Shown: in pieces, positions 1 through 64,000 of the stretch
Layout: each line of letters begins with the position of its first letter
Position numbering within the stretch: the stretch's first letter is position 1
DNA from: Lysobacterales bacterium
Lineage (GTDB): Bacteria > Pseudomonadota > Gammaproteobacteria > Xanthomonadales > SZUA-38
Reading direction: 5' to 3'
Assembly (NCBI GenBank): GCA_028285525.1
Contig: JANQOZ010000060.1
Location: forward strand, 1 to 64,000
Length of the DNA stretch: 64,000 nucleotides
Translations under genes and position numbers: made by a program
Notes under the pieces: model-generated
Database searches by the model: none
What the model saw: only the letters and a program-made list of their open reading frames with translations
Told to the model about the DNA's origin: nothing

Positions 1-456
1 GTAGGGGGCGTCTGGGCCAGGGTCACCGAACGACAGGAGTTCCGGTCGGTCCGGGCTGATAAACCAGATGTCGTAGCCCAGTTCCTTCAGCTCAGCCTCG
101 ATCTTCCGTAAGCCGGAAAACTGCGTCACGCAGTAGGGACACCAGCCGCCGCGGAAAAACGTCACAACCACGGGGCGTTCGAGATGTTTTGGACTGAACG
201 ACAGGCGGCTGCCCGACATTCCTGAAACCTCGAACTCCGGCGCTGGACTGCCGGGAAGCAGCGGCCTGATGCTCATGGGGCCGGTGCCGATTGCGTCGTA
301 GTCCGGCATTTCCATCGCCAGCGCCGGCTGATCGATCAGGCTGCGCGCGCCCAGCGTCCGGGTCTGCGGGTTCTGCGCCAGCGCGCCGTGAGCGGCTCCG
401 AGCAGCAGTAGCGTTAGCGTGAAAAGGCCAATCGTGCGCGTTGTTGAGTGGGTCAC
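1..456 (-). CDS. Exported AhpC/TSA-type peroxiredoxin, 3' end outside window
   Basis: The first 152 codons of a thiol peroxidase/redoxin-fold protein are present; the C-terminus runs off the left edge. A GTG start at 456 follows an AGGGAG Shine-Dalgarno and gives a hydrophobic signal peptide (TIGLFTLTLLLLGAAHGALA), so the protein probably acts in the periplasm. The thioredoxin-fold core shows FFRGGWCPYC, the CxxC-type active site of the AhpC/TSA-like subfamily annotated as peroxiredoxin-like. A linker of about 40 residues separates signal and domain. It would reduce peroxides or act as a periplasmic thiol oxidoreductase. The neighbour at 525-986 is another redox protein on the same strand. 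The family call is firm; the substrate is unknown. Confidence 0.85.
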   Translation of the reverse strand, partial: MTHSTTRTIGLFTLTLLLLGAAHGALAQNPQTRTLGARSLIDQPALAMEMPDYDAIGTGPMSIRPLLPGSPAPEFEVSGMSGSRLSFSPKHLERPVVVTFFRGGWCPYCVTQFSGLRKIEAELKELGYDIWFISPDRPELLSFGDPGPDAPY

Positions 457-524
457 CGGATTCTCCCTTCCTTCTGGTTCAAGGGACCGGAGAAATCGAA
501 TTTGCTTTCGTCAGCCGGCGATTC

Positions 525-986
525 TCAGAAGATACCGGCTTCGATGCCGGCGCTCAGCGTGCAGCCGAGCGTCTCCACCTCGTCGGCAAAACCGGGCTCA
601 AACGGCCCGCGCAGCGTGAGCATCGGCTGAACCATTCGCCAGCGCAGGCCGGTGATGATGGTCTCGAGCTGACGAGCCGTGCCGCGGCCATCCTGGCCGG
701 CGCGGATATAGATGCCTACCGGAAGTCCCTGGGTTTTCTCCAGACAGGGATAGTAGATGCGTTCCAGAAAATCTTTGGTCAGGCCGGCCATCGACCCAAA
801 ATTTTCCGTGGTGCCGATGATCAGGCCGCCGGCAGCAAGCACGTGACTGGCCTCGACGTCACGCGGCGGAAGCTGGCACAGGGCGTCGTGTTGCTCCGTG
901 CCGGCCTGCATGCCGCGCAGCAGCGCTGCGGCCAGCAGCCGTGTGTTATCGCTGGGCGTGTGGCAGACCGCGATGATGGGTTTCAT
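525..986 (-). CDS. Flavodoxin-fold (NADPH-dependent FMN reductase-like) protein
   Basis: A 153-residue cytosolic protein with the flavodoxin fold. The N-terminus MKPIIAVCHTPSDNTRLLAAAL resembles the first strand and phosphate-binding loop of FMN reductases. GTTENFGSMAGLTKDFLERIYYP matches the second FMN-contacting loop of flavodoxin/NAD(P)H-dependent FMN reductase family proteins. It probably binds FMN and moves electrons from NAD(P)H or a partner; the substrate cannot be told. It has the same orientation as the peroxiredoxin 68 bases downstream, so the two may be cotranscribed. The divergent quinoprotein gene begins about 150 bases upstream of its start. Confidence 0.75.
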   Translation of the reverse strand: MKPIIAVCHTPSDNTRLLAAALLRGMQAGTEQHDALCQLPPRDVEASHVLAAGGLIIGTTENFGSMAGLTKDFLERIYYPCLEKTQGLPVGIYIRAGQDGRGTARQLETIITGLRWRMVQPMLTLRGPFEPGFADEVETLGCTLSAGIEAGIF

Positions 987-1139
987 CGACTCGCTGCGCC
1001 TCGCTGGCTTTGGGAAGAAGGCATGCGGGCCAGCATAATCGTTTTGCCCGCCGATGGGTTGGGTCAGGGGCCAACCGCTGATCCCTGCGCACCACCGCTG
1101 GTCACAAAGCAGCAGCCGGCGTCTCTGACTCTACGTAAG

Positions 1140-3092
1140 ATGGCGTCCAATTCATCGGGTATGTCGCCAGTGATCAATACAGCCACCGCAGCACTGCTGC
1201 TGAGCCTCGCCGCACCGGTAGATCAGCCGGCCATGGATCGTTCCTGGCAGCACTACGGCGGCTCCCTCGCCGGCGACCGCTTTTCGCCACACCGGCAGCT
1301 GAACCCCGACAACGTGCAGCACATCCAGCAGGCATGGCAGTTTCGGACCGGCGATGCGGTTGACGGGAGTGAGCACAGCCGGCCGAGCTCGTTCAAAGCG
1401 ACCCCAATTTTGCTCGACGACCTGCTCTACGTGGTGTCCGGCTTCAATCGAGTCTATGCACTGGCTCCCGACACAGGCGAGCTGCGCTGGCGCTTTGATC
1501 CGGAGGTCGACTTTGGGAAGAGCTACTCCGAGCTGTTTACCGCTCGCGGGGTCAGCGCCTGGCGCGGGTCCGGCACCGGGCACTGCGCCTCACGCATCTT
1601 TCTCGGAACCCTCGACGCGCGGCTCATCGCCCTGGACAGCAGGACCGGTCGGCCCTGTGCAGACTTCGGTCGCAAAGGCGAGATTGATCTCAGCCGCGGC
1701 ATCCCGAACTATCGTCGCGGCGAGTATTCTCTGACCTCCCCGGTCACGGTGGTCGGGTCGACGCTTATTGTCGGTTCTTCGATCGGTGACAATGGCGGCG
1801 TGCGCCTGGAGTCCGGCACGATTCGGGCTTTTGACGCCCGCAGCGGCAAGCAGCAATGGTCGTTCGATCCGGTTCCCAAGGATCGGCGCCGGGCCAGCGC
1901 CGCCGGTTGGGATCCCGGGCAGGCGAGCCGAACCGGCGGCGGCAACATGTGGTCGGTGGCATCCGCCAGCGAAGAACTCGGGCTGGTGTTTGTGCCAACG
2001 ACCAGTCCCTCACCAGACTTTTTCGGCGGAGAGCGGGAGGGCCCAAACAGCTTCGCCAATTCGGTAGTTGCACTGGATGTTGCCAGCGGCGCCGTACACT
2101 GGCACTTTCAGACCGTTCATCACGATCTCTGGGATTACGATCTCGCGGCCCAGCCGGCGCTCACCCGGCTCTCGGACGACGGCCCGCTGATGCTGCTGCA
2201 GGCGACCAAGATGGGTCATCTGTTTGTCCTCGATGCCGCGACCGGCGAGCCGCTGTTTCCTGTCAGCGAAGGTAAGGTGCCGAAGTCGGATGTGCCGGGC
2301 GAAGATGCGGCGGGTACCCAGCCTTTTCCGTCGCCGAGCCTGGCGCTGCACCCTGACAGCTTCGAACTCTGGGACCACAGCCCGGCCATGACCCGCTACT
2401 GCTCTAAGCTGCTCGAGGGCCGCCGCTGGGAGGGCCTGTTCACTCCACCGAGCCTGGAGGGCAGCGTGCTCTATCCGGGCAACGGCGGTGGCACCAACTG
2501 GGGCTCGGTAAGCGTGGACGCAGCCCGCGGCATCGCCGTACTGGGTCTCAATCGACTCCCCACGGTGGTCGAACTGATTCCGCGGAAAGACTTCAAAAAG
2601 CGCCGCCGACAGGAGGCGGGTGGGCCGCAGGGTGTTCAGTTTACGAGCCAGTCCGGCACGCCCTACGGCATGGCCCGATACGACGTCTACCACCCCGAAC
2701 TGGTTCTGCCCTGTCACCGGGGTCCCTGGGGCACCTGGGTGGCCGTCGACCTGAAGCATGGCCGTGTCCTCTGGGAGACGCCGTCCGGGCCTTTCCCCAA
2801 CGCAAAGGATCACCCCGAGGCCAGCAACTGGGGTTCGCTGGTGTCGGGCGGGCCGGTGATGACCGCCGGAGGGCTGACGTTTGCCCCGTCGCGCTGGGAT
2901 CGGACCCTCATGGTGATGGCCAGCGACAGCGGTCAGGTACTGGCGCGGATCGCGCTGCCGGCAGAGCCCCAGGCGACGCCGATGAGCTATCAATTTGAGG
3001 GGCGCCAGTATGTGGTCCTGACAGCGGGCGGCAGTCAGCCGGAGGGCAGTATGCCCGGCGATTTTGTCCTCGCATTCGCTTTGCCCGACTAG
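1140..3092 (+). CDS. Exported PQQ-dependent (quinoprotein) dehydrogenase, glucose dehydrogenase type
   Basis: About 650 residues forming the eight-bladed beta-propeller of PQQ dehydrogenases. The N-terminus (WQHYGGSLAGDRFSPHRQL) is the classic 'W..YGG...G.RYSPL.QI' opening. Blade motifs include GNMWSVASASEELGLVFVP and VHHDLWDYDL, typical of the glucose/quinate dehydrogenase branch, and LMLLQATKMGHLFVLDAATG. A short signal-like segment (INTATAALLLSLAAPV) precedes the propeller, which implies periplasmic action. The five-helix membrane anchor of classical membrane glucose dehydrogenase is absent, and no cytochrome c CxxCH is seen at the end. Start choice is uncertain: 1140 and 1161 both fit and neither has a good Shine-Dalgarno. 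No PQQ biosynthesis genes lie nearby. The sugar or alcohol substrate is not predictable. Confidence 0.85.
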   Translation: MASNSSGMSPVINTATAALLLSLAAPVDQPAMDRSWQHYGGSLAGDRFSPHRQLNPDNVQHIQQAWQFRTGDAVDGSEHSRPSSFKATPILLDDLLYVVSGFNRVYALAPDTGELRWRFDPEVDFGKSYSELFTARGVSAWRGSGTGHCASRIFLGTLDARLIALDSRTGRPCADFGRKGEIDLSRGIPNYRRGEYSLTSPVTVVGSTLIVGSSIGDNGGVRLESGTIRAFDARSGKQQWSFDPVPKDRRRASAAGWDPGQASRTGGGNMWSVASASEELGLVFVPTTSPSPDFFGGEREGPNSFANSVVALDVASGAVHWHFQTVHHDLWDYDLAAQPALTRLSDDGPLMLLQATKMGHLFVLDAATGEPLFPVSEGKVPKSDVPGEDAAGTQPFPSPSLALHPDSFELWDHSPAMTRYCSKLLEGRRWEGLFTPPSLEGSVLYPGNGGGTNWGSVSVDAARGIAVLGLNRLPTVVELIPRKDFKKRRRQEAGGPQGVQFTSQSGTPYGMARYDVYHPELVLPCHRGPWGTWVAVDLKHGRVLWETPSGPFPNAKDHPEASNWGSLVSGGPVMTAGGLTFAPSRWDRTLMVMASDSGQVLARIALPAEPQATPMSYQFEGRQYVVLTAGGSQPEGSMPGDFVLAFALPD

Positions 3093-3186
3093 GGTGAGGT
3101 CCCGGCGCGTCGTGCCGGTGCTGTAGCCGTCAGGGCTTTGCGCTAGAGTTCCCAGGCTGATTGGCGCTAAGGGTCTCTACCGAGCC

Positions 3187-3960
3187 GTGAATGACAGATC
3201 GACTTATCGGGTTTACTGGATGCCGGGCTGCTCCAGCTGTTTGCGGACCAAAGAGTTCTTGATTGAGCACGGCATCGCGTTCGAGTCGATCAACGTGAAG
3301 GAGGTACCGGGAGCGCTGACCGAGCTGGCTGACCTGGGCTTTCGATCCGTGCCGGTGGTAGCCAGGGGGCGGCAGGGGACCTACTGTCAGGATCTTCGGG
3401 ACGTCGCGGACTTTGTCGGCGTTTCCATCACCGAACCGGCGCTGTCTCCGGCGCAATACGTGCACAAATGTCACCTGGTGATCGACGCGGCCTGTCGGTA
3501 TGCACGCCAACTTTCGCGGGATCAGCTCCGGGGCAGCTTCCCGGGCCGGGACCGTCCGTACAGCGACCTGGTCTATCACGTCTTTATGGTTATCCGGGCG
3601 TTCCTCGCGTCTGCGAACGGTGGACGGTTGGATTACGAGTGGTTCGAGCGGCCGACACCAGACGGCGTGGAAACCGGTGAGCAGCTTGCGGAGCTGGGTC
3701 GGGAGGTCGGCGAGGCGCTCGCCGGCTGGTGGCAGTCGGCCGGGGGCAACTTGCCCGACCGTCTCGACACCTATTACGGCCGGCGTCGATCGCTGGACGT
3801 CCTGGAACGCACGACGTGGCACGCGGCGCATCACTGTCGCCAGCTGGAGGCGCTCGTAAAGCAGTTTGGTTACGCCCCTGACGGACCGCTGGGGGACGCG
3901 GAGCTCGCAGGACTGCCGCTGCCCCAGGAGGTTTACGACAACGAAGTGTCTATGCGCTGA
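3187..3960 (+). CDS. Glutaredoxin-DinB domain fusion protein
   Basis: 257 residues with two recognisable parts. Residues about 6-80 are glutaredoxin-like: WMPGCSSCLRTKEFL carries the CxxC-type site (here CSSC), followed by a cis-proline-like FRSVPVVA. Residues about 90-245 resemble the DinB/DUF664 four-helix fold, with candidate metal-binding histidines in HLVIDA, YHVFMVIRAFL and WHAAHHCRQLEALVKQFG. DinB-superfamily proteins include bacillithiol- and mycothiol-dependent transferases, so a thiol-related role is natural but unproven. GTG at 3187 is the first usable start of the frame; an AAGGG lies upstream at a long spacing. It converges with the amidohydrolase, and only 7 bases separate its stop from that gene's original stop. 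Confidence 0.75.
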   Translation: MNDRSTYRVYWMPGCSSCLRTKEFLIEHGIAFESINVKEVPGALTELADLGFRSVPVVARGRQGTYCQDLRDVADFVGVSITEPALSPAQYVHKCHLVIDAACRYARQLSRDQLRGSFPGRDRPYSDLVYHVFMVIRAFLASANGGRLDYEWFERPTPDGVETGEQLAELGREVGEALAGWWQSAGGNLPDRLDTYYGRRRSLDVLERTTWHAAHHCRQLEALVKQFGYAPDGPLGDAELAGLPLPQEVYDNEVSMR

Positions 3961-3967
3961 CGCTGCG

Positions 3968-4153
3968 TCATCGAAGGGCGCTGTTGGCGGTGGCTTCGCG
4001 TCGTGCTTTAAGCAGGTCACCGAGCTGGGCCCGGTCATACCAGTGGCCGTTCACCATGACGCCGACCGGGCGGCGCAGCACCGACAGATCCTGCAGCGGG
4101 TCACCGTCGAGCAGCACAAGGTCAGCCCTCGCTCCCGGCGCTACAACGCCCTA
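3968..4153 (-). pseudogene. C-terminal segment of the amidohydrolase, cut off by the TAG
   Basis: Reading on in frame past the TAG at 4151-4153 gives 60 residues with the typical amidohydrolase ending: [20 protein letters not shown] then [18 protein letters not shown], up to TGA at 3968-3970. No frameshift is needed, so a single nonsense substitution, sequencing error or stop readthrough explains the break. The restored protein would have about 465 residues, a usual family length. The preserved coding quality of this segment suggests the event is recent or that the stop is suppressed. Confidence 0.75.
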
Positions 4154-5365
4154 TTCACCTTCCTCCTCCAAGAAGCGCGCCGCCTCACGGGTGGCGATTT
4201 CAAGCACGTGCCGGCGGCTGATCCCGGCCGCGACAAAAGCCGCCAGCTCGTCGTGAATAGCGTAGCCGGGTATGACAAACGGATTGGGCGAATCGGTTCC
4301 GATCAGCAGCGGCGCACCGGCTTCGTGCAGCAGGCCGATCAGTCGACGCTGATTGCGGGCCGCGCTTCGCATTTCGGCGTTAAGTGGCGTCATGCGATCC
4401 AGGGACTGGCGCCACCAGCGCTCGAGTCCCGGATCGAGCAGGTCGATTTCCGGGCGGGCGAACCAGGCCTGCGGGTCAGCGGCATGCCGATAGCGGTCCG
4501 CGATGACCGTGTAGGTGGGTGAATGCCACACGCCCGAAGCCGCGGATCGTTCGGCAAACGCCCGCATCAGCGCAGGATCAGCGCCCGCCCAGCGTGCCGC
4601 CTTGCCGGGCATTTCCTGGCCCTCAGCCAGCGGATAGATCGCCTGACTCACATCGTTGAAATGCTCGAGGCTGTCGACCCCAAGCGCGAGAACTTCGTCT
4701 ACCGTCATGGACCGCGGCGTGTGGGTCCATACCTGCAGTCCACGCTTCCTGGCGGCCTGAACCGCAGCACGATAGATCTCCGGCGTCAGTCCTTCATACA
4801 GCTTCACCGCCCGATAGCCGGTCGTTCGCTGTGCCTCGATTGCACCGATTGCCTGCTCCGGGCTGTCGATCATCAGCGACCGGTTGCCCCACACCGGGTT
4901 CGGGCCGTCCATCAGCGGTCCGCAGGTGTAGATGTTGGGCCCGGCGGCAACTCCCGCCGCGGCCCGCGTTCCCAGCGCCAGAATCCGCGCGGACCCCCAG
5001 AGATTACGCACGGTGGTGATGCTGTTGGCCAGATAGAGCGCCCCCTCGCCCTCGGAGCCATAGTGCACGTGCATGTCTGCCAGACCGGGCATCAGGGTCA
5101 AGCCCTCGCCGTCGATGACGCGAGCATTGCCCGTTGCCGGCAGGTCGCTGTCGATGGCGTCGATCCGACCGCCCCGTACGCGCAGGTCTGCGCGCGTCAG
5201 CTCACCGGCATCGGTCATCGTGATGACGCGTACCTGCTTGAAGAGCGTGTCTTGCGCCAGGCACACGCTCATGCCGCAGCTCAGCAGAACAAAAAGCAGC
5301 AGAGTCAGCGGGCAGCCGGTGGGGCGGGCTGGGCTCGCTTTGAGCGCCGGACCCGGAGTCGTCAT
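4151..5365 (-). CDS. Exported amidohydrolase, ended early by an in-frame TAG
   Basis: A metal-dependent amidohydrolase (imidazolonepropionase/prolidase-like branch) with a signal peptide (CPLTLLLFVLLSCGMSVCLA). The TIM-barrel signatures are present: MHVHYG (HxH), AVKLYEG (bridging-lysine region), WTHTP, EHFND and GTDSPNP (metal aspartate). The frame stops at a TAG (4151-4153) just after ATREAARFLEEEGE, where family members run on into a conserved C-terminal beta-sandwich. That missing segment is still encoded downstream in the same frame (next entry). ATG at 5365 is preferred because it lies 13 bases past the upstream gene's stop; an ATG at 5404 would overlap it. The catalytic residues precede the stop, but the sandwich domain usually needs both ends of the chain. 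Confidence 0.8.
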   Translation of the reverse strand: MTTPGPALKASPARPTGCPLTLLLFVLLSCGMSVCLAQDTLFKQVRVITMTDAGELTRADLRVRGGRIDAIDSDLPATGNARVIDGEGLTLMPGLADMHVHYGSEGEGALYLANSITTVRNLWGSARILALGTRAAAGVAAGPNIYTCGPLMDGPNPVWGNRSLMIDSPEQAIGAIEAQRTTGYRAVKLYEGLTPEIYRAAVQAARKRGLQVWTHTPRSMTVDEVLALGVDSLEHFNDVSQAIYPLAEGQEMPGKAARWAGADPALMRAFAERSAASGVWHSPTYTVIADRYRHAADPQAWFARPEIDLLDPGLERWWRQSLDRMTPLNAEMRSAARNQRRLIGLLHEAGAPLLIGTDSPNPFVIPGYAIHDELAAFVAAGISRRHVLEIATREAARFLEEEGE

Positions 5366-5378
5366 CGGATTTGTCAGT

Positions 5379-7526
5379 CTACGGTTCCAGTCCAAAGGGA
5401 TCATAGCCGTGGATATCGCGCTTTTTCGGCGATCCGCAGATTGCGTTTGCTGCCAGGCGGCCGCCCATGACCGTGCCCTCCACGCTCCCGACGTTCAGAC
5501 CGGTATAGATCCAATCCCCGGCGACGGTCAGGTTGTCATAGCCCGTCGCGTCAGCCCTGAGCCGATAACGGGCGCTGCCTGGGGGACTGGTGACATAGCG
5601 TTCCGTCGGGTCGATGTTCGCGCGCCAGAACTGGGTCTCAAAGCGCCCGGCTCCCCGTGGAGCGGCGCTCGGGTCGGTCGCGTGCAGCAGGCTGAAATCC
5701 AGGCCTATCGGATCGGCCGCGCCCTGCACGGCGTTGACCGTGGCCTTCGCGAGCAGCGGGCCGGTGGCGGCCCCAAGGTATTGAATACACTGGTAGCGAA
5801 CCCGATCGCGCTGCGTGTCGGGATAGTGATGCTCGCTGAAAGCCGGTATGCCGTCATCGGGCATGGTGCCGCAGATATACAGCAGCCCTTGCGGCGCCGA
5901 GTCAGCAGGCCAGTCCTCGACCTTGAGCAGATGGCTGAAGTCAACCTGGCCCCCAAGAGGATTGACGTACGTTCCGGCGATCCAGACGTTGTTGCCCGGC
6001 AGTGACGGCAGACCGAGGTCGGGCAGCGGGCTGTCGAACCAAAGCTGCATCGCCTGCGTTTGAACGGTTGGCACCTCATCCACCATGGCCTGCCAGCGTG
6101 TCCGTCCGCCCGGGTCCGCGCATTCTGGGAGGTTGCCTGTATCCTCGAGCAGCTCCTGACAGAGGTAGGGCAGGGCACCGATCGAGATCGCCAGCACGAC
6201 CTGGTCGAAGTCTTCGCCGCTTTTCAGCGTTTTCCGTGCCGGGCACTCCCAGCGAGTCCAGTAGGATTCCAGGTCATAGCCGCCCCCCGGCAGCTCGCTG
6301 CCATCGGCGAGAGCTTGGCCTTCCTTGAGCTGCTCAAAGTTTGGGCGGTTGGGCCAGCACATCAGTCCCTTCACGGGGCCGATCAGCGGGTCGTATTCGT
6401 CTGCCAACACGTGGGCCTGGATACCCAGATCGATCTCAGCCACCGACTTTTTGTCCGGCGACAGCCTCAGCGCTTCAACCTTGTGAAAAAACTTGAACTT
6501 AACGCCCCGGGACCGTAGCGCCCAGTAGAGCGGCGCGATGACCGTCTCGCCGGTACCCGCGGCGAACAGCATCCCAAAAGCACCGAGATAGGCAAATTGT
6601 CGAAGATTCCAGTCGAGATACGAAGCTGCGCTCATCTGCGGGGCAATCGACGTATCCCCCTGCGGAAACTGATAGGACAGGGCAATGGTGTTGAGGGTCA
6701 GCGGGCTGCTCAGCGTGATCGGATGGGCGCCATGACGGCTCAGCCAGTCGGCGAAGTTCTCGTCATCGATTGCGTCGAAGCCGCGTTCGGGAATGCGATC
6801 CTGAAAGAGCCCGCTGAGCGTGGCAAGGCCGAGATCCAGAATCACAAACAGGTGACGAAGATCGCTGTGTTCCTCAAGCAGGTCGCCAGCGCTCAGCAGT
6901 TTCGCTAGCGGCCGCCAACATGTCTCCAGGAGCCCGATCAGCCACTTGGCCAGCTTTGGGTGTGAGGCAACGTCGGCATGGTGCTCCAGTTCCTGCACCA
7001 GCCTGGCCAGCAGGGTGGCGTGATCGCCGTGAGCGCCGCCTTCAGCGGACTCCTTCATCTTTGCCGCCAGCACCCCCAGAAACTTCAGCATCGCCTCGAG
7101 TCGATGCTCGAACCTGGCCAGATCTCCCGCCTGGGAGTAGCGGTAGCTGTTGATCGGCAATTCCAGCGACCAGTGTTCCCAGCCGGCGCGATTGAAATCC
7201 CACATCGCTACGGCGTTCTGCAGATCGAACGCATCGTCCAGGCTTGTGAGAAAGCCGGGGTTGTCGGGGAGCGCCGCCAGCTCCTCAAACACCTCATTCA
7301 GCATCTCCAGCGCGTTGTAGTAGCTGCCGAGGAAGCCATGGATGCCGTGTTCCTCGAGACGGTATCCGTTGGCCGGATCACGCCCTGTGGCGCACTTGCC
7401 GCCAAGCCGCCAGCCCAGTTGATAGACGGTGACGTCATAATTGCCGGTTTTCTGCAGCTCCCAGGCTGCGGTCAGCCCACCGATGCCGCCGCCTAAGACG
7501 GCGACCCGCTGTTTGCCTGAACGCAT
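5379..7526 (-). CDS. FAD-dependent oxidoreductase, amine oxidase/phytoene desaturase superfamily
   Basis: 715 residues. The N-terminus VAVLGGGIGGLTAAWEL is a GxGxxG dinucleotide-binding fold, followed by a second conserved stretch, GWRLGGKCATGRD, typical of flavin amine oxidases and carotenoid desaturases. The C-terminus DNLTVAGDWIYTGLNVGSVEG is the second FAD-contact motif of the desaturase family. The protein is longer than most members (about 450-500), with an insertion of roughly 150 residues after the first motif. No signal peptide is seen. Squalene synthase is encoded 34 kb away, but nothing here ties this enzyme to squalene or carotenoids. A GGGGAG lies just before the ATG. The amidohydrolase follows 13 bases later and may be cotranscribed. 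Confidence 0.8.
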   Translation of the reverse strand: MRSGKQRVAVLGGGIGGLTAAWELQKTGNYDVTVYQLGWRLGGKCATGRDPANGYRLEEHGIHGFLGSYYNALEMLNEVFEELAALPDNPGFLTSLDDAFDLQNAVAMWDFNRAGWEHWSLELPINSYRYSQAGDLARFEHRLEAMLKFLGVLAAKMKESAEGGAHGDHATLLARLVQELEHHADVASHPKLAKWLIGLLETCWRPLAKLLSAGDLLEEHSDLRHLFVILDLGLATLSGLFQDRIPERGFDAIDDENFADWLSRHGAHPITLSSPLTLNTIALSYQFPQGDTSIAPQMSAASYLDWNLRQFAYLGAFGMLFAAGTGETVIAPLYWALRSRGVKFKFFHKVEALRLSPDKKSVAEIDLGIQAHVLADEYDPLIGPVKGLMCWPNRPNFEQLKEGQALADGSELPGGGYDLESYWTRWECPARKTLKSGEDFDQVVLAISIGALPYLCQELLEDTGNLPECADPGGRTRWQAMVDEVPTVQTQAMQLWFDSPLPDLGLPSLPGNNVWIAGTYVNPLGGQVDFSHLLKVEDWPADSAPQGLLYICGTMPDDGIPAFSEHHYPDTQRDRVRYQCIQYLGAATGPLLAKATVNAVQGAADPIGLDFSLLHATDPSAAPRGAGRFETQFWRANIDPTERYVTSPPGSARYRLRADATGYDNLTVAGDWIYTGLNVGSVEGTVMGGRLAANAICGSPKKRDIHGYDPFGLEP

Positions 7527-7625
7527 GTTCTCCCCTTTTTTGTCTGAAGAAATTGCCTGAGCTCACGCAACAGAGTAAACCAGGCCTGCTGCCCGTGGTA
7601 ACCTCTTTTTCGGATAACTTGTCGG

Positions 7626-9554
7626 GTGCTTTCGGTGTTTTTGCACTACAGTTCGCTGACTCTTCTCGTGCTGGCGATGGCCGTCTTTGCCTGGATGGCC
7701 GCTACCACGCTGAAACAAGCGCGGGAAGGTGTAGCGTGGTCCCTCGGAATCTATTTTGTTCTGGTGCTGCCCGGGCTCGGCGGTGCCGCGCTGCAGGTGG
7801 TTGCGGATGACGCAACAACCTTAGCAGCGGCCAAGGTCATGATGTTTTTCTGCCGCGCGGGCATACCTGTGGCGCTGATTGCGCTGGTTTTCGACATGAT
7901 GGGTCGGCCTTTCCGGCCGCGGTCGCTGGTGCTGCTGAGCGTGATCCCCGTTTGCACGATACTGCTCGCGCTGACCAACTCAGCGCACGGTCTGCTTTGG
8001 TCGCCCCAGCTCGATGACGGTACGGGCCAGCTGCTTGTCCACCCGGCCTGGGGCCCCTGGTACCGATTTGTTCATGCCCCCTACAGCTATCTCCTTCTGG
8101 GCAGCATGATGGGCATCTTTTTTCTGCGCCTGTCGGCTGTTTCCGCGCCGCAGCGCCGGTCGATGGTGCTGTTTCTCATCATCAGCGTGGGCCCGATGCT
8201 CACCGGCCTGCTGCACTCGTTCGGCGTCCACCTCGATCGGCTGTGGTTGCCAGCTTTATCCGTTTCGCTGACCGCGCCGCTGTTCCTTTGGATTATCAAC
8301 GATCTTCGAGGCCATCGTTTCCGGCCTGTGTCTTATCGCGAGCTGATCGAGCAAATCGACGATCCGATGATCGGCATCGACCTTGCCGGGCGGGTTGTCT
8401 CAATCAATCACGCTGCCAGCGATCTCTTCGGGATGGACAGGACGGCGCTGCTCGGGAGGCCGCTGCCGCCGACTTCGCCGGTGACGGTTGCGCTTTCTTC
8501 TTCGCTCGATTCAGGCAAACCGCTGCTGCACGACGACCGTTGGTTTGATGTGCGCAAGTCCAAGGTGTTGGCTGACGACGGGAGCCCCCGCGGCCAGACG
8601 CTGATCTGTCGGGACATCACCGCCGAACGTTCCGCGCAGGAGGCCCTCGCCACTGGCGAGCAGCTGATGCGCACGATTGTCGAGCATGCCTCTTACGGCA
8701 TTGTTCGGTTGCGCCGGGAATCGACGGCTGCGGACGGTGAACCGGTCACCTACCGGTGCGTCTTTGCCAACGCGGCGGCTGCACGCTGGGCGAGGGTTGA
8801 CGCAGACAGCCTGGCTGACAAATACGCGGCGGAGATCCTCTCGCTGGTCCTCGCCGGCTGGCAAGGCGACGAGTCGGCTCTGGCCCGGCAGATTTTTTCT
8901 GCGGCAGCTGACGGCCGGGTGATGTCGGAGGATCTGGAGCTCAGCGGTGACCGCAGCAAAAGCTGGCTGCGGCTTGGGGTTGAGCCCGTGGACAACGATA
9001 TGGTGCTGACGTTGACCGACATTTCAGGGTTGATGCGTCGGCAACTTGCTGCCGAAAGGAAAGCAAACTCGGATTACCTGACTGGCGTCATGAACCGGCA
9101 CGGCTTCGAGCAGGCAGCGCAGCGGGTCGTAGAGAGCGATGCCGGCGGTCTGGTGTTGTTCATCGATCTCAATGGCTTCAAGCAGGTGAATGACAGGTTT
9201 GGCCATTCTGCTGGTGACCGCCTGCTGCAGATCGTCTCAGGCCGACTTGTGGACTCCTGTCGCTCCCAGGATCTGGTGGGCCGCTTTGGCGGCGACGAGT
9301 TTGTCGTGCTGGCGGCCGGCCTGACGCCCGTCACCGAGCAGAATCTGATCGACCGTGTCACCGACACCCTGAGCGAGGACTACCAGCTCGATGATCAGCG
9401 CGTCAGCTGCAGCGCGTCGATCGGGCGTGCACGCTTCCCCGAGCATGGCGAAACGCTCGATTCCCTTTTGGCGCACGCGGATACGGATATGTACCGGGCC
9501 AAACGAGCGGTGACAGGCGGAGACGTGCTGAAAACCGAAAAACGCCGGGCCTGA
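7626..9554 (+). CDS. 7TM-PAS-GGDEF membrane diguanylate cyclase
   Basis: 642 residues in three parts. Residues 1 to about 225 hold seven hydrophobic helices resembling the N-terminal 7TM sensor found in histidine kinases. A PAS region follows (YRELIEQIDDPMIGIDLAG onward), with a second, weaker PAS-like block around residues 340-470. The C-terminal GGDEF domain (about 475-630) has the intact signature RFGGDEFVVL and DYLTGVMNRHGF at its start. An RxxD inhibitory site (RSQD) sits exactly five residues before GGDEF, so product feedback is expected. It should make cyclic di-GMP in response to a membrane or small-molecule signal. GTG at 7626 is the only sensible start. The divergent neighbour is the FAD oxidoreductase. 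Confidence 0.88.
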   Translation: MLSVFLHYSSLTLLVLAMAVFAWMAATTLKQAREGVAWSLGIYFVLVLPGLGGAALQVVADDATTLAAAKVMMFFCRAGIPVALIALVFDMMGRPFRPRSLVLLSVIPVCTILLALTNSAHGLLWSPQLDDGTGQLLVHPAWGPWYRFVHAPYSYLLLGSMMGIFFLRLSAVSAPQRRSMVLFLIISVGPMLTGLLHSFGVHLDRLWLPALSVSLTAPLFLWIINDLRGHRFRPVSYRELIEQIDDPMIGIDLAGRVVSINHAASDLFGMDRTALLGRPLPPTSPVTVALSSSLDSGKPLLHDDRWFDVRKSKVLADDGSPRGQTLICRDITAERSAQEALATGEQLMRTIVEHASYGIVRLRRESTAADGEPVTYRCVFANAAAARWARVDADSLADKYAAEILSLVLAGWQGDESALARQIFSAAADGRVMSEDLELSGDRSKSWLRLGVEPVDNDMVLTLTDISGLMRRQLAAERKANSDYLTGVMNRHGFEQAAQRVVESDAGGLVLFIDLNGFKQVNDRFGHSAGDRLLQIVSGRLVDSCRSQDLVGRFGGDEFVVLAAGLTPVTEQNLIDRVTDTLSEDYQLDDQRVSCSASIGRARFPEHGETLDSLLAHADTDMYRAKRAVTGGDVLKTEKRRA

Positions 9555-9631
9555 CCGCAAGCTCGCTGGCGATCACCTCTGCGCTATCCGCCGGCGGCCC
9601 GTCGGGCATTGTGGCGCGGTAAACTAGCACC

Positions 9632-11935
9632 GTGGCGGACGTATTTATTTCCTACAGCAGAAAGGACCAGGCAGCGGTTGGCCGGCTGGCGGCAGCTTTG
9701 GCTGAGCAGGGTCTGGACGTTTTCTGGGATCGAGACATCGGCGCCGGCGCCGATTTTGCGCGAACAATCGAAAGAGAGATCGACGCCGCCCGGCAGGTCT
9801 TTGTCGTCTGGTCCGCAAACGCAACCGACTCCCAGTGGGTGAGAGATGAGGCTGAGCTGGCGCAAAGTCAGGGCAAGCTGATTCCCATCTCGCTGGACGG
9901 TACGCTGGGGCCGCTGGGCTTTCGTCAGCTCCAGACGCTCGACATGGCGAGCTGGTTTGCCGGGCGGAACTCAGCTTCGCTTGGCGAACTGCTGAGCCGA
10001 ATTGGTCAGCAAACGGCCCCACGCCCGCCGCTTCAGGCCGCGCCACCGCAGGCGAACCTTAAATCGAGCCGAGGCTGGGTTCTGGGCGCCGCGCTGGCGC
10101 TGATCCTGGCCGTGGGGTGGCAGTGGTGGCGTGCCAGTGCAAACTTGACGGACGAGCCGGTTCCGGCGACTCGGTCTGATCGGGTTGGGCTGGCCGTGAT
10201 CCCGTTCCGCAGCCTCTCGACCGACGGCAGCGACGAGCTGTTCGCCGACGGATTGTCAGAGGAGCTGCTCCATCGTCTTTCCGCCGTCCGGGGTCTTGTC
10301 GTCCCGGGCCGCTCTTCGGTTTTCCGCTTCAAAAACGCCAACGATGAGCCCCAGGTGATGGGTCGCCAGCTGAACGTTGATTACCTGGTCGAAGGCACCG
10401 TGCGCCGTTCCGGCGACGCCCTCAGGATCACAGCCTCGCTGGTCGAGGCAAGCACCGGCTTCTCCCGCTGGTCCCAGACCTTCGACCGGGATCTGGCCGA
10501 CCTTTTTTCGATCCAGGATGACATCGCCAGAGCCGTGGTCAGCGCCTTGCTTGGGGCAATCAGCTATGACGAGGTGGCGAAGGCCAGCTACAAGTCCGTT
10601 TCACCGGAGGCGCACGCAAGCTATCTCGAGGGTCGGGCGCTGTGGCGTAGCCGGGACAACAGCGCGCTGGGGCGTTTCGATGATGCGCTGGCGCTGGACC
10701 CGGAACATGCGCTGGCCCACGCATACAAAGCCATCGTTGCTGCCTATCTGGAGCAGGCCCCGTCACCGGCCTCCAGCCAAGCGCTTGCTCGGGCAACGGC
10801 GGCGCTTCCCGAGCACCCTGATGTGCTTTTTGCCCAGGCTTGGGTGGCGGAGATGACGCGCGCGGAGGATCAGACAAACGTTGCCAGACGATATGCGCAG
10901 GCGCTGCGCGCAAACCCGCGGCACATCGAAGCCCTGTACGCCAGCTATCGTATGACCAACGACTCGGCGCTGCTGGAAAGCGCGCTACGCATCGATCCGG
11001 CCCATCTTCCTGTTCGTTCGGCGCTGGCCCTGCGCTATTACAGCGACGGCGACCGTGCGGCGGCCGCCAGCTTCCTGCTGCAGACCTACAACACCTACCA
11101 GGAGCTGTCGCCGGCGGTGCTGGCGGAGACGGCCAAAGATTTTGGTGATTTTGAGACCTACACCAAACTGCTGTTTACGGACCCGTCAAGGTCGCTGGCT
11201 GACTACTGGTCACGGTCGATGTTTTCCATGACGCTCGCTGAGATGGGAGCACTTCCCGAAGCCCAGTTTCTACTCGATGCTGGAACCGATTCTCTAAGTC
11301 TGACAAACAGTGCCATGCTCCGCCGCGACTGGGGTGCGTACCAGACTGCGTTGATGGGCGCCGACGTACCGCCGGTGTTTCGGCCGTTTGCTCAGGCTAT
11401 GGGATTTTATGTCAGGGGTCGCTTTGAGGATGCCCTCAAGGAACTCAGGGCACGCTGGCCGGAAGTCTTCGCCGAGCCGCCGGAGCTTCGTTCGGGCAGG
11501 CTTGGTTCGGACGGCGATTGGGTCGCACTACTTGGCAGTGAGCTGCTGGCGCGATCGGGTCGCAGCAGCGAAGCGCAGGCTCTGGCTGGGGCTATGGTCA
11601 GTTGGATGCCGCCCGCACGGGAGGACGGCGGAAACTGGCGCGTTTCCTTTCAGCGAGCGTTGGTGTACGCCAAGCTAAACCAGAATAACGAGGCCGTGGA
11701 GGCATTCCTCCGAGCCGTTGATCAGGGATTTCGCTATCCCCTCACCTATGGGTGTGAGGCTTGCCTCTGGCCCGCTATCGACTGGCCCAAAGGGTTTCTT
11801 CAGCCGATCCTTTCTGAGCCCCGCGTGCAGCAGGCACTGAAAGATATTCGCAGCGGCAACGCCGAGGCGCTGGAGGAGCTTCAGCGGCGGTACGGCGTGC
11901 TCGATCATGTTCGCGCCATGATGGCTGAGGCGTAG
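9632..11935 (+). CDS. TIR domain - transmembrane - TolB-like - TPR signalling protein
   Basis: 767 residues starting at GTG. Residues 1 to about 130 are a TIR domain (DVFISYSRKDQAAVGRLAAA, FWDRDI, and SQWVRDEAELA containing the candidate catalytic glutamate of NAD-cleaving TIRs). One transmembrane helix follows (about 150-168, GWVLGAALALILAVGWQWW). The next block, VIPFRSLSTDGSDELFADGL to FSIQDDIARAVVSAL, matches the TolB/FlgO-like module found C-terminal to adenylate cyclases and winged-helix regulators. The rest is helical TPR-like repeats. The topology suggests a cytoplasmic TIR and periplasmic sensor repeats. It could be a signalling or defence protein; no phage-defence partner genes are adjacent. 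Confidence 0.82.
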   Translation: MADVFISYSRKDQAAVGRLAAALAEQGLDVFWDRDIGAGADFARTIEREIDAARQVFVVWSANATDSQWVRDEAELAQSQGKLIPISLDGTLGPLGFRQLQTLDMASWFAGRNSASLGELLSRIGQQTAPRPPLQAAPPQANLKSSRGWVLGAALALILAVGWQWWRASANLTDEPVPATRSDRVGLAVIPFRSLSTDGSDELFADGLSEELLHRLSAVRGLVVPGRSSVFRFKNANDEPQVMGRQLNVDYLVEGTVRRSGDALRITASLVEASTGFSRWSQTFDRDLADLFSIQDDIARAVVSALLGAISYDEVAKASYKSVSPEAHASYLEGRALWRSRDNSALGRFDDALALDPEHALAHAYKAIVAAYLEQAPSPASSQALARATAALPEHPDVLFAQAWVAEMTRAEDQTNVARRYAQALRANPRHIEALYASYRMTNDSALLESALRIDPAHLPVRSALALRYYSDGDRAAAASFLLQTYNTYQELSPAVLAETAKDFGDFETYTKLLFTDPSRSLADYWSRSMFSMTLAEMGALPEAQFLLDAGTDSLSLTNSAMLRRDWGAYQTALMGADVPPVFRPFAQAMGFYVRGRFEDALKELRARWPEVFAEPPELRSGRLGSDGDWVALLGSELLARSGRSSEAQALAGAMVSWMPPAREDGGNWRVSFQRALVYAKLNQNNEAVEAFLRAVDQGFRYPLTYGCEACLWPAIDWPKGFLQPILSEPRVQQALKDIRSGNAEALEELQRRYGVLDHVRAMMAEA

Positions 11936-11950
11936 CTGGGGGCGACGTGC

Positions 11951-13423
11951 TTATTGAGCGCCTTCGGTCGCCAGGCTGATGGCCGCCTCCAGAGCCGGAT
12001 CACGCCCGGCAAGCCACGATTCATACGTCTCCGGCGCCTCGATGTCCGGGTCGAAGCCCCGACCGTAAACCGGGTTCTCGGTCACCTGCTCGGTGAGCTG
12101 GTACGGCACTCTGACTACGATGCCGGTATTTGGCAGCGAGAGAAAGAAGATGATGCCAGCGGTGGGGCCTTCCTGGCTTCCGCCGGTGGGCTCGCCGACC
12201 AGGGTCGCCCGCCCGGTTGCCTGCATCACTGATACGAAAGACGTGGAGCCAGACGAGTTCGACCGGCTGGTTAGCACAATCAGGCGACCGCCGAACGCGT
12301 CGGGATCGGGCTTGAGCGGGCCACCCACCCCACCAAACTCGGGCTTTACCGACCACCAGCCGTCGTCGCGCCGAGTGAACATTGCAGGTTTGGGGTTGAG
12401 CGCCGCCTTCTCCCAGGTGTCGAGGTTTTCTCGAAGACCGTCGAGGTCGATTGTCTTGACGCGGATATCGCGTGCGCCGAGCGTCGGCCTGGTGATCAGT
12501 CGGGCAACCAGCCCGAGCTGCGCGTCGGTTGAGCCTCCGCCGTTGCGGCGCAGGTCCAGGATCATGGTTTCCACATTGCGCTCAGCCGCCTGCCGGAAGA
12601 GGGGACCATAGATCGCCCCGGGCTCCGCCGGCTTGCGATAGTTGACGAAGGTATCGACCGACAGCACCGCAACCTTCTCAGCCGGGAACTCGATGCGGGC
12701 CGCACCCGGATCGGAAAAGTTCTTTCCCCAGCGCTTGTCGGAGGTCAGGTCTCGGAAGGCGGCGTAGCCAATGCGGGGGCGCGTGATCGTACGAATTTTG
12801 CCGTCGCTGGTGCGCGCCTTCACCATGACCTCGGCGGGGGTGTCGTTCAGCAGCGGATCGAAGTGATCGAAGCCTGAGCCCAGGAACTCATTGCTCGACG
12901 CGAGCACCACGCTTTTGACGTGGTCGGTAAAACCATCGACTGGGATGTAGGGCGCCACGGCGGCAAGCCGATCCTGCACCGGCGTGCCGTCGATGGTCAG
13001 AACTTCATCGCCCCGCTCGAGCGTCGTATTCCCCGGTTCAGAGACGTACATGCGGCTCGCGCCATCGGTGTTGAACAGTCTGAATCGAAAGGGCAGATAG
13101 AGTGGTGCCGACTCTCGCGCCTGCTCTATGTCCTTCGGCAGCTCTGCCTTGGTGTGATCGCAGCGAATGGCCGCAAGAATGCGGGATAGACCGAGGTATA
13201 CCTCGTTGAATTCGACCTGCTCGTCGAGCGACCGGTCCAGCTGCCGCCACATTTGGTCCAGCGCGGCAGTCGACGTGTAGCGGTCGTAGCCGGGGTGAAG
13301 CCGCTCAAGCGTCTCCCTGGCCAGCGCCAGGTCGGCCTGTACCAGCGCTCGATCAACGGGGGCCGACAGCGTCAGCGTCGGCAGCATGATGAGGAGCGCC
13401 AGCCCCAACCCTATCCTGAACAT
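11951..13423 (-). CDS. Exported S41-family (C-terminal processing-like) serine peptidase
   Basis: 490 residues with a signal peptide (IGLGLALLIMLPTLTLSA). A PDZ-like stretch (LERGDEVLTIDGTPV) precedes the S41 catalytic domain. Landmarks are VAVLSVDTF, TMILDLRRNGGGSTD, LIVLTSRSNSSGSTSFVSVM, where one serine of the SNSSGS cluster is the likely nucleophile, and GEPTGGS. The family cleaves peptides or C-termini, here in the periplasm. ATG at 13423 gives a clean signal peptide; extending the frame to 13576 adds 51 Q/R-rich residues overlapping the divergent RraA-like gene and is unlikely. It converges with the TIR protein, with 15 bases between stops. Confidence 0.87.
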   Translation of the reverse strand: MFRIGLGLALLIMLPTLTLSAPVDRALVQADLALARETLERLHPGYDRYTSTAALDQMWRQLDRSLDEQVEFNEVYLGLSRILAAIRCDHTKAELPKDIEQARESAPLYLPFRFRLFNTDGASRMYVSEPGNTTLERGDEVLTIDGTPVQDRLAAVAPYIPVDGFTDHVKSVVLASSNEFLGSGFDHFDPLLNDTPAEVMVKARTSDGKIRTITRPRIGYAAFRDLTSDKRWGKNFSDPGAARIEFPAEKVAVLSVDTFVNYRKPAEPGAIYGPLFRQAAERNVETMILDLRRNGGGSTDAQLGLVARLITRPTLGARDIRVKTIDLDGLRENLDTWEKAALNPKPAMFTRRDDGWWSVKPEFGGVGGPLKPDPDAFGGRLIVLTSRSNSSGSTSFVSVMQATGRATLVGEPTGGSQEGPTAGIIFFLSLPNTGIVVRVPYQLTEQVTENPVYGRGFDPDIEAPETYESWLAGRDPALEAAISLATEGAQ

Positions 13424-13559
13424 TCGTAATCCTCGCCAAACCTGTTGTGACTCAACCGACCTTTGACGCTGCTGCTGGCCAGGCGGTTGCAGCGCGCCCG
13501 CCCGATTTGTGCGCTGTGGTAACGTCATCGCCCGAACTTGCTTGGGTAACCCACAGCCG

Positions 13560-14186
13560 ATGATCGACTCGCTCACCGAATTTTCCCACCTGACCGCTTG
13601 CGACCTGGCGGACGTGCTGCCGCGAAGTCAGGTGGTTGACCGGGCTATCGCACCGCTGCTGCCGGCGATGCCCCGCATACTCGGGCCGGCCTACACCGTT
13701 TATTGCCCGGCCGGTGACAACCTTATGATGCATGCCGCCATCTACGAGGCGCGGGCGGGTTCGATCATCGTTGCACGCAGTGAAGACGGGCTCAGCGCAC
13801 TGGTTGGCGGCAACGTCTGCGCCACGGCCCAGCAGCGCGGCATCTCAGGCCTGGTGATTGACGGTGTGGTGAGGGATCTCGGCGAGATTCGAGAATTGGG
13901 TTTTCCCGTCTACGCGCGCGGACTCTGTCCGAAACCTGCCGCAAAGAAGCAGCCGGGACCAGTGACGCCGATCGTTGACTGCGGCGGCGTCAGCATTTCG
14001 CCGGGTGACCTGGTACTGGCGGATGAAGAGGGCATCGTGGCTTTGCCTGTAGCTCAGGTTGACCAGCTCCTGCACGACGCGCGGGACAAGGCGCGCATGG
14101 CGGCGGAAACGCCTCTGAACGACTGGGCAGCCAACCACCGACAGGTCATTGCGAAGGCGATGGCCGGCGGCAAAAGCCAGCCCTAG
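13560..14186 (+). CDS. RraA/HMG-aldolase-like family protein
   Basis: 208 residues of the RraA-like superfamily (4-hydroxy-4-methyl-2-oxoglutarate/oxaloacetate aldolases, formerly 'demethylmenaquinone methyltransferase-like'). Matching stretches are CDLADVLP near the start, GPAYTVYCPAGDNLMMHAAI, VGGNVCATAQQRGISGLVIDGVVRDLGEI (the conserved GG and D-G-xxRD ligand site) and GDLVLADEEGIVALP. The RD pair needed for metal and oxaloacetate binding in the aldolases is present, so aldolase or decarboxylase activity is possible, although RraA-type RNase E inhibition also occurs in this family. ATG at 13560 is chosen over GTG at 13509, which would add 17 unconserved residues. Confidence 0.82.
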   Translation: MIDSLTEFSHLTACDLADVLPRSQVVDRAIAPLLPAMPRILGPAYTVYCPAGDNLMMHAAIYEARAGSIIVARSEDGLSALVGGNVCATAQQRGISGLVIDGVVRDLGEIRELGFPVYARGLCPKPAAKKQPGPVTPIVDCGGVSISPGDLVLADEEGIVALPVAQVDQLLHDARDKARMAAETPLNDWAANHRQVIAKAMAGGKSQP

Positions 14187-14192
14187 CCGCGG

Positions 14193-14549
14193 TCAGCGGT
14201 CGAGGATTGTTTCGAAGCCCCCGAAGATCATGCGCTTGCCGTCGAAGGGCATGGCATCCGGACCCATCTCGGCCATGCGCGGGTCTTCCATGGCGGATTT
14301 TAGGCCTGCGTCTCGCGCCGCCCTGGAGGGCCAGGTAATCCAGGAAAAAACGACGGTCTCGTCCGGCTCACACTTGACCGACAGCGGGAAAGAGGTGACC
14401 TTGCCGTCCGGGATATCGTCGCCCCAGTTTTCGACCACCGAGAGCGCGCCGTGGTCCTTAAAGACCGCAGCCGCCAGTTCGGCAACTTCCAGATAGGCCG
14501 CCTTGTTGGCGGTGGGAACAGGAATCACGTAACCGTCTGCGTAAGCCAT
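14193..14549 (-). CDS. DUF1428 family protein
   Basis: 118 residues, essentially full length for DUF1428. Family hallmarks are MAYADGYVIPVPTANKAAYL at the N-terminus, ALSVVENWGDD, ETVVFSWITWPSR and GKRMIFGGFETIL at the end. The family has a ferredoxin-like alpha/beta-barrel fold related to dimeric ABM/EthD-like proteins; its role is unknown. It converges with the RraA-like gene, with 6 bases between stops. No signal or membrane segment is seen. Confidence 0.85.
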   Translation of the reverse strand: MAYADGYVIPVPTANKAAYLEVAELAAAVFKDHGALSVVENWGDDIPDGKVTSFPLSVKCEPDETVVFSWITWPSRAARDAGLKSAMEDPRMAEMGPDAMPFDGKRMIFGGFETILDR

Positions 14550-14633
14550 TGGGTGCCTCCAGGCCTGGGGGTGGGTGGTCGAGGTGCTCTCCCAGGCGCT
14601 CCTCGAGTATAGCGCGGGTGAGGGAGACGGGTT

Positions 14634-15431
14634 TCAGCCCACCTTGCCGCGGCGTTTCCAGCCCGAGTAGGCGTTCAGCGCCTCGCGATAGGGCGCAACG
14701 TCGGCCGGGTCATAGTCATTCAGGTCAACAGGAATCATGCCCAGAAAGTAATAGCCCTCAGGCGTTGGGTCAATCTGCGCCGCGCGAAAGCGCACGCCTG
14801 CAGCCGCTGCGGCGGTGACGGCGTCAGCAAAAGCCGGGTCGTGAAGCCGACTAGGGCGCAGGGACCGCCCGTCGGTGCGCTGCAGCACAAAGAGCACGGT
14901 GGCGCGGCGCCCAAGCGCCGTCTGTTCAGCCAGCTCCCGAAGATGTTTTGCGGCGCGCTCGCTGACCGAGTCCGGAAAGTAGGCTCGGCGATCGGGATAG
15001 ACGAGGTGACAGTTCTTGACCTCAACCAGATGCTCACTTTTGCCGCTGGTCAGCAGCAGGTCGATGCGGGACCCGTCGCCGTAGGGCACTTCCCGACGCA
15101 GCTCGCGCCAGCGCTTGAGCCCAGGGATCAGGCGGGCCCGAACCAGCGTCTCCGCGATGCGGTTGGGTACAACGGTGTTGGCCCCGACGTAACGTCCGTC
15201 CAGCTCGAGCAGTTCGAGCGTCCACTTCAGCTTTCGCTTGGTGTTCGGCGGAGCTGCAGAAACCCAGGCGGCAGCACCAGGGCGCACCAGGCCCTCCATC
15301 CGGCCCGGGTTCACGCAGTGGGTTTTAACCACCTCGCCGCTGGCGAGCTCAACGTCGTAGATAAACCGGTCGTAACGCTGTACGAGACGACACTCTGTCA
15401 GGGGCTGGAGGTGGGGAATCACAAAATCCAT
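14634..15431 (-). CDS. sfsA: SfsA-like DNA-binding/nuclease-fold protein
   Basis: 265 residues of the SfsA family (sugar fermentation stimulation protein). Seen are LVQRYDRFIYDVELASGEVV (N-terminal OB-like domain) and the PD-(D/E)xK-like core SRIDLLLTSGKSEHLVEVKN, followed by YFPDSVSERAAKHLREL. The usual CPNTG(S/A)M stretch reads CVNPGRM, and the protein is about 30 residues longer than E. coli SfsA, so it is a divergent member. The E. coli protein has been described as a DNA-binding activator of maltose genes, but the general role is unsettled. ATG at 15431 is chosen because the longer frame to 15470 would run into the intrinsic terminator at 15454-15480. Confidence 0.82.
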   Translation of the reverse strand: MDFVIPHLQPLTECRLVQRYDRFIYDVELASGEVVKTHCVNPGRMEGLVRPGAAAWVSAAPPNTKRKLKWTLELLELDGRYVGANTVVPNRIAETLVRARLIPGLKRWRELRREVPYGDGSRIDLLLTSGKSEHLVEVKNCHLVYPDRRAYFPDSVSERAAKHLRELAEQTALGRRATVLFVLQRTDGRSLRPSRLHDPAFADAVTAAAAAGVRFRAAQIDPTPEGYYFLGMIPVDLNDYDPADVAPYREALNAYSGWKRRGKVG

Positions 15432-15453
15432 CAGTTGGTCCTGCGCGACTGTG

Positions 15454-15480
15454 AAAAAAAAGCCCGGCAATCGCCGGGCT
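15454..15480 (-). terminator. Intrinsic terminator of the subtilase gene
   Basis: On the minus strand AGCCCGGC, a 4-base loop (GATT) and GCCGGGCT form a perfect 8-bp stem, followed by seven T. It lies 26 bases past the stop of the subtilase gene and directly before sfsA, so it separates these two same-strand genes. Confidence 0.9.
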
Positions 15481-15506
15481 TTCTTCGTGCTTCTGATAGG
15501 ACGGCG

Positions 15507-18500
15507 TCAGGGAGCTTCGGGCTCCTCGAAACCGTCGGCCAGGATCACGTCGTCAAGCACCGTAACGGTAACCTCACCGACGGCGCACTCCTGCGGTTGT
15601 CCGTCGTCGCAGACTTCGTAGGAGAAGCTGTCGACGCCGGCTTCCATCGCTGTGCTGACGTAGCTGAAGGTTCCATCACCGTTGAGCGTCAGATCACCCA
15701 TGGTCGGTGCGGCCATTGGCGTGACCGTCACGGTCAGGCCGTCGCTTTCCGGATCGGTGTCGTTGGCCAGCAGCGAATCGTCGCCGGCGCTGGTCAGGGT
15801 GACCGTGGCACCTACGACTACGCGTACCTCGTCGGCCACCGCGTTCGGCGCCGCGTTGACGTTGGTCACAGCCACCGAAACGGTTGCCGTCGAGCAGGCG
15901 CCAGCATCGTCACAGGCCTCGTAGTCGAAGCTGTCGCTGGTCGTCTCCGAACCGTTGTGGACGTACTCAAACGTACCGTCTTCATTCAGGGTGACGGTGC
16001 CGTTCATCGGCTCGACCGCCGGCACGGGGCTGACCGTAACCGGGTCGGATTCCGGGTCGCTGTCGTTGGCGAGCAGTGATACCGCGCCGCCGTCGAGAGT
16101 GGTTGTAGCACCGTTTTCAGCAACCGTAAGGGCATCAGCAACGGCCGTCGGCGGGTCGTTCTGCGCAACCACGGTGACTGCAACCGTGCCCGTGACACAT
16201 CCAGGGACCGGTGCATTGTCACAAACCTCATAGTCGAAGCTGTCGCTGACGGTTTCGGAACCATCGTGGGTGTAGCTGAAGGTCCCGTCGCCGTTCAGGG
16301 TCACCGTGCCGTTGGCCGGCTCCGTGGCGGCCGTGGCGCTGACGGTGAGTGGATCACCGTCAAAGTCGGTGTCGTTTGCCAGCAGGCTGGGTTCGTCGGT
16401 ATCAACGGTCGTTGCCGTCCCGGCCTCACCCACGCTCATCGTTTCGCCGACCACGTTGGGCAGCGTGTTGTTTACCACCATGCTCACCGGTACCACCGCC
16501 GTCGGCGTACTGGCATCGTTGGTCTCGATACACTCAAAAGCACCAAAACTGCCGCGAGTAAAACCGGTCGAGTCCAGAGTCAGGGTTACGGTGCTCGATG
16601 TGCCGGTGGGAATGCTGCCGGTGGTTGGATCCGCGCTCAGCCACGTTGCGCCACACTCAACCTGGGCATCAACCCTCAGGTTCAGGCTTTGCTGAATGAT
16701 TCCGAGGTTGATCAGCGACGCCCAGTTAGGGACGCCGAAATCAGCTCCGATCAGCACCGCGTCGCCGGTACCCGTTGCTGCGGGTCCGTAAAACCAGCCC
16801 CAGCTCGCACTGGTAGTTGGAAACACGCTGACCCAGTAGGTCCCCGCCTCGAGGTTCGCCGTATTGCCCAGGGCCACTAAGTCAAACGAGATGGTGTCTC
16901 CCGTTAGGGAAAGGCCGGTGGATGGCACAGGCACAATCAGCTCGAAGGCCGCGTTTGAGTCCATATCGAATGGTGATCCTGCCGGTAACCCGCCGTCATC
17001 CTCCCAGATATAGAGCGCAACCTGGGTCGCGGTGTTAACCAGGTCTGCGCCGTTCTGAAAGCCATCTACCGTAACGCCCGTGATCTCCGTGGCACCAGTC
17101 AGGACGATATCGTCAGCCGCTGCGATTGAATTTCCGCCTGTGATGACCCGCGACAGAATTCCGCTGTTAGAGGAGGTTGGTTGATCGACAGCTCGCGTGC
17201 TGCCCTGGGGATTTGGATTGATGTCAAACGTCAGCTCCGCCCCGCCGGTGCTGGCGATGGTGAGATCGGCGGTGGTGCTGGTATCCGGGTCGAGTTCGGC
17301 CGCTACGCTGTCAGGCGTCACGCTGCCGGCGGCGCCGACCGGAAACACCGTCACCGGCATGCCCAGCGGAGCCGGGGCACCGTAGTCGAGCTCGACGCGT
17401 CCAAACTTCCACTCATCCCGGGTGGTCACCGCGGTGGTGTCAACCTCAATAGTGATTTCCTGCGGGCGTCCCGGAAGGATCGTAAAGGTGGCTGGGGTCA
17501 CGGTCCCCGTTACTTCGCCATCGCCGTTGAAGGTCGCGGTGAAAGCCACGGGTGCATCCGCCACGCTGGTCAACGTGCGAGTCCAGCTGCAGGTTGCGCC
17601 ACAGGCATCGTCGGACATGCTGGCCAGATTCAGAGTCCTGGCGTCGCCGCCCGTATCCGGGTCCGCCGCCAGATAGCGGCTGGGGACTTCATCGAGAACC
17701 ACCGGTGTTAGCGCGGTGACGGTCAGATCGACTCGCCCGGCTCCCATGTCGAAAGCTGTGGCTGTTCCGATCGTGCCGTCGCCATTATCGTCCTGCATGT
17801 TCGGGTTAGCGGTCATCATGATGGCCGACTTGACTTCCGACGGCGTCCAGTCTGGATGCAGGTCACGCAGGAGCGTTGCTGCTCCGGCATTGTGCGGGCT
17901 GGACATGGACGTACCCTGCAGAATTTCAAATTCGGGCGCGCCGCTCGCGCCAGCGTCGTCCGCAAAGGCGGCCAGAATGGCAACCCCTGGTGCTGCAACG
18001 TCAGGCTTGACGATGTTTTCGTCGTTAGGGCCGCGCGAGCTGAAGTCTGCCACGATGTCGGCTGACCCCATATCCACCGCCGCCTGAGCCGGGTCTTGAA
18101 CGGTCAGGGTGGCCGTGGTGTCCATCGCCATGCCGGTGTTGGCGATCACTTCGTCTCGAATCAGCTCGCCGTCAGCCTGTGGAACCATCACACCGGGGAT
18201 GGTGGTGTTTTCCAGTGCTCCCATGGAGAAGGGGGTCCCGGGCCGGTTGTTGAACACAACCACGGCTCGAGCGCCAGCGCTCGTTGCGTTCGCGATTTTC
18301 TCGGCAAAGCCACAGCCACCACGCGAGATCAGTGCAAAGGTGCCGTCGCCGCCGTCATCGAAGGTTCCGGCAGGAATGCCGCCTCCGGTGTTACATCCTT
18401 CGGGGTTTCCGTCGAAAAAGCGAATCGTATCGGTGATCGGTGTGGTCAGCGAAACCGGCCCCGAGCCTTCGACGGCATTCACGCCGGTGAAGGTGCCGGA

Positions 18501-19733
18501 GTCTACGGTAGCGTCTGCAAAAAATCGCCCATGGGAGGCTGCCGCAACTGAGGCAACCCAAGGCTCCTGATGGCCCAGCGTCGCTGGCCCAGGGCCGCTG
18601 TTACCGGCGCTAGCAGACACGAAAATGCCCGCCTCAATCGCGTTGAGAAACGCCAGCGAGTTCGCTTCGTCCCAGGGGTTGGCGCCACCGCTGATGGAAA
18701 AGTTAATGACGTCAACGATACCGTCAGCGACGGCCTGATTGATACCCGCCAGGGTGGATGCATTGGGGCAGAGCCCGCGACCGCTGGAGATCGAGGTATA
18801 GCAAACGTCATACGCAATCACGTTCGCCCTGGGCGCTACGCCTGACACCTCAGGATCGGCGCCGAGGTAATTGGCGGTGGTCACGTTACCGATTGCGGTG
18901 CTGGCGACGTGCGTGCCATGACCATTCTCGTCGTCAGGCACTTCGTCTTCGTCAGCATCGGGGTCGTCCTGAACCACGGGGAAGGTGAACTCGTACGCGC
19001 CAATCAGCTTGTCGTTGCAGGCGTAGTCTGGACTGGTCGGGTTGTCGGCGCAGAACCCGATGAAGTTGCCAGTTCCGAGCGGGTTAATGTGGGTGTACTC
19101 TTCCGGCTCACCGGGCTGCGATACCGCTGCAAAAGATGGGTGATCGTGGTTGATGCCGGAATCGATAATTCCGACCACCATCCCCTCACCCAGGGTTCCG
19201 GGCGCTCCACCGGTGTTGGTGCCATCCCAGATGCCAGGCGCGTTGATCAGCGTCGGTCCCACGTCGGTGTCAAGCTCGTAGTTTCGCTGCGGCTCAATTA
19301 GGCGCACTTCCGGCTGGTCGGAGAGGGCCTTCGCTTCTGCCGGCGTCAGCTTCACCACCACGGCGTTGATCGCGTGCTGCATTTGCATGATGGCGGGCAC
19401 GGGGCGGTTCAACAGGTCGCTGGCTGTTTCGAGAAACTGGGCCTGCTGACTTTCCAGGAAAGCGACGTAGGACTGCGTCGCATTCCCGCGCACGTCCAGT
19501 CTTCCGTCTACTCGCTCCGGGGCCGCGCGCAATGCTGAGCCTTGAAAGGAGGCTGCGGCTGAATCGCGCAGGACAACAATGTACGTTTGGCTTGCGGGTA
19601 TCACCGACCCGTCAGCAGCCAACTGTGGGCGGGGAATCGGCGTCTCGACGCCCTCGGTGGCCGATGCTGTGCTCACGACGGCGCCGCTTGTCAAAGCCGA
19701 CCCCAGAATAGTCGCGGTAAGGGTTCTTCGCAT
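15507..19733 (-). CDS. Secreted S8 subtilisin-like protease with PA domain, Ig-like repeats and GFE tail
   Basis: 1408 residues. Order: signal peptide (1-25), inhibitor I9 propeptide (about 49-155), S8 catalytic domain with Asp191 (VGIIDSGINHDHPS), His272 (NGHGTHVAS) and Ser609 (GTSMSSPHNAG), and a protease-associated domain inserted around 425-545. A long beta-rich region follows (about 680-1085). Then come three tandem cadherin/Ig-like repeats of about 102 residues (1089-1395) with 'SLLANDTD' and 'NGDGTFSY' signatures, and the tail ILADGFEEPEAP. The enzyme should be secreted and degrade extracellular protein. The repeats are typical adhesion or calcium-stabilised modules. A promoter-like pair lies upstream and a terminator downstream, so it is probably monocistronic. 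Confidence 0.93.
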   Translation of the reverse strand: MRRTLTATILGSALTSGAVVSTASATEGVETPIPRPQLAADGSVIPASQTYIVVLRDSAAASFQGSALRAAPERVDGRLDVRGNATQSYVAFLESQQAQFLETASDLLNRPVPAIMQMQHAINAVVVKLTPAEAKALSDQPEVRLIEPQRNYELDTDVGPTLINAPGIWDGTNTGGAPGTLGEGMVVGIIDSGINHDHPSFAAVSQPGEPEEYTHINPLGTGNFIGFCADNPTSPDYACNDKLIGAYEFTFPVVQDDPDADEDEVPDDENGHGTHVASTAIGNVTTANYLGADPEVSGVAPRANVIAYDVCYTSISSGRGLCPNASTLAGINQAVADGIVDVINFSISGGANPWDEANSLAFLNAIEAGIFVSASAGNSGPGPATLGHQEPWVASVAAASHGRFFADATVDSGTFTGVNAVEGSGPVSLTTPITDTIRFFDGNPEGCNTGGGIPAGTFDDGGDGTFALISRGGCGFAEKIANATSAGARAVVVFNNRPGTPFSMGALENTTIPGVMVPQADGELIRDEVIANTGMAMDTTATLTVQDPAQAAVDMGSADIVADFSSRGPNDENIVKPDVAAPGVAILAAFADDAGASGAPEFEILQGTSMSSPHNAGAATLLRDLHPDWTPSEVKSAIMMTANPNMQDDNGDGTIGTATAFDMGAGRVDLTVTALTPVVLDEVPSRYLAADPDTGGDARTLNLASMSDDACGATCSWTRTLTSVADAPVAFTATFNGDGEVTGTVTPATFTILPGRPQEITIEVDTTAVTTRDEWKFGRVELDYGAPAPLGMPVTVFPVGAAGSVTPDSVAAELDPDTSTTADLTIASTGGAELTFDINPNPQGSTRAVDQPTSSNSGILSRVITGGNSIAAADDIVLTGATEITGVTVDGFQNGADLVNTATQVALYIWEDDGGLPAGSPFDMDSNAAFELIVPVPSTGLSLTGDTISFDLVALGNTANLEAGTYWVSVFPTTSASWGWFYGPAATGTGDAVLIGADFGVPNWASLINLGIIQQSLNLRVDAQVECGATWLSADPTTGSIPTGTSSTVTLTLDSTGFTRGSFGAFECIETNDASTPTAVVPVSMVVNNTLPNVVGETMSVGEAGTATTVDTDEPSLLANDTDFDGDPLTVSATAATEPANGTVTLNGDGTFSYTHDGSETVSDSFDYEVCDNAPVPGCVTGTVAVTVVAQNDPPTAVADALTVAENGATTTLDGGAVSLLANDSDPESDPVTVSPVPAVEPMNGTVTLNEDGTFEYVHNGSETTSDSFDYEACDDAGACSTATVSVAVTNVNAAPNAVADEVRVVVGATVTLTSAGDDSLLANDTDPESDGLTVTVTPMAAPTMGDLTLNGDGTFSYVSTAMEAGVDSFSYEVCDDGQPQECAVGEVTVTVLDDVILADGFEEPEAP
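15549..16469 (-). repeat. Three tandem Ig/cadherin-like repeat units (about 305 bp each) within the subtilase
   Basis: Units lie at about 16161-16469, 15858-16160 and 15549-15857. Each encodes an N-terminal proline-containing opening, a 'SLLAND(T/S)D' calcium-type loop, 'TLN(G/E)DGTF(S/E)Y' and 'DSF(D/S)YE(V/A)CD'. They are diverged at the sequence level, so an old in-gene duplication is likelier than a recent one. Confidence 0.8.
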
Positions 19734-19782
19734 AGGTAGAAACTCCGGAATGTGTCGAGAATGTTACGAATTCGGGCTCGCT

Positions 19783-19810
19783 ATCCTAGCGGTTCGTGCA
19801 CGGTTTACAA
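19783..19810 (-). promoter_or_regulatory. Candidate sigma70-type promoter of the subtilase gene
   Basis: On the minus strand a TTGTAA (-35, 19805-19810) and TAGGAT (-10, 19783-19788) are separated by 16 bases, placing the start of transcription near 19776, about 43 bases before the ATG at 19733. Support is by match only. Confidence 0.4.
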
Positions 19811-19973
19811 CCCGGTTTGTGCTAATCGGTGAGAAACGGGAAGCTGGGGGAGTGTGAAACTCGGTCGCTGCAACTTTTTTGTCGCGGCGAAACGGTTCGG
19901 TTGATCAAGAGGCCGCGTATAGCGTCTAATGCGTTTCATCGCAAACCAGACGAACCGAACCCCTCCACTCAGC

Positions 19974-20384
19974 ATGACCCGCCTGCGGCACTTCGTTTTC
20001 TTGATCTCGGTCGTTGTACTGATACCAGCTTGCGCGGATGACAAAGCCGCAAGCTCGGTTGAGCTGGAGGTTGAGGCGACGGCCTACAACTCGCTCCCGG
20101 GTCAGACAACCGCTGAGAATGCCGACCTGGCGGCCTGGGGGGATCGGCTGAGGCCCGGCATGAAAGCCATTGCCGTGTCGCGCGATTTATTAGACATCGG
20201 TCTCGGCCACGGCTCGACGGTGACCATCGACGGTTTGCCCGGCAAGTGGAAGGTGCTGGACAAGATGAATCGACGCTGGACCCGCAAGATCGATATCTAC
20301 ATGGGCGAGGACGTGAAGGCGGCCCGCAGCTGGGGTCGGCGTAAAGTGACGATCCGTTTTCGGCCTCAATCCGACGAGCCATAG
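19974..20384 (+). CDS. 3D-domain (RlpA/MltA-like barrel) lipoprotein
   Basis: 136 residues. The N-terminus RLRHFVFLISVVVLIPAC ends in a lipobox-like LIPAC, so the mature protein is probably a lipoprotein with Cys as first residue. The rest matches the 3D domain: VEATAYNSLPGQTTAENADL, then KAIAVSRDLLDIGLGHGSTVTIDG and WKVLDKMNRRWTRKIDIYMG, with aspartates at the positions that name the family. These double-psi barrels occur in lytic transglycosylases and cell-wall proteins, suggesting peptidoglycan binding or cleavage, although a catalytic role is not shown. ATG at 19974 is preferred over 19929, which adds 15 polar residues before the signal. The small lipoprotein gene follows after 114 bases. 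Confidence 0.8.
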   Translation: MTRLRHFVFLISVVVLIPACADDKAASSVELEVEATAYNSLPGQTTAENADLAAWGDRLRPGMKAIAVSRDLLDIGLGHGSTVTIDGLPGKWKVLDKMNRRWTRKIDIYMGEDVKAARSWGRRKVTIRFRPQSDEP

Positions 20385-20498
20385 CCGTTTGCTCGAGCGG
20401 CGCCAGAACGGACCGACCCTGCCAGTAGGTCGCGTTGCGGCGGGCTTCTTCCTCTGATACTTTCAACGGCAAATTCGTTACCGACTCGAGCTGACTCC

Positions 20499-20693
20499 AT
20501 GAAGCAAACGACCCGCACCCTTCTGATCCTGCTTACCCTCAGCACGCTGAGCCTCGCCGGGCTGACCGGCTGCAACACCGAATACGACTACGCCAAGTCT
20601 GACGCCGGAAAATACGACCGCCCCTACACCGACGGTCGGGACAAGCAGTCGGACGACGATGGCTCTGACGATCAGGGTTCGGATTCCGAGTAA
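20499..20693 (+). CDS. Small acidic lipoprotein, unknown function
   Basis: 64 residues. A signal sequence (TLLILLTLSTLSLAGLTGC) ends in the lipobox LTGC, giving a mature peptide of about 40 residues. That peptide is hydrophilic and starts NTEYDYAKSD, ending in a run rich in Asp, Ser, Gln and Gly (QSDDDGSDDQGSDSE). No domain is recognised. The clear lipobox and stop-free frame argue that it is real. It may be a small outer-membrane or entericidin-like lipoprotein. It follows the 3D-domain lipoprotein on the same strand. Confidence 0.6.
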   Translation: MKQTTRTLLILLTLSTLSLAGLTGCNTEYDYAKSDAGKYDRPYTDGRDKQSDDDGSDDQGSDSE

Positions 20694-20817
20694 ACGATTC
20701 TGTCGGCGCCATCCAGGCGTCTGAGGAACCCTTCGCTAAGTGCCCTGCGGCAGCGGGGGACTGCGGCCGAAAATCCGCCCGACGCTTGGTCCGTGACAAC
20801 CTTTCCTGAAGCGCTAC

Positions 20818-22362
20818 CTAAAGCGCTACGACAACGCTGCTGCCCAGCGTGCGGCGAACCTCAAAACTGTCCGCAAAGAGCTCTTCTGATTCGACGGCAC
20901 CGCTGGCGCACACGGTGTCTCTCGGATTGAAGAGCTGATCAACCGCCACCGCGTCACACACGCCGGCATCCCCCTGCCCGCGCGCCTCGCTGGCGGCGGT
21001 GAGCGGATGATGCGGCGTCACGTCCAGCGCGGACCGCAGCGGCCCGATTCCCAGCTGAGCGACGTTGCGCATCACCAGGTCTGTGGCTGCCACCAGCTCG
21101 CAGCTGTCTCCTGGACCTTCCAGATTGCCGCCGCTGCTGGTGATCGATCCTGCTGACGACAGGTCACAAGTCCCATCGATCAGCGTATTGGACAGCGTCA
21201 CGTTCAGGGTCGGGCTGTTGAGAACAGAAATGGCGCTCCCTTCGCTGGCGCTGCCGCCGGTGATAGTGACGTGGCGCAGCGTCACGTCGCCGCCAAAAAT
21301 GCTGCGGACAGCGCCCCCCTCCAGGTTGGACTGGTTGCCGCTGAAGGTTGCGTTCTCCAGTTCGATGGTTCCGGTGTTGTGAAACAGGGCGCCCCCCTGA
21401 CCGGTCGCCTGATTGTTGACGAAGCTGGCGTGGGAGATGCGCATCGTGTCGTCCGCGTCGCGAAAGGCGACCGCGCCTCCGGAGCCGCTGCTGTTGCTCA
21501 CAAATACGACGTTAGCCAGAGTCAGGGTCTTCACATGAGCGGTACCGAGCACGTTGAGCGCGCCGCCGCCACCGCCGCTGCAGGTATTGCTGCTGGCGAC
21601 CATTGCGTCCACGTCCAGGGTGCGACCCAAAAACAGAATGCCGCACCCATCGTTGCCGGTATTGGCGCTGAACGTCACCTGCTCCAGCCGGGAGTCGCTT
21701 TCGGTGCCTGCGAGGTAGAGCGCGCCGCCGTTTTGTTCAGCGTCATTGCCTTCGAGGAGCACGTTTCGCAGCGTCAGCCCGGAAATGGCGTGTATCGCGC
21801 CGCCGGTCCGTGCGCTGTTTGCCACAAAAGCGGAATCTTCGACCAAGAGTTGAGCGTCGTTCGCCAGATAGATGGCGCCTCCCAGCGTCTGGGCCGCGTT
21901 GTTTTCAAACACGGCGTCCCGCACCGTCACACTGGCACCGGTGATTTGCAGAGCGCCCGCGTTCAGCGTGCCGTTGGTGGCGATCGAGGTGTTGCCGTTA
22001 GCAAAGCGCAGCCCCTCGAGCAGCACGCTGGCGCCGCCGCTGATATCCATGATCCGCCCCTGAGACTGGCCGTCGATAACTGCATCCTGGCCGATAATTT
22101 CCATGTCGGTGGTGATGTCCAGATCCCCGGTTTCGGCGGAAAAATCGGCGCCGTTGAGCACGATCGGATAGAGGCCGGGCGGTACGAGCACCGTATCCAT
22201 TTCCGCGGTGTCGTCAGCGGCAATGACGGCTTCGCGCAGCGAACAATCGTTGACTAAACAGCCGTCGGGGGTGGGGTCGTCGCTGCGCGTAACCGAAAAG
22301 GTGGCGGCCAATACCGCTGGCGACCAGATGGCTGCTGCGAGCCAGAAAACGAGTGGTTTCAT
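20818..22362 (-). CDS. Secreted CSLREA-domain beta-helix protein with FE-type tail
   Basis: 514 residues. A signal peptide (LVFWLAAAIWSPAVLA) is followed at once by the CSLREA module: FSVTRSDDPTPDGCLVNDCS then LREAVIAAD. The body (about 90-450) is a right-handed parallel beta-helix with many 'GGA(I/L)', 'NGGALY' and 'FxxNxA' turns, as in polymorphic outer-membrane or pectate-lyase-like proteins. Near the end is ELFADSFEV, matching the short tails of the subtilase and FG-GAP protein, but here 13 further residues (RRTLGSSVVVAL end) follow. It is probably a surface or secreted adhesin-like protein; no enzymatic site is evident. The SDR gene is divergent, 106 bases away. Confidence 0.85.
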   Translation of the reverse strand: MKPLVFWLAAAIWSPAVLAATFSVTRSDDPTPDGCLVNDCSLREAVIAADDTAEMDTVLVPPGLYPIVLNGADFSAETGDLDITTDMEIIGQDAVIDGQSQGRIMDISGGASVLLEGLRFANGNTSIATNGTLNAGALQITGASVTVRDAVFENNAAQTLGGAIYLANDAQLLVEDSAFVANSARTGGAIHAISGLTLRNVLLEGNDAEQNGGALYLAGTESDSRLEQVTFSANTGNDGCGILFLGRTLDVDAMVASSNTCSGGGGGALNVLGTAHVKTLTLANVVFVSNSSGSGGAVAFRDADDTMRISHASFVNNQATGQGGALFHNTGTIELENATFSGNQSNLEGGAVRSIFGGDVTLRHVTITGGSASEGSAISVLNSPTLNVTLSNTLIDGTCDLSSAGSITSSGGNLEGPGDSCELVAATDLVMRNVAQLGIGPLRSALDVTPHHPLTAASEARGQGDAGVCDAVAVDQLFNPRDTVCASGAVESEELFADSFEVRRTLGSSVVVAL

Positions 22363-22468
22363 GCCGCGTCCTCATTTCCGTCTTTCATCCAAGCATAGAC
22401 CAAGACCTGAAGATGGCCAGGGGGCGTCGTGCTAGCATCGACGCTTCACCCAAACGCACAGGTGTCGC

Positions 22469-23425
22469 ATGTCCAGAATCGTACCGCTTGTTCTGCTTAC
22501 CCTGGCTACCGCCGTGGCTGCCCTGGTGCCAAGGTCATCACTGGCTGATGAGTCCAAGGCTGTCCTGATCACCGGCGCCAGCACCGGCATCGGACGCCAT
22601 CTTGCGGAGACGCTGGCCGGCGCCGGCTATCGCGTCTATGCCGGTGCACGAAAGGAAAAGGATCTGGCTGCCCTCAACGCGATCGACAACATCACCGCGG
22701 TGCGGCTCGACGTCACGAGCCAGGATGAGGTGGATGCGGCTGTCGACCTGGTGAGTAGCAGCGGTGGTCTCTGGGGGCTGGTCAACAACGCCGGCGTTGG
22801 CGGCGGCGGCAGCATCATCGATACGCCGATCGAAGATCAGAAATTCGTCTATGACGTAAACGTCGAAGGCGTCTATCGCACCACCAAAGCGTTTGCCCCG
22901 CTCGTCATGAAGTCGAAGGGCCGGATCGTCACCACCGGTTCGATAGCGGGCACCATTTCCTGGGGTGGCGGCAGCGCCTATGCCGGCAGCAAGCACGCGA
23001 TGGAGGCCTATACGGACGCGCTGGCGGAAGAGATGGCGCCGCACGGCGTGTCGGTCAGCGTGATCGAGCCGGGGAACTATAAGTCCAATATCCGCCGCTC
23101 CAGCGTCAGCCGACAGATGGCTCAGCACCAGGCTGCCGGCGGAGAGATCAGCGACGAAATGAAAACCCAGCTCGAACAAACCACCGCGCGGGAGCTGTCT
23201 TTCAAAGAGCCAGACGACGTTTCAAAGGCTTTTATGCACGCGCTGTTCGACGACGCGCCACTGCGGCGTTACGTGGTTGTCCCCAACCAGGAAGAACAGG
23301 GTTGGACCATCGGCGCAAAGATCAACGAGCTGGTCCAGCTGAACAGCTGGGGCCCCTACAGCTACAGCCGCGACGAGCTGGTCAAGATGCTCGACGAGGC
23401 GCTGGCCGCTCCCTCCGAGGGTTAA
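22469..23425 (+). CDS. Short-chain dehydrogenase/reductase with N-terminal signal-like segment
   Basis: 318 residues of the classical SDR family. Seen are TGASTGIG (cofactor loop, residues 35-42), NNAG, the catalytic serine region TTGSIAG and YAGSK (catalytic Tyr and Lys), then VIEPGNYKSN. It should be an NAD(P)-dependent oxidoreductase; the substrate is unknown. The first 27 residues (SRIVPLVLLTLATAVAALV then PRSSLADESK) look like a signal peptide or signal anchor. That is unusual because SDRs need a cytoplasmic nucleotide. No in-frame Met lies between this segment and the fold, so it is genuinely encoded unless translation begins at a rarer codon. The patatin gene follows after 120 bases. 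Confidence 0.85.
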   Translation: MSRIVPLVLLTLATAVAALVPRSSLADESKAVLITGASTGIGRHLAETLAGAGYRVYAGARKEKDLAALNAIDNITAVRLDVTSQDEVDAAVDLVSSSGGLWGLVNNAGVGGGGSIIDTPIEDQKFVYDVNVEGVYRTTKAFAPLVMKSKGRIVTTGSIAGTISWGGGSAYAGSKHAMEAYTDALAEEMAPHGVSVSVIEPGNYKSNIRRSSVSRQMAQHQAAGGEISDEMKTQLEQTTARELSFKEPDDVSKAFMHALFDDAPLRRYVVVPNQEEQGWTIGAKINELVQLNSWGPYSYSRDELVKMLDEALAAPSEG

Positions 23426-23437
23426 CTCGTCAAGTTC

Positions 23438-23471
23438 ACTCCCGCCGGATCTCGCTCCGGCCGGCGGGAGT
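23438..23471. terminator. Strong hairpin after the SDR gene
   Basis: Perfect 11-bp inverted repeat ACTCCCGCCGG / CCGGCGGGAGT with a 12-base loop, 12 bases past the SDR stop. There is no T-tract, so it is not a textbook intrinsic terminator; it may stop transcription with a factor or stabilise the mRNA end. Confidence 0.4.
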
Positions 23472-23545
23472 CCGCGTCTGGGCGCTTCAGGCCTGCGTGT
23501 TAGCATTTTTGCTCATCATTTCTTCGAGCAATTCGGAGCGACGCT

Positions 23546-25771
23546 ATGTCATTGACTCTGCCGGTTGGTTTGGGAGGGCGACTGCTCGTCGCCGCCTGCT
23601 TGCTGCTGGTGATCTTGCCACCGGCTGTTCAGGCCACCGGGTCTGATCCGGAGCCGCGGGCACGGATCGGTCTGGTGCTCAGCGGGGGCGGGGCTCGTGG
23701 GGCAGCTCACGTCGGGGTATTGAAGGTTCTTGAAGAGCTCAAGGTGCCTATCGACTACATCGCCGGAACCAGTATGGGCGCTATCGTCGGCGGTCTTTAC
23801 GCGTCGGGCATGAGCGTTTCGGAGCTCGAGTCTGTGTTCACCAACATAGACTGGAACGCTTTCTATTCAGACCGCCTGCCCAGGGCGGGCCGCAGCCTGC
23901 GGCGAAAGTCTGACGACGCCGGTTTTCTGGTCGACTTTGACGTGGGGATCAGAGACGGTGGACTGAGTCTGCCGCGCGGACTGGTGCAGGGCCAAACGTT
24001 CGAAATCGCGCTGCGGCGCTGGCTGCTGCCGGTGGCGACCGTCAGAGATTTTGACCGTCTGCCAATACCCTTCAGGGCCGTGGCAACCGACGTGACCTCC
24101 GGGGAGCAGGTCCTACTGCGCAGCGGCGATCTCGCGAGCGCCATTCGCGCCAGCATGTCGGCGCCCGGCGCGCTGAAGCCCGTTCGGCTCGACGGCCGGC
24201 TGCTGGTGGACGGTGGTCTGACCAGCAACGTGCCGGTGCAGGTGGCCAAGGACATGGGCGCGGACCTGCTGATTGTTGTCGACGTCGGCTTTCCCCTGCT
24301 GGACGAGTCGGCGCTCGACTCAGCGCTGGCGATCAGTAACCAGACCCTGACGATTCTCATCAAAGGCCATACCGACCGCCAGCTGAAAATGTTGGGTGCT
24401 CGCGATGTTTTGATCACGCCTGAACTCGGTCGCCTCGGATCGACGGCATTTGAACGGGTTGTCGAGGCGATGCAGGTCGGGGAGGCCTCGGCTCGACGCG
24501 AGGCCGATGCGCTTAGAAGGCTTGCCGTTACCCGGGACACATACCTCGCTCGTGCCTCGGACCTTGCTGAGCGTCGACTCCTGCCCCCGAAGATCGATCG
24601 TGTAAGGGTCGAAAATCAGTCTCTGCTGGCGGACGAGGTGATCTCCAGCCGAATGTCGGACTATCGGGGCAGGGCGCTGGATCTCGACGAGCTGGAGTCG
24701 GACATCGGCGAAATCTACGGGTTCGGGACTTTTGAATCGGTCAGCTACCGGCTGAACGAGGACCAGGCCGGCACCGAACTGCTGCTCAACGCCAGGGAGA
24801 AGAGCTGGGGCCCCAATTACCTGCGGTTTGGCATTAACTTCGAGGACGATTTCGACGGCACGAGCAACTACAACCTCGCTGCGAGGCTGACCAAGACGGA
24901 AATCAATCAACGCGGCGGGGAGCTGCGTTTCGAGGCTCAGATCGGGTCAAGACCGCGGGTGTTCGCCGAACTGTTCCAGCCGCTGGACTTTCGATCTCGG
25001 TGGTTTGTCAACGCGGCCGCTGAATACGGTCGGGACAGCGCTATCCTGTTCGACGACCGGCTGCAGCTTGCGCAGCTGCGGTCCCGCGATTCTGAGTTCG
25101 CGCTCGCCGGCGGCCGTCAGTTCGGCAACTGGGGCGAACTTCGCGTCGGCCTTGGCCGGGTCGAAAGCGACGCGTCCATTCGGATCGGCTCGCCCGACTT
25201 GACCGCTGGCGAGTCGGACTTCAACTCGGCCAACCTGAGCTTCAACTACGACACCCTCGACGATAACGGGATTCCCCGGTTCGGGACCCTGGCCTTTGCG
25301 CAGTGGACCAGCAGCCGGGAGAGTCTGGGATCGGACGAAGCCTTTGATATCGGGCAGGCAACGGTGCTGAAACCCATCACCTGGGGGCAGAACACGCTGC
25401 TGAACTGGTGGAGCGTGTCCAGCGTGACCAAAGGAGATCTTTCGCCTTTTGCCGTCGGTGGTTTGTTCACGCTATCGGGGTATGCGCGCAATGAGTTTCA
25501 GGGCAAACACGCTGCGGTCGGCCGGCTGCTTTACTACCGCCGGCTCGGGGACCCCCGGACGCCGGCGTTCGACACGCCGGTCTATGTGGGCGCGTCCGTT
25601 GAAGCGGGCAACGTATGGCAAAGTCGCGACGACATCAGCTTCGGCAGCGCGCGTCATGCGGGCAGCGTTTTTGTCGTGCTGGACACGATTATCGGGCCGG
25701 TTTACCTCGCCTACGGCGGCGCGGAGGGCGGGCGCAGGTCAGCGTATCTGTTTGTGGGGCAGACCTTCTAG
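23546..25771 (+). CDS. Patatin-like phospholipase, type Vd autotransporter (PlpD-like)
   Basis: 741 residues. A signal peptide (LVAACLLLVILPPAVQA) is followed by a patatin domain with the oxyanion loop SGGGARG, nucleophile Ser76 in GTSMG and the dyad aspartate D222 in VDGGLTSNVP. After about residue 345 a single POTRA-like segment is seen (IDRVRVENQSLLADEVISSR), then a 16-strand-type Omp85 barrel ending in SAYLFVGQTF with the terminal aromatic expected for outer-membrane insertion. This order is that of Pseudomonas PlpD. The lipase would be carried to the outer surface or released and act on phospholipids. Its TAG overlaps the stop of the convergent FG-GAP gene. Confidence 0.92.
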   Translation: MSLTLPVGLGGRLLVAACLLLVILPPAVQATGSDPEPRARIGLVLSGGGARGAAHVGVLKVLEELKVPIDYIAGTSMGAIVGGLYASGMSVSELESVFTNIDWNAFYSDRLPRAGRSLRRKSDDAGFLVDFDVGIRDGGLSLPRGLVQGQTFEIALRRWLLPVATVRDFDRLPIPFRAVATDVTSGEQVLLRSGDLASAIRASMSAPGALKPVRLDGRLLVDGGLTSNVPVQVAKDMGADLLIVVDVGFPLLDESALDSALAISNQTLTILIKGHTDRQLKMLGARDVLITPELGRLGSTAFERVVEAMQVGEASARREADALRRLAVTRDTYLARASDLAERRLLPPKIDRVRVENQSLLADEVISSRMSDYRGRALDLDELESDIGEIYGFGTFESVSYRLNEDQAGTELLLNAREKSWGPNYLRFGINFEDDFDGTSNYNLAARLTKTEINQRGGELRFEAQIGSRPRVFAELFQPLDFRSRWFVNAAAEYGRDSAILFDDRLQLAQLRSRDSEFALAGGRQFGNWGELRVGLGRVESDASIRIGSPDLTAGESDFNSANLSFNYDTLDDNGIPRFGTLAFAQWTSSRESLGSDEAFDIGQATVLKPITWGQNTLLNWWSVSSVTKGDLSPFAVGGLFTLSGYARNEFQGKHAAVGRLLYYRRLGDPRTPAFDTPVYVGASVEAGNVWQSRDDISFGSARHAGSVFVVLDTIIGPVYLAYGGAEGGRRSAYLFVGQTF

Positions 25772-27819
25772 AAGGGCTGGTCCTCGAAGCCGCTGCGAAA
25801 CAGCCCCTCGGTTCGGGCTGTGGTGACGGCCTCCCAGTACTCGCCGGCGGTTTTGCCGACAAACGAGACCGGCTGGATCAGCGCGTCCTCCTGCTCGATC
25901 AGCTGACGCAGTTCGGGTGAAGAGAAGGTCTTGAGCTGATCGGTGACCTCGCGATAGATGGTTCCCATCTCCGGCGTGATCAGGTAACTCCCGTCTCCGT
26001 CCAGCTCCGAGGCTATCGCCGGCGACCAGAGGCGGCCCGCCTCCGCCACGTCGTAGGCCAGCGTGGGATGGGAGAAAACCACTTCGATCAGCTCCGTCGA
26101 GTTGTCATAAAACAGGTTGCTGTAATACCGCCCGGACGGCGACGGATTCATGACCTCGTCCCGCAGCCGGCGCAGCTGCGGCAGGTTGAGCGAGGGTGGG
26201 ATGAAGCCGCCTTTCCCGGTCTTGAAAGATTGGCCACAGGGATCGAATCCCGCCTGGCCAAAAGCCAGGCAAAGTGCCGTGGCGAGACAGGCTTGCCCTA
26301 CGCCGAGGCCCTTGCCCACTGGCATGTTCGAAGTGATCGTAGCGAGGTCGAGGATCAGATAGCTGGCCAGGGCCGGCCCGTTGATCGGCGCGGTGGTGTC
26401 TTCGGTCAGGATCAGCTGAGCGGAATACGGCGGCGTCTCCTCTGGCAGCGGGACCGGGTTGATTGTGATCGCAGGTCCGGGCCGGTCCACGGGAATCTGG
26501 CTGGTGGTCGTCCCGGCTGGTGAGGTCACCTGATAACCCACGGTAACGCCCGGCGCCTCGCCACCCACAACGAGTAGCGGCACGCCCAGCGGAAAACCGC
26601 CCAGACCAAACAGCCGGGGCACACCCAGCTCATCGCTGACCGCGCGGACCGGCGCGATGCTGACGCCCGGTTCACCGTTGAGGTCTCCGTTCAGCCAGAC
26701 ACGGTTGCCGGTGAAGTCGGTGACGGCGAAATCCGGATCGCCGTCAGCGTCGAAGTCTGCCGCGACCACGCTGCGGCTGAAGTTTCTCGGGCCTAGATTC
26801 ACCTCAGCGCGGGTGAAATTGCCGCTGCTGTTCAGCCACAGAGAGTCCTGTTCATCCAGGTTGCCGAACCAGATATCGAGCGAGCCGTTGCCGTCGACGT
26901 CGGCCAGCGCAACCGACTCGGATCGCAGTGAATCCAGCGCCAGGCCGCTATCGGCGAATCCGCCCGTGCCGTTGTTCAGCCAAATCCGGTTAGGTTCGCC
27001 GTTGACCGTGCCGGTAAGCAGGCCGGCGTTGGCGGTGACCGCATCCAGGTCTCCGTCACCATCCAGGTCACCCAACGCAACCGCGGCGGACTGCGAGTTG
27101 CCGTAGGTCGCGCCCGAATCGGTGAGGGTACCCGCAACGTTGAGTAAGACCCGATTGCCCCCGGTGTTGGCGATGAAGACGTCCAGGTCGCCATCCCCGT
27201 CGAGATCGCCGGCCGCCGCCCCAAAGCTGGGGTTTGCCGCGCCGAGCATAACCGGCTCGCCAAAAGTGCCGTCGCCGTTGTTGAGATACAAAAGGTTCTG
27301 CGCGCCGCCGACAAAGCCAGTGGCCGCAGCAATCAACAAATCGATGCCGTTTACTCCATCGAAGTCGCCGGTGATCACGTCGCGGGCGCGGCTGTCGGCG
27401 AGCGTCTGGCTGAGCTCGAAATAGCCGGTGCCGTTGTTGAAGTAGACCTCGTCCGTGTTCACGCTGTTCGAGGTGTTGCCCAGCACGAGGTCGCTTAGGC
27501 CGTCGCCATTAAGGTCGGCCGTCGCCAGCGTCTCGGCGGTGCCGTCTCCGATGCGTTGACTCGAGGCAGAGAAAAAGCCCTGCCCATCATTCAAGAAAGC
27601 CACGCTGCCGCGGTTAATACCGCCGCCGCTGTCGTCCGCCAGCAGCAGATCGAGATCCCCGTCACCGTCGATATCAGCGGCCGCCGCCTCGGCGTGGGTG
27701 GAGTCGGAGAAGCTCTCGATAAACGGTCCCCGCAGGTCCTGCCCGGTTTGGGTGAATACGGGCTGAGCGAGCAGCGTGATGGGACTGAAGGCCAGGCAGA
27801 AAAAAATTCCAGGCTTCAT
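25768..27819 (-). CDS. Secreted FG-GAP/VCBS-repeat protein with GFE tail
   Basis: 683 residues. ATG at 27819 follows an AAGGAAGG Shine-Dalgarno and starts a signal peptide (PGIFFCLAFSPITLLAQP). From about residue 35 to 370 run at least seven FG-GAP units with 'ADIDGDGDLDLLLA', 'GDLDGDGDLDVFIANTG' and similar calcium-binding loops, forming an integrin-like beta-propeller. The remaining about 300 residues are not recognised; they include paired cysteines (VGQACLATALCLAFGQAGFD). The chain ends in LFRSGFEDQPF. It is probably surface-bound or secreted with a binding role. The convergent patatin gene shares the CTAG at the stops. Confidence 0.87.
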   Translation of the reverse strand: MKPGIFFCLAFSPITLLAQPVFTQTGQDLRGPFIESFSDSTHAEAAAADIDGDGDLDLLLADDSGGGINRGSVAFLNDGQGFFSASSQRIGDGTAETLATADLNGDGLSDLVLGNTSNSVNTDEVYFNNGTGYFELSQTLADSRARDVITGDFDGVNGIDLLIAAATGFVGGAQNLLYLNNGDGTFGEPVMLGAANPSFGAAAGDLDGDGDLDVFIANTGGNRVLLNVAGTLTDSGATYGNSQSAAVALGDLDGDGDLDAVTANAGLLTGTVNGEPNRIWLNNGTGGFADSGLALDSLRSESVALADVDGNGSLDIWFGNLDEQDSLWLNSSGNFTRAEVNLGPRNFSRSVVAADFDADGDPDFAVTDFTGNRVWLNGDLNGEPGVSIAPVRAVSDELGVPRLFGLGGFPLGVPLLVVGGEAPGVTVGYQVTSPAGTTTSQIPVDRPGPAITINPVPLPEETPPYSAQLILTEDTTAPINGPALASYLILDLATITSNMPVGKGLGVGQACLATALCLAFGQAGFDPCGQSFKTGKGGFIPPSLNLPQLRRLRDEVMNPSPSGRYYSNLFYDNSTELIEVVFSHPTLAYDVAEAGRLWSPAIASELDGDGSYLITPEMGTIYREVTDQLKTFSSPELRQLIEQEDALIQPVSFVGKTAGEYWEAVTTARTEGLFRSGFEDQPF

Positions 27820-27952
27820 GATTTGCCTTCCTTGCGTGGTTAGCTCCAAAGACGGGATTGGCGGGAAAACTGTCTCACCTTGGGGACTCTGGTCGGTTTG
27901 GAAACTTCCCAAAGTGTGAGTTGGCGGCCGAATGGCTGCTGCCGTGGCTCGG

Positions 27953-27958
27953 TATAAT
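27953..27958 (+). promoter_or_regulatory. Consensus -10 box TATAAT before the M61-like gene
   Basis: A perfect TATAAT lies 34 bases before the TTG at 27992; no good -35 is present at 16-18 bases. It would start transcription near 27965, downstream of the ATG at 27932, which supports the TTG start. Confidence 0.45.
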
Positions 27959-27991
27959 GGAAGGCCCAAGCGCTTGGAGCCGACCGGTCCG

Positions 27992-29200
27992 TTGAAGACG
28001 AGTCTCACAGGTTTGCTGCTGCTGATCCTCTGCCCCTGGGGTGAGGCGTTGGCGGCCCCAAACCACCCCTACCAGGTCGACTACATTGCTGAGTTCCGAC
28101 CCTCGGAGCGGGTTGCCCACGTGACCATTCGCTGGGGTGACGGCGCTGACCGCATTCGCCGCCTTGAGCTGAGAACCCATGACCGGATGTCCGGCTTTGA
28201 GTCGAATATCCCCAGCTCCAGGGGAGGTGGTTCGCTGGTCCTTGCCTCCCTCAGGTCCGGCGCGGAGCTCAGCTACAGCGTGGCCATCGACAGCCCGCGG
28301 GGTGACGGTGCCTTCGACGCTCGGATCACGCCTGACTGGGCCATCTGGCGCGGCGATGACCTCGTCCCTGCTGCCCGGGTGCGCCAGCTCAAAGACACCG
28401 AGGGTGAGGCGTTCCTGACGCTTAAGGGCCCGCCTGACTGGACCTTCAAAACGCCCTATCGGCAGCTCAGAGACGGGCGATATCGGATCAGTAACCCGGA
28501 GCGTAGCTTCGATCGCCCGACGGGCTGGATGGTGGGTGGCCGGATCGGCGTCCGCGTCGAAAAAATTGCCGGTGTCCAGGTCGCCGTTGCGGGTCCGGTC
28601 GGCCAGGACGTCCGCCGAATGGATCTTCTGGCCTTTATGAGCTGGACGCTCCCGTCGATGGTCGAGTTGCTCCCCGACATGCCCAAGAGGCTGCTGCTGG
28701 TCAGCGCCAGAGACGGCATGTGGCGCGGTGGCCTGTCAGCAGGCAACTCGCTGTACCTGCACGCCGATCGACCGCTTATCAGCGAAAACGGGACAAGCAC
28801 CCTGGTGCATGAGCTGGTGCACGTGGCGTCGGGGCTGAGGGGGGAGGGCGGCGCGGACTGGATTGTTGAGGGTTTTGCGGAATACTACTCTCTCAAGCTG
28901 CTTCGAGAGTCCGGGGGGATCACCGGGCGTCGCTTCGATCGCGCTCTGGACAGCCTGCGGGAGTGGAGCAAAGACGCCGGGCCGCTGGACGCTCGTCGGT
29001 CAACCGGGCCAACAACGGCGAAGGCGGCGCTCATTCTGCATGATCTTGACCTTGAGCTGCAGCGCAAGAGCGGCGGGGAAAAGAGCCTCGATGACGTGCT
29101 TCGCGCACTGGCGGCGATCGATCAGCCTGTCAGTCTCGATAAGCTGCGGGCAGCACAGCGTGCGGTCAGCGCGAGCGCTTCAGAGGTGCTGGCGTTCTGA
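27992..29200 (+). CDS. Exported M61-like gluzincin metallopeptidase
   Basis: 402 residues. The zinc site is HELVHVASGL (HExxH form) with the downstream glutamate in DWIVEGFAEYYSL, as in M1/M61 gluzincins. The N-terminal 200 residues are beta-rich, as in the M61 glycyl aminopeptidase family. A TTG at 27992 gives MKTSLTGLLLLILCPWGEALAA, a good signal peptide, after GGAG; ATG at 27932 lies before the probable transcription start. It likely cleaves peptides in the periplasm or acts as an integral chaperone-like peptidase. A second protein with the same zinc-site layout is encoded at 50454-51935, so the two are probably distant paralogues. Confidence 0.75.
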   Translation: MKTSLTGLLLLILCPWGEALAAPNHPYQVDYIAEFRPSERVAHVTIRWGDGADRIRRLELRTHDRMSGFESNIPSSRGGGSLVLASLRSGAELSYSVAIDSPRGDGAFDARITPDWAIWRGDDLVPAARVRQLKDTEGEAFLTLKGPPDWTFKTPYRQLRDGRYRISNPERSFDRPTGWMVGGRIGVRVEKIAGVQVAVAGPVGQDVRRMDLLAFMSWTLPSMVELLPDMPKRLLLVSARDGMWRGGLSAGNSLYLHADRPLISENGTSTLVHELVHVASGLRGEGGADWIVEGFAEYYSLKLLRESGGITGRRFDRALDSLREWSKDAGPLDARRSTGPTTAKAALILHDLDLELQRKSGGEKSLDDVLRALAAIDQPVSLDKLRAAQRAVSASASEVLAF

Positions 29201-29233
29201 GCGGGCCGGAAACCAACGCAACCAGATGACAGC

Positions 29234-30085
29234 TCAATCCGTTTCCATGGGCAGATTCGGGTTGTTCCCCCACTCGTTGAGCGATCCGTCGTACACATAA
29301 ACCTGCTCTTTGCCGAGGAGCCTCAGGGCCACCGCATCCGTGGTGGCAGAGATGCCGCCGCCGCAGTACACGATCACTCGCTCGGCATCCAACGCTCCGC
29401 TTTCCGCAAAGCGTTTCTTGAGTGCGTCGGCGTCCGCAAAGCGCTGGGTCTCAGGATCGATCAGGTCCATGCAGTAGACGTTGCTGCTGCCCTTGATTCT
29501 GCCCCGCCGACCGTAGGGAGGATTAAACACCCTGCCTGAATGAATCTCAGGCGAGAGCGCGTTGATAATCACTGTGTTCGGGTCTTCGATGCCTGCAAGG
29601 ACCGCCCGGTGATCGACGAAGTGACCGCGGGGCTCCCCGGCCTGAAACTGCGTCGCCGGCCAGTCGACCGCCTCTTGGGTCACGGGCCTGTCCTCCGCCA
29701 GCCAGCGGTCCCAGCCACCGTTCAGAATATGAACATCGTCGAAGCCATATTCCCGAAACATCAGGTACAGGCGCGTTGCCCAGAAGTTTGCGCCGCGGGA
29801 GTACAGCACCACTTGATGGGCATCGCTGATGCCCTTGGTGCCCATGACGCGAGCAAACTTTTCCGGCCCCGGCATCATGAACCGGAGCTTCGATTCAGCG
29901 TCTGAAAGCTCATGCTCCAGATCGATATAGATGCTGCCGGGAATATGGGCGGCTTCCCAGTCGTCCCGCCCGGAGCGAATCTCGTAGCCGCCGCCGGGTT
30001 TTGGGGTCATCAAGATATTGCAGTCGATGATGCGCAGTCCGGGCTCTCCCAGCCGCCGGGCCAGAACGTCGGTCTCAACCAGCAT
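29234..30085 (-). CDS. Two-domain sulfurtransferase (rhodanese / 3-mercaptopyruvate type)
   Basis: 283 residues in two rhodanese domains. The N-terminal inactive domain has AAHIPGSIYIDLEHELSD. The C-terminal domain carries the catalytic cysteine in VIVYCGGGISATTDA, closer to the thiosulfate/mercaptopyruvate sulfurtransferase loop CGSGVTA than to a phosphatase loop. It transfers sulfane sulfur from thiosulfate or 3-mercaptopyruvate to cyanide or thiols; the preferred donor cannot be told because the GG of the loop is not diagnostic. No signal peptide is present. It is divergent from the MocR gene with 160 bases between, so it may be a target of that regulator. Confidence 0.87.
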   Translation of the reverse strand: MLVETDVLARRLGEPGLRIIDCNILMTPKPGGGYEIRSGRDDWEAAHIPGSIYIDLEHELSDAESKLRFMMPGPEKFARVMGTKGISDAHQVVLYSRGANFWATRLYLMFREYGFDDVHILNGGWDRWLAEDRPVTQEAVDWPATQFQAGEPRGHFVDHRAVLAGIEDPNTVIINALSPEIHSGRVFNPPYGRRGRIKGSSNVYCMDLIDPETQRFADADALKKRFAESGALDAERVIVYCGGGISATTDAVALRLLGKEQVYVYDGSLNEWGNNPNLPMETD

Positions 30086-30189
30086 GTTGCTTACTCACTT
30101 CGGCGCCGCAGAGGCGTTGGGTCGCGAAGAATAATGAGCGGAAGTCTGATCGTTCGCAACGCGGAGTCTCCATTTCCTGGGTTTCGCTA

Positions 30190-30222
30190 TTGCCACCTGT
30201 ACAGTTATCGTTGCAGAATAAC
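30190..30222 (+). promoter_or_regulatory. Candidate promoter/operator between sulfurtransferase and MocR genes
   Basis: TTGCCA (30190-30195) and CAGAAT (30214-30219) with an 18-base spacer form a weak sigma70-like pair. Overlapping it is an inverted repeat GTTAT (30204-30208) / ATAAC (30218-30222). GntR/MocR regulators often bind such sites in divergent gaps. Confidence 0.35.
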
Positions 30223-30245
30223 GAAAGCTCATCAGTTGGCCGATC

Positions 30246-31676
30246 ATGCTTGCCGTTGACCGCCGAAAAAACGATTTTCTCTACCAGCAGGTCATCGATC
30301 TGATTCGCATGGAAATTGATTCCGGCGCGCTTCGACCTGGAGATCGGCTGCCGAGCCTGCGGCGGCTGGCGAAAAATCTGGATGTCAGCATTCCCACGGT
30401 CAAGCAGGCCTACGAGGAACTTGAGCGCCAGGGGCACGTGGAGTCGCGGCCCCAGTCGGGGTTTTACGTGCTCGCCAGGATTAGAAACGCGCTGGTGCGA
30501 CCGCCTGCGCGGGCGAGCTCAGAGCCTGTTGAGGTCAGCTGCCGGAATCTCGTCGAGCAGGTGTATGACGGGATTCATCAGCCCGGCGTGGTTCCGTTGG
30601 GCATCGCTAATCCCTCTATGGCCAGGCCGGCAGCCAAAGCGCTACATCGAACGATGAAACGCGTGATGGCGCGCGCCGAGCAGCGCAGCGTGGGGTATGC
30701 ACCGGTTGCCGGGGAGCCGGGCCTGCAGCGGCAGCTGGCGTTTCGCTACCTGGACCTTGGCGGGGCCGTTCGGCCGCAGGAGGTGGTCGTGACCAACGGC
30801 TGCCAGGAAGCGCTGGCGCTCGCCCTGAATGCAGTCGCCCGGCGGGGTGACGTCGTTGCCGTCGAGTCTCCGACCTACAGCGGAACGCTCGAGCTGATCG
30901 AGTCGCTCGGCATGCTTGCGCTCGAAATTGAGACGTGTCCGACGGAGGGTCTTTGTCTGGACGCGCTTGAGCACGCCCTGGGCCAGCAGTCGATCCGCGC
31001 CTGCGTTTTTTCGTCTTCGCTGAATAATCCGCTCGGCTCCGCGACCGACGATGACCATCGACAGCGGCTGGTTGAGCTTCTGGAAAGCTATCGCGTGCCG
31101 CTGATCGAAGACGATGTGTATGGAGATCTTCGTTTCGACGGGCGTCGCGGGAAGCCCGCCCAATTTTTCTCCCGTCGCGGGCTCGTGCTGACCGCCGGGT
31201 CGTTTTCCAAGACCGTGGCGCCGGGCTATCGGATTGGCTGGCTGCTGCCGGGGCGTTTTACTGATCAGGTGCTGAAGCTCAAGCGTGCGCTGTCCTACTC
31301 CTCGGGACTACTGCAGCAGCTGACCCTCGCCGAGTTTATGGGATCGGGCGAGTACGACCGCCACCTGCGCCAGCTGCGGCCGGTGCTGAAGTTGAACTGC
31401 GAACGGATGGCGGCCCTGGTCGCAGAGCATTTCCCGGCCAACACCCGCATATCTCAGCCGGCGGGCGGCTCGGTGCTGTGGCTGGAGATGACCTCAAACT
31501 TCGACAGCGCGGCGTATTTCCAGCGTGCGCTGGACGCCGGGATCAGCGTGGCGCCCGGCGCCATATTTTCGCCGGGAAATCGGTACCGCCATTTTGTCCG
31601 GCTGAGTTTCGGGCACCCGTGGGGTGATCGCCTCGCGCAGGCGGTGCGCACGCTGGGCGAACTCGCCTCAACCTGA
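30246..31676 (+). CDS. MocR/PdxR-type GntR regulator with aminotransferase domain
   Basis: 476 residues. Residues about 10-78 are a GntR winged helix (LYQQVIDLIRMEIDSG, LPSLRRLAKNLDVSIPTVKQ). Residues about 110-470 are a type I aminotransferase fold with the PLP lysine in GSFSKTVAPGYRIGWLLPG and the aspartate in LIEDDVYGDL. MocR proteins bind PLP and regulate vitamin B6, GABA or taurine genes; the particular effector is not clear here. The divergent sulfurtransferase is the obvious candidate target and the regulator probably controls itself too. It converges with the ahcY gene, with 47 bases between. Confidence 0.9.
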   Translation: MLAVDRRKNDFLYQQVIDLIRMEIDSGALRPGDRLPSLRRLAKNLDVSIPTVKQAYEELERQGHVESRPQSGFYVLARIRNALVRPPARASSEPVEVSCRNLVEQVYDGIHQPGVVPLGIANPSMARPAAKALHRTMKRVMARAEQRSVGYAPVAGEPGLQRQLAFRYLDLGGAVRPQEVVVTNGCQEALALALNAVARRGDVVAVESPTYSGTLELIESLGMLALEIETCPTEGLCLDALEHALGQQSIRACVFSSSLNNPLGSATDDDHRQRLVELLESYRVPLIEDDVYGDLRFDGRRGKPAQFFSRRGLVLTAGSFSKTVAPGYRIGWLLPGRFTDQVLKLKRALSYSSGLLQQLTLAEFMGSGEYDRHLRQLRPVLKLNCERMAALVAEHFPANTRISQPAGGSVLWLEMTSNFDSAAYFQRALDAGISVAPGAIFSPGNRYRHFVRLSFGHPWGDRLAQAVRTLGELAST

Positions 31677-31679
31677 CAG

Positions 31680-31709
31680 CCGGTTCGCCCAACCCGTTCG
31701 CCGAACCGG
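31680..31709. terminator. Hairpin between convergent mocR-type and ahcY genes
   Basis: Inverted repeat CCGGTTCG (31680-31687) / CGAACCGG (31702-31709) with a 14-base loop, starting 3 bases past one stop and 14 bases before the other. No T-tract on either side, so termination activity is uncertain. Confidence 0.35.
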
Positions 31710-31723
31710 GTCGCCGTGTTGCC

Positions 31724-32923
31724 TCAGGCGATTGTCACGCCGGCGGCCGCCAGCTTCAGCTCGGCCACACGTCGATCAACCGATTCGGGTACGGGGTGCA
31801 GGCCAGGTTCCGGCGATGGCCCGGTCAGCAGCGCATGGACGCTCAAGGCCTGCAGCGCAAAGCTGGTATCCATGATCTCGGCCGGATGGCCGTCCGCGCA
31901 GGCGATGTTCACGATATGACCCTCGCCGAGCAGATAGACCCAGCCCTGGGGAAGGCGGGTGCCGGTCACGTTCTCCCGCATGGTGCGCTGCTCCGTGCCG
32001 GCAGCGGCGAGGCTGCTGGCGTCGATTTCATCCCAGAAGTGGCCGGCGTTGGCGAGGATGGCCCCCGGCTTGAGATGGGCAAAGTGCGGTTCGCTCAGCG
32101 TGGCGGCAACGCCGGTGGCGGTCACCACAAAATCCGCCTTCGCCAGCAGCTCAGCCGCGCTGCCGACGTGATAGCCGGTCATTAGCGCGTCGGCGGCCTT
32201 GATGGGGTCGGGTTCGATGACGGACACGCGCGCGCCCAGCCCGGCGGCCCGCAGGGCAATCCCGCGACCGCACCAGCCAAAGCCCATCACGCAAACCGAC
32301 TTCCCCGCAATCGACAGATTGGTGCTGCGCATCACCGCATCCCACACCGACTGCCCGGTGCCGTGGACGTTGTCGAACAGGTACTTGCAGCGGGCGTCGT
32401 TGATCAGCATCACCGCGGTTTGCAGCCCGCCGGACGCCTGTCGCTCGCGCGCTCGCTCAACGCCGGTGGTGGTCTCTTCGCAGACGCCGGCCAGCTCCGG
32501 CAGCAGCTCGCGCCGTCGATCGTGAAGCACTTCGAGCAGATCACCGCCATCGTCCACCACCGCGTGGGGGCGCAGGTCCAGGGCGTCGCTCATGCTGTCG
32601 AGCATTTCCTGCGGACTTGCGCCGTGGCGGGCGTAAACCTTGAGGCCCTGGTCAGCCAGCGCCGCCACCACGTCGTCTTTGGTGGAGTCCGGGTTGCTGC
32701 CGGTGACCGCCACCTCAGCCCCGCCCGCGCGGAGCACCAGCGCCAGGTTGGCGGTTTTGGCCTCGAGATGAACGCAGACCACAACCCGCTTGCCGGCAAA
32801 CGGGCGGTCCGCGCTGAACTCCTCTTCAAGGCGGCTGAGTATCGGCATGTGGCGTCGCACCCAGTCGATTTTCTGCGCGCCCTGCCGGGCCAGCTCGGGA
32901 CGCGCAACGAGGCTGGGTTTCAC
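31724..32923 (-). CDS. ahcY: Adenosylhomocysteinase, short archaeal/Thermotoga-like form
   Basis: 399 residues. The enzyme splits S-adenosylhomocysteine into adenosine and homocysteine using bound NAD. Family marks: VHLEAKTANLALVLRAGGAE with TGSNPDSTKDDV, AVVDDGGDLLEVLH, CEETTTGVER, the NDxxxK/D-N-hGTGQS block (INDARCKYLFDNVHGTGQS), the NAD loop GFGWCGRG and NIACADGHPAEIMD. The 40-residue insertion and 'GYGDVGKG' loop of the usual proteobacterial AhcY are absent; the 'HLEAKTA' N-terminus resembles archaeal and Thermotoga forms. GTG at 32923 overlaps the TGA of the upstream amidohydrolase (GTGA), so translation is probably coupled. Confidence 0.9.
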   Translation of the reverse strand: MKPSLVARPELARQGAQKIDWVRRHMPILSRLEEEFSADRPFAGKRVVVCVHLEAKTANLALVLRAGGAEVAVTGSNPDSTKDDVVAALADQGLKVYARHGASPQEMLDSMSDALDLRPHAVVDDGGDLLEVLHDRRRELLPELAGVCEETTTGVERARERQASGGLQTAVMLINDARCKYLFDNVHGTGQSVWDAVMRSTNLSIAGKSVCVMGFGWCGRGIALRAAGLGARVSVIEPDPIKAADALMTGYHVGSAAELLAKADFVVTATGVAATLSEPHFAHLKPGAILANAGHFWDEIDASSLAAAGTEQRTMRENVTGTRLPQGWVYLLGEGHIVNIACADGHPAEIMDTSFALQALSVHALLTGPSPEPGLHPVPESVDRRVAELKLAAAGVTIA

Positions 32924-34539
32924 GGGCTGGCTGACGGCCTCGGGGTGGTATCCATTTCCGGTTCGGCGCGGGCGTCGGCGACCAGCTGGCGGACGTCTTT
33001 GAGCAGCTCGGCCGTGTCGTACACGATGCCGTCTTTGATGGTGTAGCGAATGCCGCGGCTGCGCGTGGGCTTGTTGTCCGGGCCCAGCTTGAAGTGTCCG
33101 GTGCCGTACAGCACTTTGAAATTGGCCACCGGATTGTCCTGAACCACCACCATGTCGGCGAGCTTGCCGACCTCGATCGAACCGATGTCCTCGTCCAGCC
33201 CGAGCGCCTGCGCGCCCGACAGCGTCGCGGCGCGAATCACCTCCAGCGGGTGAAAGCCGGCCTCCTGCAGCAGCTCAAGCTCCCGGATGTACCCGAAGCC
33301 GTAAATCTTGAAGATGTATCCCGAATCGGAACCGGTGGTCACGCGTCCACCGTGGTTCTTGTAGTCGTTAACGAACTGCATCCATCGCTCAAAGTTTGCC
33401 CGCCAGGCAATTTCGTCGGCGGTGGTCCAGTCAAACCAGTACGACCCGTGCGCGGCGCGGCTCGGCTGAAAAAACTGCCACAGGTTCGGGTGGGTGTACT
33501 CCTCGTGCCACTCGGCGGTTCGCGCCCGCATCAGATCCCGGCTGGCCTCGTAGATTGTGAAGGTCGGATCGAGCGTGAAGTCCAGCTCGATGAGCTCATC
33601 GCGAACCGCGTTCCAGCGCTCGCTGCCGGGGGCTGCCGCCTGAAGCCAGAGGCGCCCGGCCTGTCCGAATCGATGCTGCTCGTTGTTGTAGTTATAGTCG
33701 GCTGGATAGTCCTGGATGACGCGGGATACGAACAGCGCCTCGGGCAGACCGTACCAGTGTTCCATGGTTGTCAGCCCAAGGCGCGCGGAGTCCAAAACGT
33801 TGACCCGGGTGACCGCGAGCTGGGCGTGGTGCATGGCGGTTCTCAGCCCAACCGCTTTCGCTTCGGTGAGCGCCGCCGCCATGACCTTGGGTGAAGCGCC
33901 AAAAAACTTGATGCCCTGGGCACCCTGACGCTTGATGCGCCTGACCCAGGACCGGGCCTGGGCGGGCGTTGATATCGGGGCGTCGGCGCCGGCTCCGAAG
34001 AAGGGGTAGGCCTCGATTCTCGGGGCCGTGATCGAATTTTCCCGGCTGCGCAGACGATGATCCAGGCACCAGCGAATGCCGTTGCCGCATGACGGATCTC
34101 TGATCGTGGTAATGCCGTGACCCATCCAGAGCTTGAACACATACTCGGCATTGACGCCCTGGGCAGCCCCTCCCATGTGGCCGTGCATGTCGACAAAGCC
34201 GGGCAGCAGATAGTGTCCTTCGAGGTTGAGCTCCCGCGCGCCTTCCGCGGCCGGCGGACGATCGTTGGGGTTGATCGGCAGGCCGGGATAGCCAACGCTG
34301 TCGATGCTCTTGATCCGGTTGCCCTCGATCGTGACGTCGACCGGACCGATGGGCGGAGCTCCCGTTCCGTCGATCAGCGTGACGCCTCTAAGTATCAGCT
34401 GATCAAAGGGTCCCTGGCCCTCGTCGCGGTCCGGCGCCGGGTCGATCGCCCCCAGCACCGTGGCGCTGAAGGTGAGACACAACAGGAGCACCAGCCGTGG
34501 AGCCAGAGTGAGCCCGCAAGACGGGGAAATCGCAGCCAT
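32920..34539 (-). CDS. Exported amidohydrolase family protein
   Basis: 539 residues. A signal peptide (LVLLLCLTFSATVLGA) is followed by an amidohydrolase barrel. Metal-site stretches are DMHGHMGG (HxH), GAQGIKFFGA (lysine region), TAMHHAQ and TMEHWYG (histidines) and TTGSDSGYI (aspartate); the end GSIEVGKLADMVVVQDNP is the family's C-terminal strand. It is probably a periplasmic hydrolase of a cyclic amide or dipeptide-like substrate. It is transcribed first in a two-gene unit with ahcY, which is curious because one acts outside and the other inside the cytoplasm. A promoter is proposed at 34567-34596, giving a leader of about 20 bases. Confidence 0.85.
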   Translation of the reverse strand: MAAISPSCGLTLAPRLVLLLCLTFSATVLGAIDPAPDRDEGQGPFDQLILRGVTLIDGTGAPPIGPVDVTIEGNRIKSIDSVGYPGLPINPNDRPPAAEGARELNLEGHYLLPGFVDMHGHMGGAAQGVNAEYVFKLWMGHGITTIRDPSCGNGIRWCLDHRLRSRENSITAPRIEAYPFFGAGADAPISTPAQARSWVRRIKRQGAQGIKFFGASPKVMAAALTEAKAVGLRTAMHHAQLAVTRVNVLDSARLGLTTMEHWYGLPEALFVSRVIQDYPADYNYNNEQHRFGQAGRLWLQAAAPGSERWNAVRDELIELDFTLDPTFTIYEASRDLMRARTAEWHEEYTHPNLWQFFQPSRAAHGSYWFDWTTADEIAWRANFERWMQFVNDYKNHGGRVTTGSDSGYIFKIYGFGYIRELELLQEAGFHPLEVIRAATLSGAQALGLDEDIGSIEVGKLADMVVVQDNPVANFKVLYGTGHFKLGPDNKPTRSRGIRYTIKDGIVYDTAELLKDVRQLVADARAEPEMDTTPRPSASP

Positions 34540-34566
34540 TCGGTGAGCCTTTGGGTAAGTTCCGGA

Positions 34567-34596
34567 ATTATAGGCCTAAAAGCCCGCTTGTCGTAA
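34567..34596 (-). promoter_or_regulatory. Promoter of the amidohydrolase-ahcY pair
   Basis: Minus-strand TATAAT (34567-34572) is a perfect -10, with TTACGA (34591-34596) as a partial -35 at an 18-base spacing. Predicted start near 34560, about 20 bases before the ATG at 34539. Confidence 0.5.
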
Positions 34597-34732
34597 CGGC
34601 TGAGCAAGGTACAGTGGAAGCGAGTGGGGAGCGTAAGGTCCGCCTGACACCAGGTCGGCACCGGTTATCGGGTGCCCGGCCGACTCAGGGGATCTTTAGG
34701 GTACAGTGCAGCTAGGGAAGGTGCAGGTAACC

Positions 34733-35521
34733 ATGCGACGTTCGCAGCTATCGTCAGTCGCGCAGCTGAGTGATCTTATCGAACACGGTGAGATGTCCTA
34801 CGCTGCCCAGCAGATCAAGCCGGTCAGGCCGCGGAGCGGATCCGAGCGCTGGTTTGAATGGCTGGTGCGGCCGCCGCTGGAAGATCATTCGCTGTCCACC
34901 GCTGACTTCATCAACGCCGTCGAAAGTCTGGACCTGTCGCTGGACCTGGACACCCGCATCGTCAAAGACGCGCTCGCCTGGCTCGACATGCAGCCCATCA
35001 ACACCCGACTGTGTATCAACGTCTCGACCGCAACGCTGGTGAATCGGCACTTCTCGGAGTTTGTCGTGAGCACGCTCCAGCACAGCCATTTGCTTCCCAG
35101 TCAGGTGTGTTTTGACATCACGCTCCACGAATCGGCGGGCCACTTCGCCGGCGTCAGCCGTTTTATCCGGGTGGTGCGGCAGGTGGGCTGCGTGGTGGCG
35201 CTCGATATGGGCATGCCGGGAAACGCGCTGCTGGGCATGCTCGCGCCGCTCGGGCTGGTCGACTATCTCAAGGTCGATCGGGCCATCGTCCAGGCGGCTC
35301 CCGGCAGCCCGGTGCATCGGGAGATGCTCGAAAGCCTCGTAGACTACGGCAAGAGGCTCAGCCTGCCGCTGGTCGCCACGGGCGTTGACAGCGAGCGGCA
35401 CCTGGAGCTGCTGGCCGACCTGGATGTTGAGTACTACCAGGGTTTTCTCGACGGCGAGCCGGTGATCGTCGCCGGCCAGGGGTTTCGCGATCAGTTTGAC
35501 CAGGTCGAACGCTCGGCCTGA
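34733..35521 (+). CDS. Degenerate EAL-domain protein, probably no phosphodiesterase activity
   Basis: 262 residues with an EAL fold. The catalytic motif EAL reads EWL in FEWLVRPPLEDHSLSTADF, the metal motif DDFGTG is replaced by DMGMPGN, and the EGVE glutamate motif reads TGVD (LVATGVDSERHLELL). The structural stretches DYLKVD and YYQGF are kept. It therefore should not hydrolyse cyclic di-GMP, but could bind it or a partner protein, as YdiV-like EALs do. ATG at 34733 follows AGG at a good distance; GTG at 34706 would be a longer alternative. Cyclic-di-GMP synthases are encoded elsewhere in the window. Confidence 0.8.
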   Translation: MRRSQLSSVAQLSDLIEHGEMSYAAQQIKPVRPRSGSERWFEWLVRPPLEDHSLSTADFINAVESLDLSLDLDTRIVKDALAWLDMQPINTRLCINVSTATLVNRHFSEFVVSTLQHSHLLPSQVCFDITLHESAGHFAGVSRFIRVVRQVGCVVALDMGMPGNALLGMLAPLGLVDYLKVDRAIVQAAPGSPVHREMLESLVDYGKRLSLPLVATGVDSERHLELLADLDVEYYQGFLDGEPVIVAGQGFRDQFDQVERSA

Positions 35522-35564
35522 GTCACCCCGGTCCCGCCAGGGCCCTTTACCGACTCCGCCGGTT

Positions 35565-35570
35565 TATACT
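35565..35570 (+). promoter_or_regulatory. -10-like TATACT before the YpfJ-type gene
   Basis: TATACT lies 28 bases before the ATG at 35599; no convincing -35 at standard spacing. Weak support. Confidence 0.3.
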
Positions 35571-35598
35571 CCAGCTTTCCCAATTGCAGGATCAGGCC

Positions 35599-36459
35599 AT
35601 GCGCTGGAGAAACCTTCGCCGAAGCAAAAACGTTGAGGATACACGCGGCCAGCGCCGGGCTGCCGGCGGAGCCAAGCTCAGCGGCGGAGTCCTCATTATC
35701 GCGGTGGTCATAGCGCTGGTGACCGGACAAAACCCGCTGGCGCTGCTGCAGATGCTCGGCGGCGCGGGCGGCGGTCAGAGCGCGCCGCCGCCAGCTGCCA
35801 ATCCGGCCGCCGACGATGAAGCGGCGCAGTTCGTCAGCGCGATCCTCGGGTCGACCGAAGACGTCTGGCAGCGTGTTTTTCGTCAATCGGGACAGCAGTA
35901 TCAGGCCCCCAAGCTGAGGATCTTCGAGAACGCCGTCAGCTCAGCCTGCGGTTATCAGACCTCCGCCGTCGGTCCTTTCTACTGCCCGGGCGACCGACGG
36001 GTTTACCTGGATCTGAGTTTTTTCCGGCAGCTTGCCCGCATGGGCGCGCCAGGGGATTTTGCCCAGGCCTACGTGATCGGCCACGAGGTCGGACACCACA
36101 TTCAGAACATCACGGGTATCGAGCCTCGGGTCCGCCGCCTGCAGCGCAGCGGCAGTCAAACCCAGGCGAACCAGCTTTCGGTGCTGATGGAGCTCCAGGC
36201 CGACTGCCTCGCCGGGGTGTGGGCCCATCACGCCAATCAGGCCAACCAGGTGCTTGAGCCCGGAGACGTTCAGGAGGGTCTGCGGGCTGCGGCGTCCATC
36301 GGTGATGATGCGCTGCAGTCATCAGCCGGCAAAGCCGTGCGCCCCGAGTCGTTTACCCACGGCACCTCAGCCCAGCGGGTTGAATGGCTCCGGCTGGGGC
36401 TGAGCGGCGGCAATGCCGACGCCTGCGACACCTTCGCCAAAGCCGGCGTCCGCCTGTAG
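35599..36459 (+). CDS. YpfJ/KPN_02809-type neutral zinc metallopeptidase
   Basis: 286 residues. MRWRNLRRSKNVEDTRG is the conserved N-terminus of the family, followed by one transmembrane helix (about residues 28-45, LSGGVLIIAVVIALVTG), a Gly/Pro/Ala linker, and the zinc domain with YVIGHEVGHHIQNITG (HExxH) and MELQADCLAGVWA (third ligand region). Inner-membrane anchored with the protease domain probably in the periplasm; substrates are unknown. The family is widespread in Proteobacteria. ATG at 35599 is chosen because it begins the family's conserved N-terminus. Confidence 0.9.
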   Translation: MRWRNLRRSKNVEDTRGQRRAAGGAKLSGGVLIIAVVIALVTGQNPLALLQMLGGAGGGQSAPPPAANPAADDEAAQFVSAILGSTEDVWQRVFRQSGQQYQAPKLRIFENAVSSACGYQTSAVGPFYCPGDRRVYLDLSFFRQLARMGAPGDFAQAYVIGHEVGHHIQNITGIEPRVRRLQRSGSQTQANQLSVLMELQADCLAGVWAHHANQANQVLEPGDVQEGLRAAASIGDDALQSSAGKAVRPESFTHGTSAQRVEWLRLGLSGGNADACDTFAKAGVRL

Positions 36460-36514
36460 TCAACAACCATACAGACTGCTAGTCTCCGCAGTTCCGAGGG
36501 CCAGCGATCCCCGG

Positions 36515-36529
36515 CCGAACGTCGTTCGG
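36515..36529. repeat. Palindrome CCGAACG-T-CGTTCGG upstream of mscL
   Basis: A 15-base near-perfect dyad with a single central base, 46 bases before the mscL ATG. Its size suits a repressor operator or a small hairpin in the leader; no known regulator is assigned. Confidence 0.4.
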
Positions 36530-36575
36530 GCAGGGTCGTTCATCGACTGACACACGACAGAAGAGAGTAGGGCAG

Positions 36576-36977
36576 ATGGCACTAATCAAAGAGTTCAAAG
36601 AGTTTGCGTTGCGCGGCAACGTGATGGACATGGCGGTGGGCATCATCATCGGGGCCGCCTTTGGCAAGATCGTCTCATCCCTGGTGAAGGACGTGATCAT
36701 GCCGCCGATCGGCGTGGCGATGGGGGGCGTGGACTTTTCCAATCTCGCCATCACCATTCAGGAGGCCACGGAAGAGGCTGAGGCGGTGGTGATCAGCTAC
36801 GGCGCTTTTATTCAGACCGTCGTCGACTTCTTCATTGTCGCCGCCGCCATCTTTGTTGCGGTGAAGGTGATGAACAACCTCAAGCGCAAGGAAGAGGAGG
36901 CCCCCGCGGCGCCGCCTGAGCCCAGCGAAGAGGTCAAGCTGCTGACTGAAATCCGGGACGCGCTGAAGAACTCCTAG
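36576..36977 (+). CDS. mscL: Large-conductance mechanosensitive channel MscL
   Basis: 133 residues, typical length. [20 protein letters not shown] is the diagnostic amphipathic N-terminus leading into TM1 ([26 protein letters not shown]); TM2 is [22 protein letters not shown], and the C-terminal helical bundle ends [12 protein letters not shown]. The homopentamer in the inner membrane opens under tension and releases solutes on osmotic downshift. A good Shine-Dalgarno (AGTAGGG) precedes the ATG. An intrinsic terminator follows after 18 bases. Confidence 0.96.
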
Positions 36978-36995
36978 GCGCTGACGATTCTTGTG

Positions 36996-37022
36996 AAAAG
37001 CCCGGCTTCCGCCGGGCTTTTT
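36996..37022. terminator. Bidirectional intrinsic terminator between mscL and idi
   Basis: AAAAGCCCGGC - TTCC - GCCGGGCTTTTT: an 11-bp stem with A- and T-runs on the two sides, so it can end both mscL (+) and the isoprenoid operon (-), whose last stop is at 37024. Confidence 0.92.
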
Positions 37023-37023
37023 C

Positions 37024-37617
37024 TTAGCTTTCGGGAGCTGAGAGGTAGGTGTCCAGCAGGCTCCCGAACTCCTCGCGCAGCCGCTCCCACTCCATCTTGA
37101 ACCAGGGCGTGAAGCGATCCGGGTGCGCCTGCATTTCGGCGTTCAGATCCGCGGGGCTGACGTAGCGCCAGGCCTCGACCTCGTTCTCATTGGCGTGGAC
37201 GTCGCCCGACGCCCGGCCGAGAAACACCGAACACAGCTCGTTTTCTGATCCTTCGGGACCGAAGCGCGCCTGATACTGAAATTTGTAAACAAACTCGAGC
37301 TGACTTTCCATGCCGAGCTCCTGATCGAGGCGGCGATGGATCGCGTCATCCAGCTCTTCACCCTGGCGCGGGTGGCTGCAGCAGCTGTTTGACCAGTAGA
37401 GCGGCCACAGCCGTTTCTGGCCGCTGCGCTGCTGCAGCAGCAGCTCACCTGAGTCGTTGAAGATAAACAGCGAAAACGCCCGGTGCAGGATGCCGTCGCC
37501 GTCATGACACGCCGCTTTGCTCGCAAATCCTTTTGGCTGATCGAAACGATCAACCAGCACAAGCTGCTCTGACTCGGATGAAACGACAGCCCGGCGGGCG
37601 GCAGCAGAACTACCCAA
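37024..37617 (-). CDS. idi: Isopentenyl-diphosphate delta-isomerase, type I
   Basis: 197 residues of the Nudix-fold type I IPP isomerase, interconverting IPP and DMAPP. Landmarks: AFSLFIFNDSGELLLQQRS, the catalytic cysteine and metal histidine in WSNSCCSHP, ELGMESQLEF after the Nudix-like helix, GSENELCSVFLG and NENEVEAWRYVSP. It is the last gene of the run and ends at the terminator. The only start in frame at the N-terminus is TTG at 37617, which sits inside the last codons of the fused HMGR-MVK gene (8-base overlap), implying coupled translation. Confidence 0.93.
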   Translation of the reverse strand: MGSSAAARRAVVSSESEQLVLVDRFDQPKGFASKAACHDGDGILHRAFSLFIFNDSGELLLQQRSGQKRLWPLYWSNSCCSHPRQGEELDDAIHRRLDQELGMESQLEFVYKFQYQARFGPEGSENELCSVFLGRASGDVHANENEVEAWRYVSPADLNAEMQAHPDRFTPWFKMEWERLREEFGSLLDTYLSAPES

Positions 37618-39853
37618 TTTCCACCTCCATGGCCTTATATCCCGCGTCCTCGATGGCCTTCACCACCTTGTCGGAGTTTTCCGGGCACAGGGCGATGATC
37701 GAACCGCCGCCGCCGGAGCCGGTCAGCTTCGCCCCAAGAGCGCCGTTGTCCCGCGCGATCTGGATGATCTCCTCAAGCTCCCAGGACGACACCTGGAGTC
37801 CGTTGAGCATCCCCTGACAAACGTTCATCAGCTGCCCGACACGCTCGAGCTCAAACTCCTTCAGGGCTTCGAGCGAGCGCAGCGTCAGCTGGTCGATATC
37901 ATTAAAGATCCGGTCGTACATCCGGCGGCTGCTCTCCCAGCCGGATCGGACCTTGGCCACCATCTTGGCGGTCAGGCTTTCCACGCCCGTCATGCCGATC
38001 ACCAGCCGGATGGGCTGCGGCAGGCTGAGTTCCTCAACCAGCGGCGGATCACCACGCTTGAACAGCAGCATGCGGCCGTAGGTGGCGACTGAGTTATCGA
38101 TGCCCGAGGCGTTGCCGTGAGCCATTTTTTCCGCCTCGAACGCGAGGTTGTTGATCTCCTCGTCAGTCAGCTCGAGCCTGAAGCGCTGGTCGAGCGCGCG
38201 GATGATGGCAACCGCGACCGCAGCGGATCCGCCAAGGCCCTGGGCCCGGGGGAGGTTGGGAAACACCTGGATATGCATCTTCTGATCCAGCAGCCCCAGA
38301 TGTTCCAGAATCATGGCCGCGGGCTTTTCGTAGGGCTTGCGCAGCTCAGGCTCGGTGGCGATTCGCTGATCGACGCCCCAGCGCGGAATGGAGAGCTGGA
38401 TACCCTGGGACCAGTCGTCGACCCGCGCCTCCACGGCGAGCGGAATCGGTGCGGCGATTGCGTGTGACCCGTAGACGACCGCGTGTTCGCCCATCAGGAT
38501 CGCTTTGCCGCAGCCGGCAGAAAGGCCATCGTCCGCGCTGACTTCCCCGTCAGCATGTGATTGTTGTTTTACGGTCGCCACAATCTGCCTCGCTTTCCAG
38601 ATCTTGATTTCTCCGCTTTCAACCAGCCGATCTACGACCTGGTTGAAAACCTCGGGCGTCGCTCCAGCGGCGGTGGCCACGCTGCGGGCGTGCAGAGTCA
38701 TGTGGCCCTGCTGGATACCCTCGGTGGCCAGGGCCTTGAGCGCGGAAAAATTCTGCGCCAGGCCAACGGCTCCCATCACCTCCGCCAGCTCCACGGCGCT
38801 GCTGACGCCAAGCAGGCGCAGGTTCAGCGCTACGGTCGGGTTCGACTGCAGCGGTCCTCCGACGATGCCGACTTTGATGGGTACCTCGATCGTACCCTCC
38901 AGGTCGCCTTCAGCGGTTTTTCGCCACTGGGTGAGCGCAGTATACCGTCCCGCGCGCGCCGCATAGGCGTGCGCCCCGGCTTCGATTGCCCGCCAGTCGT
39001 TGCCCGTGGCGATAGCGACCGCGTCGATGCCGTTCATCACGCCCTTGTTGTGCGTGGCGGCGCGGTAAGGATCGATGTCCGCAAACTGGCTGGCAATACA
39101 GATGCCGTCGCGCACCTGCTCACCGTCAAAGCCCCGCCGCGCCAGCTGATCTATCGGAATCACGGTTCGGGCGCGAACCATCGCCCGGTCGGTGAGGTTG
39201 GACAGAATCCGGAGAAAAACTTTGCCGCGGGTGATTTTTTCCACCAGCGAAGCAATGCCTTCGCACATGGTGTTGACCAGGTTGGCGCCCATGGCATCCC
39301 GGGTATCGACCAGCAGGTGCACCACCAGCATGTCGCCGAGATCATGGGTCGTGTGCATCAGCACCTCCATGTCCCGGGCGCCGCCGCCGCGGGCCACCAT
39401 CTTCGGGTGCAGGCTGTTGGCCAGGTTGATGATCTGCTCCTTGCGCTGGAGCAGCCGCATCCGGGCCTGCGACGGGTGGGGCGCGCCGATGATCTGAACC
39501 TGTCCGATCAGCACCGGGTCGGTGCTTTCGGCGACAAAACCGCCGCCGGCTCGGGCGATCTTCGCGGCCGAGCTGAGCGCCGCGACGATCGAGGGTTCCT
39601 CCACCGCCAGCGGCACCACGTAATCCTTATCGTTGATCAGGAAGTTGAGCCCCAGGCCGACCGGCAGGCCGAGCACGCCGATCACGTTTTCGATCATGCG
39701 ATCGGCGTTTTCCAGCGTCAGCATGTGCGAACCGTCGTTCAGCATCGCCTGGTCGTGCTCGCTCAGCCAGCCGCGTTCCTTGACGGCCTCAACTCGCTCG
39801 GCCACCGACAGCTTGTAGAAATTGGGAATTCGGGACTTGTGTCTTTCTGTCAT
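37610..39853 (-). CDS. Fused HMG-CoA reductase (class II) - mevalonate kinase
   Basis: 747 residues in one uninterrupted frame. Residues 1 to about 430 are class II HMG-CoA reductase: EEPSIV with Glu86, DAMGANLVNT, Lys270 in ATHNKGVMNG, Asp286 in ATGND and His384 in QQGHMTLHAR, all offset by three from Pseudomonas mevalonii numbering. After a linker (VKQQSHADGEVSADDG), residues about 445-747 are a GHMP kinase: GKAILMGEHAVVYGSHA, PRAQGLGGSAAVAVA, MAHGNASGIDNSVATYG and KLTGSGGGGS, the mevalonate kinase motif set. The protein should make mevalonate from HMG-CoA and phosphorylate it. Class II reductases are often called 'degradative', but this context is biosynthetic. ATG overlaps the upstream TGA (ATGA). 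Confidence 0.93.
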   Translation of the reverse strand: MTERHKSRIPNFYKLSVAERVEAVKERGWLSEHDQAMLNDGSHMLTLENADRMIENVIGVLGLPVGLGLNFLINDKDYVVPLAVEEPSIVAALSSAAKIARAGGGFVAESTDPVLIGQVQIIGAPHPSQARMRLLQRKEQIINLANSLHPKMVARGGGARDMEVLMHTTHDLGDMLVVHLLVDTRDAMGANLVNTMCEGIASLVEKITRGKVFLRILSNLTDRAMVRARTVIPIDQLARRGFDGEQVRDGICIASQFADIDPYRAATHNKGVMNGIDAVAIATGNDWRAIEAGAHAYAARAGRYTALTQWRKTAEGDLEGTIEVPIKVGIVGGPLQSNPTVALNLRLLGVSSAVELAEVMGAVGLAQNFSALKALATEGIQQGHMTLHARSVATAAGATPEVFNQVVDRLVESGEIKIWKARQIVATVKQQSHADGEVSADDGLSAGCGKAILMGEHAVVYGSHAIAAPIPLAVEARVDDWSQGIQLSIPRWGVDQRIATEPELRKPYEKPAAMILEHLGLLDQKMHIQVFPNLPRAQGLGGSAAVAVAIIRALDQRFRLELTDEEINNLAFEAEKMAHGNASGIDNSVATYGRMLLFKRGDPPLVEELSLPQPIRLVIGMTGVESLTAKMVAKVRSGWESSRRMYDRIFNDIDQLTLRSLEALKEFELERVGQLMNVCQGMLNGLQVSSWELEEIIQIARDNGALGAKLTGSGGGGSIIALCPENSDKVVKAIEDAGYKAMEVEIG

Positions 39854-40914
39854 CGCGGAGTCGCCCAGGCCTGGTTGGAGCGCATGAGCTCCGCTTTCAG
39901 GGGCAGGCCCCGGGCCAGCATCTTAAAGCCGAACCTCAGCAGCCGGTTGCTCCGCGAACAGAGATTGCTGATCAGTAGGATTCGCCGTACCGAGGCCCGG
40001 GAAATCTTGACCGCGTCACCCGCCCGGTATTCAGGATGCCGACGGATGCTCTGCAGCGTGTGGACCGCCAGCCCGATCGCCCACAGGCAGAAGCGGCGGA
40101 TGCCGGTTTCGCTCGAGGGTATAAGGTGCACATAGCCCAGCGCGTCTCGCAGATAGGCGTGGGCCATGCCCAGGAGATCCTCGATGCCTTTCTCAAACCG
40201 GTTCTGAAACGCCGGGCTGTCGGCGTCAGCCAGATTCAGCCCGTGGCTGTGAAACAGCTCCTGCGGCAGCCAGCAGGCGGCGGCCGCGCGGTCTTCCCAG
40301 AAGTCTTTCAGGATGTTGGTCATCTGCAGGCCCTGCCCGAAGGCGACCGCGAGCGGCATCATGGAGCTGCGGTGGGAGGCGATCGATTCTGAATAGTCGC
40401 AGAACAGTTCGGTCAGCATTTCGCCAACCACCCCGGCGACGACATAACAGTAGCGATCCATGTCGGCGACCGTCGGCAGCCCGGCGATCGATTTCTCCGC
40501 CTGGTACTGGGGCATGCCCTGGCACATGATCTGAATGCAGCGGGTCAGCGCCGCGCGCTGGCGCTCGTTGAAGCTCTGCGTCACCGTGATCACGGTGGGG
40601 GTCTGCTCGATAAGCGTGACCTCATCAGCCAGGGTTTCCGGCGCGAGCAGCGGCGCCAGCTCCCGCGCGAACGGCTCGGCGTCTTCCACGCCTTCGACCA
40701 CTCTGACAAAGCGGTCGTGAAATTCCGCCTTCTGCTCTCGCTGAAGCCGGACGTCGTCCTCGATGGTGTCCGCGATGCGGCACAGGAGGTAGGCGTTTGT
40801 GATGGGTTCGCGCAGGCCATCCGGCAGCTGCGGGATCGTCAGCGCAAACGTTCGCGAGACGCCAGGCAGTAGTCGATCCTGCACGCTCAATGCATTGTTG
40901 AGGTTCAAATTCAT
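39850..40914 (-). CDS. Squalene/phytoene synthase family, probably squalene synthase
   Basis: 354 residues. The two aspartate-rich sites are AYLLCRIADTIEDD and NILKDFWEDRAAAACWLPQE; between them is DRYCYVVAGVVGEMLTELF. The YCYVVAG-VG stretch resembles squalene synthases, including eukaryotic and Methylococcus-type enzymes, more than plant-type phytoene synthases, so the reaction is probably 2 FPP to squalene. Presqualene-PP, dehydrosqualene or phytoene remain possible. The C-terminus has a short hydrophobic/basic part (RLLRFGFKMLARGLPLK). ATG at 40914 is chosen at the start of the conserved region; the open frame extends far upstream but overlaps the phosphomevalonate kinase gene. It sits between mvaK2 and HMGR-MVK. 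Confidence 0.88.
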   Translation of the reverse strand: MNLNLNNALSVQDRLLPGVSRTFALTIPQLPDGLREPITNAYLLCRIADTIEDDVRLQREQKAEFHDRFVRVVEGVEDAEPFARELAPLLAPETLADEVTLIEQTPTVITVTQSFNERQRAALTRCIQIMCQGMPQYQAEKSIAGLPTVADMDRYCYVVAGVVGEMLTELFCDYSESIASHRSSMMPLAVAFGQGLQMTNILKDFWEDRAAAACWLPQELFHSHGLNLADADSPAFQNRFEKGIEDLLGMAHAYLRDALGYVHLIPSSETGIRRFCLWAIGLAVHTLQSIRRHPEYRAGDAVKISRASVRRILLISNLCSRSNRLLRFGFKMLARGLPLKAELMRSNQAWATPR

Positions 40915-40951
40915 GAAACCTAAATCACCATCCCCGATTGAGGCGACCGCA

Positions 40952-42001
40952 TTATCGCAAAACCTCAGCGTTTTTGCCGCTGCCCGCGGCCTGACGCTCC
41001 AGGCCAGCCTCGTCGGCTGCCAAATTCCAGCTGGGAAAACCCTCCGCCTGCGCGGCTTCCCGAAACGCCTGCAGGCGCTCAGCGTCGGCATGCAGGGCAA
41101 TGCCGCAATCACCACCGCCGGCTCCGCTGGTCTTATATAACACGCCAAAGGTGCCAGCCAGCGTCGCCAGCCGCCGGTGCGCGGCGGTCCAGACACTGAG
41201 CTCCGCCTGCTGATCCAGATCGGCCAGTCGCGCGGTAAATTCAGTCGCGCTGGCCAGGAACGCCTCCGCTGAGCCGTCTCGCGCAGCGGAAATGGCGTTT
41301 TTGCAGCTTGCCGAGAGCGCGCGAAGCGCAGCGGCAAAGGTCTCGGGCTGTGACTGTTGAAAACGCTGGAGCTGGTCGAGCCGCGAGCGGGTGTCCGCGC
41401 TGGTGCCCGACCACAGCCACGCTGCGTGAACGGGCAAATTCACCCCAGGCTCGATAAGGCGCGTTTTGCCGGGCGCCGCGAGCTGAAATGAGATGACTCC
41501 GCCGTGCAGGCTCGCGGCAACGTCGATACCGCTGCCGCGCCCCCCCTGAAATCGGTGGTGCACGGCCAGCGCCCGGTCGAGCGTCGTCGCGCCGGCACTT
41601 AGCCGTTCACTCAGGGCGTCGACAAGACAAACACACAGCGCGGCGCTTGATCCAACGCCCAGCTTTTGGCGCAGGCCTGCAGCCTCCGTGCGGGGCGCAA
41701 AAAAGGCTTCGGTGTCCAGGCTGACGGTCTGCCCCAACCCGCGATAATCGATTTGATCCAGGGCCGCGCGCAGCAGCGGCAGGTGCTCGCCCAGTCGCGG
41801 ATCGTCGTGACCCGCAAAGGTCTTAATCTCGTCTGAGAAGCCGGGCGTTGACACTTCCCAACGCTCATCGCTGCGGTTGCGCAGCGTGACGACCGCTCGT
41901 CGCGGGACGGCGGCGACAAGCGCCGGCGCGCCGTAAACTACGGCGTATTCACCCAGCAACACCAGCTTTCCCGGTGCGCTAGCGCTTACCCGGTCGCTCA
42001 A
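40952..42001 (-). CDS. Phosphomevalonate kinase, GHMP family
   Basis: 349 residues. ASAPGKLVLLGEYAVVYGAPALVAAV is the GHMP N-terminus in the phosphomevalonate-kinase form (GEYAV). KLGVGSSAALCVCLVDAL is the phosphate-binding loop. HHRFQGGRGSGIDVAASLHGG and YKTSGAGGGDCGIAL complete the motif set. The ATP-dependent step converts mevalonate-5-phosphate to the diphosphate. Its neighbours (decarboxylase before, fused HMGR-MVK after) make phosphomevalonate kinase the fitting role. Its ATG overlaps the mvaD stop by 4 bases, and 37 bases separate it from the squalene synthase start. Confidence 0.9.
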   Translation of the reverse strand: MSDRVSASAPGKLVLLGEYAVVYGAPALVAAVPRRAVVTLRNRSDERWEVSTPGFSDEIKTFAGHDDPRLGEHLPLLRAALDQIDYRGLGQTVSLDTEAFFAPRTEAAGLRQKLGVGSSAALCVCLVDALSERLSAGATTLDRALAVHHRFQGGRGSGIDVAASLHGGVISFQLAAPGKTRLIEPGVNLPVHAAWLWSGTSADTRSRLDQLQRFQQSQPETFAAALRALSASCKNAISAARDGSAEAFLASATEFTARLADLDQQAELSVWTAAHRRLATLAGTFGVLYKTSGAGGGDCGIALHADAERLQAFREAAQAEGFPSWNLAADEAGLERQAAGSGKNAEVLR

Positions 42002-42951
42002 GCCGGCACCAGGTGAGCACCCCGTCCAAGGCCGACGCGGTGCAGCTCGACAACGCCTGGAAGCTCTCGAAGTGCGGCGGCAACGTCATCAGCGGACTCC
42101 GGGAGACAGATGACTTTGACCTGAGGGCCCGCATCCATCGTGCAGAACGCCGCCAGACCATCGCGTCGGAGCTCGCGCACCCGTTGGATGGCCGCCAGAC
42201 TGGCGGGCTTCATATAAAGGAGGCCGGGCCGGCTGGAGATCATCACCGCGTGCATCGCCAGAAAGCTTGCCTCGCTCACGGCCGCAAGCGCCGCAAAATC
42301 GCGCTGCTCGATCGCCGCGCGGGCCGTCTCCAGATCCGCCGCAACACACTCGGTCCAGGCCTGATAGAGCGGTGAGGTTTTTCGCGATCGTTCCATGCCC
42401 TCACCGGAAGAAGTTTCCTTAGGCCCGGATTGGGTTACCGCAATGACCACCTCCAGCGGCCACTGCGCTGCGTCCAGCAGTGGTGCAGCGACGGTGCTGT
42501 TGCTGTCCGTCCCGAGATCGAGCCTCACGAAGCCGCCAAAAATCGAGCGTGCCGCAGATCCAGACCCGCGGCGGGCCAGAACCGACAGCTGCGCGTCGCT
42601 CATGCCGAGCTCCAGCAGGGCGTCCACCGCTACCGCCAGGGCGGCAAAGCCGGAGGCTGAAGAGGCCAGCCCGGCGGCGGTTGGAAAGTTGTTCCGGGTG
42701 TCGATGTGCAACGGTGGACGTTGGGTCAGGCAGGCATCCAGCCATCGAAATACCCGGTCTGCCTGACCGCCTCCCGGTTCGCCGTTCAGCAGCAGCTGGT
42801 CGCTGGCCGCTTCCTCAACCGTGGTTTCGGTGGTGAAGGTGTCGAGCGTCACCGACAGCGAACCGGCGGACGGCAGGTTGGTGGCGAGGTCGGATTTCCC
42901 CCAATACTTGATCAGCGCAATATTGGGGTGGGCGCGTGCGCAGATCTGCAT
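41998..42951 (-). CDS. mvaD: Diphosphomevalonate decarboxylase
   Basis: 317 residues. AHPNIALIKYWGKSDLATNLPSAGSLSVTL is the unmistakable decarboxylase N-terminus (here quoted in part: NIALIKYWGK). NFPTAAGLASSASGFAALA is the phosphate loop, RRGSGSAARSIFGGFV carries the catalytic arginine/serine region, and DAGPQVKVICL is near the end. It converts diphosphomevalonate to IPP with ATP. A TACAAT lies 7 bases before the ATG, too close for a normal leader. The 40-base gap to the ABC permease holds no clear terminator, so the isoprenoid genes may be transcribed with the transporter genes upstream. Confidence 0.94.
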   Translation of the reverse strand: MQICARAHPNIALIKYWGKSDLATNLPSAGSLSVTLDTFTTETTVEEAASDQLLLNGEPGGGQADRVFRWLDACLTQRPPLHIDTRNNFPTAAGLASSASGFAALAVAVDALLELGMSDAQLSVLARRGSGSAARSIFGGFVRLDLGTDSNSTVAAPLLDAAQWPLEVVIAVTQSGPKETSSGEGMERSRKTSPLYQAWTECVAADLETARAAIEQRDFAALAAVSEASFLAMHAVMISSRPGLLYMKPASLAAIQRVRELRRDGLAAFCTMDAGPQVKVICLPESADDVAAALRELPGVVELHRVGLGRGAHLVPA

Positions 42952-42991
42952 GCGCCTATTGTATCGCAGGGAAACGCGGCGCCCCGTCGCC

Positions 42992-43747
42992 TTAGACGAG
43001 GCGCCGATAAAGCCAGCGGATCAGCAGCGCATGACTCAGCAGGCTGACCGGAACCAGCCACAACCAGCGTTCGCCCGCCATCGCGAGCCACGAAAGTTTG
43101 ACCGGCAGGTAGGTAGGCAGCAGGGCAAACACCCACTGGGCCGGCGGCGCAACAAACCACGCAACGATCACCGGCGCGGTGAGCAGTCCGTTGGCTTTGG
43201 CGATCGCAAAGCCCTGAATTTTGTTGCTGGCAAGCAGGGCGATGGCCAGAGCGAGCAGGGGGGCCAGCGGCGCGGCGCAGAGGCTGGCGAGCGCAACGGC
43301 AACCGGAGAAATGGGGGCCAGATCGACCAGCGCCAGCATCAGCGCCGTGACCAGCAGCGCGGCCACCGCGGGCAGCAGCAGCCGATAGGCGAGGAACCCC
43401 TTCAGGCCTAGCGGCGTGACGGTCATCGCTGTGACCACCCCATCGTCCCGCTGATCCAGGATCATCAGGCCGCCGACAATCCCGACCATCACCGGCGCAA
43501 TCAGCAGGCAGGTACTTTGGATCAGCGCGAACCAGGGACTGAGGTCGAACTGGTAGTTGGCCAGCAGCCACTCGTTGAGGAGCGGCGGCAGCCAGCGCAG
43601 CAGCGGCAGAAAAACGCCGATACACAACAGCAGCGTCCAGCGCAGCAGCGAGTCGCGCAGGATGCTTCGGGCGTCCGCGCGCAGCAGGCCGAGCAGCAGC
43701 GTGAAGCTCAGCCCCGCGCGCTCCTCGATCGCCGTTGTTTTGCTCAA
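42992..43747 (-). CDS. ABC transporter permease, second of pair
   Basis: 251 residues with six predicted membrane helices (for example WTLLLCIGVFLPLLRWLPPLL, LIAPVMVGIVGGLMILD, LLLPAVAALLVTALMLALV). The order and the DQRDDGVVTAMTVTPLGLKGFLAYR loop resemble ABC-2 exporter permeases. It starts at TTG 43747, 10 bases past the first permease, and no ATG or GTG exists nearby in frame. With the ATPase and partner permease it forms one exporter; cargo is unknown. mvaD follows after 40 bases. Confidence 0.8.
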   Translation of the reverse strand: MSKTTAIEERAGLSFTLLLGLLRADARSILRDSLLRWTLLLCIGVFLPLLRWLPPLLNEWLLANYQFDLSPWFALIQSTCLLIAPVMVGIVGGLMILDQRDDGVVTAMTVTPLGLKGFLAYRLLLPAVAALLVTALMLALVDLAPISPVAVALASLCAAPLAPLLALAIALLASNKIQGFAIAKANGLLTAPVIVAWFVAPPAQWVFALLPTYLPVKLSWLAMAGERWLWLVPVSLLSHALLIRWLYRRLV

Positions 43748-43757
43748 CGAGCCAGAC

Positions 43758-44513
43758 TCACGGCCGGGAGGCCATGGTGCGCGTCGCCCGGCTCGCCAGC
43801 AGCTGCCCCGGCACGAGCCAGGCCACAGCCAGCAGCAGGGCGACCAGAACGGGAAGGCTCGATGGCAATTCGTTGAGCTGACCCTCTGCCGGCAGCACCG
43901 CGCTCTTCAGCAACGTAAGCCCAGGGGTCAGCGGGTGAAGCCACAGCCAGGGGCTGCTCCAGATGCCCACCAGATCGAGGGCTGGCACGAGCAGAAACAG
44001 AAAGGCCAGGGACGAGGGCATCAGAAAATCGCTCAAGCCCCGGTAACGCTGCACCATGATGAGGCCGAGCTGACACAGAAGACAGGTCAGCAGCACTGCG
44101 CTGACGAGCAGCATCAGCAGGTCCATACGCCAGACGGGGACCGTGACCAGCAGTCCCTCGCCGATCGCCAGCAGGGACAGGACCAGCGCGCGTGCGATAA
44201 CCCACTCGGCGGGCTGCAGCGGCGTGAGAAACTGCGCCGCCAGGGTGCCCTCGGACTTCTGCAGCAGCACCAGGGCTGCGGCGAAAAAGAAGCCGTTGAA
44301 GATAAAAATCTCCAGCAGCACCAGGCTGATGATCCAGTCCTGCAGCACCGAGCCCATCCACCAGAGCAGCGCCAGGTGCACGACGCTGACAAAGGCCGCC
44401 GCCCAAAAAAAGCCGTTGCGCCAGGCGAGCAGCAGATCGCAGCGCGCGCTGGCCAGCAGGCGACGCGCCAGTCCCTCCCCGGGCTCGGCCGGTGTCAGCA
44501 GGGCGTCAGACAA
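43758..44513 (-). CDS. ABC transporter permease, first of pair
   Basis: 251 residues, six predicted helices (AAAFVSVVHLALLWWMG, WIISLVLLEIFIFNGFFFAAAL, LLMLLVSAVLLTCLLC, LMPSSLAFLFLLVPALDLVG, LPVLVALLLAVAWLV). LLQKSEGTLAAQFLTPLQPAEWVIARAL is the ABC-2 type coupling loop. The start is TTG at 44513, inside the end of the ATPase gene (8-base overlap), so the two are translationally coupled. It is distinct in sequence from the second permease, consistent with a heteromeric membrane domain. Confidence 0.8.
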   Translation of the reverse strand: MSDALLTPAEPGEGLARRLLASARCDLLLAWRNGFFWAAAFVSVVHLALLWWMGSVLQDWIISLVLLEIFIFNGFFFAAALVLLQKSEGTLAAQFLTPLQPAEWVIARALVLSLLAIGEGLLVTVPVWRMDLLMLLVSAVLLTCLLCQLGLIMVQRYRGLSDFLMPSSLAFLFLLVPALDLVGIWSSPWLWLHPLTPGLTLLKSAVLPAEGQLNELPSSLPVLVALLLAVAWLVPGQLLASRATRTMASRP

Positions 44514-45360
44514 GGCTGGAGCCGGTCAGCTTGCGGAAGATCTCGCTCAAGCTCGCTTCCTGGGTGTGCATCGTGTGGAGCGCCTGCGTCCGCAGCACCT
44601 CCTGGAACCGCGGGTTTCCAGCGAGCCCCTCGAGCGGGAAGCTCTCCACCTGAGGCGCATCGGCTACACCGAACGTGACGCTCAGCTCCGCCCGCCCGTG
44701 CTGTCGCTTCAGTCGACCGGGCTCGTCGACTACCGCGATAGCGCCGTCGATCAGAAACGCGACACGGTCGCAAAGGCGATCGACCGAGAGCATGTCGTGC
44801 GTCGTCAGAAAAATCGTTTTTCCGGCGTCGCGCTCACGGCGAATGATGTCCTCGACGCGTGCAACGCTGGCGGGATCCAGGCCGCCGCCCGGCTCGTCGA
44901 GGAACAGCACCTTCGGATCATGCAGTAGCGCTCGAACAAGACCGAGCCGCGTCATCATGCCTTTGGAGTAGCTGCCGACGCGCTGGTCGGCCGCATCGCC
45001 AAGCCCCAGTTCCTCCAGGAGCGCCTTCCAGCGTTTGTCCGAAACACCGTAGATCGACTGAAAGAACTGCAGGTTTTCGCGGCCGGTCAGCCGCAGGAAA
45101 TGGGTCGGCAGCTCGAAGGCCACGCCGATATACCGATAAAGTTCACGCCCCCACTCGGCCACCCGCCGGTCGAGAATATTGACCGTGCCGTCCGCTGCCG
45201 CGAGCTGGCCCGTCAGCACCCGCTGCGTGGTCGACTTGCCGGCGCCGCTGGGGCCCACAAAACCCAGGATTTGACCGGGCGCAACGTCAAACGAGAGGCT
45301 TTTGAGCGTCGGTGCCGGCGCTTTCGGATAGCGAAAGGACAGCTCAGAAACTTCAATCAC
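44506..45360 (-). CDS. ABC transporter ATP-binding protein
   Basis: 284 residues. Walker A GPSGAGKST, signature YSKGMMTRLGL (the YSKGM form of DrrA/NatA-like exporters), Walker B VLFLDEPGGGLDP and switch histidine TTHD. A C-terminal extension of about 70 residues follows. It drives the two permeases downstream. GTG at 45360 overlaps the TGA of the DMT transporter gene (GTGA). The longer open frame to 45699 would overlap that gene without conserved sequence and is rejected. Confidence 0.92.
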   Translation of the reverse strand: MIEVSELSFRYPKAPAPTLKSLSFDVAPGQILGFVGPSGAGKSTTQRVLTGQLAAADGTVNILDRRVAEWGRELYRYIGVAFELPTHFLRLTGRENLQFFQSIYGVSDKRWKALLEELGLGDAADQRVGSYSKGMMTRLGLVRALLHDPKVLFLDEPGGGLDPASVARVEDIIRRERDAGKTIFLTTHDMLSVDRLCDRVAFLIDGAIAVVDEPGRLKRQHGRAELSVTFGVADAPQVESFPLEGLAGNPRFQEVLRTQALHTMHTQEASLSEIFRKLTGSSLV

Positions 45361-46256
45361 GGCGAAAAGCTCAGCATGACGACAACTCCCGAGAACGTCA
45401 GCGCAACGCCCCCCAGCTTCCTGGCGTTGAGCGACTCCCCGAGGAACGCCCAGGCCAGCAGCACAATAAAAACGCTGGCCGATTCGTTCAAGACAGAGGC
45501 GACCGAAGCCAGCGTGTACTTGTAGCCCGCCTGCCAGAAAATCATCGACAGATAGCTGCCGAAGAAGCTGGCCAGGGCAATCTGGCCCCAGCGATGCGGC
45601 TGGCGGAGCTGCGCCATGACCCGCGCGCTGCGTCGGGTCAGCATCATTACCAGCAGCATACCGGCGAGGCCGGCGAACAGTCGAATCTGCACGATCCACA
45701 GCACGTCCTGGGCCTCGAGGATCCGCTTGACCATCACGATGCCGACGGCCATCAGAAACACCGACAGCAGGCCCAGGAACACGCCGCTGACCAGCTGGGT
45801 GGGCGCAACCTCCGACCGGCCGCTTCGCGCGACCAGCAGCACGCCGCCAAGCACGAGAAAAAAGCCGGCAAACTGAAGCGGCGCCAGCCGTTCACCCAAA
45901 AACAGCGCGGACAAGCCGATGATGCTGGGGCTGAACATCGCCGCGATGATGCCCGTTCGACCCGCGCCGATGCGGTAGAGGCAGGCGAAGTAGAGCGTGT
46001 CCGCCACGGCCAGCCCGATCAAGCCCGACAGCAGGCAGATCAGCCACTCCTGCAGCGTCAGCGGGGGTGGGGTCGCTCCCGAAACGAGGAGCAGCGTCGG
46101 CGTCAGCATAACCAGCCCGATCAGATTCTTGACCAGGTTCAGCGTGAAAGGGCCCATCGACTCGCCGCAGCGTTTGTACAGCGTAATGGCGATCGCCCAG
46201 CAGGCGGGGCTGGCCAGGGCGTACAGCTCCCCCGGGCCAACGTTGGAAAAGGTCAT
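45357..46256 (-). CDS. EamA/DMT-superfamily transporter
   Basis: 299 residues with ten membrane helices in two EamA repeats. The first repeat has ACWAIAITLYKRC and FLGERLAPLQFAGFFLVLGGVLLV; the second has WQAGYKYTLASVASVLNES and FLGESLNARKLGGVALTFSGVV. The doubled 'FLGE' ends are diagnostic. Such carriers export metabolites or amino acids; this one's substrate is unknown. Its ATG is 4 bases past the HugZ-like stop, and its stop overlaps the start of the ABC ATPase, tying transporter genes together. Confidence 0.87.
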   Translation of the reverse strand: MTFSNVGPGELYALASPACWAIAITLYKRCGESMGPFTLNLVKNLIGLVMLTPTLLLVSGATPPPLTLQEWLICLLSGLIGLAVADTLYFACLYRIGAGRTGIIAAMFSPSIIGLSALFLGERLAPLQFAGFFLVLGGVLLVARSGRSEVAPTQLVSGVFLGLLSVFLMAVGIVMVKRILEAQDVLWIVQIRLFAGLAGMLLVMMLTRRSARVMAQLRQPHRWGQIALASFFGSYLSMIFWQAGYKYTLASVASVLNESASVFIVLLAWAFLGESLNARKLGGVALTFSGVVVMLSFSP

Positions 46257-46260
46257 GGGA

Positions 46261-47064
46261 TCAGGTCAGCTCCTGGCGGAGCGCGGCGAAGGCCTGCTCA
46301 AACTCCTGGCGATTGTAGGCCGGCTGCAGCAGGTTGACGCGAACCGCGTGCCGGCGCTCGCCGGCGGTGCAGACCAGGTCGAAGCCGAAGCGGTCAAGGC
46401 TTACGACGCGTCCCCCCTCCGGCCAGTCGAGGCCCGAGACCGCTCTGCCGATGGCCGCGAGCTCGTCACTGTAGTGATCGTTCATCTGATGCATGGTCCA
46501 GGGTGCGTCGTCACCCAGCGGATCAGGTTTGGCCTTGCGGTAGTCCGCGGCGTCGACCCAGACCGCGCGGCCGGAGCCCGCGATGTAGCGGACGCCGCGC
46601 ACGTCGATCTGAAAAAATCGCATGCCTTCCAGATTGATGTAGGGCTCTGCGTCCGGATGCCGCTTGAGGTAATCGCGCACGAGGTCGCTTCGGTCTTCGG
46701 CGGGCTGGGCCTCGCCCAGCAGCGTTACCCTGGGGATGAGCAGGGCTTCGTGTTCCGCCAGGTGTGCGTTTACGAGGAGAGAGGCTTTGGGGCTCGCGCT
46801 CAGGTAACGAAAATGCTCGGCGCGTTCGTGCAGCAGCACCACAACGTCCCCCTGAGACAGCGGCAGGTAGTCGATCACCGAGCCGTAGGGATAACCGCCG
46901 TCGGTGGCCAGCGTCGAGATGACGCCGTGGTAGTGGCAGTGCACCAGCGTCTTGGCCAGCTCTGCAACGCTGAGTTTGGGCATCGAGCGACGTTCCGCCG
47001 AAAGCCCGGCATTATGCCACCATACGATCCGATCCGTCGGATGATGACGGTCGGTGTCGTCCAT
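46261..47064 (-). CDS. PNPOx-fold, HugZ-like (heme/flavin split-barrel plus DUF2470) protein
   Basis: 267 residues if begun at 47064. Residues about 30-165 are the split-barrel FMN/heme-binding fold (HGVISTLATDGGYPYGSVIDY, ASLLVNAHL, RVTLLGEAQP). Residues about 185-265 match the DUF2470 partner domain (DHYSDELAAIGRAVSGLDW, VSLDRFGFDLVC). The pair is typical of HugZ-type heme-degrading or heme-binding proteins and related flavin oxidases. ATG at 47064 is preceded by GGAGG at 7 bases, but that sequence lies in a terminator stem. ATG at 46983 (240 residues, GGCGGAA upstream) is the alternative and gives the usual family length. Confidence 0.8.
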   Translation of the reverse strand: MDDTDRHHPTDRIVWWHNAGLSAERRSMPKLSVAELAKTLVHCHYHGVISTLATDGGYPYGSVIDYLPLSQGDVVVLLHERAEHFRYLSASPKASLLVNAHLAEHEALLIPRVTLLGEAQPAEDRSDLVRDYLKRHPDAEPYINLEGMRFFQIDVRGVRYIAGSGRAVWVDAADYRKAKPDPLGDDAPWTMHQMNDHYSDELAAIGRAVSGLDWPEGGRVVSLDRFGFDLVCTAGERRHAVRVNLLQPAYNRQEFEQAFAALRQELT

Positions 47065-47100
47065 AAAAAAACCTCCGGGCATGCCGGAGGTTTTTTTTTT
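47065..47100 (-). terminator. Intrinsic terminator whose stem holds the next gene's Shine-Dalgarno
   Basis: Minus strand: ten A, CCTCCGG, loop CATGC, CCGGAGG, seven T, then ATG of the HugZ-like gene. The 7-bp stem flanked by A10 and T7 is a clear terminator for the S9 peptidase gene (stop at 47159). GGAGG in the 3' arm is also a perfect Shine-Dalgarno placed 7 bases before the ATG. Confidence 0.88.
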
Positions 47101-47158
47101 GCCGACGACAAGCCGGCGGTTTCGGCATCCCGGACATTCTCATGCCCGGGTGCTGGGA

Positions 47159-49087
47159 CTAGGGCCCGGCGCCGATGTGCTTTTCGAAGAACTTCTCCAT
47201 CGCCGTGTACAGTTCGATGCGGTTTTCCTCTTTACTGAAACCGTGTCCTTCGTTGTCCTTCACCATCCACTCATACGGCTTGTTGTGCTTCTCCATCTCC
47301 TTGCGCAAACGGGTCGCATGCTCGTACTTCACGCGTGGATCCTTGCGGCCGTGCACGATGAAGATCGGTGCCTTGATCTTGTCAACGTGGTTGATCGGGG
47401 AGGCTTCAGCCAGCATTTCGGCATCCTTCTCAGGATCACCCACCTGCTGCTTCATCTGCTCTTTGCCCAGGTTCCAGGCCTTCGGCATGGTGTCGAACAG
47501 CAGGCCGATATCGACCACGCCAACGTAGTTGACGCCACACTTGTAAAGGTCAGGCGTGGTGGTCACGCCGGCCATGGTGGCGTAGCCGCCGTAGCTGCCG
47601 CCGTAGATGCAGATGCGGTCGGAATTGGCGATACCTTCCTCAACCGCCCAGTTCACCGCGTCGGTGATGTCGTCCTGCATGGTCCGACCCCACTGACGGT
47701 AGGAGGCCTCCAGGTGCTTGCGGCCGTAGCCGGTTGAACCGCGGAAGTTCATCTGCAGTACCGCGTAGCCGCGGTTGGCGAGGAACTGGTGCTCAGAGTT
47801 GAAGCCCCAAAAGTCGCGGGCCCAGGGGCCGCCGTGCGGGTTGACGATCAGCGGCAGGTTTTCGGTTTCGCCATTGGTCGGCAGCGTCAGATAGCCGTGG
47901 ATGGTCATGCCATCGCGCGAGGTGTAGGTGATGGGCTTCATCGGCGCCATGTCTTCCGGCTCGATCCAGGACCGGGGCTCAGCCAGGAACTCCAGCTTCT
48001 GCGTCTTACGGTTGTACAGGTAGAAGCTACCGGGGTCCGTATCGCTGCTGGCGGAGACCACAAACAGGTCTTCGTCCTTATTGGCGCTGGTCAGCGAAAC
48101 CACCAGATCGGGAAACGCCTTGTCCAGCGACGCGCGCATCTGGGTGTAGCTGTCGTCCAGACCTTCCCAGCGGGGCTTGGAGTCGAAATAGGTGGCCGCA
48201 ACTACCTTCTCCTGCACGTCGGAGAAGATCAGACCACCGGCGTCGACGGTCTCGTTGTGGAAGATCATGTCGCCGTAGGTCTTGGCTTCCGGATCGAAGC
48301 GGTAGATCGCGGCGGTGTCGTGGTCCTTCTGCGATACAACAAACCAGGTGCGGTTGTCGTAGTCGAAGCCGAGAGGCTGGAACGCGTTGCGGTCGTTCCA
48401 CTTGGCGCGGGCAACCACTTCCCACTCGGAGTCTTCGTCCTTGCGGTACCAGGCTTCCTGGAACAGCTTGTCCTGAGCAAAGGCGCCTCGGATCTTGCCG
48501 TCGTGGTCGGTGATCCAGCCGGCGACCGTGCCGGGGTTCCGCTCAACCATCTTCATGCCGCCGTTGCGGATGTTCATCTTGTAAACGTCCGGCACGCCAA
48601 CGCGGCGCTCGTCGTACGAGATCAGCACGTGCTTCTTGTCGTCCTCGAGGGTGTCGAGCAGCGTGGGGGACGGAATACCGCCGGGGCCGGCCGAGTTGGC
48701 TTCCAGCGGATTGATCAGCGTCGTGATCCGACCGCCTTTGCGGTCGACGGCATACATCGAAATGGCTTCGATACCGTCAGCGTCGACGCCGAAGATGATG
48801 CGGTCGTCCGACACCCAGGTGTAGCCGGCCACGTCCTGATCTTCCAGAGCGGTGATGAACTTGGACTTGGACCGATCCTTGAGGTCGATGATCGCCAGAT
48901 TGCGTCGATTTTTGGCCGGCGCGATCGCAGCCAGGTATTTGCCGTTGGGTGAAACGGTCATCTGGGAGTACTGGGAGTTCTTGAAGAAATCTTCGACCGA
49001 GTACTGTTTCGCGATCGCCGACGTGGTGAGCAGCAGCAGCGCTGCCATCGCCGTGGCAACGCGTAAAGACTTGCCTGTTACCTGCAT
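47159..49087 (-). CDS. Exported S9-family prolyl oligopeptidase-like peptidase
   Basis: 642 residues with a signal peptide (RVATAMAALLLLTTSAIAKQ). An N-terminal beta-propeller (about 30-380) has WVSDDRIIFG and repeats, followed by an alpha/beta hydrolase domain: NPHGGPWARDFWGF, the nucleophile in GGSYGGYATM, aspartate in HGRKDPRV and histidine in NEGHGF. It probably cleaves peptides in the periplasm, as acylaminoacyl-peptidase-like S9C enzymes do. AGGAGG sits 7 bases before the ATG, and a TATAAT lies further upstream at 49145. The terminator at 47065-47100 ends the transcript. Confidence 0.93.
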   Translation of the reverse strand: MQVTGKSLRVATAMAALLLLTTSAIAKQYSVEDFFKNSQYSQMTVSPNGKYLAAIAPAKNRRNLAIIDLKDRSKSKFITALEDQDVAGYTWVSDDRIIFGVDADGIEAISMYAVDRKGGRITTLINPLEANSAGPGGIPSPTLLDTLEDDKKHVLISYDERRVGVPDVYKMNIRNGGMKMVERNPGTVAGWITDHDGKIRGAFAQDKLFQEAWYRKDEDSEWEVVARAKWNDRNAFQPLGFDYDNRTWFVVSQKDHDTAAIYRFDPEAKTYGDMIFHNETVDAGGLIFSDVQEKVVAATYFDSKPRWEGLDDSYTQMRASLDKAFPDLVVSLTSANKDEDLFVVSASSDTDPGSFYLYNRKTQKLEFLAEPRSWIEPEDMAPMKPITYTSRDGMTIHGYLTLPTNGETENLPLIVNPHGGPWARDFWGFNSEHQFLANRGYAVLQMNFRGSTGYGRKHLEASYRQWGRTMQDDITDAVNWAVEEGIANSDRICIYGGSYGGYATMAGVTTTPDLYKCGVNYVGVVDIGLLFDTMPKAWNLGKEQMKQQVGDPEKDAEMLAEASPINHVDKIKAPIFIVHGRKDPRVKYEHATRLRKEMEKHNKPYEWMVKDNEGHGFSKEENRIELYTAMEKFFEKHIGAGP

Positions 49088-49144
49088 CTGGGGTCCTCCT
49101 GAAAACTGAACTTAAGCAACAATTGCAACGAATTGAGGTGGCGT

Positions 49145-49150
49145 ATTATA
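49145..49150 (-). promoter_or_regulatory. Consensus -10 box upstream of the S9 peptidase gene
   Basis: A perfect minus-strand TATAAT, 57 bases before the ATG at 49087. TTGACC occurs 23 bases further up, too far for a normal spacer. The leader contains GCAACAATT-GCAACGAATT-type near-direct repeats (seen on the plus strand). Confidence 0.4.
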
Positions 49151-49248
49151 ACGTCGCTGCCCGCGCTGTGCTGGGTCAATCGTCATGGCCGTCGAAACGC
49201 CTTGTTCTGCGTGATTACAATAGGTTAGCCGCCACTTAAGGGAAGCTC

Positions 49249-50379
49249 TTGGGTACCGCCTTCAGTCTGCAACAGTCGCTGCTGGCAGTGATGCTGTCAC
49301 TGGCGGGGCTCGGATACGCCGCTTCCTTTCAGCGCTATCGATTTGCGCTCGGTTGGCTGATCCTGCTGTGGCTGGCGCTGGGGCTGGGTGCGGGTCCGCT
49401 GTCCACGGGCCTGGGTTTCGGAATCGAGCACGACGTGGTGCAGGTGGTGAACGGCTGGCTGCCCTGGAACCTCCTGGCGCTGGCGCTCCTGCCCCGCATT
49501 CCCTTGTTTTCCCGTGCGGTCATCGCCATCGCGGTCCTGCTGATCCTCCAGCAGGCGGTCCCGCTGATGCTGGACCCGGAAGACCTGGCCAGTCGGCTGA
49601 CCCTGAATCAGTGGCTGGTGAGCTGGCTGCCGGCCGACGTGCACGGTTATCTGCTGCCGCTGGAACCCAAGCTGCTGACCATTGCGTGCCTGGCATTTTT
49701 TATTCGCTGGCAGAAAAGCCACAGCGCCTCGGAGCTTTTTCTCTTCCTGCTGAGCTGCGCCATGCTGATGGCCAGCCTGCGGCCGGCCTACGCCTATCCG
49801 TGCTTTCTGGCGGCATGCGCCTGCATGATGCTGGGCGTCCTTCTGGCCTCACACGACATGGCGTTCGTCGATCCGCTGACGCGACTGAAAAACCGCCGTG
49901 CCCTGGACAACGCGATGAAAACGCTGTCCGGTAACTTTGCCATCGCCATGCTCGATATCGATCACTTCAAAAAGGTCAACGACCGCTTCGGCCACGATTT
50001 TGGCGATCAGGTGCTCAGGATGGTGGCGGCGCGAGTTCGACGTCTTCGCCTGTGCCAGCCCTACCGCTATGGCGGAGAGGAGTTCTGCCTGCTGTTTCGA
50101 GGCCGTACGCTAGTTGAGGCGAAGAAACGCTGTGAGCAAATCCGCCAGGAGATTTCCAGTCGGCCAGTGGCCATGCGCGGTATGGGACGACCCCACCGCA
50201 AGCCGCTGAAGAAGTCGGCGTACCGCCAGAAGGTGCCGAGCGTGAAGGCGACCGTCAGCATCGGAGTGGCCCACAGCAGCAAGCATGCCGGGGATGCGCA
50301 GACCGTAGTGGCGGCCGCCGACAAGGCGCTCTATCGGGCCAAAAAGGGCGGCAGGAACCGGGTTGAGGTGTCCCGCTGA
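49249..50379 (+). CDS. Membrane GGDEF (diguanylate cyclase) protein
   Basis: 376 residues. The first about 200 contain six or seven hydrophobic helices (for example GWLILLWLALGLGAG, AVIAIAVLLILQQAV). The C-terminal domain is GGDEF: DPLTRLKNRRALD, AIAMLDIDHFKKVNDRFGHDFGD and RYGGEEFCLLF (active GGEEF form), ending in ADKALYRAKKGGRNRV. No RxxD inhibitory site precedes the GGEEF (LRLC there), so product inhibition is not expected by this route. It has a basic insertion before the last strands (RPHRKPLKKSAYRQK). The start is TTG at 49249 after AAGGGA. It probably makes cyclic di-GMP. Confidence 0.88.
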   Translation: MGTAFSLQQSLLAVMLSLAGLGYAASFQRYRFALGWLILLWLALGLGAGPLSTGLGFGIEHDVVQVVNGWLPWNLLALALLPRIPLFSRAVIAIAVLLILQQAVPLMLDPEDLASRLTLNQWLVSWLPADVHGYLLPLEPKLLTIACLAFFIRWQKSHSASELFLFLLSCAMLMASLRPAYAYPCFLAACACMMLGVLLASHDMAFVDPLTRLKNRRALDNAMKTLSGNFAIAMLDIDHFKKVNDRFGHDFGDQVLRMVAARVRRLRLCQPYRYGGEEFCLLFRGRTLVEAKKRCEQIRQEISSRPVAMRGMGRPHRKPLKKSAYRQKVPSVKATVSIGVAHSSKHAGDAQTVVAAADKALYRAKKGGRNRVEVSR

Positions 50380-50453
50380 GCCGGCTTGTCGCCTGGTGCA
50401 GGTGGGCGCGAAAACCCACCGGCATGGAATCAAACTGTCTTCGTGGCGGTCAC

Positions 50454-51935
50454 ATGCTTGTGTTCGACACCCTTAAGCAACTCGCGGGGCGGCTCCCACA
50501 AACGCCTGCAGGTTCGCCCCGGCTGGTCCTTGCCCCTGTTCTGGTTTTGGCACTGTTCGCCAATACTGCAGTGGCCGATCCGCCGCGGCTCCACCACTAC
50601 CAGCTGACGATCAGCGAAGATCTCAAGACGCTGGCCGTGCGTGCTGAGCTCGCCAGCCGCGTGAGAACGATTCGGTCGCGCAACAGCGACACGGCCGAGT
50701 TTGTCAGCGGGCTTACGAGCTGCGCCGGGCAGCCGCTGAAGCGATCGGGGCGCAGCATCGAGCTGCCGCCCAGCGTTTCGTGCCTGACCTATCGTTTCGA
50801 TCTGGCCGGCGCGGCCGCCAGCCAGCGCCGCAGCTGGGTCACGCTGGCTCCCTCTAACCTGCTGATCAAGCCGTCAGACTGGCTGTTTCGTCCTCGGGTT
50901 TCCGCCGAGAGCGAGCTCGAGCTGAAGTTCGACCTGCCGCCCGGCGTCATGCTTTCGGTTCCCTGGCCCGACGGCGACCAGCCGGGAACCTACCGCCTCG
51001 GCGCATCGCCCGGCAGTTCCGACGCGATGCTCGCGCTGGGCACTTTCGAGCAGCGCGAGATCGCCGTGCCCGGAGCCTCGCTCAGGGTCAGCCTGCTGCG
51101 CGACGACCAGGGCGCGATGGACGGTGACAAAATGGGCGCCTGGCTGAAGCAGGCCGCCAGTGGCGTTGCGCTGGCCCACGGCCGGTTTCCCAATCCCAGT
51201 CCCCAGGTGATTGTCGTTCCGGCCCGCGGCAGCCGCAGCTCGCCGGTGCCGTTCGGCCGGGTCATTCGCGACGGCGGCGAGGCCGTGCAGTTTTTTGTCG
51301 ACCCGGATCGGTCGCTCGAGGATCTACTCGGTGACTGGACCGCAACTCATGAATTCGCCCACCTGCTGCTGCCCTACGTCAAGGATCGCTGGGTGTCAGA
51401 AGGGTTCGCCAGCTACTATCAAAATGTGCTGATGGCGCGCAGCGGCTACTACAGCGAGCTCAAGGGCTGGACCAAGCTGCACGCCGGCATCGAGCGGGCG
51501 CGGGCCGTCAGGCCCCTGATGAGCCCCGCCGCGACCTCGGGGCGGGGGCGCATGCCCCGCATGATGGTGTACTGGAGCGGCTCAGCGCTCGCGCTGCTGG
51601 GAGACGTCCGCCAGCGCCAGCTCAGCGGCGGCGAGGAAAGCCTGGGAATTGTGCTCGGTCGACTGGCCGACTGCTGTTTGCCTTCCGCCACCACCTGGGA
51701 TGCCGAGCGTTTCTTCGCGCAGCTCGACGAACTCTCCGAGCACAAGGTCTGGATGGACCTGTTTCGCCAGCACGCGAAAAGCCCGGGCGTCCCCGATCTG
51801 ACGGCGCTTTACGCTCAGCTGGGTCTCGAGATTGGTGCTGATGATCAGATCGTGCTGAACGACAGCGCGCCGCGGGCGGACCTCCGCCGCGCGCTGATGG
51901 GTCCCGCAGTCGAGGGAATCGCTGCGGACCGCTAA
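50454..51935 (+). CDS. Exported M61-like gluzincin metallopeptidase, second copy
   Basis: About 493 residues. A signal-anchor/signal peptide (RLVLAPVLVLALFANTAVA) follows a polar N-terminus. The zinc site is ATHEFAHLLLPYV (HExxH form) with the second glutamate in WVSEGFASYYQNVL, the M61/gluzincin layout. The arrangement parallels the protein at 27992-29200, though overall identity looks low. It is preceded by a beta-rich half with paired cysteines (SCAGQPL, SVSCLTYRF). ATG at 50454 has GGCGG upstream; ATG at 50424 is the alternative. The role is likely periplasmic peptide cleavage. It is downstream of the GGDEF gene, with a 74-base gap holding a small GGTGGG/CCCACC hairpin. Confidence 0.72.
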   Translation: MLVFDTLKQLAGRLPQTPAGSPRLVLAPVLVLALFANTAVADPPRLHHYQLTISEDLKTLAVRAELASRVRTIRSRNSDTAEFVSGLTSCAGQPLKRSGRSIELPPSVSCLTYRFDLAGAAASQRRSWVTLAPSNLLIKPSDWLFRPRVSAESELELKFDLPPGVMLSVPWPDGDQPGTYRLGASPGSSDAMLALGTFEQREIAVPGASLRVSLLRDDQGAMDGDKMGAWLKQAASGVALAHGRFPNPSPQVIVVPARGSRSSPVPFGRVIRDGGEAVQFFVDPDRSLEDLLGDWTATHEFAHLLLPYVKDRWVSEGFASYYQNVLMARSGYYSELKGWTKLHAGIERARAVRPLMSPAATSGRGRMPRMMVYWSGSALALLGDVRQRQLSGGEESLGIVLGRLADCCLPSATTWDAERFFAQLDELSEHKVWMDLFRQHAKSPGVPDLTALYAQLGLEIGADDQIVLNDSAPRADLRRALMGPAVEGIAADR

Positions 51936-52007
51936 AGGCCCGCCGTTGCCTTGCTGACCACGATCGCGCACCATGCGCGGTCAACCACGGTCCAACCTGA
52001 TACGCCC

Positions 52008-53183
52008 ATGAGCCATCTCAAATTTGCCCTGGTGCTGGGTGGCTGCATGGGCGCGGCGTCTTTCGGGATCGATTCTCTGGCGCCGGTTCTGCCGCTGCTG
52101 GCCGGAGAGTTCGGCATCAGCCCCGGCCAAAGCCAGCTCGCGCTGACGCTGGGGATGCTGGGGTTTTCCATCGGTCAGATTCCCGCCGGTATGGCCTCGG
52201 ACCGTTACGGTCGCCGCCTGGTGCTATACAGCGCGCTGTCGGTCTTCTCACTCACGTCTCTGGCCGCCATGGCGCTGTCCGATTTTGGGTCGCTGCTGGG
52301 TTTGCGGGCGATCCAGGGACTGTCGTTAGCCGGCCTCGCCGTGAGCGCCCGCGCGATCGTTCGGGATGTGGCCAGCGGCGTCGACGCGGGTGCGCTGATG
52401 TCGTCGGTCACAACGGTGATGGCGACAGCCACCGTAGCGGCGCCGCTTGTCGGCGGGTTTTTCGGGGCGCACTTCGGCTGGCGCTCGGCTTTTCTGGTGA
52501 TGGCGGGCTACGGGATCATCTGTCTCCTGCCGGTGCGAAGCGTGGTGCCCGCGGCCGGCCGCCGCCCTCGGCAGCAGTCCCCCTGGCGCCAGCTCGGGGC
52601 GAGCGTTCGCTCTTTTGTCGGCAATCGCCAGAGCGTGCGAGGGGTGCTGGTCAACGCGGCGGCGTTCAGCGGCCTGTTCGGCTTCATGACCGCGGCGGCG
52701 GGCGTGGCCAAGGACGTCTACGCGCTGCCGCAGTGGATGCTCGGCCCCGCGATCGCGTTGATTCCTCTGATGCTGGTGGCGGCCTCGCAGATCAGCCGCC
52801 GTATCGTACGGTCGCTGGGGCTGCGGCGGCAGGAGCGCCTGGCCGTCAGTCTCCTGGGTCTGGCGGCCGTGGGTCAGCTGCTCGGGGCCCTGCTGGGCAC
52901 GCCGCCGCTGAGCCTGGTCTGGGGTCTGGCGATGTTTTACGCGCTGGGGTTTGGTCTCCTCATGCCGGTGGTGACCGCGCTGGTGCTCGATCCGCAGCCT
53001 CGTTCCGCAGGCTTTGCGGCGGCGATTCTCGGGACCAGTCAGTCCGCCGCCGGGGCAACGGCTTCGGTGCTGATGGCCGCAACGTACAACCAGTCGGTGG
53101 TGCCCCTGTGCGTCCTGATGGGAGCGTCCGGGGTGCTCGCCGGCGGCGTGCTGCTCGCGCTTGGAGACCGCAAGTCCGATTGA
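52008..53183 (+). CDS. MFS transporter, Bcr/CflA drug-resistance type
   Basis: 391 residues with twelve hydrophobic segments. Motif A lies in GQIPAGMASDRYGRRLVLY, and GLRAIQGLSLAGLAVSARAIVRD matches the Bcr/CflA subfamily (motif C region PLVGGFFGAHFGWRSAF follows). Such pumps export drugs or small metabolites with proton motive force. ATG at 52008 begins the conserved region; an upstream TTG at 51951 would add unconserved residues. No local regulator is adjacent. Confidence 0.88.
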   Translation: MSHLKFALVLGGCMGAASFGIDSLAPVLPLLAGEFGISPGQSQLALTLGMLGFSIGQIPAGMASDRYGRRLVLYSALSVFSLTSLAAMALSDFGSLLGLRAIQGLSLAGLAVSARAIVRDVASGVDAGALMSSVTTVMATATVAAPLVGGFFGAHFGWRSAFLVMAGYGIICLLPVRSVVPAAGRRPRQQSPWRQLGASVRSFVGNRQSVRGVLVNAAAFSGLFGFMTAAAGVAKDVYALPQWMLGPAIALIPLMLVAASQISRRIVRSLGLRRQERLAVSLLGLAAVGQLLGALLGTPPLSLVWGLAMFYALGFGLLMPVVTALVLDPQPRSAGFAAAILGTSQSAAGATASVLMAATYNQSVVPLCVLMGASGVLAGGVLLALGDRKSD

Positions 53184-53278
53184 GTCGGCCGGTGCGGCTC
53201 ATGCTGCGCCAAAACCCCTTCAGTTTGCCCGGCGGCGGCCGATAGTTTGGCTAGATCATCAGAGTCAAACGGCAAGTC

Positions 53279-55249
53279 ATGTCCAACAGCACTGCAGTCA
53301 AGTCTCCCGCGAAGGCAACCGCCGCCGCCGAAGGCCCAGTCGAGAAGGAAAAAATCCCTGACCAGGCCGCCAGCAACGACGGCGAGGACGCGCTGGCCAA
53401 ACTGCTGGTCGCCGACGGCGTTATCACGCAGAAAGATCTGGAAAAAGGTCAGCGTGTCGTCGCCAAGCTGGGCCGCGAGTCCACCGTCCTGGCGGTGCTC
53501 AAGCAGATGGGTGTCGTTCAGGAGGAGCAGATCTGCGAGGTCTGCAAGAACCATCGGTTCGAACTGCCGCTGGGTGATCTCCTCATGGAGATGGGGTACA
53601 TCTCGCGCGCAGAACTGCGCGTTGCGCTGAAGCTGCAGAAGTCTTCGTCCAAGGGCGAAAAGCTCGGCGAGATCCTGGTCAAGAAACGTGTGATCAAGGA
53701 AAAGGACCTGGCCCGGATTCTGGCCAGCCAGGTCGGCATGGACTTTGTCGAGCTGAACGTGTCCGACTGCGACGACAGCTGGGTGGAAAAAATCTCGGCG
53801 GAAAAAGCGATTCAGCATGGACTGTTTCCGATCAAAGAGGTCGACGACACGCTGCTGGTCGCGTTCTCCGATCCGCTGAGCGAATCGGCCCAGACGGTTG
53901 CCGGTCAGCTGTTCCAGCATCCGATCCTGCCGGCGGTGACCACCCAGAGCGCAATTCGCAACGCGGCCGCGGCGCTGGGCCGTCGGCGCAGCCGCCAGGC
54001 GGTGATGGCCGACGACATCGACAAGTCCAGCCCGCAGGGGCTGGTCAACTCCATGATTCAGTCGGCGGTGGCCCGCGGCGCCAGCGACCTGCACATCGAA
54101 CCGCTCAAGGAGCGCGTCCGGGTGCGATTTCGCATCGATGGCGTGCTGCGCGAGCACGCCGACTTTGGCCACGACAAGCTCCCGGCGGTCGTTTCCCGGC
54201 TGAAGGTGCTGGCTGAAGCGGATATCTCCGAGCGCCGCCGCCACCAGGACGGCAGGATTCTGTTCGAAGACCCCAAGTCGGGCGCGGTGTTCGACATGCG
54301 CGCGTCGTTCTACGTGACCGTCCACGGCGAAGCCGTTGTGCTGCGGGTGTTGAACAACAACAACACGGTGCTGGACATGTCGCAGCTCGGCATGTCGCCC
54401 GCGATGCAGGAGCGGTTCAAGTATCAGGGTCTGGACACGCCGAGCGGCGTCATCATCGTGACCGGACCCACCGGGTCAGGCAAAACGACCACGCTCTACA
54501 GCTGCGTCAATCATCTGAACAACGAAACCACCAGCATCATCACCGCCGAGGATCCGGTGGAATATGTGGTCGACGGGATCTCTCAGTGTTCGCTCAACAA
54601 CAAGCTCGGGCTGACGTTTGAGGAATCCCTGCGCCACATGGTGCGCCAGGATCCGGACGTGATCGTGCTCGGGGAGATTCGGGATGCGTTTTCGGCCGAA
54701 AGCGCGATCCAGGCTGCGCTGACGGGCCACAAGGTGCTCACCACCTTTCACACCGAAGACAGCATCGGCGGCCTGCTGCGGCTGCTGAATATGGATATCG
54801 AGGCGTTCCTTATTTCATCCACGGTGGTTTGTGTGGTGGCCCAGCGCCTGATCCGCCGGATCTGCCCGGATTGCTCGACGCCGGCGGAGCCTGAGTCGCG
54901 GGATTTGCAGCTGATCGGCTGGTCGGCCAAAGACGCCCAGGGCGGCGACTTCAGCGTAGGCGCCGGCTGCGAATCGTGTCACTACACCGGCTATCGGGGA
55001 CGGGTCGCCGTGTTCGAGATCCTGGTGCTGACCGAGGCCGTGCGCGACGCCATCATCGCGCGCCGGACTTCGGCGCAGATTCGCCAGATCAGCGTGGAGA
55101 CCTCCGGGCTGGTCACGCTGCTCGAAGACGGGCTGGAAAAGGCCGCGCGCGGATTAACAACGCTTGAGGAGGTGCGCCGGACGCTACCGCGACTCAGCTC
55201 ACCTCGACCCCTTATGGAACTAAGAAGACTGACAGGAAATTTGCAATGA
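53279..55249 (+). CDS. GspE/PilB-family secretion ATPase with MshEN domains
   Basis: 656 residues. An Ala/Lys-rich N-terminus precedes two MshEN-type helical modules (about 40-150); the stretch from LGDLLMEMGYIS to GEKLGEIL resembles the cyclic-di-GMP binding motif, although the arginine before the first LG is proline here. The ATPase core has GPTGSGKTTTLYS (Walker A), VIVLGEIRD (Walker B), TFHTEDS and the zinc-type pairs ICPDC and CESC. These ATPases drive type II secretion or type IV pili. No other secretion or pilus gene is in the window, so it is an orphan locally. Its stop overlaps the first HDOD gene (ATGA). Confidence 0.9.
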   Translation: MSNSTAVKSPAKATAAAEGPVEKEKIPDQAASNDGEDALAKLLVADGVITQKDLEKGQRVVAKLGRESTVLAVLKQMGVVQEEQICEVCKNHRFELPLGDLLMEMGYISRAELRVALKLQKSSSKGEKLGEILVKKRVIKEKDLARILASQVGMDFVELNVSDCDDSWVEKISAEKAIQHGLFPIKEVDDTLLVAFSDPLSESAQTVAGQLFQHPILPAVTTQSAIRNAAAALGRRRSRQAVMADDIDKSSPQGLVNSMIQSAVARGASDLHIEPLKERVRVRFRIDGVLREHADFGHDKLPAVVSRLKVLAEADISERRRHQDGRILFEDPKSGAVFDMRASFYVTVHGEAVVLRVLNNNNTVLDMSQLGMSPAMQERFKYQGLDTPSGVIIVTGPTGSGKTTTLYSCVNHLNNETTSIITAEDPVEYVVDGISQCSLNNKLGLTFEESLRHMVRQDPDVIVLGEIRDAFSAESAIQAALTGHKVLTTFHTEDSIGGLLRLLNMDIEAFLISSTVVCVVAQRLIRRICPDCSTPAEPESRDLQLIGWSAKDAQGGDFSVGAGCESCHYTGYRGRVAVFEILVLTEAVRDAIIARRTSAQIRQISVETSGLVTLLEDGLEKAARGLTTLEEVRRTLPRLSSPRPLMELRRLTGNLQ

Positions 55250-56100
55250 CCCAGGCCGCTTCCCTCGTAGACATGATCAACACCAAGCTCGCTTCGGGAG
55301 AAGTTGAGCTGCCGGTGTTCGACGATGTTGCCGTCAAGGTATATCGGGCCGTCCGCAAGGACGACCTGAGCGCCGACCAGATATGCCAGCTGATGGAGGA
55401 GGACCCGGTGCTCGTCGCCGAGGCCTTGCGAACCGCTAACTCGTCGTTTTTCTCGGGCCTGGGTGCGGTCACAACCCTGCGGGAGGCGATGGTGCGGGTT
55501 GGCGCCAAACAGGTAGCTGCGCTGGCGCTGGCGGCCGCGCAGAAGCGGCTTTACAGCCAGTCGAACGGCGTCTTCAAATCGCGCCTCCAAACGCTCTGGG
55601 CCCACACCTGCGCCGTCGCCATGGGTTCGCGCTGGGTCGCTCGCAAGGCCGGCTACCTCAACCTCGCTGACGAGGCTTACGTCGGCGGTCTGCTGCACGA
55701 CGTCGGCAAGGTGTCGCTCCTGGCCATTATCGAAAGCCTGGTCGACGACAAAAGCGCCGGCGTCGAAATCTCTGAGCACGTGGTCGACGTCACGCTCAAG
55801 CAACTTTACCCCGAGCACGGCGCCAAGCTGCTGGAACTGTGGAACCTGCCCGAGACCTTCCAGGACGTGGTTGCCCAGCAGGAGTCTACGGCCTTCGACG
55901 AAGGCAACGTGGTGCTCAGCATCGTCAGGCTGGTGGACAAGGCCTGCGCGAAAGAGGGCATCAGCGACTACCCGGATCCCAGCATCAGCCTCGAGACCAC
56001 CCGTGAGGCCCAGGTGCTTAACGTCAACGACATTGTGCTGGCCGAACTCCAGATTGTCGTGGAGGACGCCGGCAGCGAGGCCAGGAAGGAGGCAGCGTGA
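55246..56100 (+). CDS. HDOD domain protein (first)
   Basis: 284 residues. The HDOD core reads ICQLMEEDPVLVAEALRTAN then VTTLREAMVRVGAKQV and YVGGLLHDVGKVSLLAII, in which HD is retained. HDOD proteins are usually non-catalytic scaffolds in two-component and cyclic-di-GMP signalling and in type IV pilus control. It lies between the secretion ATPase and a second HDOD protein with 4-base or smaller overlaps on both sides, so coexpression is very likely and a partner role in the same assembly is plausible. Confidence 0.87.
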   Translation: MTQAASLVDMINTKLASGEVELPVFDDVAVKVYRAVRKDDLSADQICQLMEEDPVLVAEALRTANSSFFSGLGAVTTLREAMVRVGAKQVAALALAAAQKRLYSQSNGVFKSRLQTLWAHTCAVAMGSRWVARKAGYLNLADEAYVGGLLHDVGKVSLLAIIESLVDDKSAGVEISEHVVDVTLKQLYPEHGAKLLELWNLPETFQDVVAQQESTAFDEGNVVLSIVRLVDKACAKEGISDYPDPSISLETTREAQVLNVNDIVLAELQIVVEDAGSEARKEAA

Positions 56101-56969
56101 TGCTCGAAGCAGCCCAAGCAACCGAACCGCCGGCGGGACCCCCACCGGAATTTTTTGAGGACCTGTCCGCGGCGATCACCGCGGAAATCGAATCGGGGGA
56201 GCTGGAGCTGCCGCTGCTGCCGACCTCGGCGATGCAGGTCTTTCACCTCGCCAGCGATGCCGACGCGGATATCGGTAAGGTCGCGGGCATGATCGAGACC
56301 GATCAAAAGCTCGCCACCGGCGTGCTCCGCGTCGCCAACTCCGTAGCGTACAGCCCCCGCCAGGAGATCGTGACGCTGCGTCAGGCCATCATGCGCCTGG
56401 GGCTGAAGTCCCTCTGCGAAATTGTGCTGGGGGCCGCCTTTAAGGCAACGGTGTTTTCCGACGACCGCTACATGGAGCCGATGGAACGCTACTGGCGCAC
56501 CGGCATCGGCGCGGCCCTGTGGGCCAAGGAGCTGGCGCGGCTGCGGCGGAAGAATGTCGAGACCGCCTACCTGTGCGGCATGCTTCACAACGTCGGGCAG
56601 CCGATGACGCTGAAAATCATCTCCGGCATGGAGGACGCCCCCCCGTTTGACGACGCGCTCAGCGAGGTGATCGGACGCCACGCAACGCAGGTGGGCGGCA
56701 TCCTGGCCGATCGCTGGCAGCTGCCGGAGGTGGTCAAGACGTGCATCACCTACCACGATAATTTTGAGGCGGCTGAAAACTACCGCGACGAGGCTTGTGC
56801 GGTCCGCGCGGCGGTGGAGCTGCTGAACAGCTCCAGCGAAGAGGACGAAGATCCCGCGGCGCTGCTGATGTCTCAGCCGTGCTTCCAAGAGCTCAATATC
56901 TATCCTGATGATCTGGCCGGCCTCCTCGGACAGCGGTCCCGGCTGGCGCTTGCCCTGGAGTCGTTCTAA
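56100..56969 (+). CDS. HDOD domain protein (second)
   Basis: 289 residues. It parallels the preceding protein: AGMIETDQKLATGVLRVANS, IVTLRQAIMRLGLKSLCEIV, and YLCGMLHNVGQPMTLKI where HD is replaced by HN, so hydrolase activity is not expected. GGAGG lies 7 bases before the ATG at 56100; a GTG at 56097 is the alternative start. The two HDOD genes probably arose by tandem duplication followed by divergence. The stop is in TAATG shared with sthA. Confidence 0.86.
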   Translation: MLEAAQATEPPAGPPPEFFEDLSAAITAEIESGELELPLLPTSAMQVFHLASDADADIGKVAGMIETDQKLATGVLRVANSVAYSPRQEIVTLRQAIMRLGLKSLCEIVLGAAFKATVFSDDRYMEPMERYWRTGIGAALWAKELARLRRKNVETAYLCGMLHNVGQPMTLKIISGMEDAPPFDDALSEVIGRHATQVGGILADRWQLPEVVKTCITYHDNFEAAENYRDEACAVRAAVELLNSSSEEDEDPAALLMSQPCFQELNIYPDDLAGLLGQRSRLALALESF

Positions 56970-58393
56970 TGATTGATCAGCCGTACGATTTTGTCATCAT
57001 AGGATCCGGCCCCGCCGGACAGAAAGCCGCCATTCAGGCGTCCAAAAAAGGTTGCCGTGTCGCCCTGATCGAGCGCGACCGGCAGGTCGGCGGAAGCTGT
57101 GTTTATCGAGGCACAATTCCCAGCAAGACGCTGCGAGAAAACGCGCTGCAGCTGGCCCGGGCCAGTCAGTGCCAGCAGGCGGTGACCGTACAGGTCGAAC
57201 AGCATGCGCCGATGAACCATCTGATGTCTCGGCTGCAGCAGGTGCTCGACAGCCACGACTATCTCATCGCCGATCAGTTGGGCCGTAACGGCATCACCTG
57301 CATCCACGGCCGGGCGACATTCAAAAACCCGCACGAGGTTGAGGTGACCCGGGTCGACGGAACCAGCGACACCCTGAGCGGCAAGCACGTGGTGATCGCC
57401 ACCGGCTCCAGACCGAGGGCTCCTGACGACATCCCGGTTGATCACGAATACATCCTCGACAGCGATTCGGTCCTGTCGATGTGCTACCTGCCGGAGTCCA
57501 TGCTGGTCCTGGGCAGCGGCGTGATCGCGTGTGAATACGCGTCTATCTTTGCGCTCCTTGGAGTGAAGGTCACCATGGTCGACCGCTTCGCGAGCCCGCT
57601 CGGATTCCTCGACCCGGATCTGTCGAAGCGGTTTCAGGAATCCTTCGAGGCGTTTGGTGGTCGCTTTGTGGGCAACGCCAAAATCAGCGACATCTACTGG
57701 GACGGCGCGTGCGAGGTGGTCGCGAGGATGGACAACGGTCTGCAGCTGAGCGCCGAGAAGGCCCTGTTTGCGCTCGGCAGGATGGCCAACGTAGATTCGC
57801 TGGGACTGGAAGCGGCCGGCCTTGAGGTGAATCAGTACGGCATCCTCGACGCCGACGAAAACTGTCAGACCAAAGTGCCTCATATCTACGCGGTCGGGGA
57901 CGTGATCGGCGCTCCGGCCCTGGCCTCGAGCTCCATGGCCCAGGGGCGGCGCGCGGTTCGTCACGCGCTCGGACTGCCGCCCGGCGCCCCGGCGCACACC
58001 ATCCCCTCAGGGATCTACACGATTCCTGAGATCGCGAGCGTCGGGCTGACCGAACTTCAGGCCCGCAAAGAATACGGGTCCGTGAAGGTTGCCAAGGTGG
58101 ATTTTGCCGAGGTGGCCCGCGGGCAGATCGCCGGAATCCAGGATGGGCTCCTCAAAATGGTGTCAGATCCGGAAGGGAAGTATCTGCTCGGCTGTCAGAT
58201 TGTCGGTGAGGGGGCAACCGAGCTGATCCACCTGGCGCAGATGGCGCTAGTGTCTCATCAGCCGGTCGATATTTTCGTGGAGAACATCTTCAATTTCCCG
58301 ACCTTGGCCGAGGCCTACCGGATCGGCGCGCTGGCGGTGATCGCTCAGCGCAGCGCCGCCAACGACGAATCGTCGCTGGCCGCCGTCGTTTAG
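56969..58393 (+). CDS. sthA: Soluble pyridine nucleotide transhydrogenase
   Basis: 474 residues. The N-terminus DFVIIGSGPAGQKAAIQASK is an FAD-binding fold, and GGSCVYRGTIPSKTLRE has a single cysteine in place of the CxxxxC disulfide of lipoamide dehydrogenase, which is the mark of SthA. Later stretches are IVIGSGV-like LVLGSGVIACEYASIFALLG, IYAVGDVIGAPALASSS and NIFNFPTLAEAYRIGAL. The enzyme exchanges hydride between NADPH and NADH. Its placement as the last gene of a secretion-ATPase/HDOD chain is odd. A hairpin at 58415-58437 follows. Confidence 0.92.
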   Translation: MIDQPYDFVIIGSGPAGQKAAIQASKKGCRVALIERDRQVGGSCVYRGTIPSKTLRENALQLARASQCQQAVTVQVEQHAPMNHLMSRLQQVLDSHDYLIADQLGRNGITCIHGRATFKNPHEVEVTRVDGTSDTLSGKHVVIATGSRPRAPDDIPVDHEYILDSDSVLSMCYLPESMLVLGSGVIACEYASIFALLGVKVTMVDRFASPLGFLDPDLSKRFQESFEAFGGRFVGNAKISDIYWDGACEVVARMDNGLQLSAEKALFALGRMANVDSLGLEAAGLEVNQYGILDADENCQTKVPHIYAVGDVIGAPALASSSMAQGRRAVRHALGLPPGAPAHTIPSGIYTIPEIASVGLTELQARKEYGSVKVAKVDFAEVARGQIAGIQDGLLKMVSDPEGKYLLGCQIVGEGATELIHLAQMALVSHQPVDIFVENIFNFPTLAEAYRIGALAVIAQRSAANDESSLAAVV

Positions 58394-58414
58394 CGATCCC
58401 TGGGCGGGCAGCAG

Positions 58415-58437
58415 CCGCGGCTTCGGAAGCCGCGGCA
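58415..58437. terminator. Hairpin after sthA
   Basis: Perfect 11-bp inverted repeat GCCGCGGCTTC / GAAGCCGCGGC with a one-base centre, which would fold with a TTCGG-type loop. There is no T-tract; it probably marks the transcript end. Confidence 0.4.
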
Positions 58438-58441
58438 CGCG

Positions 58442-58470
58442 TTGAAATTTGCGGCCGGCGCCACAATACT
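58442..58470 (+). promoter_or_regulatory. Promoter of the ferredoxin gene
   Basis: TTGAAA (-35, 58442-58447), a 17-base spacer and AATACT (-10, 58465-58470) give a predicted start near 58477, 26 bases before the ATG at 58503. Confidence 0.5.
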
Positions 58471-58502
58471 TGCGCGTTGGATCAACGCCAATCGGGAAGC
58501 CA

Positions 58503-58826
58503 ATGCCAAAAATTACCTATGTTGCCCACGACGGAACGCGCACCGAGCAAGACGTGCCGGTGGGCTGGAGCGTCATGGAAGGGGCCGTACAGAACAACAT
58601 TGACGGCATTGACGCCGACTGTGGCGGCTGCCTCAGCTGCGCAACCTGTCATGTGTTTGTTGATCCGGCCTGGGTCTCCAAGCTGCCGCCTAAGGAGGAT
58701 CTCGAGGACGACATGCTGGACTGTGCTGCGGTCGATCGCGAGGACAACAGCCGCCTGAGTTGTCAGCTGACGGTGACCGAAGAGATGGACGGTCTGGTGG
58801 TTACCTTGCCCGAGTTCCAGAGCTGA
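58503..58826 (+). CDS. [2Fe-2S] ferredoxin, adrenodoxin-like
   Basis: 107 residues. ITYVAHDGTRTEQDVPVGWS leads to the cluster site DCGGCLSCATCHVFV and the fourth cysteine in RLSCQLTV, the pattern of vertebrate-type (adrenodoxin/putidaredoxin) ferredoxins that serve cytochrome P450s and hydroxylases. No P450 or matching reductase is adjacent; the nitroreductase gene follows after 37 bases. ATG at 58503 is chosen; an upstream frame to 58449 would extend into the promoter. Confidence 0.9.
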   Translation: MPKITYVAHDGTRTEQDVPVGWSVMEGAVQNNIDGIDADCGGCLSCATCHVFVDPAWVSKLPPKEDLEDDMLDCAAVDREDNSRLSCQLTVTEEMDGLVVTLPEFQS

Positions 58827-58863
58827 GCCGGCCGCGGCTCACGCCAAGACACTGGAACCCACG

Positions 58864-59424
58864 GTGACCGATGAACTGCAGCGCTTCGGCGAGCTGCTCA
58901 GCAGCCGCCGGACCGTTAATTTTTTTGAGCCCAGGCCCGTTGATCACCAGCTGATCCACGAAGCGGTTGAGGTGGCCCGGTGGGCGCCTAACCACCGTCT
59001 GACCCAGCCCTGGAAGTTCTTCCACCTAGGACCCGAGACCCGATCGACCGTCATCGACCTGGCGGTGGAGCTGGCGGTGAAGGCTAAGGGTGAAGCCGCG
59101 GGGGCGGCGAGGCGGGAGCGTCTGGAGGCGGTGCCTGAGTGGCTGGCGGTGGCGAGCCGAATTTCCGAAGACACGCTGCTGGATATGGAAGACTACGCCG
59201 CCACCTGCTGTGCGGTGCAGAACCTGATGCTGTATCTGCACACCGCTGGTGTCGGAACCAAATGGACCAGCGGCGCCGTCACGCGGGAGCCCGCGACACT
59301 TCATGCGCTCGGCCTGAAACCCGACGAATATCGGGTCACCGGGCTGATCTGGATCGGCTACGCAAAGCAACGGACCGAATCGAACCGGGGGCCGCTGAGC
59401 GAGGTCTTTTCTCAGCTGGCCTGA
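58864..59424 (+). CDS. Nitroreductase family protein
   Basis: 186 residues. The FMN-binding nitroreductase fold is shown by LSSRRTVNFFEPRPVD, ARWAPNHRLTQPWKFFHLG, CCAVQNLMLYLHTAGVGTKW and VTGLIWIGYAK. It reduces nitro compounds, quinones or a physiological substrate with NAD(P)H. The start is GTG at 58864; no better start exists. It follows the ferredoxin gene on the same strand. Confidence 0.88.
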   Translation: MTDELQRFGELLSSRRTVNFFEPRPVDHQLIHEAVEVARWAPNHRLTQPWKFFHLGPETRSTVIDLAVELAVKAKGEAAGAARRERLEAVPEWLAVASRISEDTLLDMEDYAATCCAVQNLMLYLHTAGVGTKWTSGAVTREPATLHALGLKPDEYRVTGLIWIGYAKQRTESNRGPLSEVFSQLA

Positions 59425-59491
59425 CCTGGCTGTCGCAGACGGCTCACCGTCACCCACTCAAAGCCTCGGAGCGCGAGCGCGCGAGTTCACT

Positions 59492-60289
59492 ATGACCCAC
59501 ACCATTGTGTTTGGAAATGAAAAGGGCGGGACTGGCAAGTCCACCCTGGCCATGCACGTGGTGGTGCAGCTTCTGCGACAGGGGAATTCGGTAGGCGTCA
59601 TCGATCTCGACAGCCGCCAGCGCTCCGTAACCCGCTTTCTGGAAAATCGCCAGGCTTATGCTGAGGGTCACGACATCGAGCTGCCGCAGCCGGCGTGGCT
59701 CGCACCGCTTGCCTCAAAGCGCCGCGACGCACAGGCTGACGCCGACGCCGAAGAGCAGGCCAACCTGCAGCAGGCGCTCGAGCAGCTGAAGCCCGTTGCT
59801 GATTTTCTTGTGATCGACTGCCCCGGCGGCCACACGCATTATGCGCAGCTGGCCCACGCGCTCGCCGACACCCTGGTGACGCCGCTGAACGATAGTTTTG
59901 TCGATCTCGACCTCCTCGGTCAGGTCTCCGCTGATACCTTTGAGGTGACACGCCTGAGCCACTACGCGGAGATGGTCTGGCAGAGCCGCAAGTTTCGCTC
60001 GGCCAGCGAGCTCCCGCCCATGGACTGGATCGTCACCCCGAACCGCGTCGGCCAGCTCAACTCGCGCAACAACGAGCGGGTTGAGGGGGTGCTCAGCGCG
60101 CTTCGCAAGCGCCTGATGTTCCGTTTTGAGCGCGGACTGTCCGAGCGCGTGATCTACCGGGAGCTTTTTGTCAGCGGGCTGACGCTGATGGACCTGGCGG
60201 AGATCCCCGGCGAAGGGCTGACCCGGCTTTCGCACCTGGCTGCACGCGAGGAGGTCCGGCGCCTGGTCGACCGGCTCAGACTGTCGTGA
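59492..60289 (+). CDS. MipZ-like ParA-family ATPase
   Basis: 265 residues. The deviant Walker A is GNEKGGTGKSTLAMH, followed by VIDLDSRQRSVTRFLENR, DFLVIDCPGG, VTPLNDSFVDLDLLG, MDWIVTPNRVG and ERVIYRELFVSGLTLMDL. The combination of DLDxRQR, NDSFVDxDxLG and RVIYRELF-GLTL is the pattern of MipZ, the ATPase that positions FtsZ by forming a polar gradient through ParB in Caulobacter. Other ParA-type ATPases lack these stretches. No parB or ftsZ is in the window. Its stop overlaps the GTG of the MFS gene. Confidence 0.85.
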   Translation: MTHTIVFGNEKGGTGKSTLAMHVVVQLLRQGNSVGVIDLDSRQRSVTRFLENRQAYAEGHDIELPQPAWLAPLASKRRDAQADADAEEQANLQQALEQLKPVADFLVIDCPGGHTHYAQLAHALADTLVTPLNDSFVDLDLLGQVSADTFEVTRLSHYAEMVWQSRKFRSASELPPMDWIVTPNRVGQLNSRNNERVEGVLSALRKRLMFRFERGLSERVIYRELFVSGLTLMDLAEIPGEGLTRLSHLAAREEVRRLVDRLRLS

Positions 60290-61506
60290 ACGCCGTCACC
60301 GCCGAAGTTCTCGACAGCAACCAGCAATCCCTTCGCAATCTGAAGATTTACATGAGCGCCCAGGTGCTGGATCTGCACGGGCTGTGGATCCACCGGGTCG
60401 CGCTCGGCTGGGTGACCTGGGTGGAAACCGAGTCGGAGTTCTGGGTGGGCATGATCGCTTTTGCCCAGTTCTTTCCCGTCATCTTTCTCGGGCCGCTCTT
60501 CGGCGTGCTGGCTGACCGTCTGGACCGGCGCTACTGCGCCATTGTGCTGAATCTCTCGCTCACGGCGGTTGCCACCGTGATGGCGGCGGCGAGCTTTGCC
60601 GGCTTGCTCGACATCTGGGTCATCCTGGCGCTATCGCTGCTGCAGGGTATCGCTGCGGGCGCCTATTCGCCGATTCGCATGTCGCTGGTGGCCAACCTGC
60701 TGGCCATGGAACACCTCGCGCGGGGCATTGCCATCAACAGCCTGGCGTTTAACGCCTCGCGGTTTCTCGGCCCGATGTTTGCCGGCCTGATCATCGTGAC
60801 CTGGAACGTTTCCTGGGCGTTTGTCATCAACGCCGCCAGCTATTTTTTTATGCTTCTCGCCCTGGTTGCGGTGCGGCCACTGACGCGCCGCAAGGCTGAC
60901 GGTGAGCGTCGCGAGGTGCTCGACGAACTGCTGGAAGGGCTGCGCTACGTGCTGGACAACGATCTCATTCGATCGATGCTCTATCTGGCGATCACGGTCT
61001 CGGTCTTCGGTCGTGGCGTGATTGAGCTGCTGCCTGCGTTTGCGGACGGCGTTTTCGGTCGCGGCGCGACGGGCCTCGCCTGGCTGACCTCCGCCAGCGG
61101 CGCCGGAGCGATCGTGGCGGGTCTGTGGCTGGCACGCCGGGGGCGCCGTCCGCTGCACATCATCGCGCCGCTGTCGGCCTTGTTGTCGGGGCTGGTTGTG
61201 ATCGCCTTTGCGCTGAATCGGTCGTTCGAGGTGGGGCTGCTGCTGGCGGCCTGCCTGGGGTTTTTTTTCTCCACCTTCGGCATCTCGGTTCAGAGCCTGC
61301 TGCAGACGCGCGTGGACGACGCTTTTCGGGGCCGCGTCAGCAGCTTCTGGGGCGTCTTCGGCGTGGGCGGCTCGGCGCTCGGCGCATTTTTGCTGGGCGC
61401 CATGGCCCCCCAGGTCGGGCTCGGTGTCGTCAGCATCGTGTCCGGCGTGCTGTGTATCGTCCTGTGCTACCCGGTGTCCACCGCGGTGCTGCGACGAATT
61501 CGCTGA
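60286..61506 (+). CDS. MFS transporter, EntS-like (MFS_3) family
   Basis: 406 residues with about twelve membrane helices. The stretches GLWIHRVALGWVTWVETES, FGVLADRLDRRYCAIVLN (motif A) and AYSPIRMSLVANLLAMEHLARGIAINSLAFN match the MFS_3/EntS-like exporter family. GTG at 60286 overlaps the MipZ-like stop (GTGA), so the two are coupled in translation although a functional link is not obvious. The substrate is unknown. Confidence 0.87.
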   Translation: MNAVTAEVLDSNQQSLRNLKIYMSAQVLDLHGLWIHRVALGWVTWVETESEFWVGMIAFAQFFPVIFLGPLFGVLADRLDRRYCAIVLNLSLTAVATVMAAASFAGLLDIWVILALSLLQGIAAGAYSPIRMSLVANLLAMEHLARGIAINSLAFNASRFLGPMFAGLIIVTWNVSWAFVINAASYFFMLLALVAVRPLTRRKADGERREVLDELLEGLRYVLDNDLIRSMLYLAITVSVFGRGVIELLPAFADGVFGRGATGLAWLTSASGAGAIVAGLWLARRGRRPLHIIAPLSALLSGLVVIAFALNRSFEVGLLLAACLGFFFSTFGISVQSLLQTRVDDAFRGRVSSFWGVFGVGGSALGAFLLGAMAPQVGLGVVSIVSGVLCIVLCYPVSTAVLRRIR

Positions 61507-61569
61507 GCAGATCAGCTAAGATGGCCCGCTGTCCGAACCGCAATCGGCTTTACTTTTCCTGGAGGAACT

Positions 61570-62283
61570 ATGCCTGTTGAACAGACCCTGGATGTCGCCG
61601 CCGGCGACATCACCATGAAGATGTTTGTCTGCGCTCCCGAGTCAGACGGTCCGGCACCTGCGGTGCTGGTCAGCCACGCCTGGGGCGGACAAACCGAATT
61701 CGAAAAAAACAAGGCGCGCCAGGTGGCTCAGCTTGGCTACGTCGGCGTTGCGATGGACCTTTACGGCGACGCCAGAACCGGCGGCAGCACCGAAGAAAAC
61801 TCCGCGCTGATGCAGCCGCTGCTGGAAAACCGGGCTGAACTGCAGGCACGTTTGCACGCTTCGCTGGCGGCGACCGCGGCGCTTGAGAGCGTCGATGCAG
61901 CGAAGGTCGGGGCTATGGGGTACTGCTTTGGCGGCCTGTGCGCGCTGGATCTTGCGCGGAGCGGCGCCGCCGTCAAGGGCGTGATTTCGCTGCACGGCCT
62001 GTTTGTGCCGGCCGACAACCTGGACAATCCCCAGATCTCCGCCAAGGTGCTCGCCCTGCACGGCTGGGACGACCCGATGGTCAAGCCCGATCAGGTCCTG
62101 GCCCTGGCCGAGGAGATGAACGCGGCCGGCGCGGACTGGCAGCTTCATGCGTACGGCGGCACGATGCACGCCTTTACGAACCCTGAAGCCAACGATCCGG
62201 ACTTTGGAACGGTCTACAGCCCGAGCGCGGACCGTCGCGCGTGGCAGACCACGCGCGATTTTTTCACTGAGATTTTCGAGTAG
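61570..62283 (+). CDS. Dienelactone hydrolase family protein
   Basis: 237 residues of alpha/beta hydrolase fold. The nucleophile is the cysteine in GAMGYCFGGLCALD, with aspartate in ALHGWDDPMVKP and histidine in GTMHAFTNP, the Cys-Asp-His triad of dienelactone hydrolases. It may hydrolyse dienelactones or other esters. GGAGG sits 6 bases before the ATG. Twenty bases separate its stop from that of the convergent ligase. Confidence 0.9.
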   Translation: MPVEQTLDVAAGDITMKMFVCAPESDGPAPAVLVSHAWGGQTEFEKNKARQVAQLGYVGVAMDLYGDARTGGSTEENSALMQPLLENRAELQARLHASLAATAALESVDAAKVGAMGYCFGGLCALDLARSGAAVKGVISLHGLFVPADNLDNPQISAKVLALHGWDDPMVKPDQVLALAEEMNAAGADWQLHAYGGTMHAFTNPEANDPDFGTVYSPSADRRAWQTTRDFFTEIFE

Positions 62284-62303
62284 GCCTCAGCGGGAGCGCC
62301 GTC

Positions 62304-63935
62304 TCAGCTCGGATTGTCGAGCAGGTAATTCTGGTATTCGGCCCGCAGGGGCTTTTTGTCGATTTTGCCGGTGGCCGTCAGCGGAATGCTGTCCACCGGC
62401 AGGATGGCGTCCGGCAGCTGCCAGCGGGCAAACTGCTCCGCGAGCAGCGTCAGGATGGAGCCAGCGTCCAGGTTTTTCCCTTCCGCCATCTGCACCAGCA
62501 GCACCGGTCTCTCGTCCCACTTGGGGTGCGTTGCGCCGATGCACGCCGCGAGCGCGACGTCCGGATGGGCAATCGCGGCGTTCTCAAGGTCCGCTGAGCT
62601 GATCCATTCGCCGCCCGACTTGATCACATCCTTGGCGCGATCGGTGATGTTCATGAAGCCGTATTCGTCAATCGTGGCGATGTCGCCGGTATCGAACCAG
62701 CCGTTCTCATCAAGAGCACTTTCCGTCTCACCGTAGTAACGCTCGACAATCCACGGCCCGCGAACGAGCAGTCGGCCGAACGTCTGTCCATCGTGGGGCA
62801 GGGTGTTGTGGTCGTCGTCGACAATTTCCATGTCGACGCCAAACGGTACGCGGCCCTGCTTGCAGCTCAGGTCATACGCTTCGTCCGGGCCGGCCGGCAG
62901 CGGCATCGATCCACTGACGCGATTGACCGTGCCGAGCGGGCTCATCTCGGTCATGCCCCAGGCGTGCAGCACGGCGACGTCGAACTCCTTATCAAAGGCT
63001 TCGATCATCGAGCGTGGGGCCGCGGAACCGCCGATGACCACCTCCTTTAAGTCCGGCAGGCTGCCGCCGGTGCTCCGCAGGTGATCGAGCAGCATCGACC
63101 AGACCGTGGGAACGGCGGCGGCGAAGTTACACCGTTCGTCGTTCAGCATCGCCGCCATCGATGCGCCGTCCATGTGGGGTCCGGGCATGACCATGCGGGC
63201 GCCGACCATCGGCAGGCCGAATGCCAGGCCCCAGGAGTTGGCGTGGAACATGGGAACCACCATCATGACCCGATCTGCGCTGCCGACGTTCATCGCGTCT
63301 TTGCTGGTGGCGCCGTAGGCGTGAAGGACGTTGCTGATGTGGGAGTACAAAACGCCTTTGGGATTACCCGTTGTGCCCGAGGTGTAGCACAGCGAGGACG
63401 CATCATCGCCGTCCACCTGCTCCCACTCACACGACTGCGCCCGTCCCTCAAGCAGCGACTCATAACAGTGCCAGTTGTCCGGCAGATCGTCCGGCATGTG
63501 TTCAGGCCCCGTCATCACGATCACGTGCTTCAGGGTCGGCAGCTTGTCCGCCAGCGCCTGGATCAGCGGTACGAAGGTCAGGTCAACCAGAATGATCTGA
63601 TCCTCCGCGTGGTTGACGATATAGATCAGCTGTTCCGGGAACAGGCGAGGGTTCAGCGTGTGGGCAACCGCGCCGCGCCCCATGATGGCAAACCAGCTTT
63701 CCAGATGACGATAGGTGTTCCAGGCCATCGTGCCGATACGGTCACCCTTTTTGACGCCAAGTTCCGCCAGCGCGTTGCCGAGCTGGGCGGTCCGCTGCCA
63801 GGTTTCCCGGTAGGTCTGCCGATGCATACCCCCTTCGACGGTGTTGGAAACCACCTCCTGGTTTCCGTGCCAGCGCGATGCGTGCTCCAGCAAAGACACC
63901 AGATTGATCGACGAAGACTGCATTAATCCGCGCAT
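62304..63935 (-). CDS. Fatty acid-CoA ligase (AMP-forming)
   Basis: 543 residues of the ANL adenylate-forming family. Signatures are LCYTSGTTGNPKGVLYSH (P-loop-like A3), HAWGMTEMSP, GWFDTGDIATID, KSGGEWISSADLEN and the catalytic lysine in TATGKIDKKPLR. The sequence resembles medium/long-chain acyl-CoA ligases. It activates a fatty acid with ATP and CoA; chain length is not predictable. ATG at 63935 has GGGGTAGCG upstream; the frame to 63998 lacks conservation and is not used. Confidence 0.9.
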   Translation of the reverse strand: MRGLMQSSSINLVSLLEHASRWHGNQEVVSNTVEGGMHRQTYRETWQRTAQLGNALAELGVKKGDRIGTMAWNTYRHLESWFAIMGRGAVAHTLNPRLFPEQLIYIVNHAEDQIILVDLTFVPLIQALADKLPTLKHVIVMTGPEHMPDDLPDNWHCYESLLEGRAQSCEWEQVDGDDASSLCYTSGTTGNPKGVLYSHISNVLHAYGATSKDAMNVGSADRVMMVVPMFHANSWGLAFGLPMVGARMVMPGPHMDGASMAAMLNDERCNFAAAVPTVWSMLLDHLRSTGGSLPDLKEVVIGGSAAPRSMIEAFDKEFDVAVLHAWGMTEMSPLGTVNRVSGSMPLPAGPDEAYDLSCKQGRVPFGVDMEIVDDDHNTLPHDGQTFGRLLVRGPWIVERYYGETESALDENGWFDTGDIATIDEYGFMNITDRAKDVIKSGGEWISSADLENAAIAHPDVALAACIGATHPKWDERPVLLVQMAEGKNLDAGSILTLLAEQFARWQLPDAILPVDSIPLTATGKIDKKPLRAEYQNYLLDNPS

Positions 63936-64000
63936 GACGCTACCCCTTGGCGAAGAAAGACTGCGCGCAAGTTTGGCTTCGGCGCGCTTGCTCTGCAACC

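Follow-up and report, generated by a model that had tools for sequence, protein, structure and literature searches.

What does a gene reading as mipZ encode in a member of the Gammaproteobacteria, can it work there as it does in Caulobacter crescentus, and where did it come from? MipZ is portrayed as the means by which alphaproteobacteria cope with the lack of a Min system (PMC3910319, PMC3937727), and the present gene lies in a Lysobacterales genome, within the 64,000 nucleotides analyzed here (the window). A preliminary description had recognized a MipZ-type ATPase in surroundings that looked gammaproteobacterial and had set three explanations side by side: acquisition of the gene, a wrong placement of the lineage, or a MipZ distribution broader than usually stated. 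The gene and the stretches discussed below are the following.

59492-60289, + strand: mipZ, an open reading frame of 265 amino acids (P0001) with an ATG start and a full-length PF09140 match
59516-59545, + strand: deviant Walker A motif NEKGGTGKST, residues 9-18, kept in 20/20 gammaproteobacterial and 122/122 alphaproteobacterial sequences
59603-59623, + strand: DLDSRQR, residues 38-44, in which D40 corresponds to Caulobacter D42 and is kept in 142/142 sequences
59888-59920, + strand: NDSFVDLDLLG, residues 133-143, a MipZ-type stretch by motif comparison
60020-60046, + strand: MDWIVTPNR, residues 177-185, with D178, W179 and R185 among the conserved columns
60065-60079, + strand: R192 to R196, corresponding to Caulobacter R194 to R198 in the alignment
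60146-60196, + strand: RVIYRELFVSGLTLMDL, residues 219-235, in which R219 corresponds to Caulobacter R221 and is kept in 142/142 sequences

This open reading frame encodes a genuine, full-length MipZ, which is neither a MinD nor a ParA. Indeed, PF09140 matches residues 3-265 over profile positions 1-261 of 262 at 339 bits (cut-off 20.7, E 1.8e-101), and the four stretches previously pointed out, all present in order in this one frame, belong to that match and are not chance short matches. The MinD profile TIGR01968 gives 30.6 bits, below its cut-off of 212.9, and the ParA partition profile NF041546 gives 71.3 bits, below a cut-off of 180 that is weak by itself, the chromosomal ParA of the same genome also falling short of it (120.6 versus 180). 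As PF09140 weakly matches MinD and ParA proteins (up to 56 bits, with some match in 368 of the 369 genomes of our class sample), a MipZ call needs the score, which is 317-372 bits for true MipZ, and not the mere match. The best PDB matches by sequence are three Caulobacter MipZ entries, 2xj4, 2xit and 2xj9 (E 2e-65, for 2xj4, to 2.6e-64), the first match beyond Caulobacter MipZ reaching only 2.6e-5, and the identity with Caulobacter MipZ is 46% over 263 alignment columns. A structure predicted by AlphaFold2 with nine gammaproteobacterial sequences as input (mean pLDDT 83, pTM 0.85) superimposes on the Caulobacter MipZ structures with Z scores of 33.7, 32.8 and 31.8 and 48% identity (for 2xj4, Z 33.7 and rmsd 1.9 across 257 residues), versus at most 22.7 for ParF, Soj and MinD (ParF next best at 22.7, MinD 20.1). 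In the phylogeny with ParA, a branch with 100/100 support splits the MipZ sequences, the window protein included, from four ParA rows, which places it away from unrelated ParA proteins.

Motifs and residues were compared across 142 MipZ sequences (20 gammaproteobacterial and 122 alphaproteobacterial, the MinD sequences L119 and L124 being left out; two duplicate pairs were dropped, and some unnamed alphaproteobacterial genomes may still repeat named ones). Fifty columns are conserved in at least 97% of them; the motif NDSF[VIL]D[LF]D is present in 19/20 gammaproteobacterial and 113/122 alphaproteobacterial sequences and the stretch R[VI]xY[RK]E[LM]FxxG[LM]T in 20/20 and 74/122, DLDxRQR being less diagnostic with only 7/20 and 26/122. 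In Caulobacter, mutants of K13, G14, K18 and D42 define the monomeric and dimer-locked states, and exchange of D42 impairs ATP hydrolysis, as described in part of PMC3355305. All four residues are kept in 142/142 sequences and correspond to K11, G12, K16 and D40 of the window protein. Regarding DNA binding, passages of PMC7229837 list nine residues in Caulobacter MipZ, report R194 and R198 as essential for binding by the MipZ dimer and state that loss of R194, R198 or R221 leaves hardly any binding. The window protein has R192, R196 and R219 at these three positions in the alignment, where arginine is found in 12/20, 19/20 and 20/20 gammaproteobacterial sequences, respectively. It also keeps L237 and L248 of the Caulobacter set; the weaker Caulobacter DNA-binding residues R196, K197, R219 and R242 are not kept, and they vary in alphaproteobacteria too.

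ParB, the presumed partner of MipZ, is encoded elsewhere in the genome. None of the eight genes tested around mipZ (55246-63998) encodes a ParB; on contig C56, however, the host carries rsmG-parA-parB (locus L172), with parB directly after parA and its product scoring 196 bits against TIGR00180 (cut-off 58.45). Some 22 kb from it, C56 also carries the cluster dnaA-dnaN-recF-gyrB (L202), rsmG and dnaN being our presumptive names from reading of the sequence. Two exact parS sites (TGTTNCACGTGNAACA) are located inside recF, 618 bases apart (C56:43619-43634 and 44237-44252), and no exact site was found in the other 208 of the 209 loci searched; allowing up to two mismatches gave no site around parAB or in the window. 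The parts of the Caulobacter mechanism other than FtsZ are thus present in this host, with ParB sites at the origin.

Searching 41 genomes for MinC, MinD and MinE (20 MipZ-bearing Gammaproteobacteria, 13 related ones lacking MipZ and 8 named MipZ-bearing Alphaproteobacteria) revealed none of the three over cut-off in the host genome, nor in G381, G371, G390 and G377, and altogether 17/20 MipZ-bearing Gammaproteobacteria are without all three. Two others, Granulosicoccaceae sp. 1_MG-2023 I2M11 (G145) and SH-MAG129 (G567), have MipZ plus all three Min proteins, and G233 has MinC only, neither MinE nor a MinD over cut-off being found, perhaps because its Min system is decaying or because its 520-contig assembly has a gap. 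Among the 13 relatives lacking MipZ, 8 have all three Min proteins and 5 have none, and 0/8 named alphaproteobacteria have MinC, MinD or MinE. By itself, absence of Min is unremarkable, since MinE was found in just 153/369 genomes of the class sample (absent from 216, a search for so short a protein possibly missing some) and in 90/200 genomes of the host order (absent from 110). MinE occurs in 1/10 MipZ genomes versus 152/359 others (one-sided Fisher p 0.036, relatedness ignored), and within the host order it is absent from 5/5 MipZ carriers and also from 105/195 non-carriers. We therefore do not claim mutual exclusion of MipZ and Min as a rule, Min being often absent without MipZ and three of 20 carriers keeping Min genes. 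The earlier statement that MipZ replaces MinCD, which for alphaproteobacteria agrees with the available text of PMC3910319 (MipZ found where MinCD is absent), is hence borne out by the gene content of the host and fails as a generalization in G145 and SH-MAG129, where MinCDE is kept. As a separate observation, families f186, f188 and f189 of the host order include near-complete genomes for which neither MinE nor MipZ is listed.

How would such a protein position the septum? If the Caulobacter mechanism, in which ParB capture, ATP-dependent dimerization, spreading on DNA and FtsZ inhibition are described (available parts of PMC7229837, PMC3355305, PMC3910319 and PMC7022226), carries over by homology, ParB-parS complexes close to the origin would collect MipZ monomers, which would form ATP dimers there, and these dimers would attach nonspecifically to the adjoining nucleoid DNA. 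By inhibiting FtsZ assembly, they would keep FtsZ at its minimum in the vicinity of the origins, and the Z-ring would be expected to arise where MipZ is least, away from them. MipZ would thereby take on, in this host, the work of MinCDE in other Gammaproteobacteria. We consider it likely that the host has a working, Caulobacter-like MipZ in place of MinCDE, derived from a single entry from a Kordiimonadales/Emcibacterales-like alphaproteobacterium; its binding to ParB and to FtsZ, the gradient, the replacement of Min and the direction of transfer are predicted by homology, gene content and distribution.

The main functional rival to a polar gradient is that MipZ acts on division together with ParB by supporting the assembly and stability of the Z-ring and not its place, as described for Rhodobacter sphaeroides in part of PMC7022226. 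An auxiliary role of this kind would fit G145 and G567, with their full MinCDE beside MipZ; for the host and 16/19 other MipZ-bearing Gammaproteobacteria, which lack MinC, MinD and MinE, it would however call for another positioning cue, and we regard it as unlikely.

Turning from function to origin, MipZ (at least 317 bits, the next best protein reaching 56 bits) was found in 10/369 genomes of the class sample and, in the order sample, in 5/200 genomes, namely all four of the host family and one of another family. Together, these samples place it in at least nine gammaproteobacterial families; among 142 genomes of an alphaproteobacterial sample, 67 carry it. The named gammaproteobacterial carriers among the best 80 of 527 loci include at least three Cycloclasticus loci, Granulosicoccaceae and at least three unclassified gammaproteobacterial MAGs. 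In literature searched mostly at the title and abstract level, where an earlier mention may have escaped, no report of MipZ in Gammaproteobacteria was found, nor anything on MipZ in Cycloclasticus. The host protein is thus a well-supported new member of the MipZ family in a class for which the searched literature yielded no report, and the suggestion of a broader distribution is supported, in the form of one gammaproteobacterial clade.

This clade was recovered in a careful tree of 94 of the 142 MipZ sequences, in which the alphaproteobacterial rows were thinned (support given as bootstrap/SH-aLRT). All 20 gammaproteobacterial sequences form it with 98/86 support, versus a weak 21 in a quick tree of the same rows, and the five MipZ of the host order group together within the tree (100/89). 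The clade joins Kordiimonas NAT158, Emcibacter Tobar13m-G8 and UBA4441 at 100/94, and other Kordiimonadales, Iodidimonas and Rhodothalassium join next at 96/88. An earlier tree had been drawn from 63 of 123 alpha-labelled rows plus Caulobacter, including the two MinD sequences (L119 and L124) dropped later. In a ParA-rooted tree (55 of the 142 MipZ sequences and 4 ParA), the gammaproteobacterial sequences lie inside the alphaproteobacterial ones, and an AU test does not reject the alphaproteobacteria as a separate clade (p 0.507). In the same tree, G390, from the host family, groups with G377, from another family (99/90), which means either that the gene moved between these families or that they are close.

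The neighborhood of mipZ bears on the same question, and in the host it consists of the following genes.

56969-59424, + strand: pyridine nucleotide-disulphide oxidoreductase, 2Fe-2S ferredoxin and nitroreductase, upstream of mipZ and of unrelated metabolism
60286-61506, + strand: MFS_3 transporter, starting with a GTG inside the last 4 bases of mipZ (GTGA)

The gene begins 67 bases past the end of the nitroreductase gene, and the same upstream order is found in G381. On account of the 4-base overlap, the transporter is probably translated together with mipZ, an arrangement that another genome of the genus repeats (L160), and we do not think that it belongs to the MipZ mechanism. Gammaproteobacterial mipZ neighborhoods are common to close relatives only; in G377, mipZ is divergent beside a gene that we take to be mnmG (L163:8927-11871), a gene often located near the replication origin. 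Around alphaproteobacterial mipZ, the neighbors presumably encode, from reading of their sequences, a DnaJ-like protein, PanC, a glucosaminidase-like protein and a phosphomannomutase. By tblastn, at least one of these lies within 4 kb of mipZ at 36/73 alphaproteobacterial loci (those treated as such among the best 80 of 527, the titles of L062 and L084 saying only Proteobacteria) and at 0/20 gammaproteobacterial loci, 17 of which extend more than 1.5 kb from mipZ in each direction. The three nearest alphaproteobacterial loci (L038, L049 and L051) retain the usual alphaproteobacterial gene order.

The absence of alphaproteobacterial neighbors at all 20 gammaproteobacterial loci, along with neighborhoods limited to close relatives, supports the transfer of a single gene from Alphaproteobacteria to Gammaproteobacteria. 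Of the three explanations first put forward, acquisition is supported alongside the broader distribution, also by the place of the clade beside Kordiimonadales/Emcibacterales-like sequences: most likely, mipZ of the host was acquired from an alphaproteobacterium, and most likely the gene entered Gammaproteobacteria once, from a Kordiimonadales/Emcibacterales-like donor, and was then inherited and possibly passed between lineages. Its direction rests on distribution and synteny, because the outgroup rooting is not decisive. A different history, which concerns origin and not function, would have MipZ present in the common ancestor of both classes and lost in most Gammaproteobacteria; a single gammaproteobacterial clade and the alpha-gamma split left standing by the AU test are consistent with it. 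Against such an ancestry stand the disparity in frequency between the two class samples, the 195/200 genomes of the host order without MipZ, and the closeness of the gammaproteobacterial sequences to three alphaproteobacteria that keep a gene order seen at none of the 20 gammaproteobacterial loci. Kordiimonadales and Emcibacterales are, moreover, not known to be early branches of Alphaproteobacteria. We hence find an ancestral MipZ quite unlikely and retain a single acquisition.

ATPases of the ParA/MinD type serve many cargoes, according to part of PMC7229837, and one might ask whether a MipZ-derived protein lying amid unrelated genes, with no division gene adjoining, has been re-used for pili, flagella or chemoreceptors without inhibiting FtsZ. 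This is very unlikely given that the 50 conserved columns are shared by gammaproteobacterial and alphaproteobacterial sequences and include the MipZ-type C-terminal region, and that no candidate cargo gene is common to the mipZ neighborhoods of the different lineages.

The remaining explanation, a wrong lineage placement, does not hold. By genome kinship, the host is in the same class as Granulosicoccaceae sp. 1_MG-2023 I2M11, a named isolate with its own mipZ (JAUOPI010000008.1, 126276-127061); its class is therefore Gammaproteobacteria, in line with the first impression of the surroundings, and an alphaproteobacterial host is ruled out. The 16S rRNA evidence agrees, less decisively. A covariance search found the gene in 2/20 genomes, the host not among them, and the 16S of G012 used as a probe recovered a 361-base host fragment at a contig end. 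Compared with a plasmid collection, this fragment is nearest to Legionella (88.3%), followed by Methylomagnum (86.2%) and Halomonas (85.0%), the best alphaproteobacterium being Tistrella (84.5%); by itself, it is no more than suggestive of Gammaproteobacteria. Neither of the outcomes named in advance as refuting, a place among unrelated ParA proteins or an alphaproteobacterial 16S rRNA gene, was thus encountered. The host genome (6.23 Mb, 98% complete, the window being on contig C62) is assembled in 125 contigs with 2.09% contamination, yet the binning of an alphaproteobacterial contig into it is rejected as extremely improbable, given the gene order repeated in L160, the presence of MipZ in 4/4 genomes of the family, a GC content of 63.9% versus 63.3% in the window with a base composition equal to that of the origin contig, the position of the window MipZ inside the gammaproteobacterial clade and a carrier (L029) that is a named strain.

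Other genes of the window deserve mention in their own right. Two tandem HDOD-domain proteins with overlapping ends (55246-56969, + strand) are preceded by a 656-amino-acid protein that reads like a GspE/PilB-type ATPase (53279-55249), and a 767-amino-acid protein at 9632-11935 (+ strand) has an N-terminal TIR domain, with no further Pfam match at E 1e-10. The window of this gammaproteobacterium also contains mevalonate-pathway genes (37610-42951, - strand).

37610-39853, - strand: HMG-CoA reductase fused to GHMP kinase, mevalonate-pathway set
39850-41337, - strand: squalene/phytoene synthase, mevalonate-pathway set
41998-42951, - strand: diphosphomevalonate decarboxylase, mevalonate-pathway set

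Taken together, these data suggest that the host lineage exchanged one complete mechanism of division positioning for another. A MipZ clade that spans at least nine gammaproteobacterial families, most of its carriers having no MinCDE, would make the tool for choosing the division site exchangeable between classes, even though MipZ has to suit the ParB and FtsZ of each host. In a wider proposal, to which we give an even chance, the MipZ-ParB logic moved once from Alphaproteobacteria to Gammaproteobacteria and displaced MinCDE in several separate families, the Granulosicoccaceae with both systems being an intermediate; if true, the carriers are natural replacement experiments. Two questions thereby become testable: which features of a new host a spatial regulator depends on after horizontal acquisition and, in I2M11 with its two systems, whether a takeover by MipZ can precede the loss of Min. 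For Min-lacking Gammaproteobacteria this is a partial answer, most such genomes in our sample being also without MipZ.

Compared with known systems, the window protein is closest to Caulobacter crescentus MipZ, with which it shares full-length homology, fold, ATPase residues and the three strongest DNA-binding residues, and like Caulobacter the host has parA-parB and parS and lacks MinCDE. It differs from it by its gammaproteobacterial host, by the lack of a panC/dnaJ-like neighborhood and by the four weaker DNA-binding residues. The Kordiimonadales/Emcibacterales-like MipZ (L038, L049 and L051) are its nearest sequences outside Gammaproteobacteria, but they stand in the conserved alphaproteobacterial gene order. 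MinD is, like MipZ, an ATPase of the ParA/MinD superfamily devoted to division-site choice, and the window protein attains only 30.6 of the 212.9 bits that its profile demands. ParA/Soj and ParF belong to the same superfamily and share the P-loop and the ATP-dimer logic, and the host has its own parA, located with parB on C56.
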